A DNA stretch of 50,409 nt from an uncultured Pseudomonadota bacterium (GTDB taxonomy: Bacteria; Pseudomonadota; Gammaproteobacteria; Steroidobacterales; Steroidobacteraceae). Each line of letters opens with the position of its first letter. The first letter of the stretch is position 1. Position numbers and translations under genes: made by a program. The notes below the pieces were generated by a model, which ran no database searches, had not been told where the DNA came from, and saw only the letters and a list, made by a program, of their open reading frames with translations. Below are positions 1 to 50,409 of the stretch, in pieces. Where the stretch lies: positions 1-50,409 of the forward strand of contig CAIOHZ010000148.1 in assembly GCA_903858165.1 (NCBI GenBank). The letters are read 5' to 3'.

Positions 1-303
1 AGTACCACGAAACTGAAAATGGCAGCGGCTGCGGCGACCTGTCTTGCACTGCTCGCAGCCTGTGGTGGTTCCTCCACGCAAGAAGCTGCCGGCACCTTGA
101 CGGAAGCGAAACAGCAAACCCCGCCGGCGATGGAAGAACCCGTAGATACGGCCGTCACTCCGGATGCTGCTAAGGCTGCCGAAGCTGCTGCCGCCGCACC
201 TGCAGAAGGAGATGCGGCTGGCGCTGCCGTTGCCGATGGCGCACCTGGCGCGAAAGATGGGCGCCAAAGTAACGAAAGAAAAAATAACAGTAGTTACTTC
301 TGA
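1..303 (+). CDS. Small lipoprotein, paralogue 1 (5' end outside window)
   Basis: The frame is open from base 1 and reads S-T-T-K-L-K before the first Met at base 19. By comparison with the paralogue at 768 (M-N-T-T-K-L-L), the true start codon lies a base or two before the window. The hydrophobic segment ends in a lipobox LLAAC followed by GGS, so signal peptidase II cleavage and a lipid-anchored N-terminus are expected. Gly at +2 suggests sorting to the outer membrane. The mature part is low-complexity Ala/Glu/Pro with the family signature GTLTEAK, and ends in a short polar tail. It is one of five related genes and is almost identical over about 190 bases to the next one. No enzymatic motif is visible and the function is unknown. 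Confidence 0.7.
   Translation, partial: STTKLKMAAAAATCLALLAACGGSSTQEAAGTLTEAKQQTPPAMEEPVDTAVTPDAAKAAEAAAAAPAEGDAAGAAVADGAPGAKDGRQSNERKNNSSYF
61..250. repeat. Direct repeat, copy A (partner 471-660)
   Basis: These 190 bases align without gaps to 471-660 at an offset of 410. I count about 12 differences, mostly third-position changes. The repeat runs from the lipobox Cys through most of the mature lipoprotein. Identity breaks down downstream, where the two C-terminal tails differ. This indicates a recent gene duplication or gene conversion. Confidence 0.75.
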
Positions 304-407
304 TAGCTAACAAGCGAACGACGTCGGCCACCGTGCTTGGTGCCGCTCGCTTTGCTGGAAGCAATCGCCGTTTTCGGCAGCTAGATATTCATGGAATAAG
401 TGTCTAA

Positions 408-716
408 ATGAAGACGAAGAATTTCTTAATTTTTGCCGCTAGTGTGGCCTGTTTTGCGCTGCTTACCGCTTGCGGTGGTTCCTCCACGCAAGAAGCTGCC
501 GGCACCTTGACGGAAGCGAAACAGCAAACCCCGCCGGCGATGGAAGAGCCCGTGGATGCGGCCGTCGCTCCGGATGCTGCCAAGGCTGCCGAAGCTGCTG
601 CCGCCGCACCTGCTGACGGAGATGCCGCCAGCGCTGCCGTTGCCGATGGCGCACCCGGCGGTAAAGACTCTCGTCCCAACGTTCAAAACAACAAGCAACC
701 TGTTTCGGTTCCGTAA
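408..716 (+). CDS. Small lipoprotein, paralogue 2
   Basis: The protein is 102 residues. It starts M-K-T-K, has a hydrophobic segment (about residues 5-20) and the lipobox LLTAC|GGS, so it should be an acylated envelope lipoprotein. The mature region shares STQEAAGTLTEAK and a long Ala/Glu/Pro stretch with paralogue 1, then ends in a different Asn/Gln/Pro tail. There is no Cys after the lipidated one. The purine run before the ATG is a weak ribosome site. It lies 104 bases after paralogue 1 and 51 bases before paralogue 3, all on the plus strand, so co-transcription is possible. The family is not recognised. The low-complexity body looks like a flexible tether rather than an enzyme. Confidence 0.75.
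   Translation: MKTKNFLIFAASVACFALLTACGGSSTQEAAGTLTEAKQQTPPAMEEPVDAAVAPDAAKAAEAAAAAPADGDAASAAVADGAPGGKDSRPNVQNNKQPVSVP
471..660. repeat. Direct repeat, copy B (partner 61-250)
   Basis: Second copy of the duplicated lipoprotein segment. It matches 61-250 base for base apart from about a dozen substitutions. Confidence 0.75.
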
Positions 717-767
717 TCAAGTCGCTTATAAGTTAAGTAATCGAAAAAACAGCAAATAGGATTTTCT

Positions 768-1058
768 ATGAACACCACGAAACTGTTGATTGCTGCCACC
801 GCTGCAGCCTGTCTTGCACTAATTGCCGCTTGCGGCGGTGGCTCCGCTGCCAACGATGCGGCGGGCACGCTGATGGAGGCCAAGCAGTCAACGGCGGAAG
901 CCAAACACGCCACCACTGAAGAGGCGCATACCACCGAAGACCATGCCGCTGCCGCAGAGGCCGCGAATGTGGCCACCGAAGGTGATGCAGCAAGCGCAGC
1001 GAAGGCAAATGGCAAGGGCGGAAAGCTCGCAAACGGAAGAGACCCGAAACTCCTTTAG
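768..1058 (+). CDS. Small lipoprotein, paralogue 3
   Basis: The protein is 96 residues. An AGGA ribosome site sits about 8 bases before the ATG. The signal peptide ends in the lipobox LIAAC|GGG. The mature part carries the family signature AAGTLMEAK, then a Glu/Ala/Thr/His-rich segment and a basic C-terminus (GKGGKLANGRDPKLL). It resembles paralogue 4 more than paralogues 1 and 2; both end with the GKGGKLANG block, but paralogue 3 lacks the Cys pair found at the end of paralogue 4. The following 216 bases (1059-1274) are visibly richer in A+T and I see no gene in them. Function unknown; an envelope lipoprotein is inferred from the signal peptide alone. Confidence 0.75.
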   Translation: MNTTKLLIAATAAACLALIAACGGGSAANDAAGTLMEAKQSTAEAKHATTEEAHTTEDHAAAAEAANVATEGDAASAAKANGKGGKLANGRDPKLL

Positions 1059-1274
1059 CGTACTCGAGGTGCTGGTAACCCAGCCCTGTCGCTTTGGGCC
1101 GCATAAATTTTTGATGGGCATGGCCCACCGGTTTTGTACGCTACCGATAATGGCGGCTTAGTTGGTTAACCATGCGTTATTCTACTTGGCGCAGCTGGAT
1201 ACAGAATGTGAACGGTTCGTATAAACGCCGAATTTCCAGCTATTTTCGATCGACTATCACTTTCAGGATTCCAG

Positions 1275-1604
1275 ATGAAAACGACGAAACTGACTGCTGC
1301 CGCTGCTACTGTGGTCTGTCTTGCACTACTCGGCGCTTGTGGCGGTTCCGCTAGCAACCATGCGGCGGGTACGCTGATGGAGGCGAAGCAATCCACTGTT
1401 GAAGTCAAAAACGCGATGACAGAAGAAGCGCCTACGGCTGAAGACCAAGCCGCAGCAGCAGAAGCTGCGAATGTGGCTGCCGAAGGCGACGCTGCAAGTG
1501 CCGCAAAGGCAAGCGGCAAGGGCGGGAAACTCGCCAATGGAAAATTCTACAATGGCCCTGGTACCTGCTTGCTTGATGACAACGGCAATTGGGTTTGCAC
1601 CTAG
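1275..1604 (+). CDS. Small lipoprotein, paralogue 4, with C-terminal Cys pair
   Basis: The protein is 109 residues with signal peptide and lipobox LLGAC|GGS. The family signature AAGTLMEAK follows, then an acidic Ala-rich body and the block GKGGKLANG shared with paralogue 3. The C-terminus is extended by FYNGPGTCLLDDNGNWVCT, which places two Cys ten residues apart. They could form a disulfide loop or bind a ligand in the periplasm. An AGGA site lies about 7 bases before the ATG. The leader just before the ATG (TTTCAGGATTCCAG) resembles the one before the peptidase gene at 1681 (TTTCAGGTAATTCCAG), which hints at shared control. The gene ends 76 bases before that peptidase gene. Confidence 0.75.
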   Translation: MKTTKLTAAAATVVCLALLGACGGSASNHAAGTLMEAKQSTVEVKNAMTEEAPTAEDQAAAAEAANVAAEGDAASAAKASGKGGKLANGKFYNGPGTCLLDDNGNWVCT

Positions 1605-1680
1605 CCGGGTGCTTTCGCCGGAATGATAGAATCGTTGGCGATGCAAATACTCCGCTGTAAGCGTTTCAGGTAATTCCAGA

Positions 1681-4644
1681 ATGCAACGTTCGCTTTGGCG
1701 ATGCGCATTTGTATTGGTGGCTGCTTGCGGCTTCAGCGTATTCTCTCACGCTCAAGTGAAGTTCCTCGAGACGAAGGAACTGAAGGTCCTTTATTACGAC
1801 CCGGCCACGGCGTTTCAGGCGCCAGAGGGCCTTCGGGCCTTCTTGGCCGCGCTAGATCTAGACCGTGAACTTTTCGGGTACAGGCCGGATGATCATCTCA
1901 CCGTACTGCTGTCCGACTTCGATGACAGCGGTAACGCCAGCGCCATCACCACTCCCCACAACACGGTGCGCATGGCCATTGCGCCCATGAATGAACCGTT
2001 TGCGTCGCTTTCCAAAGGCAAAACGTTCCCGGTCACTGCGACGCACGAAACTATCCACATCGCCTTTAACGACTACGCCAACAGCACGGACCGGCGTTTC
2101 CGGCAATGGTTTCGCGGCAAAGTGGATGTGGATGCCCAACATCCTGAAAGCCTGCTGTACTACTACCTGACATCCCCACGCTCCACGGCGCCGCGTTGGT
2201 ACCAAGAGGGTATGGCTACCTTTGCTGAAACTTGGCAGATGGGGGGTGTTGGCCGCGCCCAAGGCGGCTACGACGAGATGGTGTTCCGCGGCATGGTGGA
2301 CGGCAAGGTGTCGTTCTACGACCCGCTCGGTCTGGTTTCCAAGGGAACTGCGGTGGACTTCCGCGAAGGCGCTAATGCCTACCTCTACGGTACGCGGTTC
2401 ATGAGCTATCTCGCGCTCACCTACGGCCCTGACAAACTGGTGGCTTGGTGGAAACGTGACGAAGGCAGCCAGCGCTATTACGCAGCGCAGTTCCAGCAGG
2501 TATATGGCCTGCCGTTGCCTGAAGCTTGGCAAGCGTGGATTCGCTGGGAAAAAGAATTCCAGGCGAAAAACCTCGCCTCAGTGCGGCAGTATCCGGTCAC
2601 GCCGTACCAAGACGTAACCTCGCAAACGCTGGGCGCCGTTTCGCGGCACTTCGTCTCCGCCGATGGCAGCAAGGTTTATGCCGCGGTGAAGTACCCGGGA
2701 CAGGTGCCGCAGCTGGTCGCCATCTCCCGCGCCACAGGCGCTGTGGAAAAGCTACTGGAACTGAAAGGTGCCGGCGGCTTGCGTGTGACGGATCTTGCCT
2801 ATGACCCGGCAGCCGATACGCTGTTTTTCACCACCAACGCGCACAGTTACCGCAACCTCGAAGCATTGGACGTCCGCACGGGTAAAACCCGAACCGTTTT
2901 GTCCGATGCTCGTATCGGCGACTTGGCGTTCAACCCGGCTGACCGTTCGCTTTGGGGTATTCGACGCAACCGCGGCTTTGTCATTCTGGTGCGTGTTCCT
3001 TACCCCTATACCGAATACAAGACCATCAAGGCGTTCCCATTTCCTGTGAACGTCGCGGACTTGGACATTTCGCCCGATGGCACTTTGCTTTCCATGAGCT
3101 ATACCGGCCAAGGCTCCAAGCCGGGTTCTGGCTGGACCTCCGAAGTGCGGGTCATGAGTACAGCGGCACTTGAGAAAGGCGACACGACACTGGTGCACAG
3201 CTTGCAGTTGGGTTCTTCCGTGCCCGAAAGCTTCACCTTCTCGCCGGATGGCCAGTACCTGTATGGCAGCAGCTATTTCACTGGCGTATCGAACATTTTT
3301 CGCTATCGCTTGGCAGACGAAACGGTAGCGGCAGTGAGCAACGCCGACCTCGGGCTTTTCCGGCCCTTGGCGCTGCCAGATGGAAAGCTGATGGCTTTGC
3401 GCTATACGGGCGATGGCTTCGTACCTACGCTCATTGAGCCTAAGCCCACCGAAAATTTGGGGTCCATCACGTTCCTTGGCGAGCAAGTGGCCTCACGCCA
3501 CCCTGTATTGCATGACTGGCAGCCGAAACCTTTGACGGCAAAAGCTGCCGATGCGCGGGTTATTGCGCGGGGAGACTACAAGCCGCTGCACGAGATGGAA
3601 CTTGCCCACGTCATTCCCGGCGTAGGTGCGTACAAGCGTGCGAAGGCATTCGGTTTGAGCAGTCGGTTCAGCGACCCCTTGGGCCGTGCCGAACTGAAAA
3701 CCGAGCTGGGTTACACCCCGGGCGATACGCTCCCTGTGAAGGAACGCATGCACGTCAGCGCTGACTTCAGCTACGACGAGTGGACGGCTGGGGTGAAGTG
3801 GAACGCGGCAGATTTCTACGACCTCTTTGGCCCCACGCTCCGTTCCCGTGAGGGTTATTCGGCGCAAATTGGCTACTCGCGCCCGCTCGTCTACGACCCA
3901 CCCCACACAGTAGTGTTCTTCGCGAATGCGGCGTACTACGGTGGCCTGAACGCGCTGCCGGGTGCGCAAAACGTAGCCTCTCCCAGCCACCTATCGGTGT
4001 TGGCCGCCGGCATCGCTTCGAGCGACATGCTGGCTTCGCCGGGTGCGGTAGATGCCGAGTCTGGCAGTACTTGGAGCTTGAGTGCCAGTTCGTTAGGTGC
4101 GCGCGGCAAACAAACGCCCCGCGTGACTGGTCAGTACGATTTTGGTATTCCGCTGCCGTTGAACCATTCTTCCATTTGGGTTCGCAGCGGCTTCACTGTG
4201 GTGGAAGGTAGCGCAAGCTCTTCTATTTCCAATTCCTATCTGGGCGGCTTCGGCAACAACTACGTCGATAATGCGGCCAATGGTGGCGCGCAGCGTTATC
4301 GCGATTTGTACTCCATGCCCGGCTTCGAGATTGGCGGCTTGAATGGCAAGACTTTGGTGAAAACCACGGTGGAGTGGAGCTTGCCACCTATTCGTTTCGA
4401 AAACTTTGGCACTCCGGGTGCCTATGCCAGCTGGATTCGCCCGGAGGTCTTCGCCAGCTACCTAATGACGGACTTGCAGGACAGCGCCCGCCGCGACAAC
4501 GCCGCTTCGCTGGGTGTGCAGTTCGACCTGCAACTACACGTGATGCATCGCTTGCCCATGATGTTCTCGCTGGGCTTTGCCCGCGGCTTTGGGGGCAGCG
4601 GGCTCGGCAAGAACGAAGTGATGCTGTCGTTCCAGGTGTTGTAG
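1681..4644 (+). CDS. Secreted HExxH metallopeptidase / beta-propeller / outer-membrane barrel fusion
   Basis: The protein is 987 residues with a cleavable signal peptide (about residues 1-24, ending SHA|Q). Residues 122-126 are HETIH, a zinc HExxH motif. About 50 residues later comes WYQEGMATFAE (Glu176), the third-ligand arrangement of gluzincin 'peptidase MA'-type domains. Residues of roughly 310-630 contain repeated blade-like segments (for example DLDISPDGTLL, FTFSPDGQYLYG) typical of TolB/WD40-like propellers. The last 340 or so residues alternate polar and hydrophobic positions with many aromatic girdle-type residues, and look like an outer-membrane barrel. A natural reading is a surface or periplasmic peptidase anchored by its own barrel. 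The barrel is inference. Lipoprotein paralogues flank the gene on both sides. Substrate unknown. Confidence 0.75.
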   Translation: MQRSLWRCAFVLVAACGFSVFSHAQVKFLETKELKVLYYDPATAFQAPEGLRAFLAALDLDRELFGYRPDDHLTVLLSDFDDSGNASAITTPHNTVRMAIAPMNEPFASLSKGKTFPVTATHETIHIAFNDYANSTDRRFRQWFRGKVDVDAQHPESLLYYYLTSPRSTAPRWYQEGMATFAETWQMGGVGRAQGGYDEMVFRGMVDGKVSFYDPLGLVSKGTAVDFREGANAYLYGTRFMSYLALTYGPDKLVAWWKRDEGSQRYYAAQFQQVYGLPLPEAWQAWIRWEKEFQAKNLASVRQYPVTPYQDVTSQTLGAVSRHFVSADGSKVYAAVKYPGQVPQLVAISRATGAVEKLLELKGAGGLRVTDLAYDPAADTLFFTTNAHSYRNLEALDVRTGKTRTVLSDARIGDLAFNPADRSLWGIRRNRGFVILVRVPYPYTEYKTIKAFPFPVNVADLDISPDGTLLSMSYTGQGSKPGSGWTSEVRVMSTAALEKGDTTLVHSLQLGSSVPESFTFSPDGQYLYGSSYFTGVSNIFRYRLADETVAAVSNADLGLFRPLALPDGKLMALRYTGDGFVPTLIEPKPTENLGSITFLGEQVASRHPVLHDWQPKPLTAKAADARVIARGDYKPLHEMELAHVIPGVGAYKRAKAFGLSSRFSDPLGRAELKTELGYTPGDTLPVKERMHVSADFSYDEWTAGVKWNAADFYDLFGPTLRSREGYSAQIGYSRPLVYDPPHTVVFFANAAYYGGLNALPGAQNVASPSHLSVLAAGIASSDMLASPGAVDAESGSTWSLSASSLGARGKQTPRVTGQYDFGIPLPLNHSSIWVRSGFTVVEGSASSSISNSYLGGFGNNYVDNAANGGAQRYRDLYSMPGFEIGGLNGKTLVKTTVEWSLPPIRFENFGTPGAYASWIRPEVFASYLMTDLQDSARRDNAASLGVQFDLQLHVMHRLPMMFSLGFARGFGGSGLGKNEVMLSFQVL

Positions 4645-4686
4645 CCGGGCGCGGGAAGCGGAACCCACCAACCTTCTGCTCTGCGC

Positions 4687-4700
4687 GCGGTAATTACCGC
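4687..4700. promoter_or_regulatory. Perfect 14-bp palindrome, possible operator
   Basis: GCGGTAATTACCGC is its own reverse complement. It lies between the peptidase gene and lipoprotein paralogue 5, about 70 bases before the paralogue 5 start codon. A loop-free palindrome of this size suits a dimeric regulator better than a terminator; there is no T-run after it. Confidence 0.35.
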
Positions 4701-4770
4701 TAAGCTCGCAATCGTTTCAAAGTAATTTTAACTACCTACGGTGCACTTCGTGGGGGAGAGGTAAGTCTTC

Positions 4771-5007
4771 ATGAAAACCACGAACTTGATTCTTTCCGCC
4801 GCTGTCTTGGCCTGTTTGGCGCTGCTGTCTGCTTGCAGCGGCGGCTCTGCATCCAAGGATGCCGCCGGCACCATGATGGACACTAAACGCCCCACCACCC
4901 CAGTCGACCCCAACAAAGTGGACCCGGCGAAATTCAACAAGGCTCACGGCTCGACTGGAAAAGTGGCGCTGAGCGTAACTAGCGGTTGCACTGATTGCCA
5001 CGACTGA
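4771..5007 (+). CDS. Small lipoprotein, paralogue 5, ending in a CxxCH-like motif
   Basis: The protein is 78 residues with signal peptide and lipobox LLSAC|SGG. The family signature appears as AAGTMMDTK. The mature part is short and ends SGCTDCHD. The C-terminal CTDCH fits the CxxCH heme c attachment pattern, but the protein is too small to fold as a usual cytochrome c and has no clear distal Met. The Cys pair could instead form a disulfide or bind a metal. A strong purine-rich ribosome site (GGGGGAGAGG) precedes the ATG. The gene follows the barrel peptidase by 126 bases and is convergent with the acyl-CoA dehydrogenase at 5039. Its membership in the family rests on the signal peptide and the short shared motif. 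Confidence 0.7.
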   Translation: MKTTNLILSAAVLACLALLSACSGGSASKDAAGTMMDTKRPTTPVDPNKVDPAKFNKAHGSTGKVALSVTSGCTDCHD

Positions 5008-5038
5008 TGCCCTTGGTGCCGACCTGAAAGGCTGAGGC

Positions 5039-6204
5039 TCACGGCGGCTGTGCCGCCAGCCAGTCGCGCTTGAGCTTCTTCGCTAGCGACCACTTGTGCA
5101 CTTCGGTGGGGCCGTCGTAGATACGGAAGGCCCGCACTTCGCGGAACACTTGCTCCACGATGGTGTCGCCGCTGGTACCGCTGGCGCCCATCACTTGCAC
5201 GCAGCGGTCGGCAATACGAAACAGCGCTTCAGACACTGCCACCTTGGCCATGGAGCTTTCCGTACCTCCGGGCGCGCCGGTATCCAAAACGCCCGCGCAC
5301 CAGTCGATCATCAGCTCTGCCTGCTTCAAGTCCATGAGGTTATCGGCCAGTTGAAAGCCAACACCCTCATGGTCGATGAGCAGCTTGCCGAAAGCCTGAC
5401 GCCGACAGGCGTAGGCCGTAGCAATTTCATGGGCACGCGTGACGGCGCCGAGCCAGCGCATGCAATGCGTCAAGCGCGCCGGCGCTAGCCGTACTTGCGC
5501 CAAACGGAACCCATCGCCGGGCTGGCCTAGCACTTGAGCCGCGGGAACGCGCAGGCCGTCGAGGCAAATCTCCGCGTGGCCGCCGGGCATGGAGCTATCC
5601 AAGGTATCCAGCACGCGCTCGATGCGGACCTGCGGGTGGGGCAGGTCTACCAGAAACAGCGTGGCGCCTTCCGGTGCGCGCGCCATGACAATACCCACGG
5701 CCGCGCCTTCCGCGCCCGTGATGAACGTCTTGCGTCCATGAATGACCCAGCCGTCGCCATCGGGTGTGGCGGTGGTTTGCAGCATGGAAGGGTCGGAGCC
5801 GGCGCCGTTGTCGCTGGCGGGTTCCGTCATGAAGAATGCCGAGCGCACTTCGCCCAGCAACAAGGGCTGCAGGAAGTGCGCTTGCTGTGCTGGCGTGGCC
5901 ACCTTGCCCAGCAGGAACATGTTGCCCTCATCGGGCGCCGCCACGTTTACGGCCACGGGGCCCAATGGCGACAAACCCGCTGCGCGTAACACCAGCGCGA
6001 CTTCACGGTGTGTCAGGTGGTGGCCGTCGATGATATGCGGCGTCATCAGGCCCGCGGCACGCGCCAAGCCGCGTAGCTCCGCCACCAATTCCGCCGAAGG
6101 ACCATGGGCGCCACAGCGCGGGTCGCGCTCGTAGGGCGCTACCACTTGCCGCACGAAGGCTTCGACGCGTGCGGCGATGGTAGCGCCACGCTCCATGCGT
6201 TCGC

Positions 6205-6208
<4 letters not shown>
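5039..6208 (-). CDS. Acyl-CoA dehydrogenase (ACAD10/11-like)
   Basis: FAD-dependent alpha,beta-dehydrogenase of acyl-CoA thioesters, about 389 residues. Family features are FFMTEPASDNGAGSDPS near residue 130, the GRKTFITGAEG loop, the central R..FGK segment and the end RIYDGPTEVHKWSLAKKL. Where short-chain enzymes have IYEGT, this one has IYDGP, as in the ACAD10/11 branch, so the usual Glu base at that position is Asp. I chose the GTG at 6208 because it overlaps the stop of the upstream DUF885 gene (GTGA); ATGs at 6229 and 6196 are alternatives. The overlap implies translational coupling with DUF885, although the two functions have no obvious link. Substrate unknown. Confidence 0.85.
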
Positions 6209-12452
<6,244 letters not shown>

Positions 12453-13259
12453 GTGCCCCCGGCCACCCAGCTGCTTATCGTCAAACCGCAGAACGATTTC
12501 TGCGATTTGCACTGCGCTGCGCTGCCGGTGCCAGGCGCCAATGCGGACTTGCAGCGGCTGGCCGCATTCGTGGACCGCTGCGGGGATCGTATCGGCCATA
12601 TGCAAGTCATGCTGGAATTTCGCCATCCGCTGAATATTTCGCATGCCTGCTGGTGGCAGGATGCTACTGGCCAGCCGCCAGCGCCCTTTACGGTTATTAC
12701 GCGTGACGACGTGTTGCACAAGCGCTGGTACGCAAGAGACCCGGCGCTACAGGTGCTCGCGCTGGCGTACGTGTGCGCGCTGGAGCAGCGGGGACGCTAC
12801 CCGTTGATCGTCCGGCCCGAACACTGCCTCATTGGCAGTTGGGGAGGCAGCATTCAGCTGGATTTGCAGGGCGCCCTGAACCGCTGGTGCCACCGTACTT
12901 TGCGTTCAGTGAGCTATGCCCCGGTCGGCTTGAATCCGTATACCGAACATTACTCGGCGCTACAGGCCGAAGTGCCGGATCTGGCCGACGCGAATACCAT
13001 GCCAAACGATTCGCTGCTGACCTCGCTCGCCAAGGCTGAGCACCTGATTGTCGCCGGCGAGTCCTTGTCGCACGGCCTGGCCGCAACGGTGTACGACATT
13101 GCTGCTCTGCTCGGGCCGTCGGCGGTACGCAAGATAACGCTGCTGACGGATTGCACCAGCCCCATGGCGGGCTTCGAGGAAATGGGGAAGCGCTTCCTCG
13201 CGGACCTCGTCAGCCGCGGCATGCGGGTGGCGAAAAGTACGGAACTGCAGCTGGTATGA
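12453..13259 (+). CDS. Nicotinamidase/isochorismatase-like protein, nucleophile apparently lost
   Basis: The protein is 268 residues. The GTG start directly follows the gyrB stop codon (TGAGTG), so its translation is likely coupled to gyrB. The cysteine-hydrolase fold is recognisable: IVKPQNDFC supplies the catalytic-triad Asp, then HP-rich segments and PFTVITRDDV, VRPEHCLIGSWGG, NPYTEHYSALQAEVP. In active relatives the next motif reads G-E-x-x-S-H-C-V. Here it is GESLSHGLAATV, with Gly where the nucleophilic Cys should be, and the Lys expected before NPYTEHYS is also not seen. It may be a non-catalytic binder or use a different chemistry. The alignment is by eye. Confidence 0.7.
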   Translation: MPPATQLLIVKPQNDFCDLHCAALPVPGANADLQRLAAFVDRCGDRIGHMQVMLEFRHPLNISHACWWQDATGQPPAPFTVITRDDVLHKRWYARDPALQVLALAYVCALEQRGRYPLIVRPEHCLIGSWGGSIQLDLQGALNRWCHRTLRSVSYAPVGLNPYTEHYSALQAEVPDLADANTMPNDSLLTSLAKAEHLIVAGESLSHGLAATVYDIAALLGPSAVRKITLLTDCTSPMAGFEEMGKRFLADLVSRGMRVAKSTELQLV

Positions 13260-13361
13260 GCGCCCTGTTTGGCCGACAAATCTCGCCCCGGGGCGCTGCT
13301 GGCCGGAAGCGTGCGTGCCTTGGGTCGTGTAGGCTATTGCTGGAAATGAGGAGACTGGCTC

Positions 13362-15203
13362 TTGGACGGTAGTACTCCCGCGCGGCATCTGTCGCGCCGC
13401 GACATCGCCTTCCTGCTGCACGAGTGGCTGGACGTGGCCTCCCTGACAGCGCGCCCGTGTTACGCCGAGCACAGCCGCGATACCTTCGACGCTGCGCTCG
13501 ACACCTACGAAACGGTGGCTGTGGACTGCTTCGCGCCGCATTACCGCGCGCTGGATATCGACGAGCCGCGTCTGGTCGATGGCCAGGTACGGGTACACCC
13601 GGCCATTGGCCCGGCCTTGCGCGCCTTCAGCGCGGCCGGTCTCATGGCGGCTACGCAAGACGCGGAGCGCGGCGGCATGCAGTTGCCGTTCGTGGTCGAG
13701 CGCGCCGGCATGGCTTGGCTGTTCGCCGCCAACGTGTCCACCGCCGGCTACCCCATGCTCACCATCGCGAATGCCAACCTGCTGTTGGCCTACGCGGACC
13801 CCGTACTGGTAGAACGCTACGTGCCGGACATGCTGGCGGGCCGTGTGTTCGGCACCATGTGCCTGTCTGAACCGCAAGCCGGTTCTTCGCTGGCCGACGT
13901 CACTACCCGCGCGCTGCCACAAGCGGACGGTACCTACCGCCTGCATGGCAACAAGATGTGGATTTCCGGCGGCGACCATGACCTCACCGGCAACATCGTC
14001 CACTTGGTACTCGCCAAGGTTCCTGCCCCTGAAGGCGGTCTTCCCGCCGGTACCGGTGGCTTGTCTTTGTTCCTGGTGCCTAAGTGGTTGCCGGCATCGG
14101 CTGGGGCCATTCCCGAGCGCAACGATGTCAGTGTGGCGGGCCTGAACCACAAGCTGGGCTATCGTGGCACCAGCAACTGCGTGCTGAATTTTGGTGAAGG
14201 CGAACATCGTCCGAACGGCGCGGCTGGGGCTATCGGCTGGCGCGTTGGCGCCGAAGGCCATGGTCTGGCTTGCATGTTCCACATGATGAACGAGGCGCGG
14301 ATTGGGGTGGGTACCGGTGCGATGGCTTTGGGCTATGCCGGCTACCTCCAGTCGCTGAACTACGCCCGTGAGCGTCGCCAAGGCCGCCCTTTGGGTGACC
14401 GACGCTTGCGTGAAGCGCCCGTCCCCATCGTGGAACATGCGGACGTACGGCGCATGCTGCTGAACCAAAAAGCCTGGGTGGAAGGTGGCCTGGCGTTGGT
14501 GCTGTATTGCGCCCGCATGGTGGACGATATTGCCAGCGGCCCCGAAGACGAGCGCGACCGTTCACGCCACCTGCTCGACTTGCTCACGCCCATCGCGAAG
14601 AGTTGGCCGTCCCAGTGGTGCTTGGCGGCAAACGACCTCGCCATTCAGGTGCATGGCGGCTACGGCTACACCCGCGACTTCCCCGTGGAGCAGTACTGGC
14701 GTGATAACCGCCTGAACGCCATCCATGAAGGCACGCACGGTATTCAGGCGCTGGACCTGCTGGGGCGTAAGGTGGTCCAGCAGGGCGGTTTCGGTTTCGA
14801 ACTGCTGCGCGCGCAAGTGGGCGCCACGCTCGACGAAATGGAACGCCGCGAAGGCTGGAAGGCCGATGCCATGCGTCTTCGCAAAGCCTGGGACCAGTTG
14901 GCGGACACTACTCAGCAGTTGCTGATGGTGGACAGCGCACCGGCGCGGTTGGCCAATGCCACGCCCTACCTCGAGGCCTTTGGGCATGTGGTCGTGGGTT
15001 GGCTGTGGCTGGAGCAGGCCCGAGTGGCGTCCGGTGCGTTGGCGGCCGGTAACGTGTCGGCAGCGGACGCGGCGTTTTATGCCGGCAAGCTACAAGCGGC
15101 AAGGTTCTTTTTGCGGTGGGAATTGCCGCGGGTACCTGCATGGCTGGCAGTGCTTTCGCCGCTGGACCCCACGGTACTGGATATGCAGGATAGTTGGTTC
15201 TAG
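13362..15203 (+). CDS. Acyl-CoA dehydrogenase with extra C-terminal domain (DmdC-like)
   Basis: FAD-dependent acyl-CoA dehydrogenase of 613 residues, longer than the usual 380-400 because of an additional C-terminal helical domain. Typical elements are MCLSEPQAGSSLADV, GNKMWISGGDHDLTGNIVH, IQVHGGYGYTRDFPVEQYWRD and NAIHEGTHGIQALDLLGRKV; the Glu in HEGT is the catalytic base. The HEGTxGIQALDLxGRK end is the signature of the DmdC/FadE5-like long subfamily. The start is TTG with GAGGAG eight bases before it; no better in-frame ATG exists near the N-terminus. It follows the nicotinamidase-like gene by about 100 bases and precedes a GNAT gene. The substrate cannot be read from the sequence. Confidence 0.88.
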   Translation: MDGSTPARHLSRRDIAFLLHEWLDVASLTARPCYAEHSRDTFDAALDTYETVAVDCFAPHYRALDIDEPRLVDGQVRVHPAIGPALRAFSAAGLMAATQDAERGGMQLPFVVERAGMAWLFAANVSTAGYPMLTIANANLLLAYADPVLVERYVPDMLAGRVFGTMCLSEPQAGSSLADVTTRALPQADGTYRLHGNKMWISGGDHDLTGNIVHLVLAKVPAPEGGLPAGTGGLSLFLVPKWLPASAGAIPERNDVSVAGLNHKLGYRGTSNCVLNFGEGEHRPNGAAGAIGWRVGAEGHGLACMFHMMNEARIGVGTGAMALGYAGYLQSLNYARERRQGRPLGDRRLREAPVPIVEHADVRRMLLNQKAWVEGGLALVLYCARMVDDIASGPEDERDRSRHLLDLLTPIAKSWPSQWCLAANDLAIQVHGGYGYTRDFPVEQYWRDNRLNAIHEGTHGIQALDLLGRKVVQQGGFGFELLRAQVGATLDEMERREGWKADAMRLRKAWDQLADTTQQLLMVDSAPARLANATPYLEAFGHVVVGWLWLEQARVASGALAAGNVSAADAAFYAGKLQAARFFLRWELPRVPAWLAVLSPLDPTVLDMQDSWF

Positions 15204-15223
15204 TGAAGCATAAGGCGCCTTGA

Positions 15224-15733
15224 ATGTACGTGTTGAACACAGACCGCTTGGCGATGCGTCATGCCTCGCCTGAAGACGGCGAGTTCTTGCTGGCGCTGCT
15301 CACGGACCCAGATTTCATTCGCTACATTGGCGACCGCGGTGTACGCACGCTGGAAGATACCCCCGCCTATGTAGCGAACGGCCCGCAGGCCAGCTACCGT
15401 GAACATGGCTATGGGCTGTATATCGTGGAACTGCGCGAAAGCGGCACGCCCATCGGTCTATGTGGCTTGGTGAAGCGCCCCTATTTGCAACACGCTGACC
15501 TCGGTTTCGCGTTCCTGAAAGCCTTCCGTGGGCAGGGTTATGCCTTGGAGGCTGCGCGCGCCACGCTCTCGCACGCGCGCGACGACTTCGGCATGTCGCG
15601 GCTCGCCGCCGTCACTTCGCTCGACAACGAAGCTTCCATGTCCTTGCTGCGCAAATTGTCGTTCGACCTCACCGGCCAGATTACTTCTCCCGCTGACGGC
15701 GCGGTGCTGAATGTCTTCGAAGTGGAGCTGTGA
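15224..15733 (+). CDS. GNAT N-acetyltransferase (RimJ/RimL-like)
   Basis: Acetyl-CoA dependent N-acetyltransferase of 169 residues. It has LNTDRLAMRHASPEDGEFL at the N-terminus, a beta-strand GTPIGLCGLVKR, and the acetyl-CoA loop FLKAFRGQGYALEAARA (R-x-x-G-x-G/A pattern), then AVTSLDNEASMSLLRKLSF. These are features of the Acetyltransf_3 group that modifies ribosomal protein N-termini or small amines. The gene lies 20 bases after the acyl-CoA dehydrogenase. Its stop overlaps the GTG start of the methyltransferase gene (GTGA), so the two are translationally coupled. A link with ribosome or RNA modification would suit that pairing but is inference. Confidence 0.85.
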   Translation: MYVLNTDRLAMRHASPEDGEFLLALLTDPDFIRYIGDRGVRTLEDTPAYVANGPQASYREHGYGLYIVELRESGTPIGLCGLVKRPYLQHADLGFAFLKAFRGQGYALEAARATLSHARDDFGMSRLAAVTSLDNEASMSLLRKLSFDLTGQITSPADGAVLNVFEVEL

Positions 15734-16968
15734 GTACGCCCACGCACGGACTGCAACGTCTCATTGCTACCTGCCCCGAAGAAACCAAGCCGGCGCTGGT
15801 TGCGGAACTCGAGGCTCTCGGGGCCATGGACTTGAAGTCCGTCTATCGCGCCGTGGAGTTCAGCGCAGGTCCTGGGCTGGCTTACGAAGTTCACCTGAAG
15901 CTCGCGACCGCGAGCCGTGTACTGCGTGTGCTGCGCGAGGTTCCGGCGAAGACGCCGCCCATGTTGCGTTCGCAGGCGCGCCGCATTCATTGGCCCGAAT
16001 TGTTCGACGCCACGCGTGGCTTCATGGTGGAAGCACTCGGCGCTGAAGGACGCAACTCGCCCATGCCACCCTTGCAGGTCATCACGCAGGTGCGCGAGGC
16101 CATTCGCGAAAGCTTTGCCGCGACTGGTGGTGCTGTGCCCCCCGTGAACCGCGATGATCCGAAAGTGGTGGTGGTGGCGCATCTCGATAACGGGCGTTGC
16201 ACACTTAGCTTGGACACGTCGGGTAAGTCGCTGCATAAGCGCGGTTATCGCGAATCGGGACACCCTGCCCCGCTGAAAGAAACGCTCGCTGCCGCCATCC
16301 TGCGGCTGGCTGGCTACGCTGGCACCCAGACGTTCCTCGACCCCATGTGTGGCAGCGGTACGCTGGCGATCGAGGCGGCGATGATAGCGGTCCGCAAGGC
16401 GCCACAGATTCATCGCGCCAAAGGCGGCTTTCACTTTGAGTGGTTGAAGGATTTCGACCGCCAATTGTGGCGCGAAACCCAAGACCAGGTGCGTGCCGAA
16501 AAACTCGAAGCACCGCCTGCGCTGGTGGTCGCTTCGGATCTGGAAGCCAAGTTCGTTGAGATGGCCCGCAAGAGTGCGCTGGCTGCCCGTGTGGAACGCT
16601 ATATCACCTTCAACACCTGTCGTTTTCAAGACGTGGAACCACCGACCCCTACCGGCTTGCTGGTGACCAACCTGCCGTATGGCGAACGCATCGGTGGTGG
16701 CATGGCGGATCTTGAGCCCTTGTATAGCGAGATAGGCGATACGCTGAAGCAGCGCTTTGCTGGCTGGCGTGCGGCTTTGCTGGCGGCGGACGCCTCACCG
16801 TACAAGGAGATTGGCCTCAAGCCGGCGCGCACCATTCGGTTGATGAACGGCAGCATTCCTTGCCGGTTGCTGGTATTCGAACTCTACGCCGGCACGCGCC
16901 GCAAGCCAGTGGCGGAAGCGTCTACTGAAGCCCCTGCGGATTCGCCCGCGGAACCGACGACGGATTGA
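15730..16968 (+). CDS. THUMP-domain 23S rRNA guanine-N2 methyltransferase, RlmL N-half type
   Basis: SAM-dependent RNA methyltransferase of 412 residues. The N-terminal third is a THUMP RNA-binding domain, and the catalytic part shows HKRGYRESGHPAPLKETLAA and the SAM-site FLDPMCGSGTLAIEAA. The catalytic motif reads TNLPYGERIGG; RlmL normally has N-P-P-Y-G, so the second residue differs. E. coli RlmL is a fusion of about 700 residues with a second methyltransferase; this protein corresponds to the first half (m2G2445 activity) only. The C-terminal 25 residues are Ala/Pro/Glu-rich and probably disordered. The GTG start overlaps the GNAT stop by four bases. It is convergent with plsC, seven bases apart. 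Confidence 0.88.
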   Translation: MSTPTHGLQRLIATCPEETKPALVAELEALGAMDLKSVYRAVEFSAGPGLAYEVHLKLATASRVLRVLREVPAKTPPMLRSQARRIHWPELFDATRGFMVEALGAEGRNSPMPPLQVITQVREAIRESFAATGGAVPPVNRDDPKVVVVAHLDNGRCTLSLDTSGKSLHKRGYRESGHPAPLKETLAAAILRLAGYAGTQTFLDPMCGSGTLAIEAAMIAVRKAPQIHRAKGGFHFEWLKDFDRQLWRETQDQVRAEKLEAPPALVVASDLEAKFVEMARKSALAARVERYITFNTCRFQDVEPPTPTGLLVTNLPYGERIGGGMADLEPLYSEIGDTLKQRFAGWRAALLAADASPYKEIGLKPARTIRLMNGSIPCRLLVFELYAGTRRKPVAEASTEAPADSPAEPTTD

Positions 16969-16975
16969 ACTGCGG

Positions 16976-17686
16976 CTAGCGGGAAATCTCCGCCGTCTTG
17001 GTGTCCACCCAGGCGCGCAATTGGGCGTTCAAGTCGCGTGCCTCCATGCCGGTGGCGTCGATGGCTGGCCCGATGACGATACGGATGATGCCACGACGCT
17101 TCAAGAGACCGCGACGTCCCCACAGGTCGCCCGCGTTATGGGCCACGGGCACGGCCTTGCAACCCGCGCGGGTGGCGAGCAAGGCGCCGGAAAGGCCCCA
17201 CTTGCGGTCTTCGCCACGACTGGTGCGAGTGCCCTCCGGAAAGATGAGCACCCACATGCCTTCCTTGAGGCGTGCGCAGCCTTGTTCCACCACTTGCATC
17301 ACGGCACGGCTGCCGGCTTTGCGATTGATGGCAATGGGCTTCATGAGCAAGGCGGCTTGGCCCACGAAAGGAATCCAGAGAATTTCGCGCTTCAACACCC
17401 AAGCCTGCGGTGGGAACACCAGCGTTTGTGCCACGGTTTCCCAACTGCTGCTGTGCTTCCAGAAGGTGACATGCGCCCCTTCGGTGGGAATGTTCTCGCG
17501 GCCTTCGATGACCCAGTCCAGTCCACATAGCCATTTGCCAAGGTGCAGCACCGTCCAGCCCCAGGCGCGCGCGATGTTGTAGCGCATGCGCCACGGTAAC
17601 CAGCCGAAGAGGATGATGATGATGGCCGTCAACAGGGTGGCGACGAAGAACAGCAGCGTGAACACGATGGACAGAAGGTATTGCAC
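16976..17686 (-). CDS. plsC: 1-acyl-sn-glycerol-3-phosphate acyltransferase
   Basis: Membrane acyltransferase making phosphatidic acid from lysophosphatidic acid, 236 residues. One N-terminal hydrophobic segment (about residues 4-29) anchors it. The catalytic block is FWKHSSSWET, in which His is followed four residues later by Glu rather than the more usual Asp (HX4E, seen in proteobacterial relatives with KHQSxWET). The second block is IFPEGTRTSRG, and AINRKAGSRA matches the third. It starts 13 bases after the glyS stop and is probably in the glyQS operon. In several gammaproteobacteria gmhB lies between glyS and plsC; it is absent here. Confidence 0.9.
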   Translation of the reverse strand: MQYLLSIVFTLLFFVATLLTAIIIILFGWLPWRMRYNIARAWGWTVLHLGKWLCGLDWVIEGRENIPTEGAHVTFWKHSSSWETVAQTLVFPPQAWVLKREILWIPFVGQAALLMKPIAINRKAGSRAVMQVVEQGCARLKEGMWVLIFPEGTRTSRGEDRKWGLSGALLATRAGCKAVPVAHNAGDLWGRRGLLKRRGIIRIVIGPAIDATGMEARDLNAQLRAWVDTKTAEISR

Positions 17687-17699
17687 GCTGGTTCTCCAG

Positions 17700-19808
17700 T
17701 TAAAACGCGAGACGGGAAAGATCCGCTACGCGCAGGAACAAGGCCCGCAGTCCGGCTAGCAGCGCCAGACGGTTGGCACGGATGCGTGGGTTTTCATCGT
17801 TCACCATCACGCCGTCGAAGAAGGCATCCACTGGCGCGCGCAATTGCGAGAGCAGTGACAGCGCGGCGGTATATTCGCCAGCCGCCAAGCCCGTTTCCAC
17901 GGCAGGACGCAGCGCTTCGATAGCCGCGTGCAGTGCTTGCTCCGCCGGTAGCACCAGCGCTGCGGGGTCAACATTGCCAGTGGCTTCTTCGCTTTTCTTC
18001 AGCAGATTCGCGGCGCGCTTGTTGGCTGCCGCCAGCGCTGCAGCTGCCGGCAACTGCAAGAACGCCACCAAGGCCAGCAAGCGTGCTTCGAAGTCCAGCG
18101 GTGCCGTCGGTTGGTTCGCGGCCACTGCCTCGAACATTTCACCCGTGGCACCCGCTACGCGCCCACCGTCCACGACTAAACCGCGTAAGCGGTCGTTGAG
18201 GAATTCCTGCAACTGCGCCGCCACCTCGGCCGCTGGTGCTGGCGTCTTGCCAGTCACCCGCAGCGAATCGGCTCGTGCTGCTTCCACAGCGGCGAGCAAG
18301 AGTGGTGCGAGATCGAGTACGAGGCGGCCTTCCAACACAATGCGTAGCAAGCCGAGGGCCGAACGCCGCAGGCCGAACGGATCTTTGGTGCCGCTCGGGC
18401 GCTGACCCAGCGCGAAAATGCCGGCCAGCGTGTCCAGTTTGTCGGCCAGCGCCAGCACGGTGCCCGTGCGGGTGGTGGGCAATATGTCGCCAGCAAAGCG
18501 CGGCAAGTAGTGTTCGAAGACCGCTTCGGCTACTTCGGCCGGTTCGCCGTCATCCCGCGCATAGTCGCGGCCCATCTCGCCTTGCAGTTCGGGGAACTCG
18601 CCCACCATGTTGGTGAGCAGGTCGCACTTGGCAAGCCGTGCGGCGCGTTCTACCAGCGCCGTGTCGGCACCGAGCAGCTTGGCAATCTGCATGCCCAAGG
18701 CGCCAACGCGGGCCGCCTTGTCCGCATAGCTACCTAGCTGGGCTTGGTACGTCACCTTGGCAAGCCCGGCTTCACGCGCGGCGAGGGGTTGCTTGCGGTC
18801 GGTGTCGTGGAAGAACGCAGCGTCCGTGAGGCGTGGGCGCACTACGCGTTCGTTGCCGGCACGCACTTGTGCGGGGTCACGGCTGACGATGTTGCTGACG
18901 GTGATGAACCAAGGTGTCAGCTTGCCGTCGGCACCACGCACCGGGAAGTAGCGCTGGTGTTCCATGAGCGTCGAGATGAGCACTTGTTCCGGCAAGGCGA
19001 GGAAGCGCTCTTCGAATTGGCCTGCCACGGGCACCGGCCATTCCACGAGCGCCGTTACTTCGTCCAGCAATTCAGCGTCGAGTACCGGTTCGCCACCGCA
19101 AGCGGCAGCAGCAGCGAGCACGCCGGCGCGGATACGTTCGCGACGGTCAGCGAAGTCCGCGACGACATGGCCCTGCTCCAGCAGCAGCTGGGCATAGTCC
19201 GCGGGGGCCGCAATGGCTAGCGCCTCGGGCGCATGGAAGCGATGGCCACGGGTTTCACGGCCGGCAGCCAGTTCGAACAGCGTGGCGGGCAACACTTCAT
19301 TGCCAAACAACAAGACCACCCAATGGACCGGCCGCACGAATGTCGCTTCGCCGGCACCCCAGCGCATGCGCTTGGCGATGGGCAGCTTGTCGAGCGACGC
19401 TTGCACCAGGCCCGGCAGCAACTCTGCCACTACGGCACCGGGCTTCACGCCGGACCAGAACAAGAATTCGCCCTTCGCTTCTTGAACGCGTTGTAATTCG
19501 GCGACTGGCGTACCGGTAGAGTCGGCGAAGGCCTGCGCCGCACGCGTGGGCTTGCCTTCCTTGTCGTACGCGGCGCTGACCGGCGGGCCCTTGCGCTGTA
19601 CGGTCTGGTCCGCCTGCCGTTCTGGAACGGCGTGGATAAGCATGGCCAAGCGGCGTGGCGTGGCATAGCTGTGTACGGCGCCATGCGGAATGCCTTGCGC
19701 TGCCAAGCCGGCGACGACGCCTTCGGTGAAAGCGCTGGAGAGTTCAGGCAGCGACAGCGGCGGCAGTTCTTCGGTGCCGATCTCGACGAGGAAGTCACGG
19801 GTGCTCAT
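17700..19808 (-). CDS. glyS: Glycyl-tRNA synthetase beta subunit
   Basis: Beta chain of the bacterial alpha2beta2 glycyl-tRNA synthetase, 702 residues, close to the usual length of about 690. The N-terminus [18 protein letters not shown] is diagnostic. The middle part contains the HD-like and tRNA-binding regions (for example [43 protein letters not shown]) and the C-terminal third is the DALR-like anticodon-binding domain. The ATG overlaps the glyQ stop as ATGA, the standard coupling for balanced alpha and beta synthesis. plsC follows 13 bases later. Nothing appears truncated. Confidence 0.97.
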
Positions 19809-20722
19809 GGCGCCACTCCACGCAGCATGGGGAACCCGAGTTTTTCGCGGCTTTGGTAATAGGCCTCTGCCACACCGCGTGCCAAGGTGCGTACGCGCAG
19901 GATGTAGCGCTGGCGCTCGGTGACCGAAATGGCGCGGCGGGCATCGAGCAGGTTAAAGGTGTGGCTGGTTTTCAGCATGCGCTCGTAGGCAGGCAAAGCC
20001 AGTGGCACTTCCAACATGCGCTGGCATTCCTTTTCGTGTTCTTCGAACTGGCGGAACAGCATGTCCACGTCGGCATATTCGAAGTTGTAGGTGCTCTGCT
20101 CCACTTCGTTCTGGTGGTACACATCGCCATAGGTAACGCGGCCCTTGGGGCCATCGGTCCACACTAGGTCGTACACGCTCTCCACGCCCTGCAAGTACAT
20201 GGCAAGACGTTCCAAGCCGTAAGTAATCTCGCCCATCACCGGACGGCAGTCGAGGCCACCCACTTGCTGGAAATAGGTGAACTGCGTGACTTCCATGCCG
20301 TTCAGCCAGATTTCCCAACCGAGACCCCAAGCGCCGATGGTGGGGCTTTCCCAGTTGTCTTCCACTAGGCGGATGTCATGCGTGAGCGGGTCGAAGCCAA
20401 GCGCACGTAGCGAGCCCAGATACAGCTCGATGAGATCCGGCGGCGAGGGCTTCATGGCCACTTGGAACTGGTAGTAGTGCTGCAGACGGAACGGGTTTTC
20501 GCCGTAGCGGCCGTCCGTGGGGCGGCGCGAGGGCTGCACGTAGGCGGCGTTCCAGGGTTCCGGGCCGATGGAGCGCAAGAACGTGGACTGGTGGAAGGTA
20601 CCGGCACCCACTTCCATGTCGTAGGGCTCGACGATGACGCAGCCCTGCGCGGCCCAGTAGTCCTTCAGGCTGGCGATGAGGTCCTGGAAAGTGCGCGGGC
20701 GCGCTGGAGCGGGGGAGGCCAT
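19805..20722 (-). CDS. glyQ: Glycyl-tRNA synthetase alpha subunit
   Basis: Catalytic alpha chain of glycyl-tRNA synthetase, 305 residues (E. coli 303). It contains [60 protein letters not shown], and the class II motif region [22 protein letters not shown]-like segment followed by [15 protein letters not shown]. The ATG at 20722 begins [15 protein letters not shown]; the frame is open 50 codons further upstream, but that part overlaps the REP-like repeat and has no family similarity. Its stop overlaps the glyS start. It is divergent from the dienelactone hydrolase gene, with the REP-like element between. Confidence 0.97.
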
Positions 20723-20768
20723 GGTGGTCCGGTATCCGTTGAAGGCGGTCGAATGCAGTAGTTTACCG

Positions 20769-20834
20769 GAGTCGCGAGGCTGCTCGCTCCCGCAAGTGCG
20801 GGTTCCATCGTGGCCGGGAGCTTGCTCCCGACTC
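20769..20834. repeat. REP-like element with nested inverted repeats
   Basis: GAGTCG at 20769-20774 is inverted at 20829-20834 (CGACTC). Inside are two hairpins: CCCGC-aagt-GCGGG (20789-20802) and CGGGAG-cttg-CTCCCG (20815-20830). This two-hairpin layout with a CGGGAGC/GCTCCCG core resembles repetitive extragenic palindromes of Pseudomonas and Xanthomonas relatives. It sits in the 188-base divergent gap between glyQ and the dienelactone hydrolase gene. Only one copy is in this window. Confidence 0.6.
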
Positions 20835-20910
20835 TTGCTGTGACTCCCCCTGCCATTGGGGTATCTTTCCAAGCCTGTCTTTTAACCAAACCCCCGAGCG
20901 GAGCTTTCCC

Positions 20911-21627
20911 ATGAGCGGTACCTGGATCGACATCAAGGCCGAGGACGGAGTTTTCGGCGGCTATCTCGCCCTGCCTCCCAAGGGCGCAGACTCTGGTCCG
21001 CAAGGCGGGCACGGCCCCGGCATCGTGCTCATCCAGGAAATCTTCGGGGTGAACGAGCACATTCGTGCAGTGGCGGACCAATACGCGCTGGATGGCTACG
21101 TGGTGCTGGCGCCCGACCTGTTCTGGCGCAAGGGGCACCGCGCGGATTTGGGTTACGGCCCCGCGGATTTCCAGACGGGCCTCGACCTGATGATGACGAT
21201 GGACGGAGCGAAGGCGGTCAGTGACGTCACCGCCACGGTGGCGGCGCTGCGTGCGCGCCCGGAATTGTCGGGTGGCGTGGCTTCCATCGGTTACTGCATG
21301 GGCGGGCGCTTGTCGTTCCTGGCGGCCGCGCATTCCGGTGTGGATGCGGCGGTGAGCTACTACGGTGGCGGCATCGACAGCCTGCTGGGCGATGCGCCGC
21401 GTATTTCCTGCCCCATCCAGTTCCACTTCGCCGAGCAGGACCACTACATTCAGGCACCGGCGGTGGCCGCGGTGCAGGCCGCCTTCGCCGGCCGTCCGAA
21501 TGCCAGCGTGCATGTCTACCCGGCGGTGGACCACGGCTTCAACTGCTGGGGCCGCGGCATGTACAACCAGCGTGCCGCCGCGCAGGCCCGGGGCCGCGTG
21601 CTGCAGTTCCTGGCGGAAACGCTGTAA
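20911..21627 (+). CDS. Dienelactone hydrolase family protein
   Basis: Alpha/beta hydrolase of 238 residues. The nucleophile motif is GYCMGGR, with Cys in place of Ser as in carboxymethylenebutenolidase. The N-terminal IVLIQEIFGVNEHIRAVAD matches the family's conserved Glu-containing segment, and AEQDHYI and VDHGFNCW supply the Asp and His of the triad. Length and motif order are standard. The true substrate may be a lactone or ester; most family members outside chlorocatechol clusters are uncharacterised. GGAGC lies about 8 bases before the ATG. It precedes the glnA control region, and the first NtrC site begins 25 bases after its stop, so it is probably independent of glnA. Confidence 0.88.
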   Translation: MSGTWIDIKAEDGVFGGYLALPPKGADSGPQGGHGPGIVLIQEIFGVNEHIRAVADQYALDGYVVLAPDLFWRKGHRADLGYGPADFQTGLDLMMTMDGAKAVSDVTATVAALRARPELSGGVASIGYCMGGRLSFLAAAHSGVDAAVSYYGGGIDSLLGDAPRISCPIQFHFAEQDHYIQAPAVAAVQAAFAGRPNASVHVYPAVDHGFNCWGRGMYNQRAAAQARGRVLQFLAETL

Positions 21628-21651
21628 ACTGGTGCTGTTCCGAAGTGGGTA

Positions 21652-21668
21652 CGCACTTTTTTGGTGCG
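21652..21668. promoter_or_regulatory. NtrC binding site 1 (distal glnA enhancer)
   Basis: The 17-mer CGCACTTTTTTGGTGCG fits the NtrC enhancer consensus (GCAC, A/T-rich centre, GGTGC). Its centre is 31 bases, about three helical turns, from site 2. It lies roughly 128 bases upstream of the predicted glnA transcription start. Confidence 0.75.
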
Positions 21669-21682
21669 TTTCTGCTTCGGGG

Positions 21683-21699
21683 CGCACTAATTTAGTGCG
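21683..21699. promoter_or_regulatory. NtrC binding site 2 (proximal glnA enhancer)
   Basis: CGCACTAATTTAGTGCG is a perfect 17-base palindrome about its central base and matches the NtrC consensus. It is centred about 97 bases upstream of the predicted start. The paired arrangement resembles the E. coli glnA enhancer (sites near -140 and -108). Confidence 0.75.
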
Positions 21700-21762
21700 A
21701 AACGGCTCTCGAGTTGGGGCCAATTAGCTCCAACCCCTTGTTTTTTATAGCTATCCAAGGTC

Positions 21763-21776
21763 GGCACGCTTCGTGC
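21763..21776 (+). promoter_or_regulatory. Sigma-54 promoter of glnA
   Basis: GGCACGCTTCGTGC has the invariant GG (-24) and GC (-12) separated by ten bases, and GGCACG matches the strong -24 consensus. Transcription should begin near 21788, giving a leader of about 80 bases before the glnA ATG. Confidence 0.75.
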
Positions 21777-21869
21777 ACCATCTTGGGTAGTGCCCCGTTG
21801 GAGGGCCCTCCGTCAGGAAGGCTCGCCAGCAAACACTTCTTCTAGTTAAGTTCCCTTCCGGAGGTTGCG

Positions 21870-23282
21870 ATGTCGACGCCCGCTGATGTCATCAAGCTGA
21901 TCCAGGACAACGAGATCAAGTACGCGGACCTTCGGTTCTGCGACACGCGCGGCAAGGAGCAGCACGTCACGATCCCGGCCCGTTACATCAACGACGACTT
22001 CTTCGTCGACGGCAAGATGTTCGACGGTTCGTCGATCGCTGGCTGGAAGGGCATCAACGAATCCGACATGATTCTCATGCCGGACCCGTCTACCGCCATC
22101 CTCGACCCGTTCTTCGAAGACCCGACGGTCATCATCCGTTGCGACATCATCGAACCGGCCACCATGCAGGGCTACGAGCGCGACCCGCGCAGCCTCGCCA
22201 AGCGCGCCGAGGTTTACCTGAAGAGCACCGGCATCGCTGACACGGCGCTGTTCGGTCCCGAAAACGAATTCTTCATCTTCGACGACGTGCGTTTCGGCAA
22301 CGACATGCACCAGTCCTACCACCACATCGACTCCATCCAGGGTGCCTGGAACAGCGGTTCGATGCTGGAAGGTGGCAACAAGGGCCATCGTCCGGGCGTG
22401 AAGGGCGGCTACTTCCCCGTGCCCCCGGTCGACGCCTATCAGGACATTCGTGCCGCCATGTGCCGTGCCTGTGAAGACATGGGCCTGAAGGTGGAAGTGC
22501 ACCACCACGAAGTGGCCACCGGTGGCCAGTGCGAGCTCGGCATCAATGCCAACACGCTCGTGAAGAAGGCGGACGAAGTCCTCATCCTCAAGTACGCGCT
22601 GCAGAACGTCGGCGCCGCTTACGGCAAGACAGTCACCTTCATGCCGAAGCCGCTCGTCGGCGACAACGGCAGCGGCATGCACGTGCACCAGTCGCTGGCG
22701 AAGGATGGCAAGAACATCATGGCGGGCGACAAGTACGCCGGCCTGTCGGACGAGTGCCTGTACTACATCGGCGGCATCATCAAGCACGCCAAGGCGCTGA
22801 ATGCGTTCACGAACGCCAGCACCAACAGCTACAAGCGCCTGGTGCCGGGCTTCGAAGCGCCGGTCATGCTCGCCTATTCGGCGCGCAACCGTTCGGCCTC
22901 CATCCGCATTCCGTTCGTGTCTTCCGCCAAGGCGCGTCGCATTGAAGTCCGCTTCCCGGACAGCACGGCGAACCCGTACTTGGCTTTCGCTGCCATGTTG
23001 ATGGCCGGCCTCGACGGCATCCAGAACAAGATCCACCCGGGCGAAGCCGCGGACAAGGACCTGTACGACCTGGAGCCGGAAGAAGCGAAGCACATCCCGA
23101 CCGTGTGCCACTCGCTGGACATGGCGCTGGAAGCGCTCGATCAGGACCGCGAGTTCCTGAAGAAGGGTGGCGTGTTCACCGACGATGTCATCGATGCCTA
23201 CATCGCCCTGAAGATGCAGGAAGTGACCCGTCTGCGTATGACCACGCATCCGATCGAGTTCGACATGTACTACAGCCTGTAA
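21870..23282 (+). CDS. glnA: Glutamine synthetase, type I
   Basis: ATP-dependent glutamate-ammonia ligase of 470 residues, the typical length of GSI-beta. Motifs include [30 protein letters not shown], the [14 protein letters not shown]/metal segment and [11 protein letters not shown]. Tyr399 in [15 protein letters not shown] is at the position of the adenylylation site (Tyr397 in E. coli), so GlnE-type control is expected. GGAGG lies five bases before the ATG. Upstream are two NtrC sites and a sigma-54 promoter, and downstream are a DUF4124 gene, ntrB and ntrC, the order found in many gammaproteobacteria. Cytoplasmic dodecamer. Confidence 0.98.
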
Positions 23283-23380
23283 GGCTGTTCGCGGAGGGAA
23301 AGGAGGGCGTGCGCGGTAGGGCCGAAGGCCGTACAGCGCAACGCCCGGCACGGAAAACGGGGAGAGGCTATGCTCACGCC

Positions 23381-24046
23381 ATGCGCAGAGAATTCCCCGA
23401 ATACCGTCGCCCTTCGCAACCTGCTGCCCCGGTCAAAGCCGGGACAGCCGGACCCCTATGGGGTTTGCCCGCCAGAGTTCTTTTGGCCAGCCTGTGCCTC
23501 GTCTGCGCATGCACGCTGGTTTCGCCCGCCGATGCTGCCACCCTTTGGCGCAAACGCGGCGCCAACGGCGAATGGGTCTACTTCGACCGGCCTACCGCAG
23601 GTGCCGAACCTTACGAATTTGCGGTCTACACGCCTGGCGGCAGTGCGCCGGCGGCTGCCAAGCCCGCGCCACGCGTGCCGGCAACTGCACCGCGCGAGCC
23701 TGTGGCCGGAGGGCCACCGCGGGCGGTCGCGGTGCTCTTTCCGGCCAACGATGCGGTCATCCAGTTCGGCGACGTCCCCCATCTTGTCGCTCGCGCCCGC
23801 GTTGAGCCGGCACTCAATGGAGGGCAGCAGCTATGGTGGCTGCTGAACGGTCAAGCGTACCAAGGCGCAGCGGCGGAAGCGGCTTTGCGGGCCTTGCCAC
23901 GTGGTTCGCATACGCTGCAAGCACGCGTTGCGGATGCCAGTGGCAAGGCGTTGTTGAGCTCTACGTCCGTCACCTTTCATGTGCGCCAGAATTCCGTGGC
24001 TGCGCCGCCGGTAGGGCCGGCTTTGCGCAAACCGCGAACCCCCTAG
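23381..24046 (+). CDS. DUF4124-type envelope protein
   Basis: The protein is about 221 residues. After a basic N-terminus comes a hydrophobic segment (about residues 29-52, VLLASLCLVCACTLVSPADA) that can serve as signal peptide. The exported part starts ATLWRKRGANGEWVYFDRPT, the DUF4124 pattern, followed by a Pro/Ala linker and a domain of beta-strand character ending in VTFHVRQ. I chose the ATG at 23381 with GGGGAGAGG about 12 bases upstream; the frame is open further back into glnA. DUF4124 genes often lie between glnA and ntrB in gammaproteobacteria; their role is unknown. It ends 43 bases before ntrB. Confidence 0.75.
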   Translation: MRREFPEYRRPSQPAAPVKAGTAGPLWGLPARVLLASLCLVCACTLVSPADAATLWRKRGANGEWVYFDRPTAGAEPYEFAVYTPGGSAPAAAKPAPRVPATAPREPVAGGPPRAVAVLFPANDAVIQFGDVPHLVARARVEPALNGGQQLWWLLNGQAYQGAAAEAALRALPRGSHTLQARVADASGKALLSSTSVTFHVRQNSVAAPPVGPALRKPRTP

Positions 24047-24089
24047 TTCCCTGCCAGCAAGGCTGCGGCCTTGTCTCTGGAGCCACGTG

Positions 24090-25169
24090 ATGGCCGCGGA
24101 ACTACGCCAGTTTCCGTCCGGCACGCTGGTCCCTTCAGACCTCCTCGACGCGCTCACCACAGCCGTACTCATCGTCGATGCGGTCGGTGCCGTACATTTC
24201 CTGAATAACGCCGCGCAGTCGCTGTTGGCGGTAGGACGCGCCCAAGCCAAGGGAAGGCTCCTTGCGGAATTGGTGCGCGATGCCGGCCCGCTCGAAGCGG
24301 TGATCCACCGCGCGTTGCAACAGGGCGAGCCCATCGCGAACCGCGAAGTGCCGCTGACACCGGTGCTGCGCAGCGACGTGCAGTTCACGGTGGACTGTAC
24401 CGCCGCGCCTTATGGCGACGAACTGGCGCTACTGGAAATCTCCGATACCACGCGCCAGCGTCGCATTACGCGTGACAACGCTTTGCTGTCACAGCTCGGT
24501 GGCAGTCGCTTGATGGTTCGGCAATTGGCCCACGAGATCAAAAATCCGTTGGGTGGTTTACGAGGCGCGGCGCAACTGCTGGAACGCGAGTTAACTGATA
24601 GCGCGCAGCGCGAATACACGCAGGTGATCATTCGCGAGGCCGACCGCCTGCGTGCATTGGTGGACAACTTGCTGGGCCCGCACACGCCGCCGCGCAAGCA
24701 ACAGGTGAACTTGCATGAACTGACGCAGCATGTGTACCACCTGCTGCGGGTGGAGGCGCCGGAAACCATCGCCATCGTGCGCGACTACGACCCGAGTTTG
24801 CCGCCGCTCATGCTAGACCGCGACCAAGTAGTGCAGGCGTTCTTGAACCTCGCCCGCAACGCCATTCAGGTGCTCGGTCAGTCGGGGCGGGTCACTATCC
24901 GCACTCGGGCGCTGACCAACGTGACGATCGGCACGCAGCGGCATCGCATCGTTGCCGCCGTGGCCTTCGAAGACAACGGCCCGGGTGTTCCACCCGAACT
25001 GAAAGACACGCTGTTTTATCCGCTGGTCACCGGGCGTGTTGGTGGTACGGGCTTGGGCCTAGCGGTAGCGCAAGACCTCATCACCCGTCATGCGGGAATC
25101 ATTGAATTCGAAAGCCGTCCCGGACACACCGTGTTCACGGTGCTGCTGCCCATGAACACTTGCCCATGA
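24090..25169 (+). CDS. ntrB: Nitrogen regulation histidine kinase NtrB
   Basis: Cytoplasmic sensor kinase/phosphatase partner of NtrC, about 359 residues, normally controlled by PII. It has an N-terminal PAS domain (residues about 15-120, LDALTTAVLIVDAVGAVHFLNN), the phospho-His motif LAHEIKNPLGGLRGAAQLL, the N box FLNLARNAIQVL, and G boxes DNGPGVP and [12 protein letters not shown]. The adjacent GTG (24087) and ATG (24090) are both possible starts; ATG is preferred. The last codons (M-N-T-C-P-stop) lie inside the 14-bp tandem repeat at 25149-25218, and the stop overlaps an ATG as ATGA. Confidence 0.95.
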   Translation: MAAELRQFPSGTLVPSDLLDALTTAVLIVDAVGAVHFLNNAAQSLLAVGRAQAKGRLLAELVRDAGPLEAVIHRALQQGEPIANREVPLTPVLRSDVQFTVDCTAAPYGDELALLEISDTTRQRRITRDNALLSQLGGSRLMVRQLAHEIKNPLGGLRGAAQLLERELTDSAQREYTQVIIREADRLRALVDNLLGPHTPPRKQQVNLHELTQHVYHLLRVEAPETIAIVRDYDPSLPPLMLDRDQVVQAFLNLARNAIQVLGQSGRVTIRTRALTNVTIGTQRHRIVAAVAFEDNGPGVPPELKDTLFYPLVTGRVGGTGLGLAVAQDLITRHAGIIEFESRPGHTVFTVLLPMNTCP

Positions 25170-25218
25170 ACACTTGCCCATGAACACTTGCCAATGAAAC
25201 CTCGCCCATGAACTCTGG
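25149..25218 (+). repeat. Five 14-bp tandem repeats forming overlapping ATGA mini-ORFs between ntrB and ntrC
   Basis: The unit is CCCATGAACACTTG. Units 1-3 are identical, unit 4 differs at about five positions and unit 5 at about two, but all keep ATGA at the same phase. Start codons fall at 25152, 25166, 25180, 25194 and 25208. The first is in the ntrB frame. The next three each open a five-codon ORF (MNTCP, MNTCQ, MKPRP) whose TGA overlaps the next ATG. The fifth is the ATG of ntrC. Because one mini-ORF is 18 bases with a four-base overlap, any number of units preserves the chain. Confidence 0.9.
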
Positions 25219-26620
25219 AGCTCCTCCTTTGAACGTCTGGCTCGTTGATGATGATGCTTCGATTCGCTGGGTGATGGAGCGCGCCTTGAAGCAGGGTGGC
25301 ATGCGGGCGCGCGCCTTCGAGGAAGCGGAAAGCGCGCTGGAGGCGCTGGGTAGTGCGACACCCGACGTTCTCATCACCGACATTCGCATGCCTGGCAAAA
25401 GCGGGCTGGCCTTGCTGGACGAAGTGCGTACGAATTACCCAACGTTGCCCGTCATCGTCATGACCGCCCATTCGGACCTCGACAGTGCCGTAGCTGCCTA
25501 CCAAGGTGGTGCCTTCGAATATCTGCCGAAGCCGTTTGATATCGATACTGCCGTGGAGTTGGTGCGTCGCGCAGCACAGCAAGCACAGCCGGCGGCCGAG
25601 CCCACCGCGGAAGCTGGGCGTATTCCAGAATTGCTGGGTGCCGCACCGGCGATGCAGGAAGTGTTCCGTGCCATTGGCAGGCTTTCCCGCAGCAGCATGA
25701 CGGTGCTCATCACGGGTGAGTCTGGCACCGGCAAGGAGCTGGTGGCACGGGCGCTGCACCGGCACAGTCCGCGTGCCAACAAGCCGTTCATTGCTTTGAA
25801 CACTTCGGCATTCACGGCGGAACTACTGGAAAGTGAACTGTTCGGACATGAGCGCGGCTCGTTCACTGGCGCCGATGCCTTGCGCCGTGGTCGCTTCGAA
25901 CAAGCCGATGGCGGCACACTGTTCCTGGACGAAATCGGTGATATGTCGCCGCAATTGCAAACACGGTTGCTACGCGTACTTGCGGAAGGTGAGTTCTATC
26001 GCGTCGGTGGGAATATGCCTATCAAGGTGGATGTGCGTGTCATCGCCGCCACGCACCAAGACCTTGCTGCACGCGTTGGGCAGAACTTGTTCCGCGAAGA
26101 CTTGCTGCACCGTCTGAATGTCATCCGTATCGAGTTGCCACCGCTACGGGCACGTCGTGAGGACGTCGGCGAGCTGATGCGCCATTACCTGACGATGGCG
26201 GCCAAGGAAATTGGCGTGGAACCGAAAGTGCTGTCCATTGAAGCCGACGCCGCGCTCCGCGCTTTTGAATGGCCCGGCAATGTGCGACAACTGGTGAATG
26301 CCTGCCGTCGGCTGACGGTGAGTGCCCCGGGCCGCGATATCTCGCTGAACGACATTCCTGCCGAATTTGGTGGGCAACCCACGACGCGCGGTGGCGAGGA
26401 CTGGCTGCGTTCCTTGGAAAGCTGGGCGCAGCAGGCTAGTTTGTTGGTGCAACAAGGACAACACATGCCGTTGCTGGACCTCGCCGTGCCAGAGTTTGAG
26501 CGCACCATGATTCGCGTGGCTTTGCAGCGTTGCGAGGGCCGGCGGCAAGATGCGGCCAAACTGCTGGGCTGGGGCCGCAACACGCTCACCCGCAAGCTGA
26601 AGGAACTGGGAATGGAGTGA
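25208..26620 (+). CDS. ntrC: Nitrogen regulation response regulator NtrC
   Basis: Sigma-54 enhancer-binding activator of nitrogen genes, 470 residues. The receiver domain (about 9-125) has VDDD, the phospho-acceptor Asp58 in ITDIRMPG and Lys in LPKPFD. The AAA+ domain has Walker A GESGTGKE, Walker B GGTLFLDEIGD, and an ESELFGHERGSFTGAD loop in which the usual GAFTGA reads GSFTGA (217-222). The C-terminus ends in a Fis-type helix-turn-helix (RRQDAAKLLGWGRNTLTRKLKEL). The ATG at 25208 has no visible ribosome site; a TTG at 25229 with GGAG eight bases upstream would give MNVWLVDDD, which aligns well with other NtrC starts. Two NtrC sites upstream of glnA fit autoregulation. Confidence 0.95.
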   Translation: MNSGAPPLNVWLVDDDASIRWVMERALKQGGMRARAFEEAESALEALGSATPDVLITDIRMPGKSGLALLDEVRTNYPTLPVIVMTAHSDLDSAVAAYQGGAFEYLPKPFDIDTAVELVRRAAQQAQPAAEPTAEAGRIPELLGAAPAMQEVFRAIGRLSRSSMTVLITGESGTGKELVARALHRHSPRANKPFIALNTSAFTAELLESELFGHERGSFTGADALRRGRFEQADGGTLFLDEIGDMSPQLQTRLLRVLAEGEFYRVGGNMPIKVDVRVIAATHQDLAARVGQNLFREDLLHRLNVIRIELPPLRARREDVGELMRHYLTMAAKEIGVEPKVLSIEADAALRAFEWPGNVRQLVNACRRLTVSAPGRDISLNDIPAEFGGQPTTRGGEDWLRSLESWAQQASLLVQQGQHMPLLDLAVPEFERTMIRVALQRCEGRRQDAAKLLGWGRNTLTRKLKELGME

Positions 26621-26636
26621 GCGGCGTGGCCGCTCA
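26618..26636. terminator. Hairpin containing both stop codons of convergent genes
   Basis: TGAGCGGC-gtg-GCCGCTCA is a perfect 8-bp stem with a three-base loop. Its left arm begins with the ntrC TGA and its right arm ends with the TCA that is the stop codon of the NmrA-type gene on the minus strand. It could terminate or stabilise both transcripts; no T-run follows, so intrinsic termination is uncertain. Confidence 0.5.
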
Positions 26637-27554
26637 GCTCTTGAAGCGATCGAACACGGCGCGGTTTTCCGCGTATACCTCGCGTAGCGTTTTTGGTTTG
26701 CGCCCCGTGAGCAATTCCACGTGGCCCGAGCAAATGGCGAAATAGCCTTCGCGAATGGCCGTTTCGTAGGTGACCATTTCGTTGCTGCACCAGGCTCCGG
26801 TGCCTTCGTTGAACATGCCATCGATATAGTCGCGCGGCACACCCATGGCATCGAAGATGGCCAATTTCTCCTCCGTAGTGCACAAGCGATATTCCACTGG
26901 CCGGCCGCTGAACTCCGTAGCCAGTGCAGTAGCTTCGCGAAACGAACTGAACTCGGGCCCACTAATCTCATAGATGGCACCTTCATGGCCATCGCCGATG
27001 AGAACCGCCGCGGCCGCTGCCGCGCAGTCGTCTTTCGATACAAACGCTATGCGGCCTTCGCCGGTGCTCATGACCATGACGCCCTGCTCCACCGCCATCG
27101 GTGCCAACATCGTGGCGATGACTTCTGCGTATTGGCTATTGCGCAGGACGGTGTAGGCAAGGCCGGAAGTGAATAGGTCGCATTCGGTGGCGTGGTGGTC
27201 GTGCACTGCCCAGGAAGGGCTTTTCGGCACCAAACCAGCGCTGGAGGTGTAAATGACATGCTTCACGCCAGCGCGCTTAGCAGCGGCGATGGCCTCGCGA
27301 TGCTGCACTCGGCGTCGGCCAATGGCCAAGCCGCTGATGAGCAACATGCGCTCGGCGCCTGCCAGAGCCTGCTCAAGCCCGGCAGGGTCGTTATAGTCGC
27401 CCTGCCGCAATGTCGCGCCAGCGGCGGCCGCTTCGGCCAGTGCCGCAGGATTGCGGCTAACCAGAATGAGGTCGGTTGCCCGGCCAGCGGCGATAAGCAA
27501 AGCGGTAACCTTGCGGCCCAGTTCGCCGGAAGCGCCGGTAATGACGAGTTTCAT
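26634..27554 (-). CDS. NmrA-type NAD(P)H-dependent reductase (quinone oxidoreductase 2-like)
   Basis: Atypical short-chain dehydrogenase of 306 residues. MKLVITGASGELGRKV carries the GxxGxxG-type dinucleotide motif at the extreme N-terminus, followed by LILVSRNPAAL and GDYNDPAGLEQALAG, typical of NmrA/QOR2 proteins. The segment HVIYTSSAGL and the later EISGPEFSSFREATALA also match that group. The ATG at 27554 follows GGAG closely. The frame stays open 26 codons upstream but overlaps the DUF3237 gene. It is the last gene of the minus-strand set GMC - racemase - DUF3237 - NmrA, ten bases after the DUF3237 stop. Substrate unknown, possibly a quinone or enone intermediate. Confidence 0.85.
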   Translation of the reverse strand: MKLVITGASGELGRKVTALLIAAGRATDLILVSRNPAALAEAAAAGATLRQGDYNDPAGLEQALAGAERMLLISGLAIGRRRVQHREAIAAAKRAGVKHVIYTSSAGLVPKSPSWAVHDHHATECDLFTSGLAYTVLRNSQYAEVIATMLAPMAVEQGVMVMSTGEGRIAFVSKDDCAAAAAAVLIGDGHEGAIYEISGPEFSSFREATALATEFSGRPVEYRLCTTEEKLAIFDAMGVPRDYIDGMFNEGTGAWCSNEMVTYETAIREGYFAICSGHVELLTGRKPKTLREVYAENRAVFDRFKS

Positions 27555-27564
27555 GGTGCTCTCC

Positions 27565-28083
27565 TTAGAGCAAAGCGTAGTAGCGCAAGCGGTTGCCGTC
27601 GGGCAAACGTTCGCCGATGCCGATGAACACATGGCGCGTCAGCCAGTCGTGCTTGCCCTTCGACACCTCGAAGGTGGGAAAGGCACGCAGGTAGTACTCA
27701 GCGTGCGGCACGGATGCGCCGCCGGCGAAAGCCCACTGGCGCAACTTGTTCATGGTGTCGGGTTCGCGGCCCCACAGGAAGCCACGGTTGTGCAGCAGGA
27801 TGAGGGTGCCATCCTCTTCTTCGAGCATGTAGCGCGCATCGAACGCGGCGACTTCGTCGGGCCGGAACAGCGCATAGTCGCCGCCGGAGTTGGGCACGGC
27901 TTTGCCGCGGAGCTTCGGGCCCGTGAAGGTGCCATGGTCGACATAAACCGCACCGCGGGTGGCGCCGCTTGGCATGTCGGGAATCATTTGTACCCGCGTG
28001 AAGTGTAGGCGGATTTCCAAGGCGAACTCGAGCCGTGGGGCATCGAGTGTCGAGGGTGAAAGGCTGGCGAAGGGGTCATTCAT
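27565..28083 (-). CDS. DUF3237 family protein
   Basis: The protein is about 172 residues, with the family pattern of an N-terminal beta-rich block (PRLEFALEIRLHF), GAVYVDHGTFTGPKLRGKAVPNSGGDYALFRPD in short segments, and a second half with EDGTLILLHNRGF and HVFIGIGERLPDGNRLRYYALL. These are the recurring DUF3237 features. There is no signal peptide. The ATG at 28083 (MNDPFASL) is chosen over one nine codons upstream because the extra residues are not family-like. DUF3237 genes are frequent in aromatic, steroid and terpene degradation clusters, usually without assigned activity, and this one fits that pattern with a racemase and a GMC oxidoreductase upstream. Confidence 0.8.
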   Translation of the reverse strand: MNDPFASLSPSTLDAPRLEFALEIRLHFTRVQMIPDMPSGATRGAVYVDHGTFTGPKLRGKAVPNSGGDYALFRPDEVAAFDARYMLEEEDGTLILLHNRGFLWGREPDTMNKLRQWAFAGGASVPHAEYYLRAFPTFEVSKGKHDWLTRHVFIGIGERLPDGNRLRYYALL

Positions 28084-28166
28084 CTTGGGGGTTCCCGCTT
28101 GGATGGGCACGTGTTGCCACTAATATGCGTCATTTTCCGCAGTAGCCGCGCTGGCTAGTGGGTTGC

Positions 28167-29288
28167 TCATGCTCGGGCGGCCGGCGAAGTCCAACGCGCC
28201 AACAAGGCGTCGAGGCTTTCTGGATGGAAGCTGGCATGGCTGGTAGGGGTGCCGCTGAACCGCGGTGCTGCGGCAGGCAGCGGGGCAGTGCCCTCCGCGA
28301 CTACCCCTTCCACAAAGGTGCCGCGTGCCACATTGTGGGGGTGACGTGGCGCTTCGATGGTATCGAGGGCGGGTGCAATGCAGGCCTCTTTGCCAACGAA
28401 TACCGCCACCCACTCGGCGCGGGTACGCTCGCGGAAGCGCGCAGCGAATAGCGCCTGAACTTCGGGCCAGTGCGCGCGGTCCCACTGGCTCGGTAAATGA
28501 TCAGGGTCTAGCCGCAAGCCTTCCAGCAACTGTCCGTAGAACGAGGGTTCCATCGCGCAAACGGCGATGAATCCATCGTCGCTGGTGCGGTAGGTGGCGC
28601 CGAAAGGGGCACTGCCATCCAGCACATTGGTCCCGCGCTGCCGGTCCCATTGGCCAACGGCTTGCAAGGCGTAGACCATGGTCATCAATGAACTGCTGCC
28701 ATCCAGTGTGCAAGCATCTACCACTTGGCCTTGGCCCGTGTTGCGTGCATTCAGTAACGCAGCTACCACGCCTAGCGCTAGGAACAGCGACCCGCCGGCA
28801 AAGTCGCCAACGCCCACCAAGGCCGGTGTCGGGGCGCGGTCGGCATAGCCTGTGGCATGCAGAGCGCCGGTCAAGGCGATGAAATTCAGGTCGTGGCCCG
28901 CGGTCTGTGCCAGTGGGCCCGTTTGCCCGTAGCCGGTCATGCGGCCATAGATCAAGCGTGGTGCCTGCGCGTGACAAGCCTCCGGACCAAGACCCAGGCG
29001 CTCCATGACGCCAGGGCGGTAGCCTTCAAGCAAAACGTCGACATGGGGCAGTAGTTCGAGCAACTGCGCTCGGCCCGCTTCGCTCTTTAGATCCAGAACC
29101 ACTTCCACCCGCCCGCGGAAAAGCGGATCGCGCCGACCGTGCAACGGCATGCGTGCTTCTCGGGGGTGGGGCGGGCGAACCAACAAGACCTCGGCACCCA
29201 TGTCCGCTAAGAGCATGCCGGCGTAGGGCACAGGCCCGACGCCTTCAAACTCCACCACGCGTACGCCGGCGAGGGGTCCCCGACGCAT
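28167..29288 (-). CDS. Alpha-methylacyl-CoA racemase (CoA-transferase family III)
   Basis: The protein is 373 residues. It begins GPLAGVRVVEFEGVGPVPYAGMLLADMGAEV, the CaiB/BaiF pattern. His132 in GHDLNFIALTGAL and Asp162 in VGDFAGG are 30 residues apart, exactly the spacing of the catalytic His and Asp in the mycobacterial racemase, which distinguishes it from true CoA transferases. The enzyme inverts the 2-methyl centre of branched acyl-CoAs and is needed before beta-oxidation of steroid, bile-acid or isoprenoid side chains. The ATG at 29288 shares one base with the GMC stop codon (TGATG), so the two genes are coupled. An ORF extension of 21 codons overlaps the GMC gene and is rejected. Confidence 0.88.
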   Translation of the reverse strand: MRRGPLAGVRVVEFEGVGPVPYAGMLLADMGAEVLLVRPPHPREARMPLHGRRDPLFRGRVEVVLDLKSEAGRAQLLELLPHVDVLLEGYRPGVMERLGLGPEACHAQAPRLIYGRMTGYGQTGPLAQTAGHDLNFIALTGALHATGYADRAPTPALVGVGDFAGGSLFLALGVVAALLNARNTGQGQVVDACTLDGSSSLMTMVYALQAVGQWDRQRGTNVLDGSAPFGATYRTSDDGFIAVCAMEPSFYGQLLEGLRLDPDHLPSQWDRAHWPEVQALFAARFRERTRAEWVAVFVGKEACIAPALDTIEAPRHPHNVARGTFVEGVVAEGTAPLPAAAPRFSGTPTSHASFHPESLDALLARWTSPAARA

Positions 29289-30901
29289 CAATGCTTTCCT
29301 GTGAGCGTGCGCCGCACATGTTCGGCGCCTTTGTCGCCAATCATCAGGCACGTGGCGTTGGTATTACCTGCCGGCAGTGTTGGCATGACAGAGCCGTCGG
29401 CAACCCAGAGCCCGTCGATGCCATGCACGCGCAGGTCCGCGTCAGTCACCGCCAGCGCATCGGTACCCATGCGGCAGGTTCCGACCGGGTGATAGCCTGG
29501 AATGGCCGCCATACGGCAGAAGCCTGCCAAAGCGTCGCCCTGCAACTCGGCACCCGGACGAACCTCGTTTAGCACGGACGAGTGGAGCGCCGGCTGTTCT
29601 ACGATACGGCGCGCGAACTGGATGCCTTCAACCAACTGCGCAAGATCGTCATCGTGTTCTAGCAATTGGTGCCGAATGAGCGGCGCTGCCAAAGGATCGG
29701 CGCTACGCAGGGCAACGCTGCCGCGGGCCTTGGGACGGGCCACGAAGGCGGCTGTGCTGATGGCAGCGCGTTGGCGCATCTGGAGTTTGCCTGCCGCGTC
29801 GAGGTCGAACGCGAACGGCGCGAAAATGAGTTGGATATTCGGCGCGGCTAAATCTTCGCGCGTGCGTACGAATGCCTGCGCATGGCCGATCGCGGTGGTG
29901 AGTGCGCCGCGCCGTGTGAACAAAAAGCGCAATAGTTGCCATAAACCACCTGCTCCCTGCACAGCGCTATTGAGGGTGGGGACGGTGACTTCATTCACCA
30001 GATGAGTCCCGACATGGTCCTGGAGATTCTCGCCAACGCCCGGTAAATTGTGCAGCACAGGGATGCCGTGGGCTTGCAACTGCGCGCCGGGACCAATGCC
30101 GGACAACAGCAGCAGGCGTGGTGTATTCAGTGTGCCGGCCGCGATTACCACGCCACCCCGCGCCCGTACTTCATGGACTGAGCCGTTTTGCTGGTAGCGC
30201 ACACCCACGGCACGTCGACCTTCGAGAATAAGTCCGAGCGTCTGCGCTTTCAGTTCAACCCGCAGATTCGACGGGCGGGGGCCTTGACGCAAATACGCGG
30301 CAGCGCTGCTATGGCGCATGCCGTTACGCTGGGAGCACTGCACGTGGTCTACGCCTTCGGCCAGCGCGCCGTTCAAGTCGGGGCTCCGCGGAATGCCGGC
30401 TTGTACGGCAGCGTCAATCCATTGCTGGGTTACGGTGTAGGCAGCCCGAGTGTCGGCCACGGACTGCGGCCCCCCACGGCCACGCCACGCGGTCTCGTTA
30501 GCACTGTTCGGCGAACGGGTGTTGTCTTCGAGCCGCTTGAAGTAGGGCAACACGTCGCTGGCACCCCAGCCAATGGCGCCTCGTCGGGCCCACTCGTCGT
30601 AGTCCCAGGCGTGGCCGCGCACGTACATCATGCCGTTGATGCTGCTGCCGCCACCGAGACGCTTGCCTGCCGGCCATACATCCGCGCGCCCGCCGATGGA
30701 GGCATCCGGCTCGACGGTATACTTCCAGTCGAATTCCGGGTTCTGGACCACGGTGGCCACGAGCGCAGGTACGCTGGAGGCGAGCACCTCATCGGTGTCG
30801 CCGGCCTCGAGCAACAGCACTTGCAGGTTGGGGTCTTCGGCGAGGCGACCCGCCATGGCGCAGCCGGCTGAGCCGCCACCTACAACGATCACGTCGGTCA
30901 T
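29288..30901 (-). CDS. GMC family FAD-dependent alcohol dehydrogenase
   Basis: The protein is 537 residues, standard for choline/alcohol dehydrogenases. N-terminal VIVVGGGSAGCAMAGRLAEDP is the ADP-binding motif, followed by GKRLGGGSSINGMMYVRG (GMC signature 1) and GTLNTPRLLLLSGIGP (signature 2). The active-site His is in GYHPVGTCRMGTD and the end is LPAGNTNATCLMIGDKGAEHV. It oxidises a primary or secondary alcohol to aldehyde or ketone with a quinone or oxygen as acceptor. It heads the minus-strand set and is divergent from the acyl-CoA ligase. With the ligase and racemase it could turn an alcohol into an acyl-CoA with the right stereochemistry (inference). Confidence 0.9.
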   Translation of the reverse strand: MTDVIVVGGGSAGCAMAGRLAEDPNLQVLLLEAGDTDEVLASSVPALVATVVQNPEFDWKYTVEPDASIGGRADVWPAGKRLGGGSSINGMMYVRGHAWDYDEWARRGAIGWGASDVLPYFKRLEDNTRSPNSANETAWRGRGGPQSVADTRAAYTVTQQWIDAAVQAGIPRSPDLNGALAEGVDHVQCSQRNGMRHSSAAAYLRQGPRPSNLRVELKAQTLGLILEGRRAVGVRYQQNGSVHEVRARGGVVIAAGTLNTPRLLLLSGIGPGAQLQAHGIPVLHNLPGVGENLQDHVGTHLVNEVTVPTLNSAVQGAGGLWQLLRFLFTRRGALTTAIGHAQAFVRTREDLAAPNIQLIFAPFAFDLDAAGKLQMRQRAAISTAAFVARPKARGSVALRSADPLAAPLIRHQLLEHDDDLAQLVEGIQFARRIVEQPALHSSVLNEVRPGAELQGDALAGFCRMAAIPGYHPVGTCRMGTDALAVTDADLRVHGIDGLWVADGSVMPTLPAGNTNATCLMIGDKGAEHVRRTLTGKH

Positions 30902-30967
30902 GAAGCTACCCCTCGGAACACGGTACTCTCGGCACTACGGCGTCGTGGTGCGCCGTTTTGGCTTACC

Positions 30968-30981
30968 GTAGCAAATGTTAC
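30968..30981. promoter_or_regulatory. Candidate operator in the GMC/ligase divergent gap
   Basis: GTAGCA-AA-TGTTAC is an inverted repeat with five of six arm positions matching. It lies in the 116-base gap between divergent genes and overlaps the A/T-rich stretch with a TATAAA-like box (30982-30987, CTATAAATT). The size suits a TetR-type repressor. No regulator gene of that type is in the window. Confidence 0.4.
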
Positions 30982-31017
30982 TATAAATTCCAGTGCCGGC
31001 ATGGCAAAGGTAGAGCG

Positions 31018-32619
31018 ATGCGGGTCATCGGCGACTTGAGCAAGGCGAATGCACGCCGCCACCCGGACAAGGTGGCGCTGGTGCATGGGGAGCGCTCGCT
31101 CACCTATCTTGACCTCGAATTGCGCTCCAACCGGTTGGCCCATGCGTTGGCTGCCAGCGGGTTGCGGCCCGGTGACCGACTGGGCCTATTGGCCTGCAAT
31201 CATCTCGACTACGCCATCGTCACTCAGGGAGCTGCGAAGGCCGGTGTCCTGTTGGTACCGCTGAATTTTCGCTTGGCGCCTCGTGAACTGGCCATCGTCC
31301 TGCAGGATGCGCAGGTTTCCCTGCTGGTCACCGAGAATGACTTGGCCTCGTTATGGCAGCTGGCCTTGCACGAAGCCGGGCTCGCGTATTTGCCTGTCGT
31401 CTTGCTTGCCGATCAAGCAACGTCCTTGGTCAAAGCGCCGCTGGAGCCAGCAGCCACCTCGGCGGCGCGTTGGGCGGGGGCACGCCAGCTTGGCGATTGG
31501 CTAACAGCATTCCCCGAGACCCCGCCCAACCTTGAAGTCGATCCCGAGTCACCTTGCGCCATCATGTACACCAGTGGCACCACGGGGACGCCCAAGGGTG
31601 TGTTGGTGCCACACCGCGCGTACTTTCGCATGTACCTCGGCACAGCCATGGAAACCGGCCTGTCCCGGGACGACCGCTACCTCATGGCAGTGCCGATGTT
31701 TCATGCGGCCGGGCTCAATCTCATGCTCCACCAGTGCTTGTTCATGGGCGCTATGGGGGTCATTCACCGCGGTTCGCTGGACCCGTTACACCTGTTCGCT
31801 CTCATTGAAGCGGAGCGGCTGAGCATGGCGGTCTTGGTGCCTACGGTCATCGGGTTGCTCGCGCGCCATCCACATCGGCACGCTTTCAATCTGTCGTCCT
31901 TGCGCACCGTCTTTTACGGCTCCATGCCCATGCCGGCAGCGGTGCTCGCGGCGGCCCGCGAAGCGTTCCCTGAAGTGGAGTTTCACCAGATCTATGGTTC
32001 GACCGAGTCGGGGTTGCTAGGCGTGTTGCCGTGGTCTGACCACGCCACCCACGCCCACTGCACTGGACGCGAGGCCTTGTATAGCCATCTGCGTATCGTC
32101 GATGCCGCCGGTGCAGAGGTGGCGGATGGAGCCGTAGGCGAGGTGTTGGGCGCAGCCGCTGGCGGTATGCTCGCCTATTGGAACAACGCTGCTGCCACTG
32201 CGCAGCGTTTGCGCGACGGTTGGATTCACACCGGCGATCTCGCGCGACGTGAGGGCGGGGGCTACTTTACGTTGGTGGGCCGTGTCGAAGAGCTCATCAT
32301 CTCCGGTGGCGAGAACATTCATGCCACGGAAGTCGAACATATCCTAGCCAGCCACATGGCCGTACGCGAGGTGGCGGTGTTCGGCGTTCCCGATGAAAGC
32401 TATGGCGAGTTGGTTCATGCCGCCGTCGTCTTGCACGCGGGTGCTAAAGCCGATGAAGTCGCGCTCGACACCCATTGCCGTTCGCAGCTCGCCGCTTACA
32501 AGCGCCCACGCGCCTACCATTTTCTGGAAGCGTTGCCACGCAATGCCAGCGACAAAGTGCGCAAGGCCGCACTCCGTCAGGCGGCGGTGTCCGCTGTCGG
32601 TACTGGAGAGATGGAATGA
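31018..32619 (+). CDS. Acyl-CoA/aryl-CoA synthetase (AMP-forming)
   Basis: Adenylate-forming ligase of 533 residues that activates a carboxylic acid with ATP and CoA. Motifs in order: YTSGTTGTPKGVLVPH (P-loop), YGSTESGLLG, GWIHTGDLARREGGGYFTLVGRVEELIISGGENIHATEVE, and a C-terminal Lys in NASDKVRKAALR. No signal peptide. The ATG at 31018 has AAAGG/GTAGAG upstream; a frame extension of 20 codons has no support. The stop overlaps the ATG of the flavoprotein gene (ATGA). The neighbours (flavocytochrome, GMC dehydrogenase, racemase) point to an aromatic or terpenoid side-chain acid as substrate, but the binding pocket cannot be read here. Confidence 0.9.
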   Translation: MRVIGDLSKANARRHPDKVALVHGERSLTYLDLELRSNRLAHALAASGLRPGDRLGLLACNHLDYAIVTQGAAKAGVLLVPLNFRLAPRELAIVLQDAQVSLLVTENDLASLWQLALHEAGLAYLPVVLLADQATSLVKAPLEPAATSAARWAGARQLGDWLTAFPETPPNLEVDPESPCAIMYTSGTTGTPKGVLVPHRAYFRMYLGTAMETGLSRDDRYLMAVPMFHAAGLNLMLHQCLFMGAMGVIHRGSLDPLHLFALIEAERLSMAVLVPTVIGLLARHPHRHAFNLSSLRTVFYGSMPMPAAVLAAAREAFPEVEFHQIYGSTESGLLGVLPWSDHATHAHCTGREALYSHLRIVDAAGAEVADGAVGEVLGAAAGGMLAYWNNAAATAQRLRDGWIHTGDLARREGGGYFTLVGRVEELIISGGENIHATEVEHILASHMAVREVAVFGVPDESYGELVHAAVVLHAGAKADEVALDTHCRSQLAAYKRPRAYHFLEALPRNASDKVRKAALRQAAVSAVGTGEME

Positions 32620-34127
32620 ACCTTGAGCGTGTGCTGCCTCCGGGTGTTGGTGCGCGCACCTTCGATGTCGCTTTGGTGGCGCTGCGCGCCGTGGTCGGCG
32701 AAGCTCATGTCATCGCCGACGCCGAAGGACTGGTGCCCTATGGCCGCTTGATGCTGCCAGCCGAAGATTTCAACCATCAGCCCAGTGGCGTTGTGGCGCC
32801 CGCTTCTGTCGAAGAAATCCAAGCGATACTAAAAATCTGCGTGCATGCCCAAATCCCCCTGTGGACCGTTTCCACGGGGCGCAATTTTGGCTACGGCTCC
32901 GCGGCACCTGCCACGCGTGGGCAGATGGTGTTGGATTTGCGGCGCATGAACCGAATTCTGGAGGTGGATGCCGAGTTGGGCACAGCGCTGGTGGAGCCGG
33001 GCGTTACCTACCAGCAACTGCAGGACCACTTGCGCGCTCAGGGTATTCCACTATGGCTGGATTTTCCCGCACCGGGTCCGTTAGTCAGCCCCATGGGCAA
33101 TACGCTTGAACGTGGCGGTGGCCTCACGCCCTACGGCGACCACTTTGCGAACAGTTGCGGCATGGAAGTGGTGCTGTCGGATGGCACGTTACTGCGCACT
33201 GGCATGGGTGGTGTAAAAGGGACCAACACTTGGCAAGCCTTCAAGTATGGCTACGGGCCTTATCTGGATGGCTTGTTCACGCAGTCCAACTACGGCGTTG
33301 TTACCAAGCTCGGCCTGTGGTTGATGCCGGCGCCACCGGCGCACCGGACCTTCATGGTGCAGTGGCACCGCGACGATGACCTCGCTCGCGCCATCGATAC
33401 CATTCGTCCGCTGCGGCTCACCAACGTCATTCCGAATTTTGGCGTACTCGCCAATGCCACGCTGGTGCTTACCGGGCCGTGTCGGCGCGCCGAACTCTAT
33501 GACGGGCCGGGTGCCATTCCACAAGCCGTGGTAGAAAAAGCTGCCCGTGAACGTGGCTTGCCGCCGTGGGTCTATCTATTCTCGCTTTATGGGCGTCAGG
33601 AACAGATTGATTTAGATACGCCCTTCGTGACGCGTGAATTCGAGAAAGCCGGCGCCACGGTCATTCCGAACATACACGACCCCATGCAGTCGAACGAATT
33701 GTCGCTGCAGACTTTTTCCATCTTCAACTGGACCGGCGGCGGAGGGCTCGTTTGGTTCTCGCCTGTGGCGCCGACGCGGGGCGCTGACTGTGCGCTCCAG
33801 ACACAATTGGCGCGCGAAGTCATGGGGCGCTACGGCATCGACTTCATGACAGGGATGACGATCAATGGACGCGAAACCCTGAATGTGATGCCCATGGTCT
33901 ACGACCGCAGCGACGCCGCGAAGACGTTGGCAGCCCGCCGTTGCTACCACGAGCTTATTGATGTGTTCGCAGCGGCTGGCTATGGCTTCTACCGCACCGG
34001 CATCGGCTTCATGGACCACGTGGCTGCAGTGCACGGTGAGGCGAACCGCGCTGTGGCACAGCGTTTGAAGCACGCGCTCGACCCGGCTGGAATTCTGGCG
34101 CCCGGCAAGTCGGGGATTCATCCATGA
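32616..34127 (+). CDS. FAD-linked oxidase, p-cresol methylhydroxylase / eugenol hydroxylase flavoprotein subunit type
   Basis: Vanillyl-alcohol-oxidase family flavoprotein of 503 residues. The PCMH-type FAD domain shows GVVAPASVEEIQAILKIC, STGRNFGYGSAAPATRG, VLDLRRMNRILEVD, VEPGVTYQQLQDHL and SPMGNTLERGGGLTPYGDH. The C-terminal cap has NWTGGGGLVWFSPVAPTRG and ends LKHALDPAGILAPGKSG. Together with the adjacent cytochrome c it matches the two-subunit flavocytochromes that hydroxylate 4-alkylphenols at the benzylic carbon using water, passing electrons to heme. No signal peptide is seen on this chain, although the partner has one; in characterised enzymes the complex is periplasmic. ATGA overlaps at both ends couple it to the ligase and the cytochrome. 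Confidence 0.88.
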   Translation: MNLERVLPPGVGARTFDVALVALRAVVGEAHVIADAEGLVPYGRLMLPAEDFNHQPSGVVAPASVEEIQAILKICVHAQIPLWTVSTGRNFGYGSAAPATRGQMVLDLRRMNRILEVDAELGTALVEPGVTYQQLQDHLRAQGIPLWLDFPAPGPLVSPMGNTLERGGGLTPYGDHFANSCGMEVVLSDGTLLRTGMGGVKGTNTWQAFKYGYGPYLDGLFTQSNYGVVTKLGLWLMPAPPAHRTFMVQWHRDDDLARAIDTIRPLRLTNVIPNFGVLANATLVLTGPCRRAELYDGPGAIPQAVVEKAARERGLPPWVYLFSLYGRQEQIDLDTPFVTREFEKAGATVIPNIHDPMQSNELSLQTFSIFNWTGGGGLVWFSPVAPTRGADCALQTQLAREVMGRYGIDFMTGMTINGRETLNVMPMVYDRSDAAKTLAARRCYHELIDVFAAAGYGFYRTGIGFMDHVAAVHGEANRAVAQRLKHALDPAGILAPGKSGIHP

Positions 34128-34447
34128 GGACCAACTCGCTACGCCACGTACTGGCACCGGTGACACTGCGGGTGTGGCTCTGCTCAATCGTAGCGCTGGC
34201 ACCCAGCGCCAATGCACAGCAAGTAGTGCCATTATCCAGCCCGGCGGCTGTTTGGCGTGCTAGTTGTGGTTATTGTCATGAGCACGGCTTGGGCCCTGTC
34301 TTGTTCGGGCATTCCTTGCCAGCGGTGGCTATTGCGGCGGTGGTTCGGAACGGCGCGAGAGGCATGCCCGCGTTCCATCCTGCGGAAATTAGTCCGGCGG
34401 AGTTGTCTGCTCTGGCGGCGTGGGTGAGCGCGCAACCAGCGCGCTGA
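34124..34447 (+). CDS. Cytochrome c subunit of the flavocytochrome
   Basis: Small c-type cytochrome of 107 residues with a signal peptide (about residues 1-32, ending ANA|Q). CGYCH is the heme attachment motif and [10 protein letters not shown] supplies the likely distal Met. Size and position just after a PCMH-type flavoprotein identify it as the electron-accepting subunit (PchC-like). Its ATG overlaps the flavoprotein stop. The last 59 bases overlap, in convergent orientation, the 3' end of the histidine kinase gene on the other strand. Confidence 0.88.
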
Positions 34448-37277
34448 GTGCCTCGCAAAGTTCGCGGTGAGCCGCGCTAACGCCTGGCCATTGGCGGCGC
34501 ACCGCGGCTAAATCGCCGGCGCGTGCGGCTTGCTCTGCATCACCGGCGAGCTCCGCCAATTGCTTGCCACCAAGACTCGAAGCGGAGGACCGCAAGGCAT
34601 GGAGTGCGCTCTCCGCTCCCGCCAGATCGCCACCGGCCACCGCTGCGTCAGCATCTGCCAAGGGTTGTAATGAATGCTCGAGAAAAAGTCGCGCCATCCG
34701 CTCGACAAGGCCAGGGCGACCTAATGCTGCTACCTCGGCTAATTGGTCGGCATCCAGCACTGGCATCGCTGTCGGATAGGAACGTGTCGAATGGCTGGCA
34801 GGACTGTCCGCATCCAGTGGCGGCACCAGCGAGTCAGCTTGTAGCGCCGCCAAAGCCCGGCGCACTCGGTCCAAAGCTTTTTGCAACTGGTCCAAGGTGA
34901 ACGGCTTGCTGACGAAATCCGTCATGCCCGCGGCCAAGCATTTTTCACGGTCCCCTTGCAGCGCGTTGGCGGTGAGCGCAACGATTGGCATGGCCGGCTG
35001 TCCGGCAGCTAGCTCTGCGGCGCGGATTTGCCTGGTGGCCTCATAGCCGTCGATTCCCGGCATCTGGCAGTCCATTAACAGCACATCGAATTTTTGTCGG
35101 GCCGCCTCCTCGACTGCCGCGTGTCCGTTGTCTACCGCTTCGGCCGTTACCCCGAGCACCTCGAGCATGCCGAGTGCCACTTCCTGATTGACGAGGCTGT
35201 CTTCCACCAGCAGTACCCGCAAGGGGCTCGCGTTTGCTGGAGTGACCCAAGCTGGTGTTGGCGCGACTTCGAGACCGCCGGTACGCCCCAGCACGCGCGC
35301 CAGACAAGCTTGCAAGCGTCCTTGTCGCACGGGCTTGGTCAGCCAGTCATCTACACCAGTGCGCAGATCGCGCTGTGTATTCAAGGTCATGTCGATGGAG
35401 GACAGCAGCACAATGCGTGCACCGCTACAGCGAGGATTCTGCCGCAGGCGGATGGCTGTCTGCTGGCCATCGAGCCCCGGCATGCGGTGGTCGAGCAAGA
35501 AGAGTTCGTAAGGGCGACCACGCTCGGCCGCGGCGACGCCCTCTTCGACAGCTGCCGAACCGTCGGCGACGACGGTAACCGCCATGTGCCAACTGGCCAG
35601 CAGCGTAGACAGAAACTCACGATTAGTGGCGTTGTCATCGGCGACGAGCACGCGTACATCGGCCAACAAGGGCTGTGTGGCTGCTATAGCGACGGCATTG
35701 GGAGGCAGGTTTGTAGCATCGTCGAAGGCCAGTTCGACGCGGAAGGTGGAGCCCACGCCGTAATCGCTGGTGACGCTGATGCGTCCACCCATCAAGCGAA
35801 CCAACTGCCGCGTGATGGCCAGCCCGAGGCCTGTGCCTCCATGGGCGCGGGTGGCAAAACTGTCCAACTGCGTGAACGCTTCGAAGACCCGCTGCAGTTG
35901 GTCGGTTGGAATGCCTGGACCCGTATCCCGCACTTCGAACACGACGCGGGCGAAGTCCACTGCGGTGGTGCTGTTGGGGTCCACGGGCGCGGCCCGCGCA
36001 TGGATGACCACTTCACCGCGGGCAGTGAATTTCACCGCATTGCCCGCCAAGTTCGTCAATACCTGCCGGACGCGCCCGCCATCCCCACGGACCCACGCGG
36101 GTAAGGCGGGGTCGAAGCGGCAAATCAGTTCCACTCCTTTCGCTTGGGCACGGGGCGCTAGCAGCTCACCTACTTCCTCGACCACGTCCGCCAGACAGAA
36201 GGCGTTCGTGCTGATATCCAGATGGCCTGCTTCGATCTTCGAGAAGTCGAGGATGTCGTTGATAATCTCCAGCAAGGACTCGCCGCTGCCACGAATGGTG
36301 GCGAGCAAGCGCCGCTGGCGCAAATCTAGACGCGTGCCTTCCAGTAGTTCAGCCATGCCCAGCACGCCATTCATGGGGGTGCGAATTTCATGGCTCATGC
36401 GGGCTAGAAAATCGCTCTTGGCACGGCTGGAACCCTCCGCATCAGCCAAGGCCTGGGCGAGGTAAGAAGTGCGTTCAGCCACTTGTTCTTCCAACCCGCG
36501 GCGTTGACTGGCAAGCCGTTCATCACGCGAGGCGATGGTATCGAGCATGCCGTTGAAGCGACGGTAGACGTCGCGGATTTCTGGGCTATCCTCTTCTTGC
36601 AGGCGGATGTCGTAGTTTTGACCGCGTTCGACTTGGTCCATGGCGGCAACGAGCTGCCTTAGCGGTGCGGTGATGGAACGCCGCAAACGGGCCGCGATGA
36701 ACAGGACTAGCACGCTGGCCAGCAGAATCGTGGCGGTCACACCGAGTACTAGCGATCGAAAACTTTCACGTACTTCCGCCGTGGAGGCGATGAGCCGCAG
36801 TTCCCCCAGCACTTGCCCATCCAGCAGCACCGGAGAACGCAGGTCGAGGTGGTCCGCGTCGAAATACCAATAGGGCTCGTTGGCAGAGCCTGATATCTCC
36901 TGCTGGAGAATCTGGTCGAGTTCGGCGCGAGTTACCGCCGTGTCGGCAGCGGCAAGACGTGCATCGCTGGCGACAAATTGCGCCAGCGCGCGGCCGGCCG
37001 GGTCCAGCAGTTCCGCATACAGGATGCCGGGTTCGCGGCCGAGACTGGAGAGTAATTCACGCGCTGCGTGCGGATCGGCGTATTCGATGGCAGCGACGGC
37101 GTTGGCCGCTGCAACGCGGGCAATTCCCAAGTTGCGCAGCACAAATTGTTCCCGGCCGTTCTGGTAGGCATGCCAGCCCAGCAGCGCGACTACCAAGACC
37201 AGCGCAGCGGCGGACGTCAGGCCGACGAGCAGGCGGATACGCAGCCGCAATGACCAATTGCCCATCTTGCCGTTCAT
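34389..37277 (-). CDS. CHASE8-type hybrid histidine kinase with two receivers and HPt
   Basis: Membrane sensor kinase of about 962 residues. Order: TM1 (16-38), periplasmic CHASE8-like domain ([39 protein letters not shown]), TM2 (about 179-200), HAMP, coiled coil, HisKA with [16 protein letters not shown] (about 290-305), HATPase with [10 protein letters not shown] and [13 protein letters not shown], receiver 1 ([22 protein letters not shown]), receiver 2 ([22 protein letters not shown]), and a C-terminal HPt with [12 protein letters not shown]. This is a BarA/GacS-like phosphorelay layout. The ATG at 37277 has GGGAGG 11 bases upstream. No partner response regulator is nearby, so it is an orphan kinase. 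The gene's last 59 bases overlap the cytochrome gene. Confidence 0.9.
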
Positions 37278-37310
37278 TTCAGCGCAGGCCTCCCTGTAAA
37301 GCGGCCTAGC

Positions 37311-37321
37311 TCTATAATGGC
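37311..37321 (-). promoter_or_regulatory. Candidate promoter -10 of the hybrid kinase gene
   Basis: On the minus strand this reads GCCATTATAGA, with TATAGA as a -10 hexamer about 34 bases before the kinase ATG and upstream of its GGGAGG. On the plus strand the same bases read TATAAT. The ten bases GCCATTATAG recur in opposite orientation at 38381-38390. No clear -35 box. Confidence 0.35.
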
Positions 37322-37406
37322 ACGATGGACCCGTAGCTGCTTGTCCGGGCGCCAACTCTCATCATTGTCGACTTCGTGGCGCGTGTACTCATCCCGCAGC
37401 GCAGCG

Positions 37407-38378
37407 TTACAGCTGCAGCGCCCCCGTCAGTTCGCCCACGTGGCTGAAACCTTGCTCTTGCATATAGGCAGCGATGCCCGCATTGATGCGGCGGCAGCTG
37501 AACGGATCGTAAAAGAGCGAAGTCCCCACACCCACCGCCGTGGCGCCGGCCAGCAGGAACTCCACGGCATCGTTAGCGCTGCAAATGCCGCCCTGCCCGA
37601 TGATGGGGATGCCGTGCGCCTTCGTCACTTCGTAAACCTGCTTCACCTTCAGCAGCGCGATGGGCTTGATGGCGGGGCCGGACAGCCCGCCCTGCACATT
37701 GCCGATGACCGGGCGGCGCGTCTTCACGTCGATGGCCATGCCCATGACGGTGTTGATGACGGCGAACGCGTCAGCACCGGCTTCGAGACAAGCGCGGGCA
37801 TTTTCCTTGATGTCCGTCTGGTTGGGCGACAGCTTGATGATGAGCGGCTTCTGCGTAACGCTGCGGCAAGCGGCTACCACCTTCGCGCTCATCTCCGGGT
37901 AGTTGCCGAACTGCACGCCGCCTTCCTTGACGTTCGGGCAGGAGATGTTCACCTCAATAGCATCGATGGGGCTGTCGTCGAAGCGGCGCGTCACCTCTAC
38001 GTATTCTTCGATGGTACTGCCCGAAACATTCGCGAAGAACTTGGTCTCGGTGAAGTCGAGTTCCGGAAGGATGTGGCGTACCACGTGGTCCACGCCGGGG
38101 TTCTGCAGGCCGATGGCGTTGATCATGCCTTGAGCAGTTTCCGTGACCCGGTGCGGCGGGTTGCCGAGGCGCGGCTGGCCCGTGGTGCCCTTCAGCACGA
38201 TGGCGCCGACATCGCGGTTGGAGAAGCCCTCGATGCGCGTGTATTCCTCGCCGAAGCCGACGCAGCCGGACAGCAAGACAATGGGAGAGGCGAAATCCAG
38301 TCCGCAGAACTTCAGGCGGAGGGATTCGGGCGGGGAGCCGGGCGCGGTGAGCGCGGCGGGAGCGGGATGGGCAGCCAT
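37407..38378 (-). CDS. pyrD: Dihydroorotate dehydrogenase, class 1B-type catalytic subunit
   Basis: FMN enzyme oxidising dihydroorotate to orotate in pyrimidine synthesis, 323 residues. The soluble class 1 pattern is clear: no N-terminal membrane helix, VNISCPNVKEGG with the catalytic Cys that replaces the Ser of class 2, IKLSPNQTDI, NTVMGMAIDVKTRRP, GGLSGPAIKPIALL and GQGGICSANDAVEFLLAGA. NTVMGMAIDVxTRRP is typical of the PyrDB chain, which normally pairs with the iron-sulfur flavoprotein PyrK. No pyrK-like gene is in the window. A short extra N-terminus of Ala/Pro (about 18 residues) precedes the conserved part. The start codon is only six bases from a TATAAT box, and no ribosome site is visible. 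Confidence 0.92.
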   Translation of the reverse strand: MAAHPAPAALTAPGSPPESLRLKFCGLDFASPIVLLSGCVGFGEEYTRIEGFSNRDVGAIVLKGTTGQPRLGNPPHRVTETAQGMINAIGLQNPGVDHVVRHILPELDFTETKFFANVSGSTIEEYVEVTRRFDDSPIDAIEVNISCPNVKEGGVQFGNYPEMSAKVVAACRSVTQKPLIIKLSPNQTDIKENARACLEAGADAFAVINTVMGMAIDVKTRRPVIGNVQGGLSGPAIKPIALLKVKQVYEVTKAHGIPIIGQGGICSANDAVEFLLAGATAVGVGTSLFYDPFSCRRINAGIAAYMQEQGFSHVGELTGALQL

Positions 38379-38383
38379 GCGCC

Positions 38384-38391
38384 ATTATAGT
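38384..38391. promoter_or_regulatory. Symmetric bidirectional -10 element between pyrD and trmL
   Basis: The bases ATTATAGT read TATAGT on the plus strand (38386-38391) and TATAAT on the minus strand (38389-38384). Each hexamer ends five to six bases before a start codon, trmL ATG at 38398 and pyrD ATG at 38378. That is the distance from -10 to +1, so both transcripts should begin at or next to the A of ATG and be leaderless. Neither gene has a ribosome site. -35 boxes are poor on both sides. Confidence 0.55.
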
Positions 38392-38397
38392 GGTCCC

Positions 38398-38868
38398 ATG
38401 TTCCATCTCGTTCTCTTGCAGCCCCAGATTCCCCCGAACACGGGCAATGCCATCCGGCTGTGCGCCAACACCGGCTGCACGCTGCACCTAGTGCACCCGC
38501 TGGGCTTTTCCCTGCAAAGTCCCCACGTGCGCCGCGCCGGGCTCGACTACCACGAGCTGGCGCGTGTGCGCGAACATGCGGATTTTGCGGCTTGCTGGCG
38601 CTGGCTCGACGAAAACGGGGCGGGACGGCGCTATGCCGTGGAGACGGGTGGCGGGCGCCGGTATGACCAGGTGGCGTTTCAGCCCGGGGATGTGCTGGTG
38701 TTTGGCGCCGAGGGCCCGGGCATTGCGGCGGCAGACTTGGCGCGGTTTGCGCCGGAGGATGTGCTGCAACTCCCCATGCTGCCGGGAAACCGGAGCGTGA
38801 ACCTGTCCAACACGGTGGCCATCGTTGCCTATGAGGCATGGCGGCAGCAGGGGTTCAGCGGCGCCTGA
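38398..38868 (+). CDS. trmL: tRNA (cytidine/uridine-2'-O-)-methyltransferase
   Basis: SPOUT-class SAM methyltransferase that modifies the wobble position of leucine tRNAs, 156 residues (E. coli 157). Motifs: LLQPQIPPNTGNAIRLCANTG, LVHPLGFSL, DVLVFGAEGPGIAAADL and LPMLPGNRSVNLSNTVAIVAYEAWRQ, the deep-knot region. The ATG at 38398 is the only reasonable start; the frame is open upstream through pyrD on the opposite strand. It has no ribosome site and lies 19 bases from the divergent pyrD start, consistent with a leaderless message. A hairpin follows the gene at 38899. Confidence 0.95.
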   Translation: MFHLVLLQPQIPPNTGNAIRLCANTGCTLHLVHPLGFSLQSPHVRRAGLDYHELARVREHADFAACWRWLDENGAGRRYAVETGGGRRYDQVAFQPGDVLVFGAEGPGIAAADLARFAPEDVLQLPMLPGNRSVNLSNTVAIVAYEAWRQQGFSGA

Positions 38869-38898
38869 TTTGCCAATCGATTGCATGCGCCTTGGTGG

Positions 38899-38916
38899 TG
38901 TTGCGTGGGCGCAACA
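38899..38916. terminator. Hairpin downstream of trmL
   Basis: TGTTGCG-tggg-CGCAACA is a perfect 7-bp stem with a four-base loop, 30 bases after the trmL stop, followed by TTTCT. It is a weak intrinsic terminator candidate; it could equally be an operator for the TonB receptor gene 145 bases downstream. Confidence 0.4.
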
Positions 38917-38973
38917 TTTCTATGGTGCGCCGCAAAATAAGCGGGGTGATTTCCTTCCCAACGTCTGTGCGTA

Positions 38974-39006
38974 TTGACTGATGGTATAAAAAAACATACT
39001 TATAGT
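38974..39006 (+). promoter_or_regulatory. Candidate promoter of the TonB receptor operon
   Basis: TTGACT at 38974-38979 is a good -35, but the clear TATAGT (39001-39006) is 21 bases away, too far for a standard pair. GTATAAAAAAACATAC (38984-38999) has short inverted ends in this A/T-rich spacer. The stretch 38869-39060 holds no gene; this is its only promoter-like feature besides the hairpin at 38899. Confidence 0.3.
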
Positions 39007-39060
39007 AGATAGCTGACAGGTGCCGACCGGTACCGGGCTGCCGAGGGGGAACCTACGCTC

Positions 39061-41277
39061 ATGTCCACATCCGCCCGTCCTGTCTTTTCTCGTGCCCTGC
39101 AGGGTGCCGTTGCTGCTGCCCTGCTGCTCGCCGCAGCCGGCGCGTCCGCGCAACAGGCAGCCAGCGCTGGCCTAGAGGAAATTATTGTTACCGCCACCAA
39201 GAAGGCGAACTCCATCAACAGCACGGCGGCCGCCATTTCGGCTGTCACGGCAGACCAGCTCGGTGCCGGTGGCATCGAAGACATCTCCGACCTCGCCACG
39301 GCGGTGCCTAATCTCTCCGTCGGTGACCAGTTCGGTGTGAACCGCACCTTCATCCGCGGCGTCGGTATGACCAGCATCGACCTCGGTGCCGATGGTGCCG
39401 TGGCCTTCCTGCAGGACGGCGCCATGATTGCGCGTCCGTCCGCCCAGCTGTCCGGCTTTTTCGACCTGGAACAGGTGGAAGTGCTGCGCGGCCCGCAAGG
39501 CACCACCTACGGCCGCGGTGCTACCGCCGGCGTGGTGAACCTCGTTACTCGCAAGCCCGGCGACACCCTGAACGGCTACGGCCGCTTGACGGTCGGCAAC
39601 TTCGCTGTCAAAACCTTTGAAGGTGCGGTAGGTGGCCCGGTGTCCGACACCGTTGGCGCCCGCGTGGCCGTGAAGTGGGACCAGCGTGATGGCTATGGCA
39701 AGAACCTGTTCACCGGCAGCCAAATCGACGACCGCGACGCGGTAGCCGTGCGCGCCATGGTGTCTTTCGCCCCCAGCGATGATGTGAAGGCGACGATCAT
39801 TGCCGACTACTTCAAGGAAGACGACAACAACTACGCCTTCCACTACTTCGGTACGACCGGCACGCCGGAAGACGGCCTCGGGCACAACCTGCTCGGCGGC
39901 AAGACCATTTTCGACTACTACGCTACGCGTGGACAGGCAGCGGACCTGCGCAACATCTACTCTGACCAAGAGCCCATCAACCAGCGCGACGGCACCGGCC
40001 TGACTGCGCTGGTGGATTTCAAGCTCGGCGAATGGGACGTGAAGTCCGTGACCGCCTGGCGTGATTTCCAGCGCTTCACGCGTGATGACCTCGACGTCTC
40101 CGACGTGAACATGTTCGGGCAGAACAACTACGACGAGGACAGTAACTCCTGGAGTCAGGAATTCACCTTCAGCCGCACGGCTGGCAAGTGGGACCTGCTC
40201 GGTGGTGTCATGTACTTCCACGAGAAGCTGTTCGGCTCCGTGAAGGTGCCGCTGACCAACCTCGGCTTGCTCTTCGGTGCACCTGCCAACCTGTTCAACA
40301 ACGGCAACTACTGGCAGTTGGGAACGGTGAAGACGGATGCGTACGGCGCCTTCTTGCAGGGTACCTACCCCATCAACGACCAGCTGAAGCTCACGGTGGG
40401 TGCCCGCTACAACCACGAGAAGCGCGAGGGCGCCGGTTCCTTCATCTTCGACGCACTGGGCGCGAATGTGCCGACCGACAAGGGCAAGTCGTGGGATGCC
40501 GTCACGCCGCGCTTCAACCTCGAGTACACCACCGAGGGCGGGCAGCTGTGGTACGGCAGCCTGACGCGCGGCTTCAAGTCGGGCGTCATCAACGTCGGTA
40601 GCCAGAATGCTGTCATCGACCCGGAATACGTGTGGAGCATCGAGGCCGGTGTTAAGGGCCGTGCGGCTGGTGGCAATGTGGAATACCGTGCTGCAGTGTT
40701 CAACTACAAATACTCGGACCTGCAGGTCGGCTTCGTCGGTGCGGACAGCGTGGTGACCACGGTCAACGCCGCTTCGGCCCGCAACTATGGTCTCGAACTC
40801 GAATTGCGCGCCAAGTTGGCGGAAGGGCTCAGCGCAGACTTCTACGCCACCCTGCTGTCGGCGAAGTACACGGACTTCACCACGGGTGACTACCGTCAGG
40901 GGTTCCGTCAGGTTGACGTATCGGGCAACCACCTGCAGAACGCACCGACTAACACGGCCTTTGCTGGCTTGACGTACGAGGTGCCGGTGGGCTCGGGTAC
41001 GTTGGCTCTGCATGCCGAAGCGGCCTACCAGGGCACGGTGTACTTCACCGAGTTCAACAATGCGGATGCGGTGCAGGGTAGCTATACCATCGGCAACGTG
41101 GCGGCAACGTGGACCGACAGCGGCGAGCATTGGAGCGTGGGCGGTTGGGTGAAGAATGTGGGCGATGAGTTCATCATCACCAACAACATCATCACCGCGC
41201 CGCTCTACGGCAGCATCCGGGTAGGCTCGGTGGCACCGCCGCGCACCTACGGCGTGACGGTTGGTTACAAGTTCTAA
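39061..41277 (+). CDS. TonB-dependent outer-membrane receptor
   Basis: The protein is 738 residues with a signal peptide (ending GASA|Q). EEIIVTATKKA is the TonB box. The plug domain (about 50-160) contains AISAVTADQLGAGGIEDISDLATAVPNLSV, RTFIRGVG and LEQVEVLRGPQGTTYGRGATAGVVNLVTRKP. The remainder is a 22-strand-type barrel ending in VTVGYKF with the terminal Phe required for assembly. The plug style is that of the sphingomonad/steroid-degrader family used for hydrophobic organic substrates rather than siderophores, but that is inference. It heads the P450/SDR operon and is separated from the first P450 by 44 bases. Confidence 0.93.
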   Translation: MSTSARPVFSRALQGAVAAALLLAAAGASAQQAASAGLEEIIVTATKKANSINSTAAAISAVTADQLGAGGIEDISDLATAVPNLSVGDQFGVNRTFIRGVGMTSIDLGADGAVAFLQDGAMIARPSAQLSGFFDLEQVEVLRGPQGTTYGRGATAGVVNLVTRKPGDTLNGYGRLTVGNFAVKTFEGAVGGPVSDTVGARVAVKWDQRDGYGKNLFTGSQIDDRDAVAVRAMVSFAPSDDVKATIIADYFKEDDNNYAFHYFGTTGTPEDGLGHNLLGGKTIFDYYATRGQAADLRNIYSDQEPINQRDGTGLTALVDFKLGEWDVKSVTAWRDFQRFTRDDLDVSDVNMFGQNNYDEDSNSWSQEFTFSRTAGKWDLLGGVMYFHEKLFGSVKVPLTNLGLLFGAPANLFNNGNYWQLGTVKTDAYGAFLQGTYPINDQLKLTVGARYNHEKREGAGSFIFDALGANVPTDKGKSWDAVTPRFNLEYTTEGGQLWYGSLTRGFKSGVINVGSQNAVIDPEYVWSIEAGVKGRAAGGNVEYRAAVFNYKYSDLQVGFVGADSVVTTVNAASARNYGLELELRAKLAEGLSADFYATLLSAKYTDFTTGDYRQGFRQVDVSGNHLQNAPTNTAFAGLTYEVPVGSGTLALHAEAAYQGTVYFTEFNNADAVQGSYTIGNVAATWTDSGEHWSVGGWVKNVGDEFIITNNIITAPLYGSIRVGSVAPPRTYGVTVGYKF

Positions 41278-41278
41278 T

Positions 41279-41306
41279 CGACGGGTTCTGACCGACGAGT
41301 TTTGAC
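41279..41306 (+). repeat. Two-copy 14-bp tandem repeat after the TonB receptor
   Basis: CGACGGGTTCTGAC is followed directly by CGACGAGTTTTGAC, with two differences. It fills most of the 44-base spacer before the P450 gene. No hairpin is formed. Meaning unknown. Confidence 0.45.
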
Positions 41307-41321
41307 CTAAGGGGTACTTGC

Positions 41322-42587
41322 ATGAGCAGCAGCGTGGCCGAAGACACTTATCGCTTCGACCCCGCTGACCAAGCGCTGGTGCGAGACCCTTACCCCACCT
41401 ACCGTCGCTTGCAGGCCATTCCCGGCTTGCATGCGGCGGCAGGCGGTTACCATGTGGCCACGCGTCACTTGGATTGCCGGCAAGTGCTGGCCAGCCCGGC
41501 CTTCGGCCAGGGCAATTTCATCCGCAACATCCAGTTGTTCTACGGCCCGGACTTCGACGTGCTTGGCCAGAGTTCCTATCGCTGGCTGTCGGAAGTCTTC
41601 TTGATGCAAGACCCGCCGCACCACACGCGGCTGCGCAAGCTGGTCAGTTTTGCGCTGACGCCAAAGCGTATCGCGGACATGGCGCCGCGCATTCAGGCCT
41701 TGCAGGATGGCCTAGTTGACGCTTGGCTCGCCAAGGGTGGTACGGGCGATGTGGTTTACGACCTCGCTTATCCCTTGCCTGTGCTGGTCATGTTTGACTT
41801 GCTGGGCGTGGAAGAAAGCGAACGCACGCCGGACGCCATGGCGAAGCTGACGCGGGCCATTGCCGAGGCGTTTCTGGTGTTTGAAACGCGCGTGCTGAAC
41901 GCTGAAGAATTGGCACTGGCGAACCGCCAGATGGATTACCTCTACGAGTATTTCGGCGCACTGTTCGACCGGCGCAAGGCCGACCCGCGCGACGATTTGA
42001 CCTCGGCGTTGGCTTCGGTCCGCGACGAAAGTGGCGATGCGTTGTCGCACCGCGAGATGGTCACGATTGTCATCGCCATGTTCGGTGCGGGCTTCGAAAC
42101 CACCGCGCATCTCATCAGCAATGGGCTGTATACGCTGCAGCGCTACCCGGAACAATGGGCATTGCTGGTGGCAAACCCGGCGCTGGCAACTGGCGTGGTG
42201 GAAGAAGTCTTGCGGTTCGAGTCTTCGCTGCAGGCCACCTACCGCACGGCGTTGGAAGACACGCTGGTGGATGGCACTTACGTGAAAGGCGGCGAGCGGG
42301 TGCTGTGTATCGTGGCCGCGGCCAACCGCGACCCTTCCATGTTTCCGGAGCCCGACCGCTTCGATATCACCCGCAAGGATGTCCGTATCCAGTCCTTCGG
42401 TGGTGGTATTCACCACTGCATTGGTCAGGCCTTGGCGCGGCTGGAAGGGCGTATCGCGTTCGAGACGCTCGCTCGGCGGCTGCCCGGCATCGCTGTGAAG
42501 CTCGACAGCCCACCTTGGCGCCCCGGGTTCCTGTTCCGCGGGCTTTCCACTCTGCCCGCCACCACACTTGAAATCGCCCACCGATAA
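41322..42587 (+). CDS. Cytochrome P450 (class I bacterial type)
   Basis: Heme-thiolate monooxygenase of 421 residues, soluble, no membrane anchor. DPYPTYRRL opens the fold, MQDPPHHTRLRKLVSFALTP is the C-helix, FGAGFETTAHLI is the I-helix oxygen-activation motif with the Glu/Thr pair, EEVLRFES is the ExxR motif, and FGGGIHHCIGQALARLE holds the heme-ligating Cys. All key residues are intact. AAGGGG lies eight bases before the ATG. It needs a ferredoxin and reductase; none is encoded in the window. Place in the operon right after the TonB receptor suggests it hydroxylates the imported compound first (inference). Confidence 0.92.
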   Translation: MSSSVAEDTYRFDPADQALVRDPYPTYRRLQAIPGLHAAAGGYHVATRHLDCRQVLASPAFGQGNFIRNIQLFYGPDFDVLGQSSYRWLSEVFLMQDPPHHTRLRKLVSFALTPKRIADMAPRIQALQDGLVDAWLAKGGTGDVVYDLAYPLPVLVMFDLLGVEESERTPDAMAKLTRAIAEAFLVFETRVLNAEELALANRQMDYLYEYFGALFDRRKADPRDDLTSALASVRDESGDALSHREMVTIVIAMFGAGFETTAHLISNGLYTLQRYPEQWALLVANPALATGVVEEVLRFESSLQATYRTALEDTLVDGTYVKGGERVLCIVAAANRDPSMFPEPDRFDITRKDVRIQSFGGGIHHCIGQALARLEGRIAFETLARRLPGIAVKLDSPPWRPGFLFRGLSTLPATTLEIAHR

Positions 42588-42646
42588 CGGACAATGCAGC
42601 AGCGCATACTTCGTTGCGCGGGTTACGGTCGCGGAAGATTACCTGC

Positions 42647-43438
42647 ATGGATCTCGGTCTCAAGGGCAAGGTGGCATTGGTCACTGCGGGCAGCCAAGGC
42701 ATAGGCTTGGCAACGGCGCATGCGCTGGCCCGGGAAGGCGCCCTGCTGGCGCTTTGCGCGCGTGATGCGGCTGGTTTGACCGCTGCTGCGGCGGCCATCG
42801 AGGCCGCCCATGGGCAGCCGGTCTTGGTGCTCCCTTGCGATCTCGCCGACGAAACGCAGATTGGCCCTATGGTCGACACGGTACTGGCGCGCTACGGCAC
42901 CGTTCATGTGTTGGTGAACAACGCCGGCGGCCCGCCGCCGGGCCCCTCGGCGCGGCTTACCGAAGCCGACTGGCAGCGGGCCTTCCAGCTCACTCTCATG
43001 TCCGCCGTTAGGACCACCAATGCCGTGTTGCCGGCCATGCGCGCACAGCGCTGGGGGCGTATCGTCAATGTTTCGTCGTATTCGGTGAAGCAGCCTATCC
43101 CGGACCTTATGCTGTCGAACAGTCTCCGCCTTGCCGTGGCCGGCTGGGCCAAGACGCTGGCCGCTGAAGTGGCGCCGGACAACGTGCTGGTGAATACGGT
43201 GGCGCCCGGTTGGACGCTCACCGACCGTGTCGGGCAAATGCTCGCGGCGCGTGCCGGCCAGCGACAGTGTGAAGAAGCCGCGGTGGCAGCGGAAATACTG
43301 GCGCAAGTGCCCTTGGCCCGCTTCGCGGACCCCGCCGAGATTGCCGACGTTATCGTTTTCCTGGCCTCACAACGCGCCAGTTACCTCACAGGTACGGTAT
43401 TGCCCATAGACGGCGGTATTGTGCAGGGAGCCCTTTGA
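42647..43438 (+). CDS. SDR family protein with non-canonical active site
   Basis: Short-chain dehydrogenase/reductase fold, 263 residues. TAGSQGIGLATAHALA is the cofactor motif and NNAGGPPPG the central motif. VSSYSVKQPIPDLMLSNSLRLAV occupies the catalytic region: the Ser is present but the expected Y-x-x-x-K reads S-x-x-x-R (in LSNSLR). Such 'VKQPIPxLxLSN' proteins are a recognised branch of the family, and their catalytic mechanism may differ. I chose the ATG at 42647 (MDLGLKGKVALV); an upstream extension of 11 codons lacks similarity. It follows the P450 by 59 bases and its TGA shares a base with the next ATG (TGATG). Confidence 0.85.
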   Translation: MDLGLKGKVALVTAGSQGIGLATAHALAREGALLALCARDAAGLTAAAAAIEAAHGQPVLVLPCDLADETQIGPMVDTVLARYGTVHVLVNNAGGPPPGPSARLTEADWQRAFQLTLMSAVRTTNAVLPAMRAQRWGRIVNVSSYSVKQPIPDLMLSNSLRLAVAGWAKTLAAEVAPDNVLVNTVAPGWTLTDRVGQMLAARAGQRQCEEAAVAAEILAQVPLARFADPAEIADVIVFLASQRASYLTGTVLPIDGGIVQGAL

Positions 43439-44442
43439 TGTCCTGGCAAGCGGCACGAATCATCGACTTCCACGCTCACGTAGTGCTGGAAGAAACTTTC
43501 GGGGCCGCGGGTCAGCATGGTCCGGAACTGACGGTGGCGGAGGATGGTCGCCCGTTGTTTCGCGCCGGTGGTTATCGGCTGCATGGCGTGCGTTACCGGG
43601 GCAGTCCCTTCATGGATGCCGAAGTGCGCCTCGCTGCCATGGACCGTGCCGGCATCGACTGCCAGGTGCTGTCGCCCAACCCCTTGACGTATTTTCATTT
43701 CATCGATGTTCCGTCGGCGGTGGCTTTCTGTCGTCGCCACAACGATGTGCTGGCAGCACTGGTACGCCGTTACCCTGGCAGACTCGCCGGCCTCGCCGCA
43801 TTGCCGATGCAATCGCCAGCCGCCGCCGCTGAGGAACTGCGCCGCGCAGTCGGTGAACTTGGACTTTGGGGTGCGGGCATCGGTACCGAGTTCGGTACCC
43901 GTCTCGATTCGCCGGCGCTGGATGACTTCTACCGCTGCTGTGCAGCGCTGGATGTGCCGCTGTACTTGCACCCGTCGCCTGCGGGTATCGACGGCCCAGC
44001 GGCGTTTCCGCCGTTGTCGCATTACGACTTGGACCTGCTCATTGGGTTCGCTGCACAGGAAACCATTGCTGTCGGCACGCTCATCTATGGCGGTGTCGTC
44101 GACCGTCATCCGGACTTGCGCTTGTGCGTCAGCCATGGTGGTGGTGCCATCGCCTTGCTGGCGGGACGCTTCAGTGAAGCTGCCGCGAAGCGTCCTTGGG
44201 CCTCGGCGGAACTACGTGAGCCTGGCGCCTTCATGCAGCGCTTGCAGAGGCTTTGGTTCGACAACCACTTACACAGCGACGACGCCGTCGAATTGCTGGA
44301 AAAGCAGGTGGGCCGTGAGCGCCTCGTGCTGGGAACGAATTTCGCTGGCTGGGACCAGCCCGCCAGTGGCGGCAAGCTGGAAGCGCCCCTCTGGCTGGCT
44401 GACAACGCGCGCCGCTTGCTGGGCCGAAAGGACTGGACGTGA
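43438..44442 (+). CDS. Amidohydrolase family 2 protein (ACMSD-like)
   Basis: TIM-barrel metal enzyme of 334 residues. IIDFHAHVV supplies the HxH metal pair at the N-terminus, LYLHPSPAG the next His, and LCVSHGGGAI and the later NFAGWDQ (where ACMSD has a metal Asp motif GTDYP) the rest; the final Asp is less certain here. Family 2 members are decarboxylases (ACMSD, gamma-resorcylate decarboxylase) or lactonases/hydrolases. In an oxidative catabolic operon a decarboxylation or ring-lactone hydrolysis step is plausible but inferred. It overlaps the SDR stop by one base and the next start by four (GTGA). Confidence 0.85.
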   Translation: MSWQAARIIDFHAHVVLEETFGAAGQHGPELTVAEDGRPLFRAGGYRLHGVRYRGSPFMDAEVRLAAMDRAGIDCQVLSPNPLTYFHFIDVPSAVAFCRRHNDVLAALVRRYPGRLAGLAALPMQSPAAAAEELRRAVGELGLWGAGIGTEFGTRLDSPALDDFYRCCAALDVPLYLHPSPAGIDGPAAFPPLSHYDLDLLIGFAAQETIAVGTLIYGGVVDRHPDLRLCVSHGGGAIALLAGRFSEAAAKRPWASAELREPGAFMQRLQRLWFDNHLHSDDAVELLEKQVGRERLVLGTNFAGWDQPASGGKLEAPLWLADNARRLLGRKDWT

Positions 44443-45797
44443 ACGCCACCCTCATCATCAACGGTAGCGTCATCGATGGTACCGGCGCTGCCCCGCGCGT
44501 CGAGTCGGTGCTCATCATTGGCGAGAAGATTGCTGCCACCGGTGCGGCGGCCGAAGTACAGGCCGCGCAAATGCCGGGTGTGTACACGATGGACGTGGCC
44601 GGCTGCACGGTCATGCCCGGTCTTATCGACGGCCATTGCCATATCAGTTTTGATGAACCGAACTCGAACGACGAGTTGTTCTTCCACCGTCGGCACGCGC
44701 TGGCCGCCATTACGGCGGCGCGTAATGCGCGACGCGTACTCCAATCCGGCGTCACCAGCATCATGGACGCCGACTCCATCTTCGAGATTGGCGTGGACCT
44801 TCGCGATGCGATCGAAGCCGGTATCACCACCGGCCCACGCATCTCCACCGGCGGCTATGCGCTGTGGACTAGCGTTGGTGGTACGGCAGGCCGGCTTATC
44901 CCGGACCGTGGCGTCATGGGTTACGGCAAGGTCGTTGCCGGTCGCGACGAGATCATTGCCGAGGTACGCCGCCAGATCAAAGGCGGCGTGGACTGGATCA
45001 AGGTGCATGTTACCGGGTTGGTACCGAGGCATCCGCTAGGTGGCGAAGTGCAGAGCTGGTCGCGCGAGGAACTGCGCACGGTCTGCGATGCCGCCCATGA
45101 ACTTGGCATCCCAGTGCTCGGGCATTGCCGCGGCGCTGGTGCCATTGTCGATTGCGTTGAAGCTGGCATGGATCTCATCTTGCACGCCACCTTGATGGAT
45201 GACCGCGCGCTCGAGGTGCTGGTGAAACACCGCACGCCGGTGATGCCGGTGTTTACCTTCTTGGCCAATCTCGCCGACTACGGTGCCCGCATCGGTGCAG
45301 ATGACACCGTGCGTGCCATGTTCCGTCGCGAGATTGCTGACAGTGCGCAGATGCTGCGCCGCGCTTACGACGCTGGCGTGCCGCTGCTCTGTGGCAGCGA
45401 ATCGGGGTTCTCCATCACGCCCTACGGCGACTGGCATTACCGCGAGATGGAAGTGTTCGTGCGCGAACTCGGCCTGACGCCCTTGCAGGCCATCCAGTGC
45501 TCAACCCAGGCCAATGCCTTTGCCATGCGAATGGCCGGCAAGGTGGGCGAAGTGTTGCCGGGGCGCTTGGCGGACTTGCTGATTGTGGATGGTAATCCGG
45601 CTGCCGACGTCACCGTGCTCGGCGATACGGCTCGCTTGAAGCAAGTACTCCTCGGTGGGCGCAGCATGGACTTGACGCCTGATGCGCCGCGGCGTGATCC
45701 ACCGGGCTGGCGCGTGAGCACTTACGGCGCGCGCTTGGGCAAGGAGGTCGCGGCCGGCGCACCGCCACCGCCGCCGGCGGATTTGACGGAACCATGA
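44439..45797 (+). CDS. Amidohydrolase family 1 protein (imidazolonepropionase-like)
   Basis: Metal-dependent hydrolase of 452 residues. It begins TLIINGSVIDGTGAAP and MPGLIDGHCHISF, the typical beta-sandwich entry with the HxH pair. WIKVHVTG carries a Lys likely to be carboxylated and bridge metals, LGHCRGAGAI and ILHATLMDD give later His ligands, and GRLADLLIVDGNPAADV closes the sandwich. It is probably a cyclic amide, lactone or ester hydrolase; substrate unknown. The C-terminus is Pro-rich (APPPPPADL). The GTG start overlaps the previous stop and its own stop overlaps the next ATG (ATGA). No signal peptide is seen. Confidence 0.87.
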   Translation: MNATLIINGSVIDGTGAAPRVESVLIIGEKIAATGAAAEVQAAQMPGVYTMDVAGCTVMPGLIDGHCHISFDEPNSNDELFFHRRHALAAITAARNARRVLQSGVTSIMDADSIFEIGVDLRDAIEAGITTGPRISTGGYALWTSVGGTAGRLIPDRGVMGYGKVVAGRDEIIAEVRRQIKGGVDWIKVHVTGLVPRHPLGGEVQSWSREELRTVCDAAHELGIPVLGHCRGAGAIVDCVEAGMDLILHATLMDDRALEVLVKHRTPVMPVFTFLANLADYGARIGADDTVRAMFRREIADSAQMLRRAYDAGVPLLCGSESGFSITPYGDWHYREMEVFVRELGLTPLQAIQCSTQANAFAMRMAGKVGEVLPGRLADLLIVDGNPAADVTVLGDTARLKQVLLGGRSMDLTPDAPRRDPPGWRVSTYGARLGKEVAAGAPPPPPADLTEP

Positions 45798-46993
45798 CGA
45801 CCATTCGTCTCGACCGCGTGCCGGATGCACTCGCTGCCCTGCGTAACGAGCATCTTGCGCAGTCGTTGTATGACGAAGGTGCTGTCGTCATGGCGGACAC
45901 CTTGCTCACCTTGCACGGTGATGCGCATCGGCAACGTCGTCTGCTGGAATTCCGCGTCTTCCGGCGCAGCTTTTTCCGTTACTACGAAACCGAGGTCTTC
46001 CCGCGTGCGTTGCAGGAAGTGCTGGGGCCGGTGGTTGCCGGGGGCAGTTGCGACCTCGTGGACTTCGGTTACCGCATCACCATGAACCTCACGGCGGATT
46101 TCGCCGGCATTGACCGGCCGGAGAAGACCGCAGCGGAAACGGCAGCGCTGCTGCGTTTGGTCATGACGTTCAGCGAAGGCGCGACGCTGGTGCATTCCAC
46201 TCGCGACAAGGAAGAAGTGTGCCGCGAAGTACGCGCGGCGCTGACGGAACTCGATGTGCGTTTCCTGCAGCCCTCCATCGCGCGCCGCCAAGCTTTGTTG
46301 GCGCAATTGGAACGTGGCGAAATCACTGAAGAAGAGCTGCCACGCGATGTGCTCACGGTGTTGTTGCGCAACGAGGACCGCCTCGAGTTGCCGCCCGAAG
46401 TGCTGCGTCGCGAAATAGCGTTTTATTTGCAGGCGGGCTCTCACAGCACTGCCAACTCCACTGTCCATGCCATGCACCAACTGTTCTGCTGGATGGCAGC
46501 AACGCCCGGTGGGCGTGAACGCTTGTTGGCGGAGCCGCTGTTCCTGCAACGTTGCGTGCATGAAAGCCTACGCTTGAACCCCGCCAGCCCAGTGTCTTGG
46601 CGTAAGCCCTTGTGCCCGCTGAAGTTGGCGGACGGTACGGCGGTGACACCCGAAGACCGTGTCGAAATCGATTTGTGGACGGCCAACCGTTCGCCGGACA
46701 TTTACGGTACGGACGCGGACCAGTTCAACCCGGAACGCACCGTGGCTGCTGGCCATGAGCCCTTTGGCTTGACGTTTGGCACGGGCGTTCATACTTGCTT
46801 GGGGCGCGATCTCGACGGCGGTCTCCTACCGCGCGCGGGTACCGACCCCGCCAACCATCAATACGGCATCATCACCCTGCTCGCCAGGGCTTTGCTGGAA
46901 GCGGGAGCAATCCCGGATCCAGCGCGGCCACCGGTCAGGGCCACCCACACTGCACGGCCCAATTGGGGCGCTTACCAGGTGACTTTCCCATGA
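45794..46993 (+). CDS. Atypical cytochrome P450, short N-terminus and altered heme end
   Basis: Heme-thiolate protein of 399 residues. HESLRLNP is the ExxR motif, DADQFNPERT the following loop, and FGLTFGTGVHTCLGRDLDGG the heme Cys loop. The C-helix equivalent (LHGDAHRQRRLLEFRVF) begins near residue 40, about 45 residues earlier than in the P450 at 41322, so the usual N-terminal beta/A-helix part is missing. The I-helix reads LQAGSHSTAN, with His-Ser in place of the acidic residue-Thr pair. After the Cys loop the usual A-R-x-E helix is replaced by a Gly/Pro-rich stretch. Such changes occur in P450s acting on peroxides or carrier-bound substrates. ATGA overlaps at both ends. Confidence 0.85.
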   Translation: MTTIRLDRVPDALAALRNEHLAQSLYDEGAVVMADTLLTLHGDAHRQRRLLEFRVFRRSFFRYYETEVFPRALQEVLGPVVAGGSCDLVDFGYRITMNLTADFAGIDRPEKTAAETAALLRLVMTFSEGATLVHSTRDKEEVCREVRAALTELDVRFLQPSIARRQALLAQLERGEITEEELPRDVLTVLLRNEDRLELPPEVLRREIAFYLQAGSHSTANSTVHAMHQLFCWMAATPGGRERLLAEPLFLQRCVHESLRLNPASPVSWRKPLCPLKLADGTAVTPEDRVEIDLWTANRSPDIYGTDADQFNPERTVAAGHEPFGLTFGTGVHTCLGRDLDGGLLPRAGTDPANHQYGIITLLARALLEAGAIPDPARPPVRATHTARPNWGAYQVTFP

Positions 46994-47760
46994 CAGACAG
47001 CACTCCTTCCACTCCGCGCACTGCTTTGGTGACCGGCGGAGCTTTCGGCCTCGGCGCCGCCATCTGCCAGCACGCGGCCCGCGCCGGTTATCGCGTTGCC
47101 GTGCTCGACCTGAAGCTGGAAGACTGCGAGGCCTTGTTGCCGAAGCTCGCGGGTACGGGTCACGTCGCCTTGCAGGCCGACGTCACCGATGAACATCAGG
47201 TCCATGCAGCCTTCGAGAAGCTCGGCGTCACGCCTCACCTCGTCGTCAGCAACGCTGGCATTGTCCGCTTCGGGCCGCTTATCGAGCATTCCATCGACGA
47301 GTTCCGCAAAGCGGTAAACGTCAACCTCATCGGTACGTATATCGTTGACCGCGAGGCTGCCTTGCGCATGAAGACGATCGGTGGTGGCTCCATCGTCAAC
47401 CTCAGCTCCGTCAACGCCATCACTCCGGGCCCTGGCTCCGGTGGCTACCCGGCTTCCAAGGCGGGTGTGGCAAAGCTCACGGAGCACCTGTCGCTGGAAC
47501 TGGGCCAGTTCAATATCCGTGTCAACTGCGTGGCACCAGGGTTCATCGATGGCGGCATGTCGGCGCCTATCTATGCGAATCCCAAGGTGCGCGAACTGCG
47601 TGGCGGCGCGGTGCCGTTGCGTCGTCTCGGTACCGTGGACGACGTGGCCGAAAGCGTCATGTGGCTGGGTTCCGATGCAGCGGCCTACGTTACCGGGCAT
47701 CAGCTGGTAGTGGACGGTGGCCTCGTGCACAGCGCCTTGCTGCATCTGCCGCGCGTCTGA
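46990..47760 (+). CDS. SDR family oxidoreductase
   Basis: Classical short-chain dehydrogenase, 256 residues. TGGAFGLGAAICQHAA is the TGxxxGxG cofactor site, LDLKLED holds the acidic residue that favours NAD, SNAGIVRFGP replaces NNAG, and SSVNAITPGPGSGGYPASKAGV gives the Ser-Tyr-Lys triad. ADVTDEHQV and NCVAPGFIDGGM are typical. It probably oxidises a secondary alcohol produced by one of the P450s (inference). Its ATG overlaps the P450 stop as ATGA. The frame is open upstream within the P450, but that part is not SDR-like. Confidence 0.9.
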   Translation: MTDSTPSTPRTALVTGGAFGLGAAICQHAARAGYRVAVLDLKLEDCEALLPKLAGTGHVALQADVTDEHQVHAAFEKLGVTPHLVVSNAGIVRFGPLIEHSIDEFRKAVNVNLIGTYIVDREAALRMKTIGGGSIVNLSSVNAITPGPGSGGYPASKAGVAKLTEHLSLELGQFNIRVNCVAPGFIDGGMSAPIYANPKVRELRGGAVPLRRLGTVDDVAESVMWLGSDAAAYVTGHQLVVDGGLVHSALLHLPRV

Positions 47761-47791
47761 CCCCAGTGCAATCGCCACGTTGGCCGCAGCG

Positions 47792-48511
47792 ATGAGCCGG
47801 GCAGTCGTTTATCACGGCGGCCCGCGCCATCCGTTTGCGGTCGACGTGCTGGTCGCGCAATTGGCGCAAGCCGGTTTTGTCTGTGAACTGCATGACGACC
47901 TCGACGCAGCCGCCGCCGCTTTAACGGCGACGCCGACGGCGCTGTTCGTGGTCCACGCGCTGCGCTGGACCATGACACAGCATGAAAAATACGCGGAAGA
48001 CCGCCCGCACTGGGGCATGACGCCTTCGCTTATGGCGCGCACGGCTATCACCCGCTACGTACGTGAGGGCGGCGGCTTGTTCGCGCTGCACACCTCGAGC
48101 ATCTGTTTCGATGACTGGCCGGAGTGGGGCGAGTTGCTCGGTGGCCGTTGGGTGTGGGGTCGTTCGCGTCACCCGCTGTATGGCACGGTGGCGGTGTCGC
48201 TGGATGGCACGCACGAACTGGCGGCGGGTCTACCTAACTTCGAATTGCAAGATGAAGCTTATTGCCACCTCGAATTGCAGCCCGAAACGCGCGTGTTCGG
48301 TTGGGTGGAAGCGGCCGATGGTGAGGGCACCACGGGCTTGCAGCCAGCCTGCTGGGTCTACGACTGTGCTGCTGGCCGAGCCGCTTATCTTTCCGTGGGG
48401 CATGATGCCTCGTCGCTGCAACACCCCGTATTGGCGGAACTGACTCATCGCGCAGCGCGCTGGGCCGGACGTCTTCTTCCTACTTCGACTGGAACCCAAA
48501 CGCATGCGTGA
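47792..48511 (+). CDS. ThuA-like domain protein
   Basis: The protein is about 239 residues with the class I glutamine-amidotransferase-like fold of ThuA proteins: AVVYHGGPRHPFAVD at the start, FVVHALRWTM, YVREGGGLFALHTSSICF, GGRWVWGRSRHPLYG and ELQDEAYCHLEL, then AAYLSVGHDASSLQHPVL. The GGGLFALHxxS segment occupies the nucleophile elbow but has no Cys, as usual for this family. The start is ATG at 47792, with a TTG four codons upstream as alternative. ThuA proteins occur in sugar and aromatic catabolic clusters; their biochemical role is mostly unassigned. It lies 31 bases after the SDR and its stop overlaps the next start by eight bases. Confidence 0.8.
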   Translation: MSRAVVYHGGPRHPFAVDVLVAQLAQAGFVCELHDDLDAAAAALTATPTALFVVHALRWTMTQHEKYAEDRPHWGMTPSLMARTAITRYVREGGGLFALHTSSICFDDWPEWGELLGGRWVWGRSRHPLYGTVAVSLDGTHELAAGLPNFELQDEAYCHLELQPETRVFGWVEAADGEGTTGLQPACWVYDCAAGRAAYLSVGHDASSLQHPVLAELTHRAARWAGRLLPTSTGTQTHA

Positions 48512-49265
48512 TATTCACGGAATGTCGGTGCTCATCACCGGCGGTGGCTCCGGCCTTGGTGAAGCCGTAGCGAGACTGTTCGCTGCACGTGGCGCTTACG
48601 TCACCATTTCCGGGCGTCGTCCGGAAAAGATCCAAGCGGTGGCCGCTTCCATTGGCCCGCTGTGCCATGCGGTGGTGGGCGACGTGGCCAACGCCGCGGA
48701 CCGCGAACAGATGGTGGCGGCGGCGGTGGCGCATGGCGGCAAGTTGGATGTGCTCGTGAACAACGCGGGCAATATGTACCGGCAAGCTGTGGCCGAATAC
48801 ACCGAAGAGGTGCTCCGCGAGGCTTTCGAGGTGAATGTCATCGGCGGCATGATGTTGGCGAGCAAGGCCTTGCCGCATCTGGAAGTCACCCGTGGTTCCA
48901 TCCTCTTCATTGGCTCCGTACATACACGCCGCGCTTACCCGGGCGCCACGCCGTATGCCGCCACCAAGGCCGCGCTAGAAGGCCTCACGCGAGTGATGGC
49001 CGCGGAACTGGGCCCGAAGCAAGTCCGCGTGAATTGTGTGGTGCCCGGTGCCGTGGCCACGGAAATTAACGTGCGCGCGGGGCTGGTAACCGAGGACGGC
49101 GTGGCAGCGCGCTACGCACGTCTGGCAGGCGATCACGCCCTGCAGCGTATTGGCACTGCCGAAGAAGTGGCCGAGGGCATCGAATATCTGGTGCGTGCCG
49201 AATGGGTCACTGGCGTCGCACTCGATGTGGATGGCGGGTTGGGGCTCGGTGTTTCAAGCTTTTGA
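48504..49265 (+). CDS. SDR family oxidoreductase
   Basis: Classical short-chain dehydrogenase, 253 residues. ITGGGSGLGEAVARLFA is the cofactor site, SGRRPEKI has Arg-Arg after the second strand, which favours NADP, and NNAGNMYRQ, IGSVHTRRAYPGATPYAATKAA give the central motif and the Ser-Tyr-Lys triad. VNCVVPGAVATEI follows. It overlaps the ThuA gene by eight bases (ATGCGTGA) and ends the plus-strand operon, eight bases before the convergent Dabb gene. It is the third SDR of the operon; the three differ clearly in sequence, so they are not recent duplicates. Confidence 0.9.
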   Translation: MRDIHGMSVLITGGGSGLGEAVARLFAARGAYVTISGRRPEKIQAVAASIGPLCHAVVGDVANAADREQMVAAAVAHGGKLDVLVNNAGNMYRQAVAEYTEEVLREAFEVNVIGGMMLASKALPHLEVTRGSILFIGSVHTRRAYPGATPYAATKAALEGLTRVMAAELGPKQVRVNCVVPGAVATEINVRAGLVTEDGVAARYARLAGDHALQRIGTAEEVAEGIEYLVRAEWVTGVALDVDGGLGLGVSSF

Positions 49266-49273
49266 GCCGCGCT

Positions 49274-49564
49274 TCAATAGTCGAAGTCGAGCGCCATCAC
49301 TTCCCCGTCTTTGACCAAGCGTGAAGCCACCGCAACATGGGCCGGGTGAACTGCATAGGCCGCGAGTGCATCGCGGTCCGTCAGCAACACCATCATTCCA
49401 TGCGTGAAGCCGCGAGCGCGTTCGGTGAAGTTCGTGCCTAGCGTCAGCTCGAGAATACCGGGGACATGGTCAGGCAGCGACCGCAAGCCAGCCAGGTGCT
49501 CCTCGATTGCCGCCGGCGTGGTGCCTTCGTTGAACTTGATCCAAACCATGTGATTCACGGGCAT
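49274..49564 (-). CDS. Dabb (stress-responsive alpha/beta barrel) domain protein
   Basis: Small protein of 96 residues starting MPVNHMVWIKFNEGTT. The pattern of a ferredoxin-like half barrel with LRSLPDHVPGILELTLGTNF, RARGFTHGMMVLLTDRDAL and YAVHPAHVAVASRLV is the Dabb domain, whose members include plant olivetolic acid cyclase and bacterial dimers of unknown function. The AGGAG site lies about six bases before the ATG. It is the last gene of a minus-strand set after the VOC protein (26-base gap) and is convergent with the SDR operon. A lyase/cyclase or ligand-binding role in the same pathway is inference. Confidence 0.85.
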   Translation of the reverse strand: MPVNHMVWIKFNEGTTPAAIEEHLAGLRSLPDHVPGILELTLGTNFTERARGFTHGMMVLLTDRDALAAYAVHPAHVAVASRLVKDGEVMALDFDY

Positions 49565-49590
49565 ATGCTTTCTCCTCTCTGGTTGCTGTT

Positions 49591-50121
49591 TCAGCCTGCC
49601 GGGTCTACTTCCATCCGCAAGGTCCGGCCATCCCACTCGGCCGCGGCGCGCGCCACCTGTGCATAGAGCGCAGTGAGGCCCGGGCCGGGTGGATAAACTT
49701 CGATCATGTGTCCGAGCAGTGGCCGCGTATCCACGTAAGACGCGCCGCGGCCGGAAGCCGTGCGCAGTTCGGTGACCACCGGAAACCCCTGCGCGGCATA
49801 GTGTGCCAGCGTTGCTGCGTAGTCTGCCGGCATGACCGCCACATGGTGGAACCCTTCTTCGTGCGCCGCGAAGGCGTCGCGAAAAGCCGAAGGCGCAGCG
49901 TTGTGCTGCATCACCAGCTCTACTTGCAGGTCGCCCGCTTGCACATAGGCTGCCGAGATATCCAGTGAAGCCGGTTGGCCGCGATAGAACACTTGCGCCA
50001 GTTGGATATGCCGCCGCACGAGGAAGGGCCCGAGCCCCCACAGCGCATGAAACCGGTCGATAGCCTCGTCGATATCAGCGACGTGGTAAGCGTTCTGCAG
50101 AATTCGTTGTGGAGTGGTCAT
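49591..50121 (-). CDS. VOC (glyoxalase/epimerase fold) family protein
   Basis: The protein is 176 residues with two beta-alpha-beta-beta-beta units of the vicinal oxygen chelate superfamily: QNAYHVADIDEAIDRFHALWGLGPF, then DLQVELVMQHN, and in the second half EEGFHHVAVMPADYAATLAHYAAQGF and DTRPLLGHMIEVYPPG. His in AYHVAD, Glu in QVELV, His in FHHVAV and Glu in HMIEVY fit the four metal positions. It resembles methylmalonyl-CoA epimerase-like Glyoxalase_4 members found in degradation clusters. Its ATG overlaps the MFS stop as ATGA. Confidence 0.85.
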   Translation of the reverse strand: MTTPQRILQNAYHVADIDEAIDRFHALWGLGPFLVRRHIQLAQVFYRGQPASLDISAAYVQAGDLQVELVMQHNAAPSAFRDAFAAHEEGFHHVAVMPADYAATLAHYAAQGFPVVTELRTASGRGASYVDTRPLLGHMIEVYPPGPGLTALYAQVARAAAEWDGRTLRMEVDPAG

Positions 50122-50409
50122 GGGTGTCCCTTGGTTGGAGGCTGCCGACCGAGCAGAGGCAACAGGACTGCGCCCACCACCAGCAGCGCAGCAGCGACGT
50201 GAAAGCTAGCGGTATAGCTGGCAGTACGCTCATACAGCCTCGCGAACAGCATGGGCGCGACACCGCCGGCCACGGCCAGCAGGGCGTACAGCACGGCGTA
50301 AATCTTGGCGTAATGGAGCGGGCCGAAATAGCGGGCCGTAAGGTACGCCATGAGGTCCAGTTCTGCACCGGCTGCTAGCCCGATGAGACTGCAGGCCACC
50401 AGGATGAGC
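50118..50409 (-). CDS. MFS transporter, C-terminal part (5' end outside window)
   Basis: The frame is open to the window edge. About 97 C-terminal residues are visible, with GLAAGAELDLMAYLTARYFGPLHYAKIYAVLYAL across a loop and two or three membrane helices, including HVAAALLVVGAVLLPLLG at the end. The segment LTARYFGPLHYAKIYAV matches the ends of oxalate/formate antiporter-like MFS proteins. It probably imports a catabolic substrate or exports a product across the inner membrane, in an operon with the VOC and Dabb genes (ATGA overlap with VOC). Confidence 0.75.
   Translation of the reverse strand, partial: LILVACSLIGLAAGAELDLMAYLTARYFGPLHYAKIYAVLYALLAVAGGVAPMLFARLYERTASYTASFHVAAALLVVGAVLLPLLGRQPPTKGHP

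Follow-up and report, generated by a model that had tools for sequence, protein, structure and literature searches.

The locus at the right end of the window (the whole stretch of DNA analysed, 50,409 nucleotides from an uncultured Steroidobacteraceae bacterium) is made of two units. A TonB-dependent receptor (TBDR) gene and the neighboring gene for a canonical P450 (P450a) are the older pair in this genus, and a cassette running from SDR1 to SDR3, with the reversed Dabb, VOC and MFS genes, has been inserted behind them. Judging by its gene content, the cassette probably serves to degrade a ring-shaped natural product. An earlier note on this DNA had named a TBDR, two P450s, three SDRs and two amidohydrolases in the same direction, and open reading frames (ORFs) and Pfam matches confirm each of these genes; the ThuA gene (47792-48511) was absent from its list. 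The features, in window positions, are:

39061-41277, + strand: TBDR, Pfam Plug and barrel; outside the inserted cassette
41322-42587, + strand: P450a, canonical bacterial P450, PikC-like by sequence, I-helix AGFETT
42588-42646, no strand: left border of the inserted cassette, in the P450a/SDR1 interval, by comparison with genome G002
42647-43438, + strand: SDR1, atypical SDR (Pfam), SNSLR at the YxxxK position
43435-44442, + strand: AMH1, Amidohydro_2, ACMSD-like (Pfam and sequence similarity)
44439-45797, + strand: AMH2, Amidohydro_1, prolidase/ochratoxinase group (Pfam), Glu321 at the metal-Asp position
45794-46993, + strand: P450b, b2 type, divergent short P450 (Pfam), I-helix AGSHST
46990-47760, + strand: SDR2, classical YxxxK (Pfam, alignment)
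47792-48511, + strand: ThuA-fold protein, GATase1-like (Pfam 5.2e-21; predicted fold)
48504-49265, + strand: SDR3, classical YxxxK (Pfam, alignment)
49274-49564, - strand: Dabb (A/B barrel) protein (Pfam)
49591-50121, - strand: VOC (Glyoxalase_4) protein (Pfam)
50118-50408, - strand: MFS carrier, C-terminal 96 aa, gene truncated by the contig end (Pfam MFS_1 1.9e-6, under the curated cut-off)

Nearly every junction between 42647 and 49265 had been described as an overlap. This holds for five of the six, with four overlaps of 4 bases and one of 8 bases (ThuA/SDR3), and fails for SDR2/ThuA, where there is a gap of 31 bases. Among the window ORFs around the P450s no ferredoxin or reductase was noticed, which counts against the catabolic reading proposed below.

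The proposal of a single operon starting at the TBDR did not survive comparison within the genus. In G002, a genome of the same genus without the cassette, the TBDR-P450a pair is present as an independent unit (TBDR 80% identical) and P450a is followed directly by methylmalonyl-CoA mutase. Because this empty site joins the two genes, the insertion is placed between them. P450a is 87-98% identical across the four genus members met (G000-G003), of which G002 is the one lacking the cassette; on this ground we dropped P450a as a stand-in for P450b1, the paralogue described below. The right border is visible in G003, also of this genus, where the matching MFS gene is followed by P450b1 and a limonene-epoxide-hydrolase-like (LEH) gene, and this order suggests that b1 and LEH would sit just beyond the right end of the window. 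Inspection of the cassette borders by eye recognised no transposon or attachment-site ends. It could be argued that TBDR to SDR3 are one transcription unit and one evolved pathway, with P450a and P450b performing two hydroxylations, given the common strand, the short gaps (44 bp between TBDR and P450a, 59 bp between P450a and SDR1) and the position of SDR1 directly after P450a in G000, G001 and G003. We consider this unlikely, since P450a occurs in the cassette-free G002 and in three genomes of genus g19 without a P450b match at the cut-off, and since outside genus g1 the P450a-like matches beside the cassettes examined reach only 27-30%. The older pair may nevertheless be co-transcribed with the cassette today.

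That the enzymes belong together is borne out by their recurrence. A core of AMH2, P450b, SDR2, ThuA and SDR3 is common to another class and partly to another phylum, its carriers being Gammaproteobacteria, marine Alphaproteobacteria and Sphingomonadaceae. The full core is found in Gammaproteobacteria, 11 alphaproteobacterial loci of PS1/OCS116/Rhodobiaceae type, one Sphingomonadaceae genome and one Novosphingobium plasmid, and a core with gaps in two Actinomycetota contigs. Carriers usually have b1, a further paralogue of P450b, and those of the family have an LEH-like gene as well. A neighborhood conservation search with P450b, the check proposed with the original claim, found AMH2, mostly adjoining, in 25 of the 30 stretches carrying a P450b relative (near-duplicates and one genome split across two contigs counted in), so the arrangement goes beyond chance. 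The VOC and MFS genes had been supposed to belong with the enzymes, and indeed share a locus with them in G929, G808, G859 and the Sphingomonadaceae locus L038. VOC relatives found at the corresponding place in L038, L051, L053 and L055 are 62-71% identical, and Dabb matches adjoin b1 in G025. Two results count against the cassette reading: in G808 and G859 no SDR2 separates b2 from ThuA, and neither AMH1 nor LEH was seen in the examined flanks of the 11 PS1/OCS116-type loci. In even samples of the class and the phylum only the window's own genome matched (1/369 and 1/398), while 10 of 200 genomes matched in the family; elsewhere it is rare, and two marine assemblies carrying it measure 1.1 and 1.4 Mb (possibly incomplete). 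It has probably spread horizontally. A comparison of gene distances for 28 gene pairs (8-13 loci each, 14 near-duplicate or lone loci having been left out) gave r values between 0.40 and 0.92, which are compatible with co-inheritance rather than proof of it. For Novosphingobium sp. THN1, the host of the plasmid, the cassette does not imply use of microcystin.

P450b is a cytochrome P450 (Pfam 9.6e-14), with the heme pattern F[GS]xGxHxCxG in 48 of 51 rows and C335, E257 and R260 invariant across 21. Its predicted model (pLDDT 92.3) has fold matches up to Z 36.0. The nearest solved P450 folds, P450BioI, a CYP134A1 orthologue and CalO2, align at Z 34.7-36.0 over 343-350 residues with 18-22% identity, residue 1 of the P450b model aligning at about their residue 33-36. 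P450b differs from them in lacking the acid at the I-helix position: the acid-alcohol pair (A/G)Gx(D/E)T is missing, with an acid in 0 of 51 b1 and b2 rows and His, Gln, Phe or Lys in all 51. This pair is common among P450s but not universal, so its loss does not bar P450b from the group. The fold searches gave no pointer to the substrate, the nearest P450s acting on unlike substrates. In a tree of 37 rows, P450a included and 8 loci dropped before building, b1 and b2 are split with weak support overall (59/69; 56% of bootstrap trees), although a clade of 15 b1 rows is supported (97/87).

Residue conservation in the remaining enzymes was counted over rows covered to at least 75%, with an identity minimum set for each gene. 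SDR2 and SDR3 have YxxxK; SDR1 lacks this catalytic pair and keeps LSNxxR in 17 rows, and the alignment as printed shows its nearest solved relative to lack both Tyr and Lys at this place too. AMH1 best matches ACMSD (8.7e-37), with the motifs HxH, HP, SHGGG and GTNFxGWD kept in 13 rows, and is on these matches a candidate decarboxylase or C-C/lactone hydrolase. ACMSD itself decarboxylates a tryptophan metabolite, 2-amino-3-carboxymuconate semialdehyde, and no kynurenine-pathway gene was noticed near AMH1. A diiron oxygenase is unlikely, as ACMSD matches far better than SfbO (8sm6) and PtmU3, structures of the amidohydrolase-related oxygenase (ARO) type (PMC10811679). AMH2 conserves HxH, Lys, His and His, which with an Asp we take to be the metal and catalytic set of prolidase-like amidohydrolases. 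At the Asp position it has Glu321 (alignment with 2qs8), a Glu found in at least 22 of 23 rows and invariant in 14, whereas its nearest solved relative has Asp. Together with an NCBIfam score of 211 against a cut-off of 500, this led us to drop a plain dipeptidase. The ThuA protein, with a model of pLDDT 89.4 and ThuA-like matches in the PDB, has no clear part in the route proposed below, which counts against the cassette reading.

The genes had been proposed to form a complete opening pathway, which they do not: b1 and the LEH-like gene are absent from the window, and further partners lie on contig C264 of the same genome. That contig encodes a Cox-type molybdenum hydroxylase, a PQQ-type dehydrogenase, a BVMO of phenylacetone/steroid-monooxygenase (PAMO) type, esterases, a CoA ligase, a thiolase and a further P450. 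In the window's genome neither b1 nor LEH was found, nor an LLM (RutA/SfnG-like flavin monooxygenase) at the cut-off used, which again counts against the cassette reading. Across the 200 family genomes, LLM is present in 6 of 11 genomes with the cassette and 0 of 189 others (p 5.6e-9), and type I BVMO, close to phenylacetone and steroid monooxygenases, in 7 of 11 and 1 of 189 (p 1.1e-9), at cut-offs of 1e-40 for P450b, 1e-120 for AMH2, 1e-110 for LLM and 1e-200 for BVMO. Related genomes are not independent, and the p-values by genus (LLM 4e-4, BVMO 2e-3) are safer. Neither enzyme is universal among cassette genomes, since at these cut-offs BVMO was not found in 4 of 11 (G003, G005, G870, G929) and LLM in 5 of 11 (G000, G001, G870, G899, G929). 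The LEH gene that accompanies b1 in relatives, outside the window, matches Pfam LEH (4.9e-24) and PDB LEH (5.6e-24). Aligned to solved limonene epoxide hydrolases, it keeps TERxD and WRDYFD, presumably the Arg/Asp/Asp triad, in 9 rows. Beside the cassette in relatives there are also a Cox-type molybdenum hydroxylase, an esterase and an ene-reductase, the last adjoining SDR3 in G808. CoxL keeps AYRGAGR, which we take to mark form II of the Cox type, in 14 rows; the CoxL-type protein of G005 scores below the NCBIfam CO dehydrogenase cut-off, so it need not be a CO dehydrogenase.

Because BVMO and LLM co-occur with the cassette, and molybdenum hydroxylase, esterase and ene-reductase adjoin it in relatives, the gene set suggests that an alicyclic ring of terpenoid- or steroid-like kind is opened oxidatively, much as in limonene/carveol degradation though with another entry. 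What is observed is the gene content and its conservation, where the cassette was inserted, that BVMO and LLM co-occur with it, and which active-site residues are conserved. That the cassette behind the older TBDR-P450a is catabolic and works with the C264 locus on such a compound is a proposition that we hold evenly in the balance; its substrate class, every reaction and their order are what we infer. In this route, the MFS carrier and TBDR would import the substrate, and P450b, normally with b1, would hydroxylate or epoxidize it. The LEH-like enzyme would open the epoxide and the SDRs would convert alcohols to ketones. The ring might then open by Baeyer-Villiger oxidation and lactone hydrolysis, and/or through AMH1 and AMH2 acting as metal-dependent hydrolases or decarboxylases, with CoA ligation and thiolysis as the presumed final steps.

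The same cassette might instead degrade a nitrogen compound (alkaloid, amide or lactam), with AMH2 hydrolyzing an amide, the LLM cutting a C-N bond and the molybdenum hydroxylase acting beside nitrogen. The presence of a RutA-like monooxygenase and of two amidohydrolases agrees equally well with this. The nearest solved relatives of AMH2 include dipeptidases, arginine carboxypeptidase, amide hydrolases, ochratoxinase and phenylurea hydrolase, and the LLM, confined in the family sample to cassette genomes, has RutA as its best solved match. We nonetheless regard it as improbable: the top NCBIfam score of the LLM is to SfnG, yet under the cut-off of every model listed, the Glu-for-Asp exchange makes any function assigned to AMH2 by analogy unsafe, and the BVMO, LEH, ene-reductase and Abhydrolase_3 esterase are less well explained. 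Detoxification or specialised-metabolite biosynthesis is less probable still: although biosynthetic and resistance loci can likewise contain P450-SDR-VOC-MFS sets, a reading of the flanking ORFs by eye showed no synthase for terpenes, polyketides or peptides, the neighbors include TBDR, CoA ligase and thiolase, and a growth role is likelier in marine assemblies as small as those above.

No described cluster with this exact set appeared among the papers listed by literature searches, subscription papers being mostly outside the coverage, which agrees with the earlier note. The available text on limonene/carveol degradation in Rhodococcus erythropolis DCL14 describes a monooxygenase, epoxide hydrolase, alcohol dehydrogenase, enone reduction, BVMO, lactone hydrolase and CoA activation (PMC4097962). 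An LEH-family gene, BVMO and esterase are likewise present here or in relatives, whereas entry here would be by the divergent P450 pair, and nothing in the route as that text gives it corresponds to the two amidohydrolases, ThuA or the Cox-type molybdenum hydroxylase. The pdc progesterone cluster of Caenibius tardaugens is alike, by description only, in its BVMO and luciferase-like monooxygenase (EGO55_13845, EGO55_13860); the main text of the pdc paper names neither a P450 nor an amidohydrolase. For SAR202, flavin monooxygenases, SDRs and P450s were proposed to open rings of recalcitrant alicyclic matter, a similar enzyme set, in what is, in the text available, a genome-wide inference from paralogue families as against a conserved cassette here; its main text names no amidohydrolase (PMC5395668). 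The accessible part of PMC10205998 speaks in general terms of how abundant P450s are in marine Acidimicrobiales. A bolder reading, tentative and rather doubtful, is that P450b1 and P450b2 represent a new P450 family, work obligately as a pair and relay protons through His/Gln in place of an acid. With the amidohydrolase of altered metal site, the SDR without Tyr-Lys and ThuA, they would open the ring of a natural product abundant in aquatic habitats by a route so far undescribed, one common to this gammaproteobacterium, actinobacteria, sphingomonads from lakes and ocean bacteria with small genomes.

The P450 pair without the I-helix acid and the amidohydrolase with Glu in place of Asp pose testable questions of enzymology that are of interest in their own right. 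The occurrence of the core across proteobacterial classes, partly in Actinomycetota and in the 1.1-1.4 Mb marine assemblies (possibly incomplete) points to a substrate common in aquatic habitats. Once it is named, the P450s, amidohydrolases and SDRs of the cassette would become annotated steps, and the cassette a genetic marker for the turnover of a so-far untraced ring compound.

From open reading frames and Pfam matches, the gene order from 39061 is a TonB-dependent receptor (TBDR), a canonical P450 (P450a), SDR1, an Amidohydro_2 protein (AMH1), an Amidohydro_1 protein (AMH2), a divergent P450 (P450b), SDR2, ThuA and SDR3. These are followed on the opposite strand by Dabb, VOC and an MFS gene cut at the contig end; the window is one entire contig (C148, 50,409 bases) of an assembly of 3.38 Mb in 307 contigs. 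The earlier note had reported stop/start overlaps at nearly every junction from 42647 to 49265. Overlaps are indeed found at 5/6 junctions within this range, the two preceding ones (TBDR-P450a and P450a-SDR1) being gaps of 44 and 59 bp, but the ThuA gene had been overlooked (Pfam 5.2e-21). Its predicted fold (pLDDT 89.4) is similar to solved ThuA-like proteins.

The same note took TBDR to SDR3 as a single unit, and relatives in the genus divide it into two. P450a occurs in 7/200 family genomes: four belong to the genus, being the members encountered, and three to another genus (g19). In the genus member G002, the match to the window covers TBDR and P450a as far as 42544, and next comes a methylmalonyl-CoA mutase on the opposite strand; neither P450b nor AMH2 was found in this genome at the cut-offs used. 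In G003, one contig runs TBDR-P450a-SDR1-AMH1 to its end, while a second begins in MFS and continues through P450b1 (b1, a paralogue of the window's P450b, b2) and a limonene-epoxide-hydrolase-like gene (LEH) into the same mutase, with an 83% match to G002 over 2.1 kb. The G002 junction and the G003 borders therefore place the cassette, SDR1 to SDR3 with the reversed genes, between P450a and the mutase, although no single contig spans its middle in any genus member. G001 matches the window from TBDR to AMH2 (95-98% protein identity), its contig stopping just within P450b. With the 314-aa MFS reading of the family genome G929 as reference, the window holds residues 223-314 and G003 residues 1-179, so the two contig ends would lie about 43 residues apart if both genomes are alike. 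In the window's own genome, the best b1 match is P450b itself (48%) and LEH has no match, so both genes were either lost or fall within an assembly gap.

A second variable stretch of this contig is found at 26646-34431 (~7.8 kb; NmrA-like, GMC oxidoreductase and AMP-dependent acyl-CoA ligase genes). It is missing between conserved flanks in G001, and G002 has no matching DNA between similar flanks; the G003 contig starts at the point corresponding to 29160 and matches the stretch rightward from there.

P450b was searched for in public species genomes, in plasmids and in whole genomes (even samples of class and phylum, and the family). The even samples returned only the own genome (class 1/369, phylum 1/398), and the family 10/200, including G859 (contig C226, 1115-2308). 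Public species genomes gave 16 loci: one gammaproteobacterial, one alphaproteobacterial (L025), one from Sphingomonadaceae, two from Actinomycetota and eleven (L026-L036, titled Rhodobiaceae, OCS116, PS1, MED-G09, Hyphomicrobiales or Alphaproteobacteria) that share a single gene order. Fourteen plasmid records match; in four the alignment covers 80% or more of the query, namely those of Novosphingobium THN1, Streptantibioticus cattleyicolor (two records) and Paracoccus versutus. The P450s of the latter two species have no cassette around them. In S. cattleyicolor, the megaplasmid P450 (L049, 15001-16176) is 44.5% identical to P450b, with no further cassette gene recognised within ~15 kb to each side.

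The gene set reported earlier is real and conserved, with AMH2 present in 25/30 stretches carrying a P450b relative (near-duplicates included), and it is larger and more mobile than the earlier note saw. AMH2 is absent from L039, L046, L049, L050 and L060; contig ends truncate L039, L046 and L060. The usual order is AMH2-b1-b2-SDR2-ThuA-SDR3, with SDR1, AMH1, LEH, VOC, MFS and CoxL (of a Cox-type molybdenum hydroxylase) close by in variable order, not every locus having all of them. G929, G808 and G859 carry reversed VOC and MFS, then b1-LEH-SDR1-AMH1-AMH2, and b2 where the contig continues; SDR2 is absent between b2 and ThuA in G808 and G859. ThuA was not seen in the two Actinomycetota loci, where gene order also differs, nor AMH1 and LEH within the flanks covered of the 11 PS1/OCS116-type loci. 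Upstream of the cassette, these marine loci (L028, 1096-5528, and relatives) encode one or two PQQ-type dehydrogenases that contain a cytochrome c domain; CoxL lies downstream where the contig extends so far.

In sequence, several of the enzymes deviate from canonical active sites. Both b1 and b2 read as P450s by sequence, and b2 also by its predicted fold (model pLDDT 92.3; P450BioI aligns with Z 36.0 and 18% identity), the model starting at about residue 33-36 of its closest solved relatives. The I-helix acid position holds Asp or Glu in 0/51 rows of b1 and b2. At this helix, b2 has AG[SA]HST in 25/26 rows, the exception being P. versutus, and in b1 the position is His (12), Gln (12) or Phe (1) in 25 rows. 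AMH2 has Glu321 where its closest solved relative has Asp, and SDR1 has LSNxxR instead of YxxxK. The SDR subgroup into which SDR1 (42647-43438) falls lacks the Tyr-Lys pair. LEH retains the residues seen in solved limonene epoxide hydrolases.

Another contig of the own genome, C264, carries by similarity (labels from Pfam on representatives) CoxE, MoxR, CoxM, CoxS, CoxG, CoxL, a PQQ-type dehydrogenase and a Baeyer-Villiger monooxygenase (BVMO), as well as an SDR, SnoaL, thiolase, P450c, CoA ligase, two hydrolases and an NmrA-like gene. The counterpart of this block directly adjoins the cassette in G025, and BVMO, Abhydrolase_3 and CoxL lie directly beside it in G022. Among family genomes, BVMO orthologues (nearest to phenylacetone and steroid monooxygenases) occur in 7/11 cassette-bearing genomes, defined by a P450b or AMH2 match, versus 1/189 others, and a RutA/SfnG-like flavin monooxygenase (LLM) in 6/11 versus 0/189 (genus-collapsed p of 2e-3 and 4e-4). 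Neither is universal among cassette genomes: at the cut-offs used, BVMO was not found in G003, G005, G870 and G929, nor LLM in the own genome, G001, G870, G899 and G929. G808 has an Old-Yellow-type reductase after SDR3 and a MarR regulator between MFS and b1. Near the cassette of G870, a 2Fe-2S reductase-like protein (L056, 4359-5324; Fer2, DmmA-like N, NAD-binding) could supply the P450s with electrons.

The best-supported reading is a proposed route from import to thiolysis, in which every reaction is inferred. Import would proceed via TBDR and MFS. The P450b pair would then oxidise the compound, LEH open the epoxide, and SDR2 and SDR3 oxidise the alcohols, with ene-reduction where the reductase occurs. 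Ring opening may then fall to BVMO together with a lactone hydrolysis step, or to AMH1/AMH2, before presumed CoA ligation and thiolysis. No gene fixes the substrate; a nitrogen compound is a possible but rather unlikely one. As a set of parts, the genes are similar to those of the limonene/carveol route reviewed in PMC4097962 and fit a general scheme that PMC5395668 puts forward for SAR202. The cassette falls within a broad and known kind of system, aerobic ring-opening catabolism, of which it is an uncharacterised example; what is new here is its gene composition, its distribution over several classes and the divergent pair of P450s.
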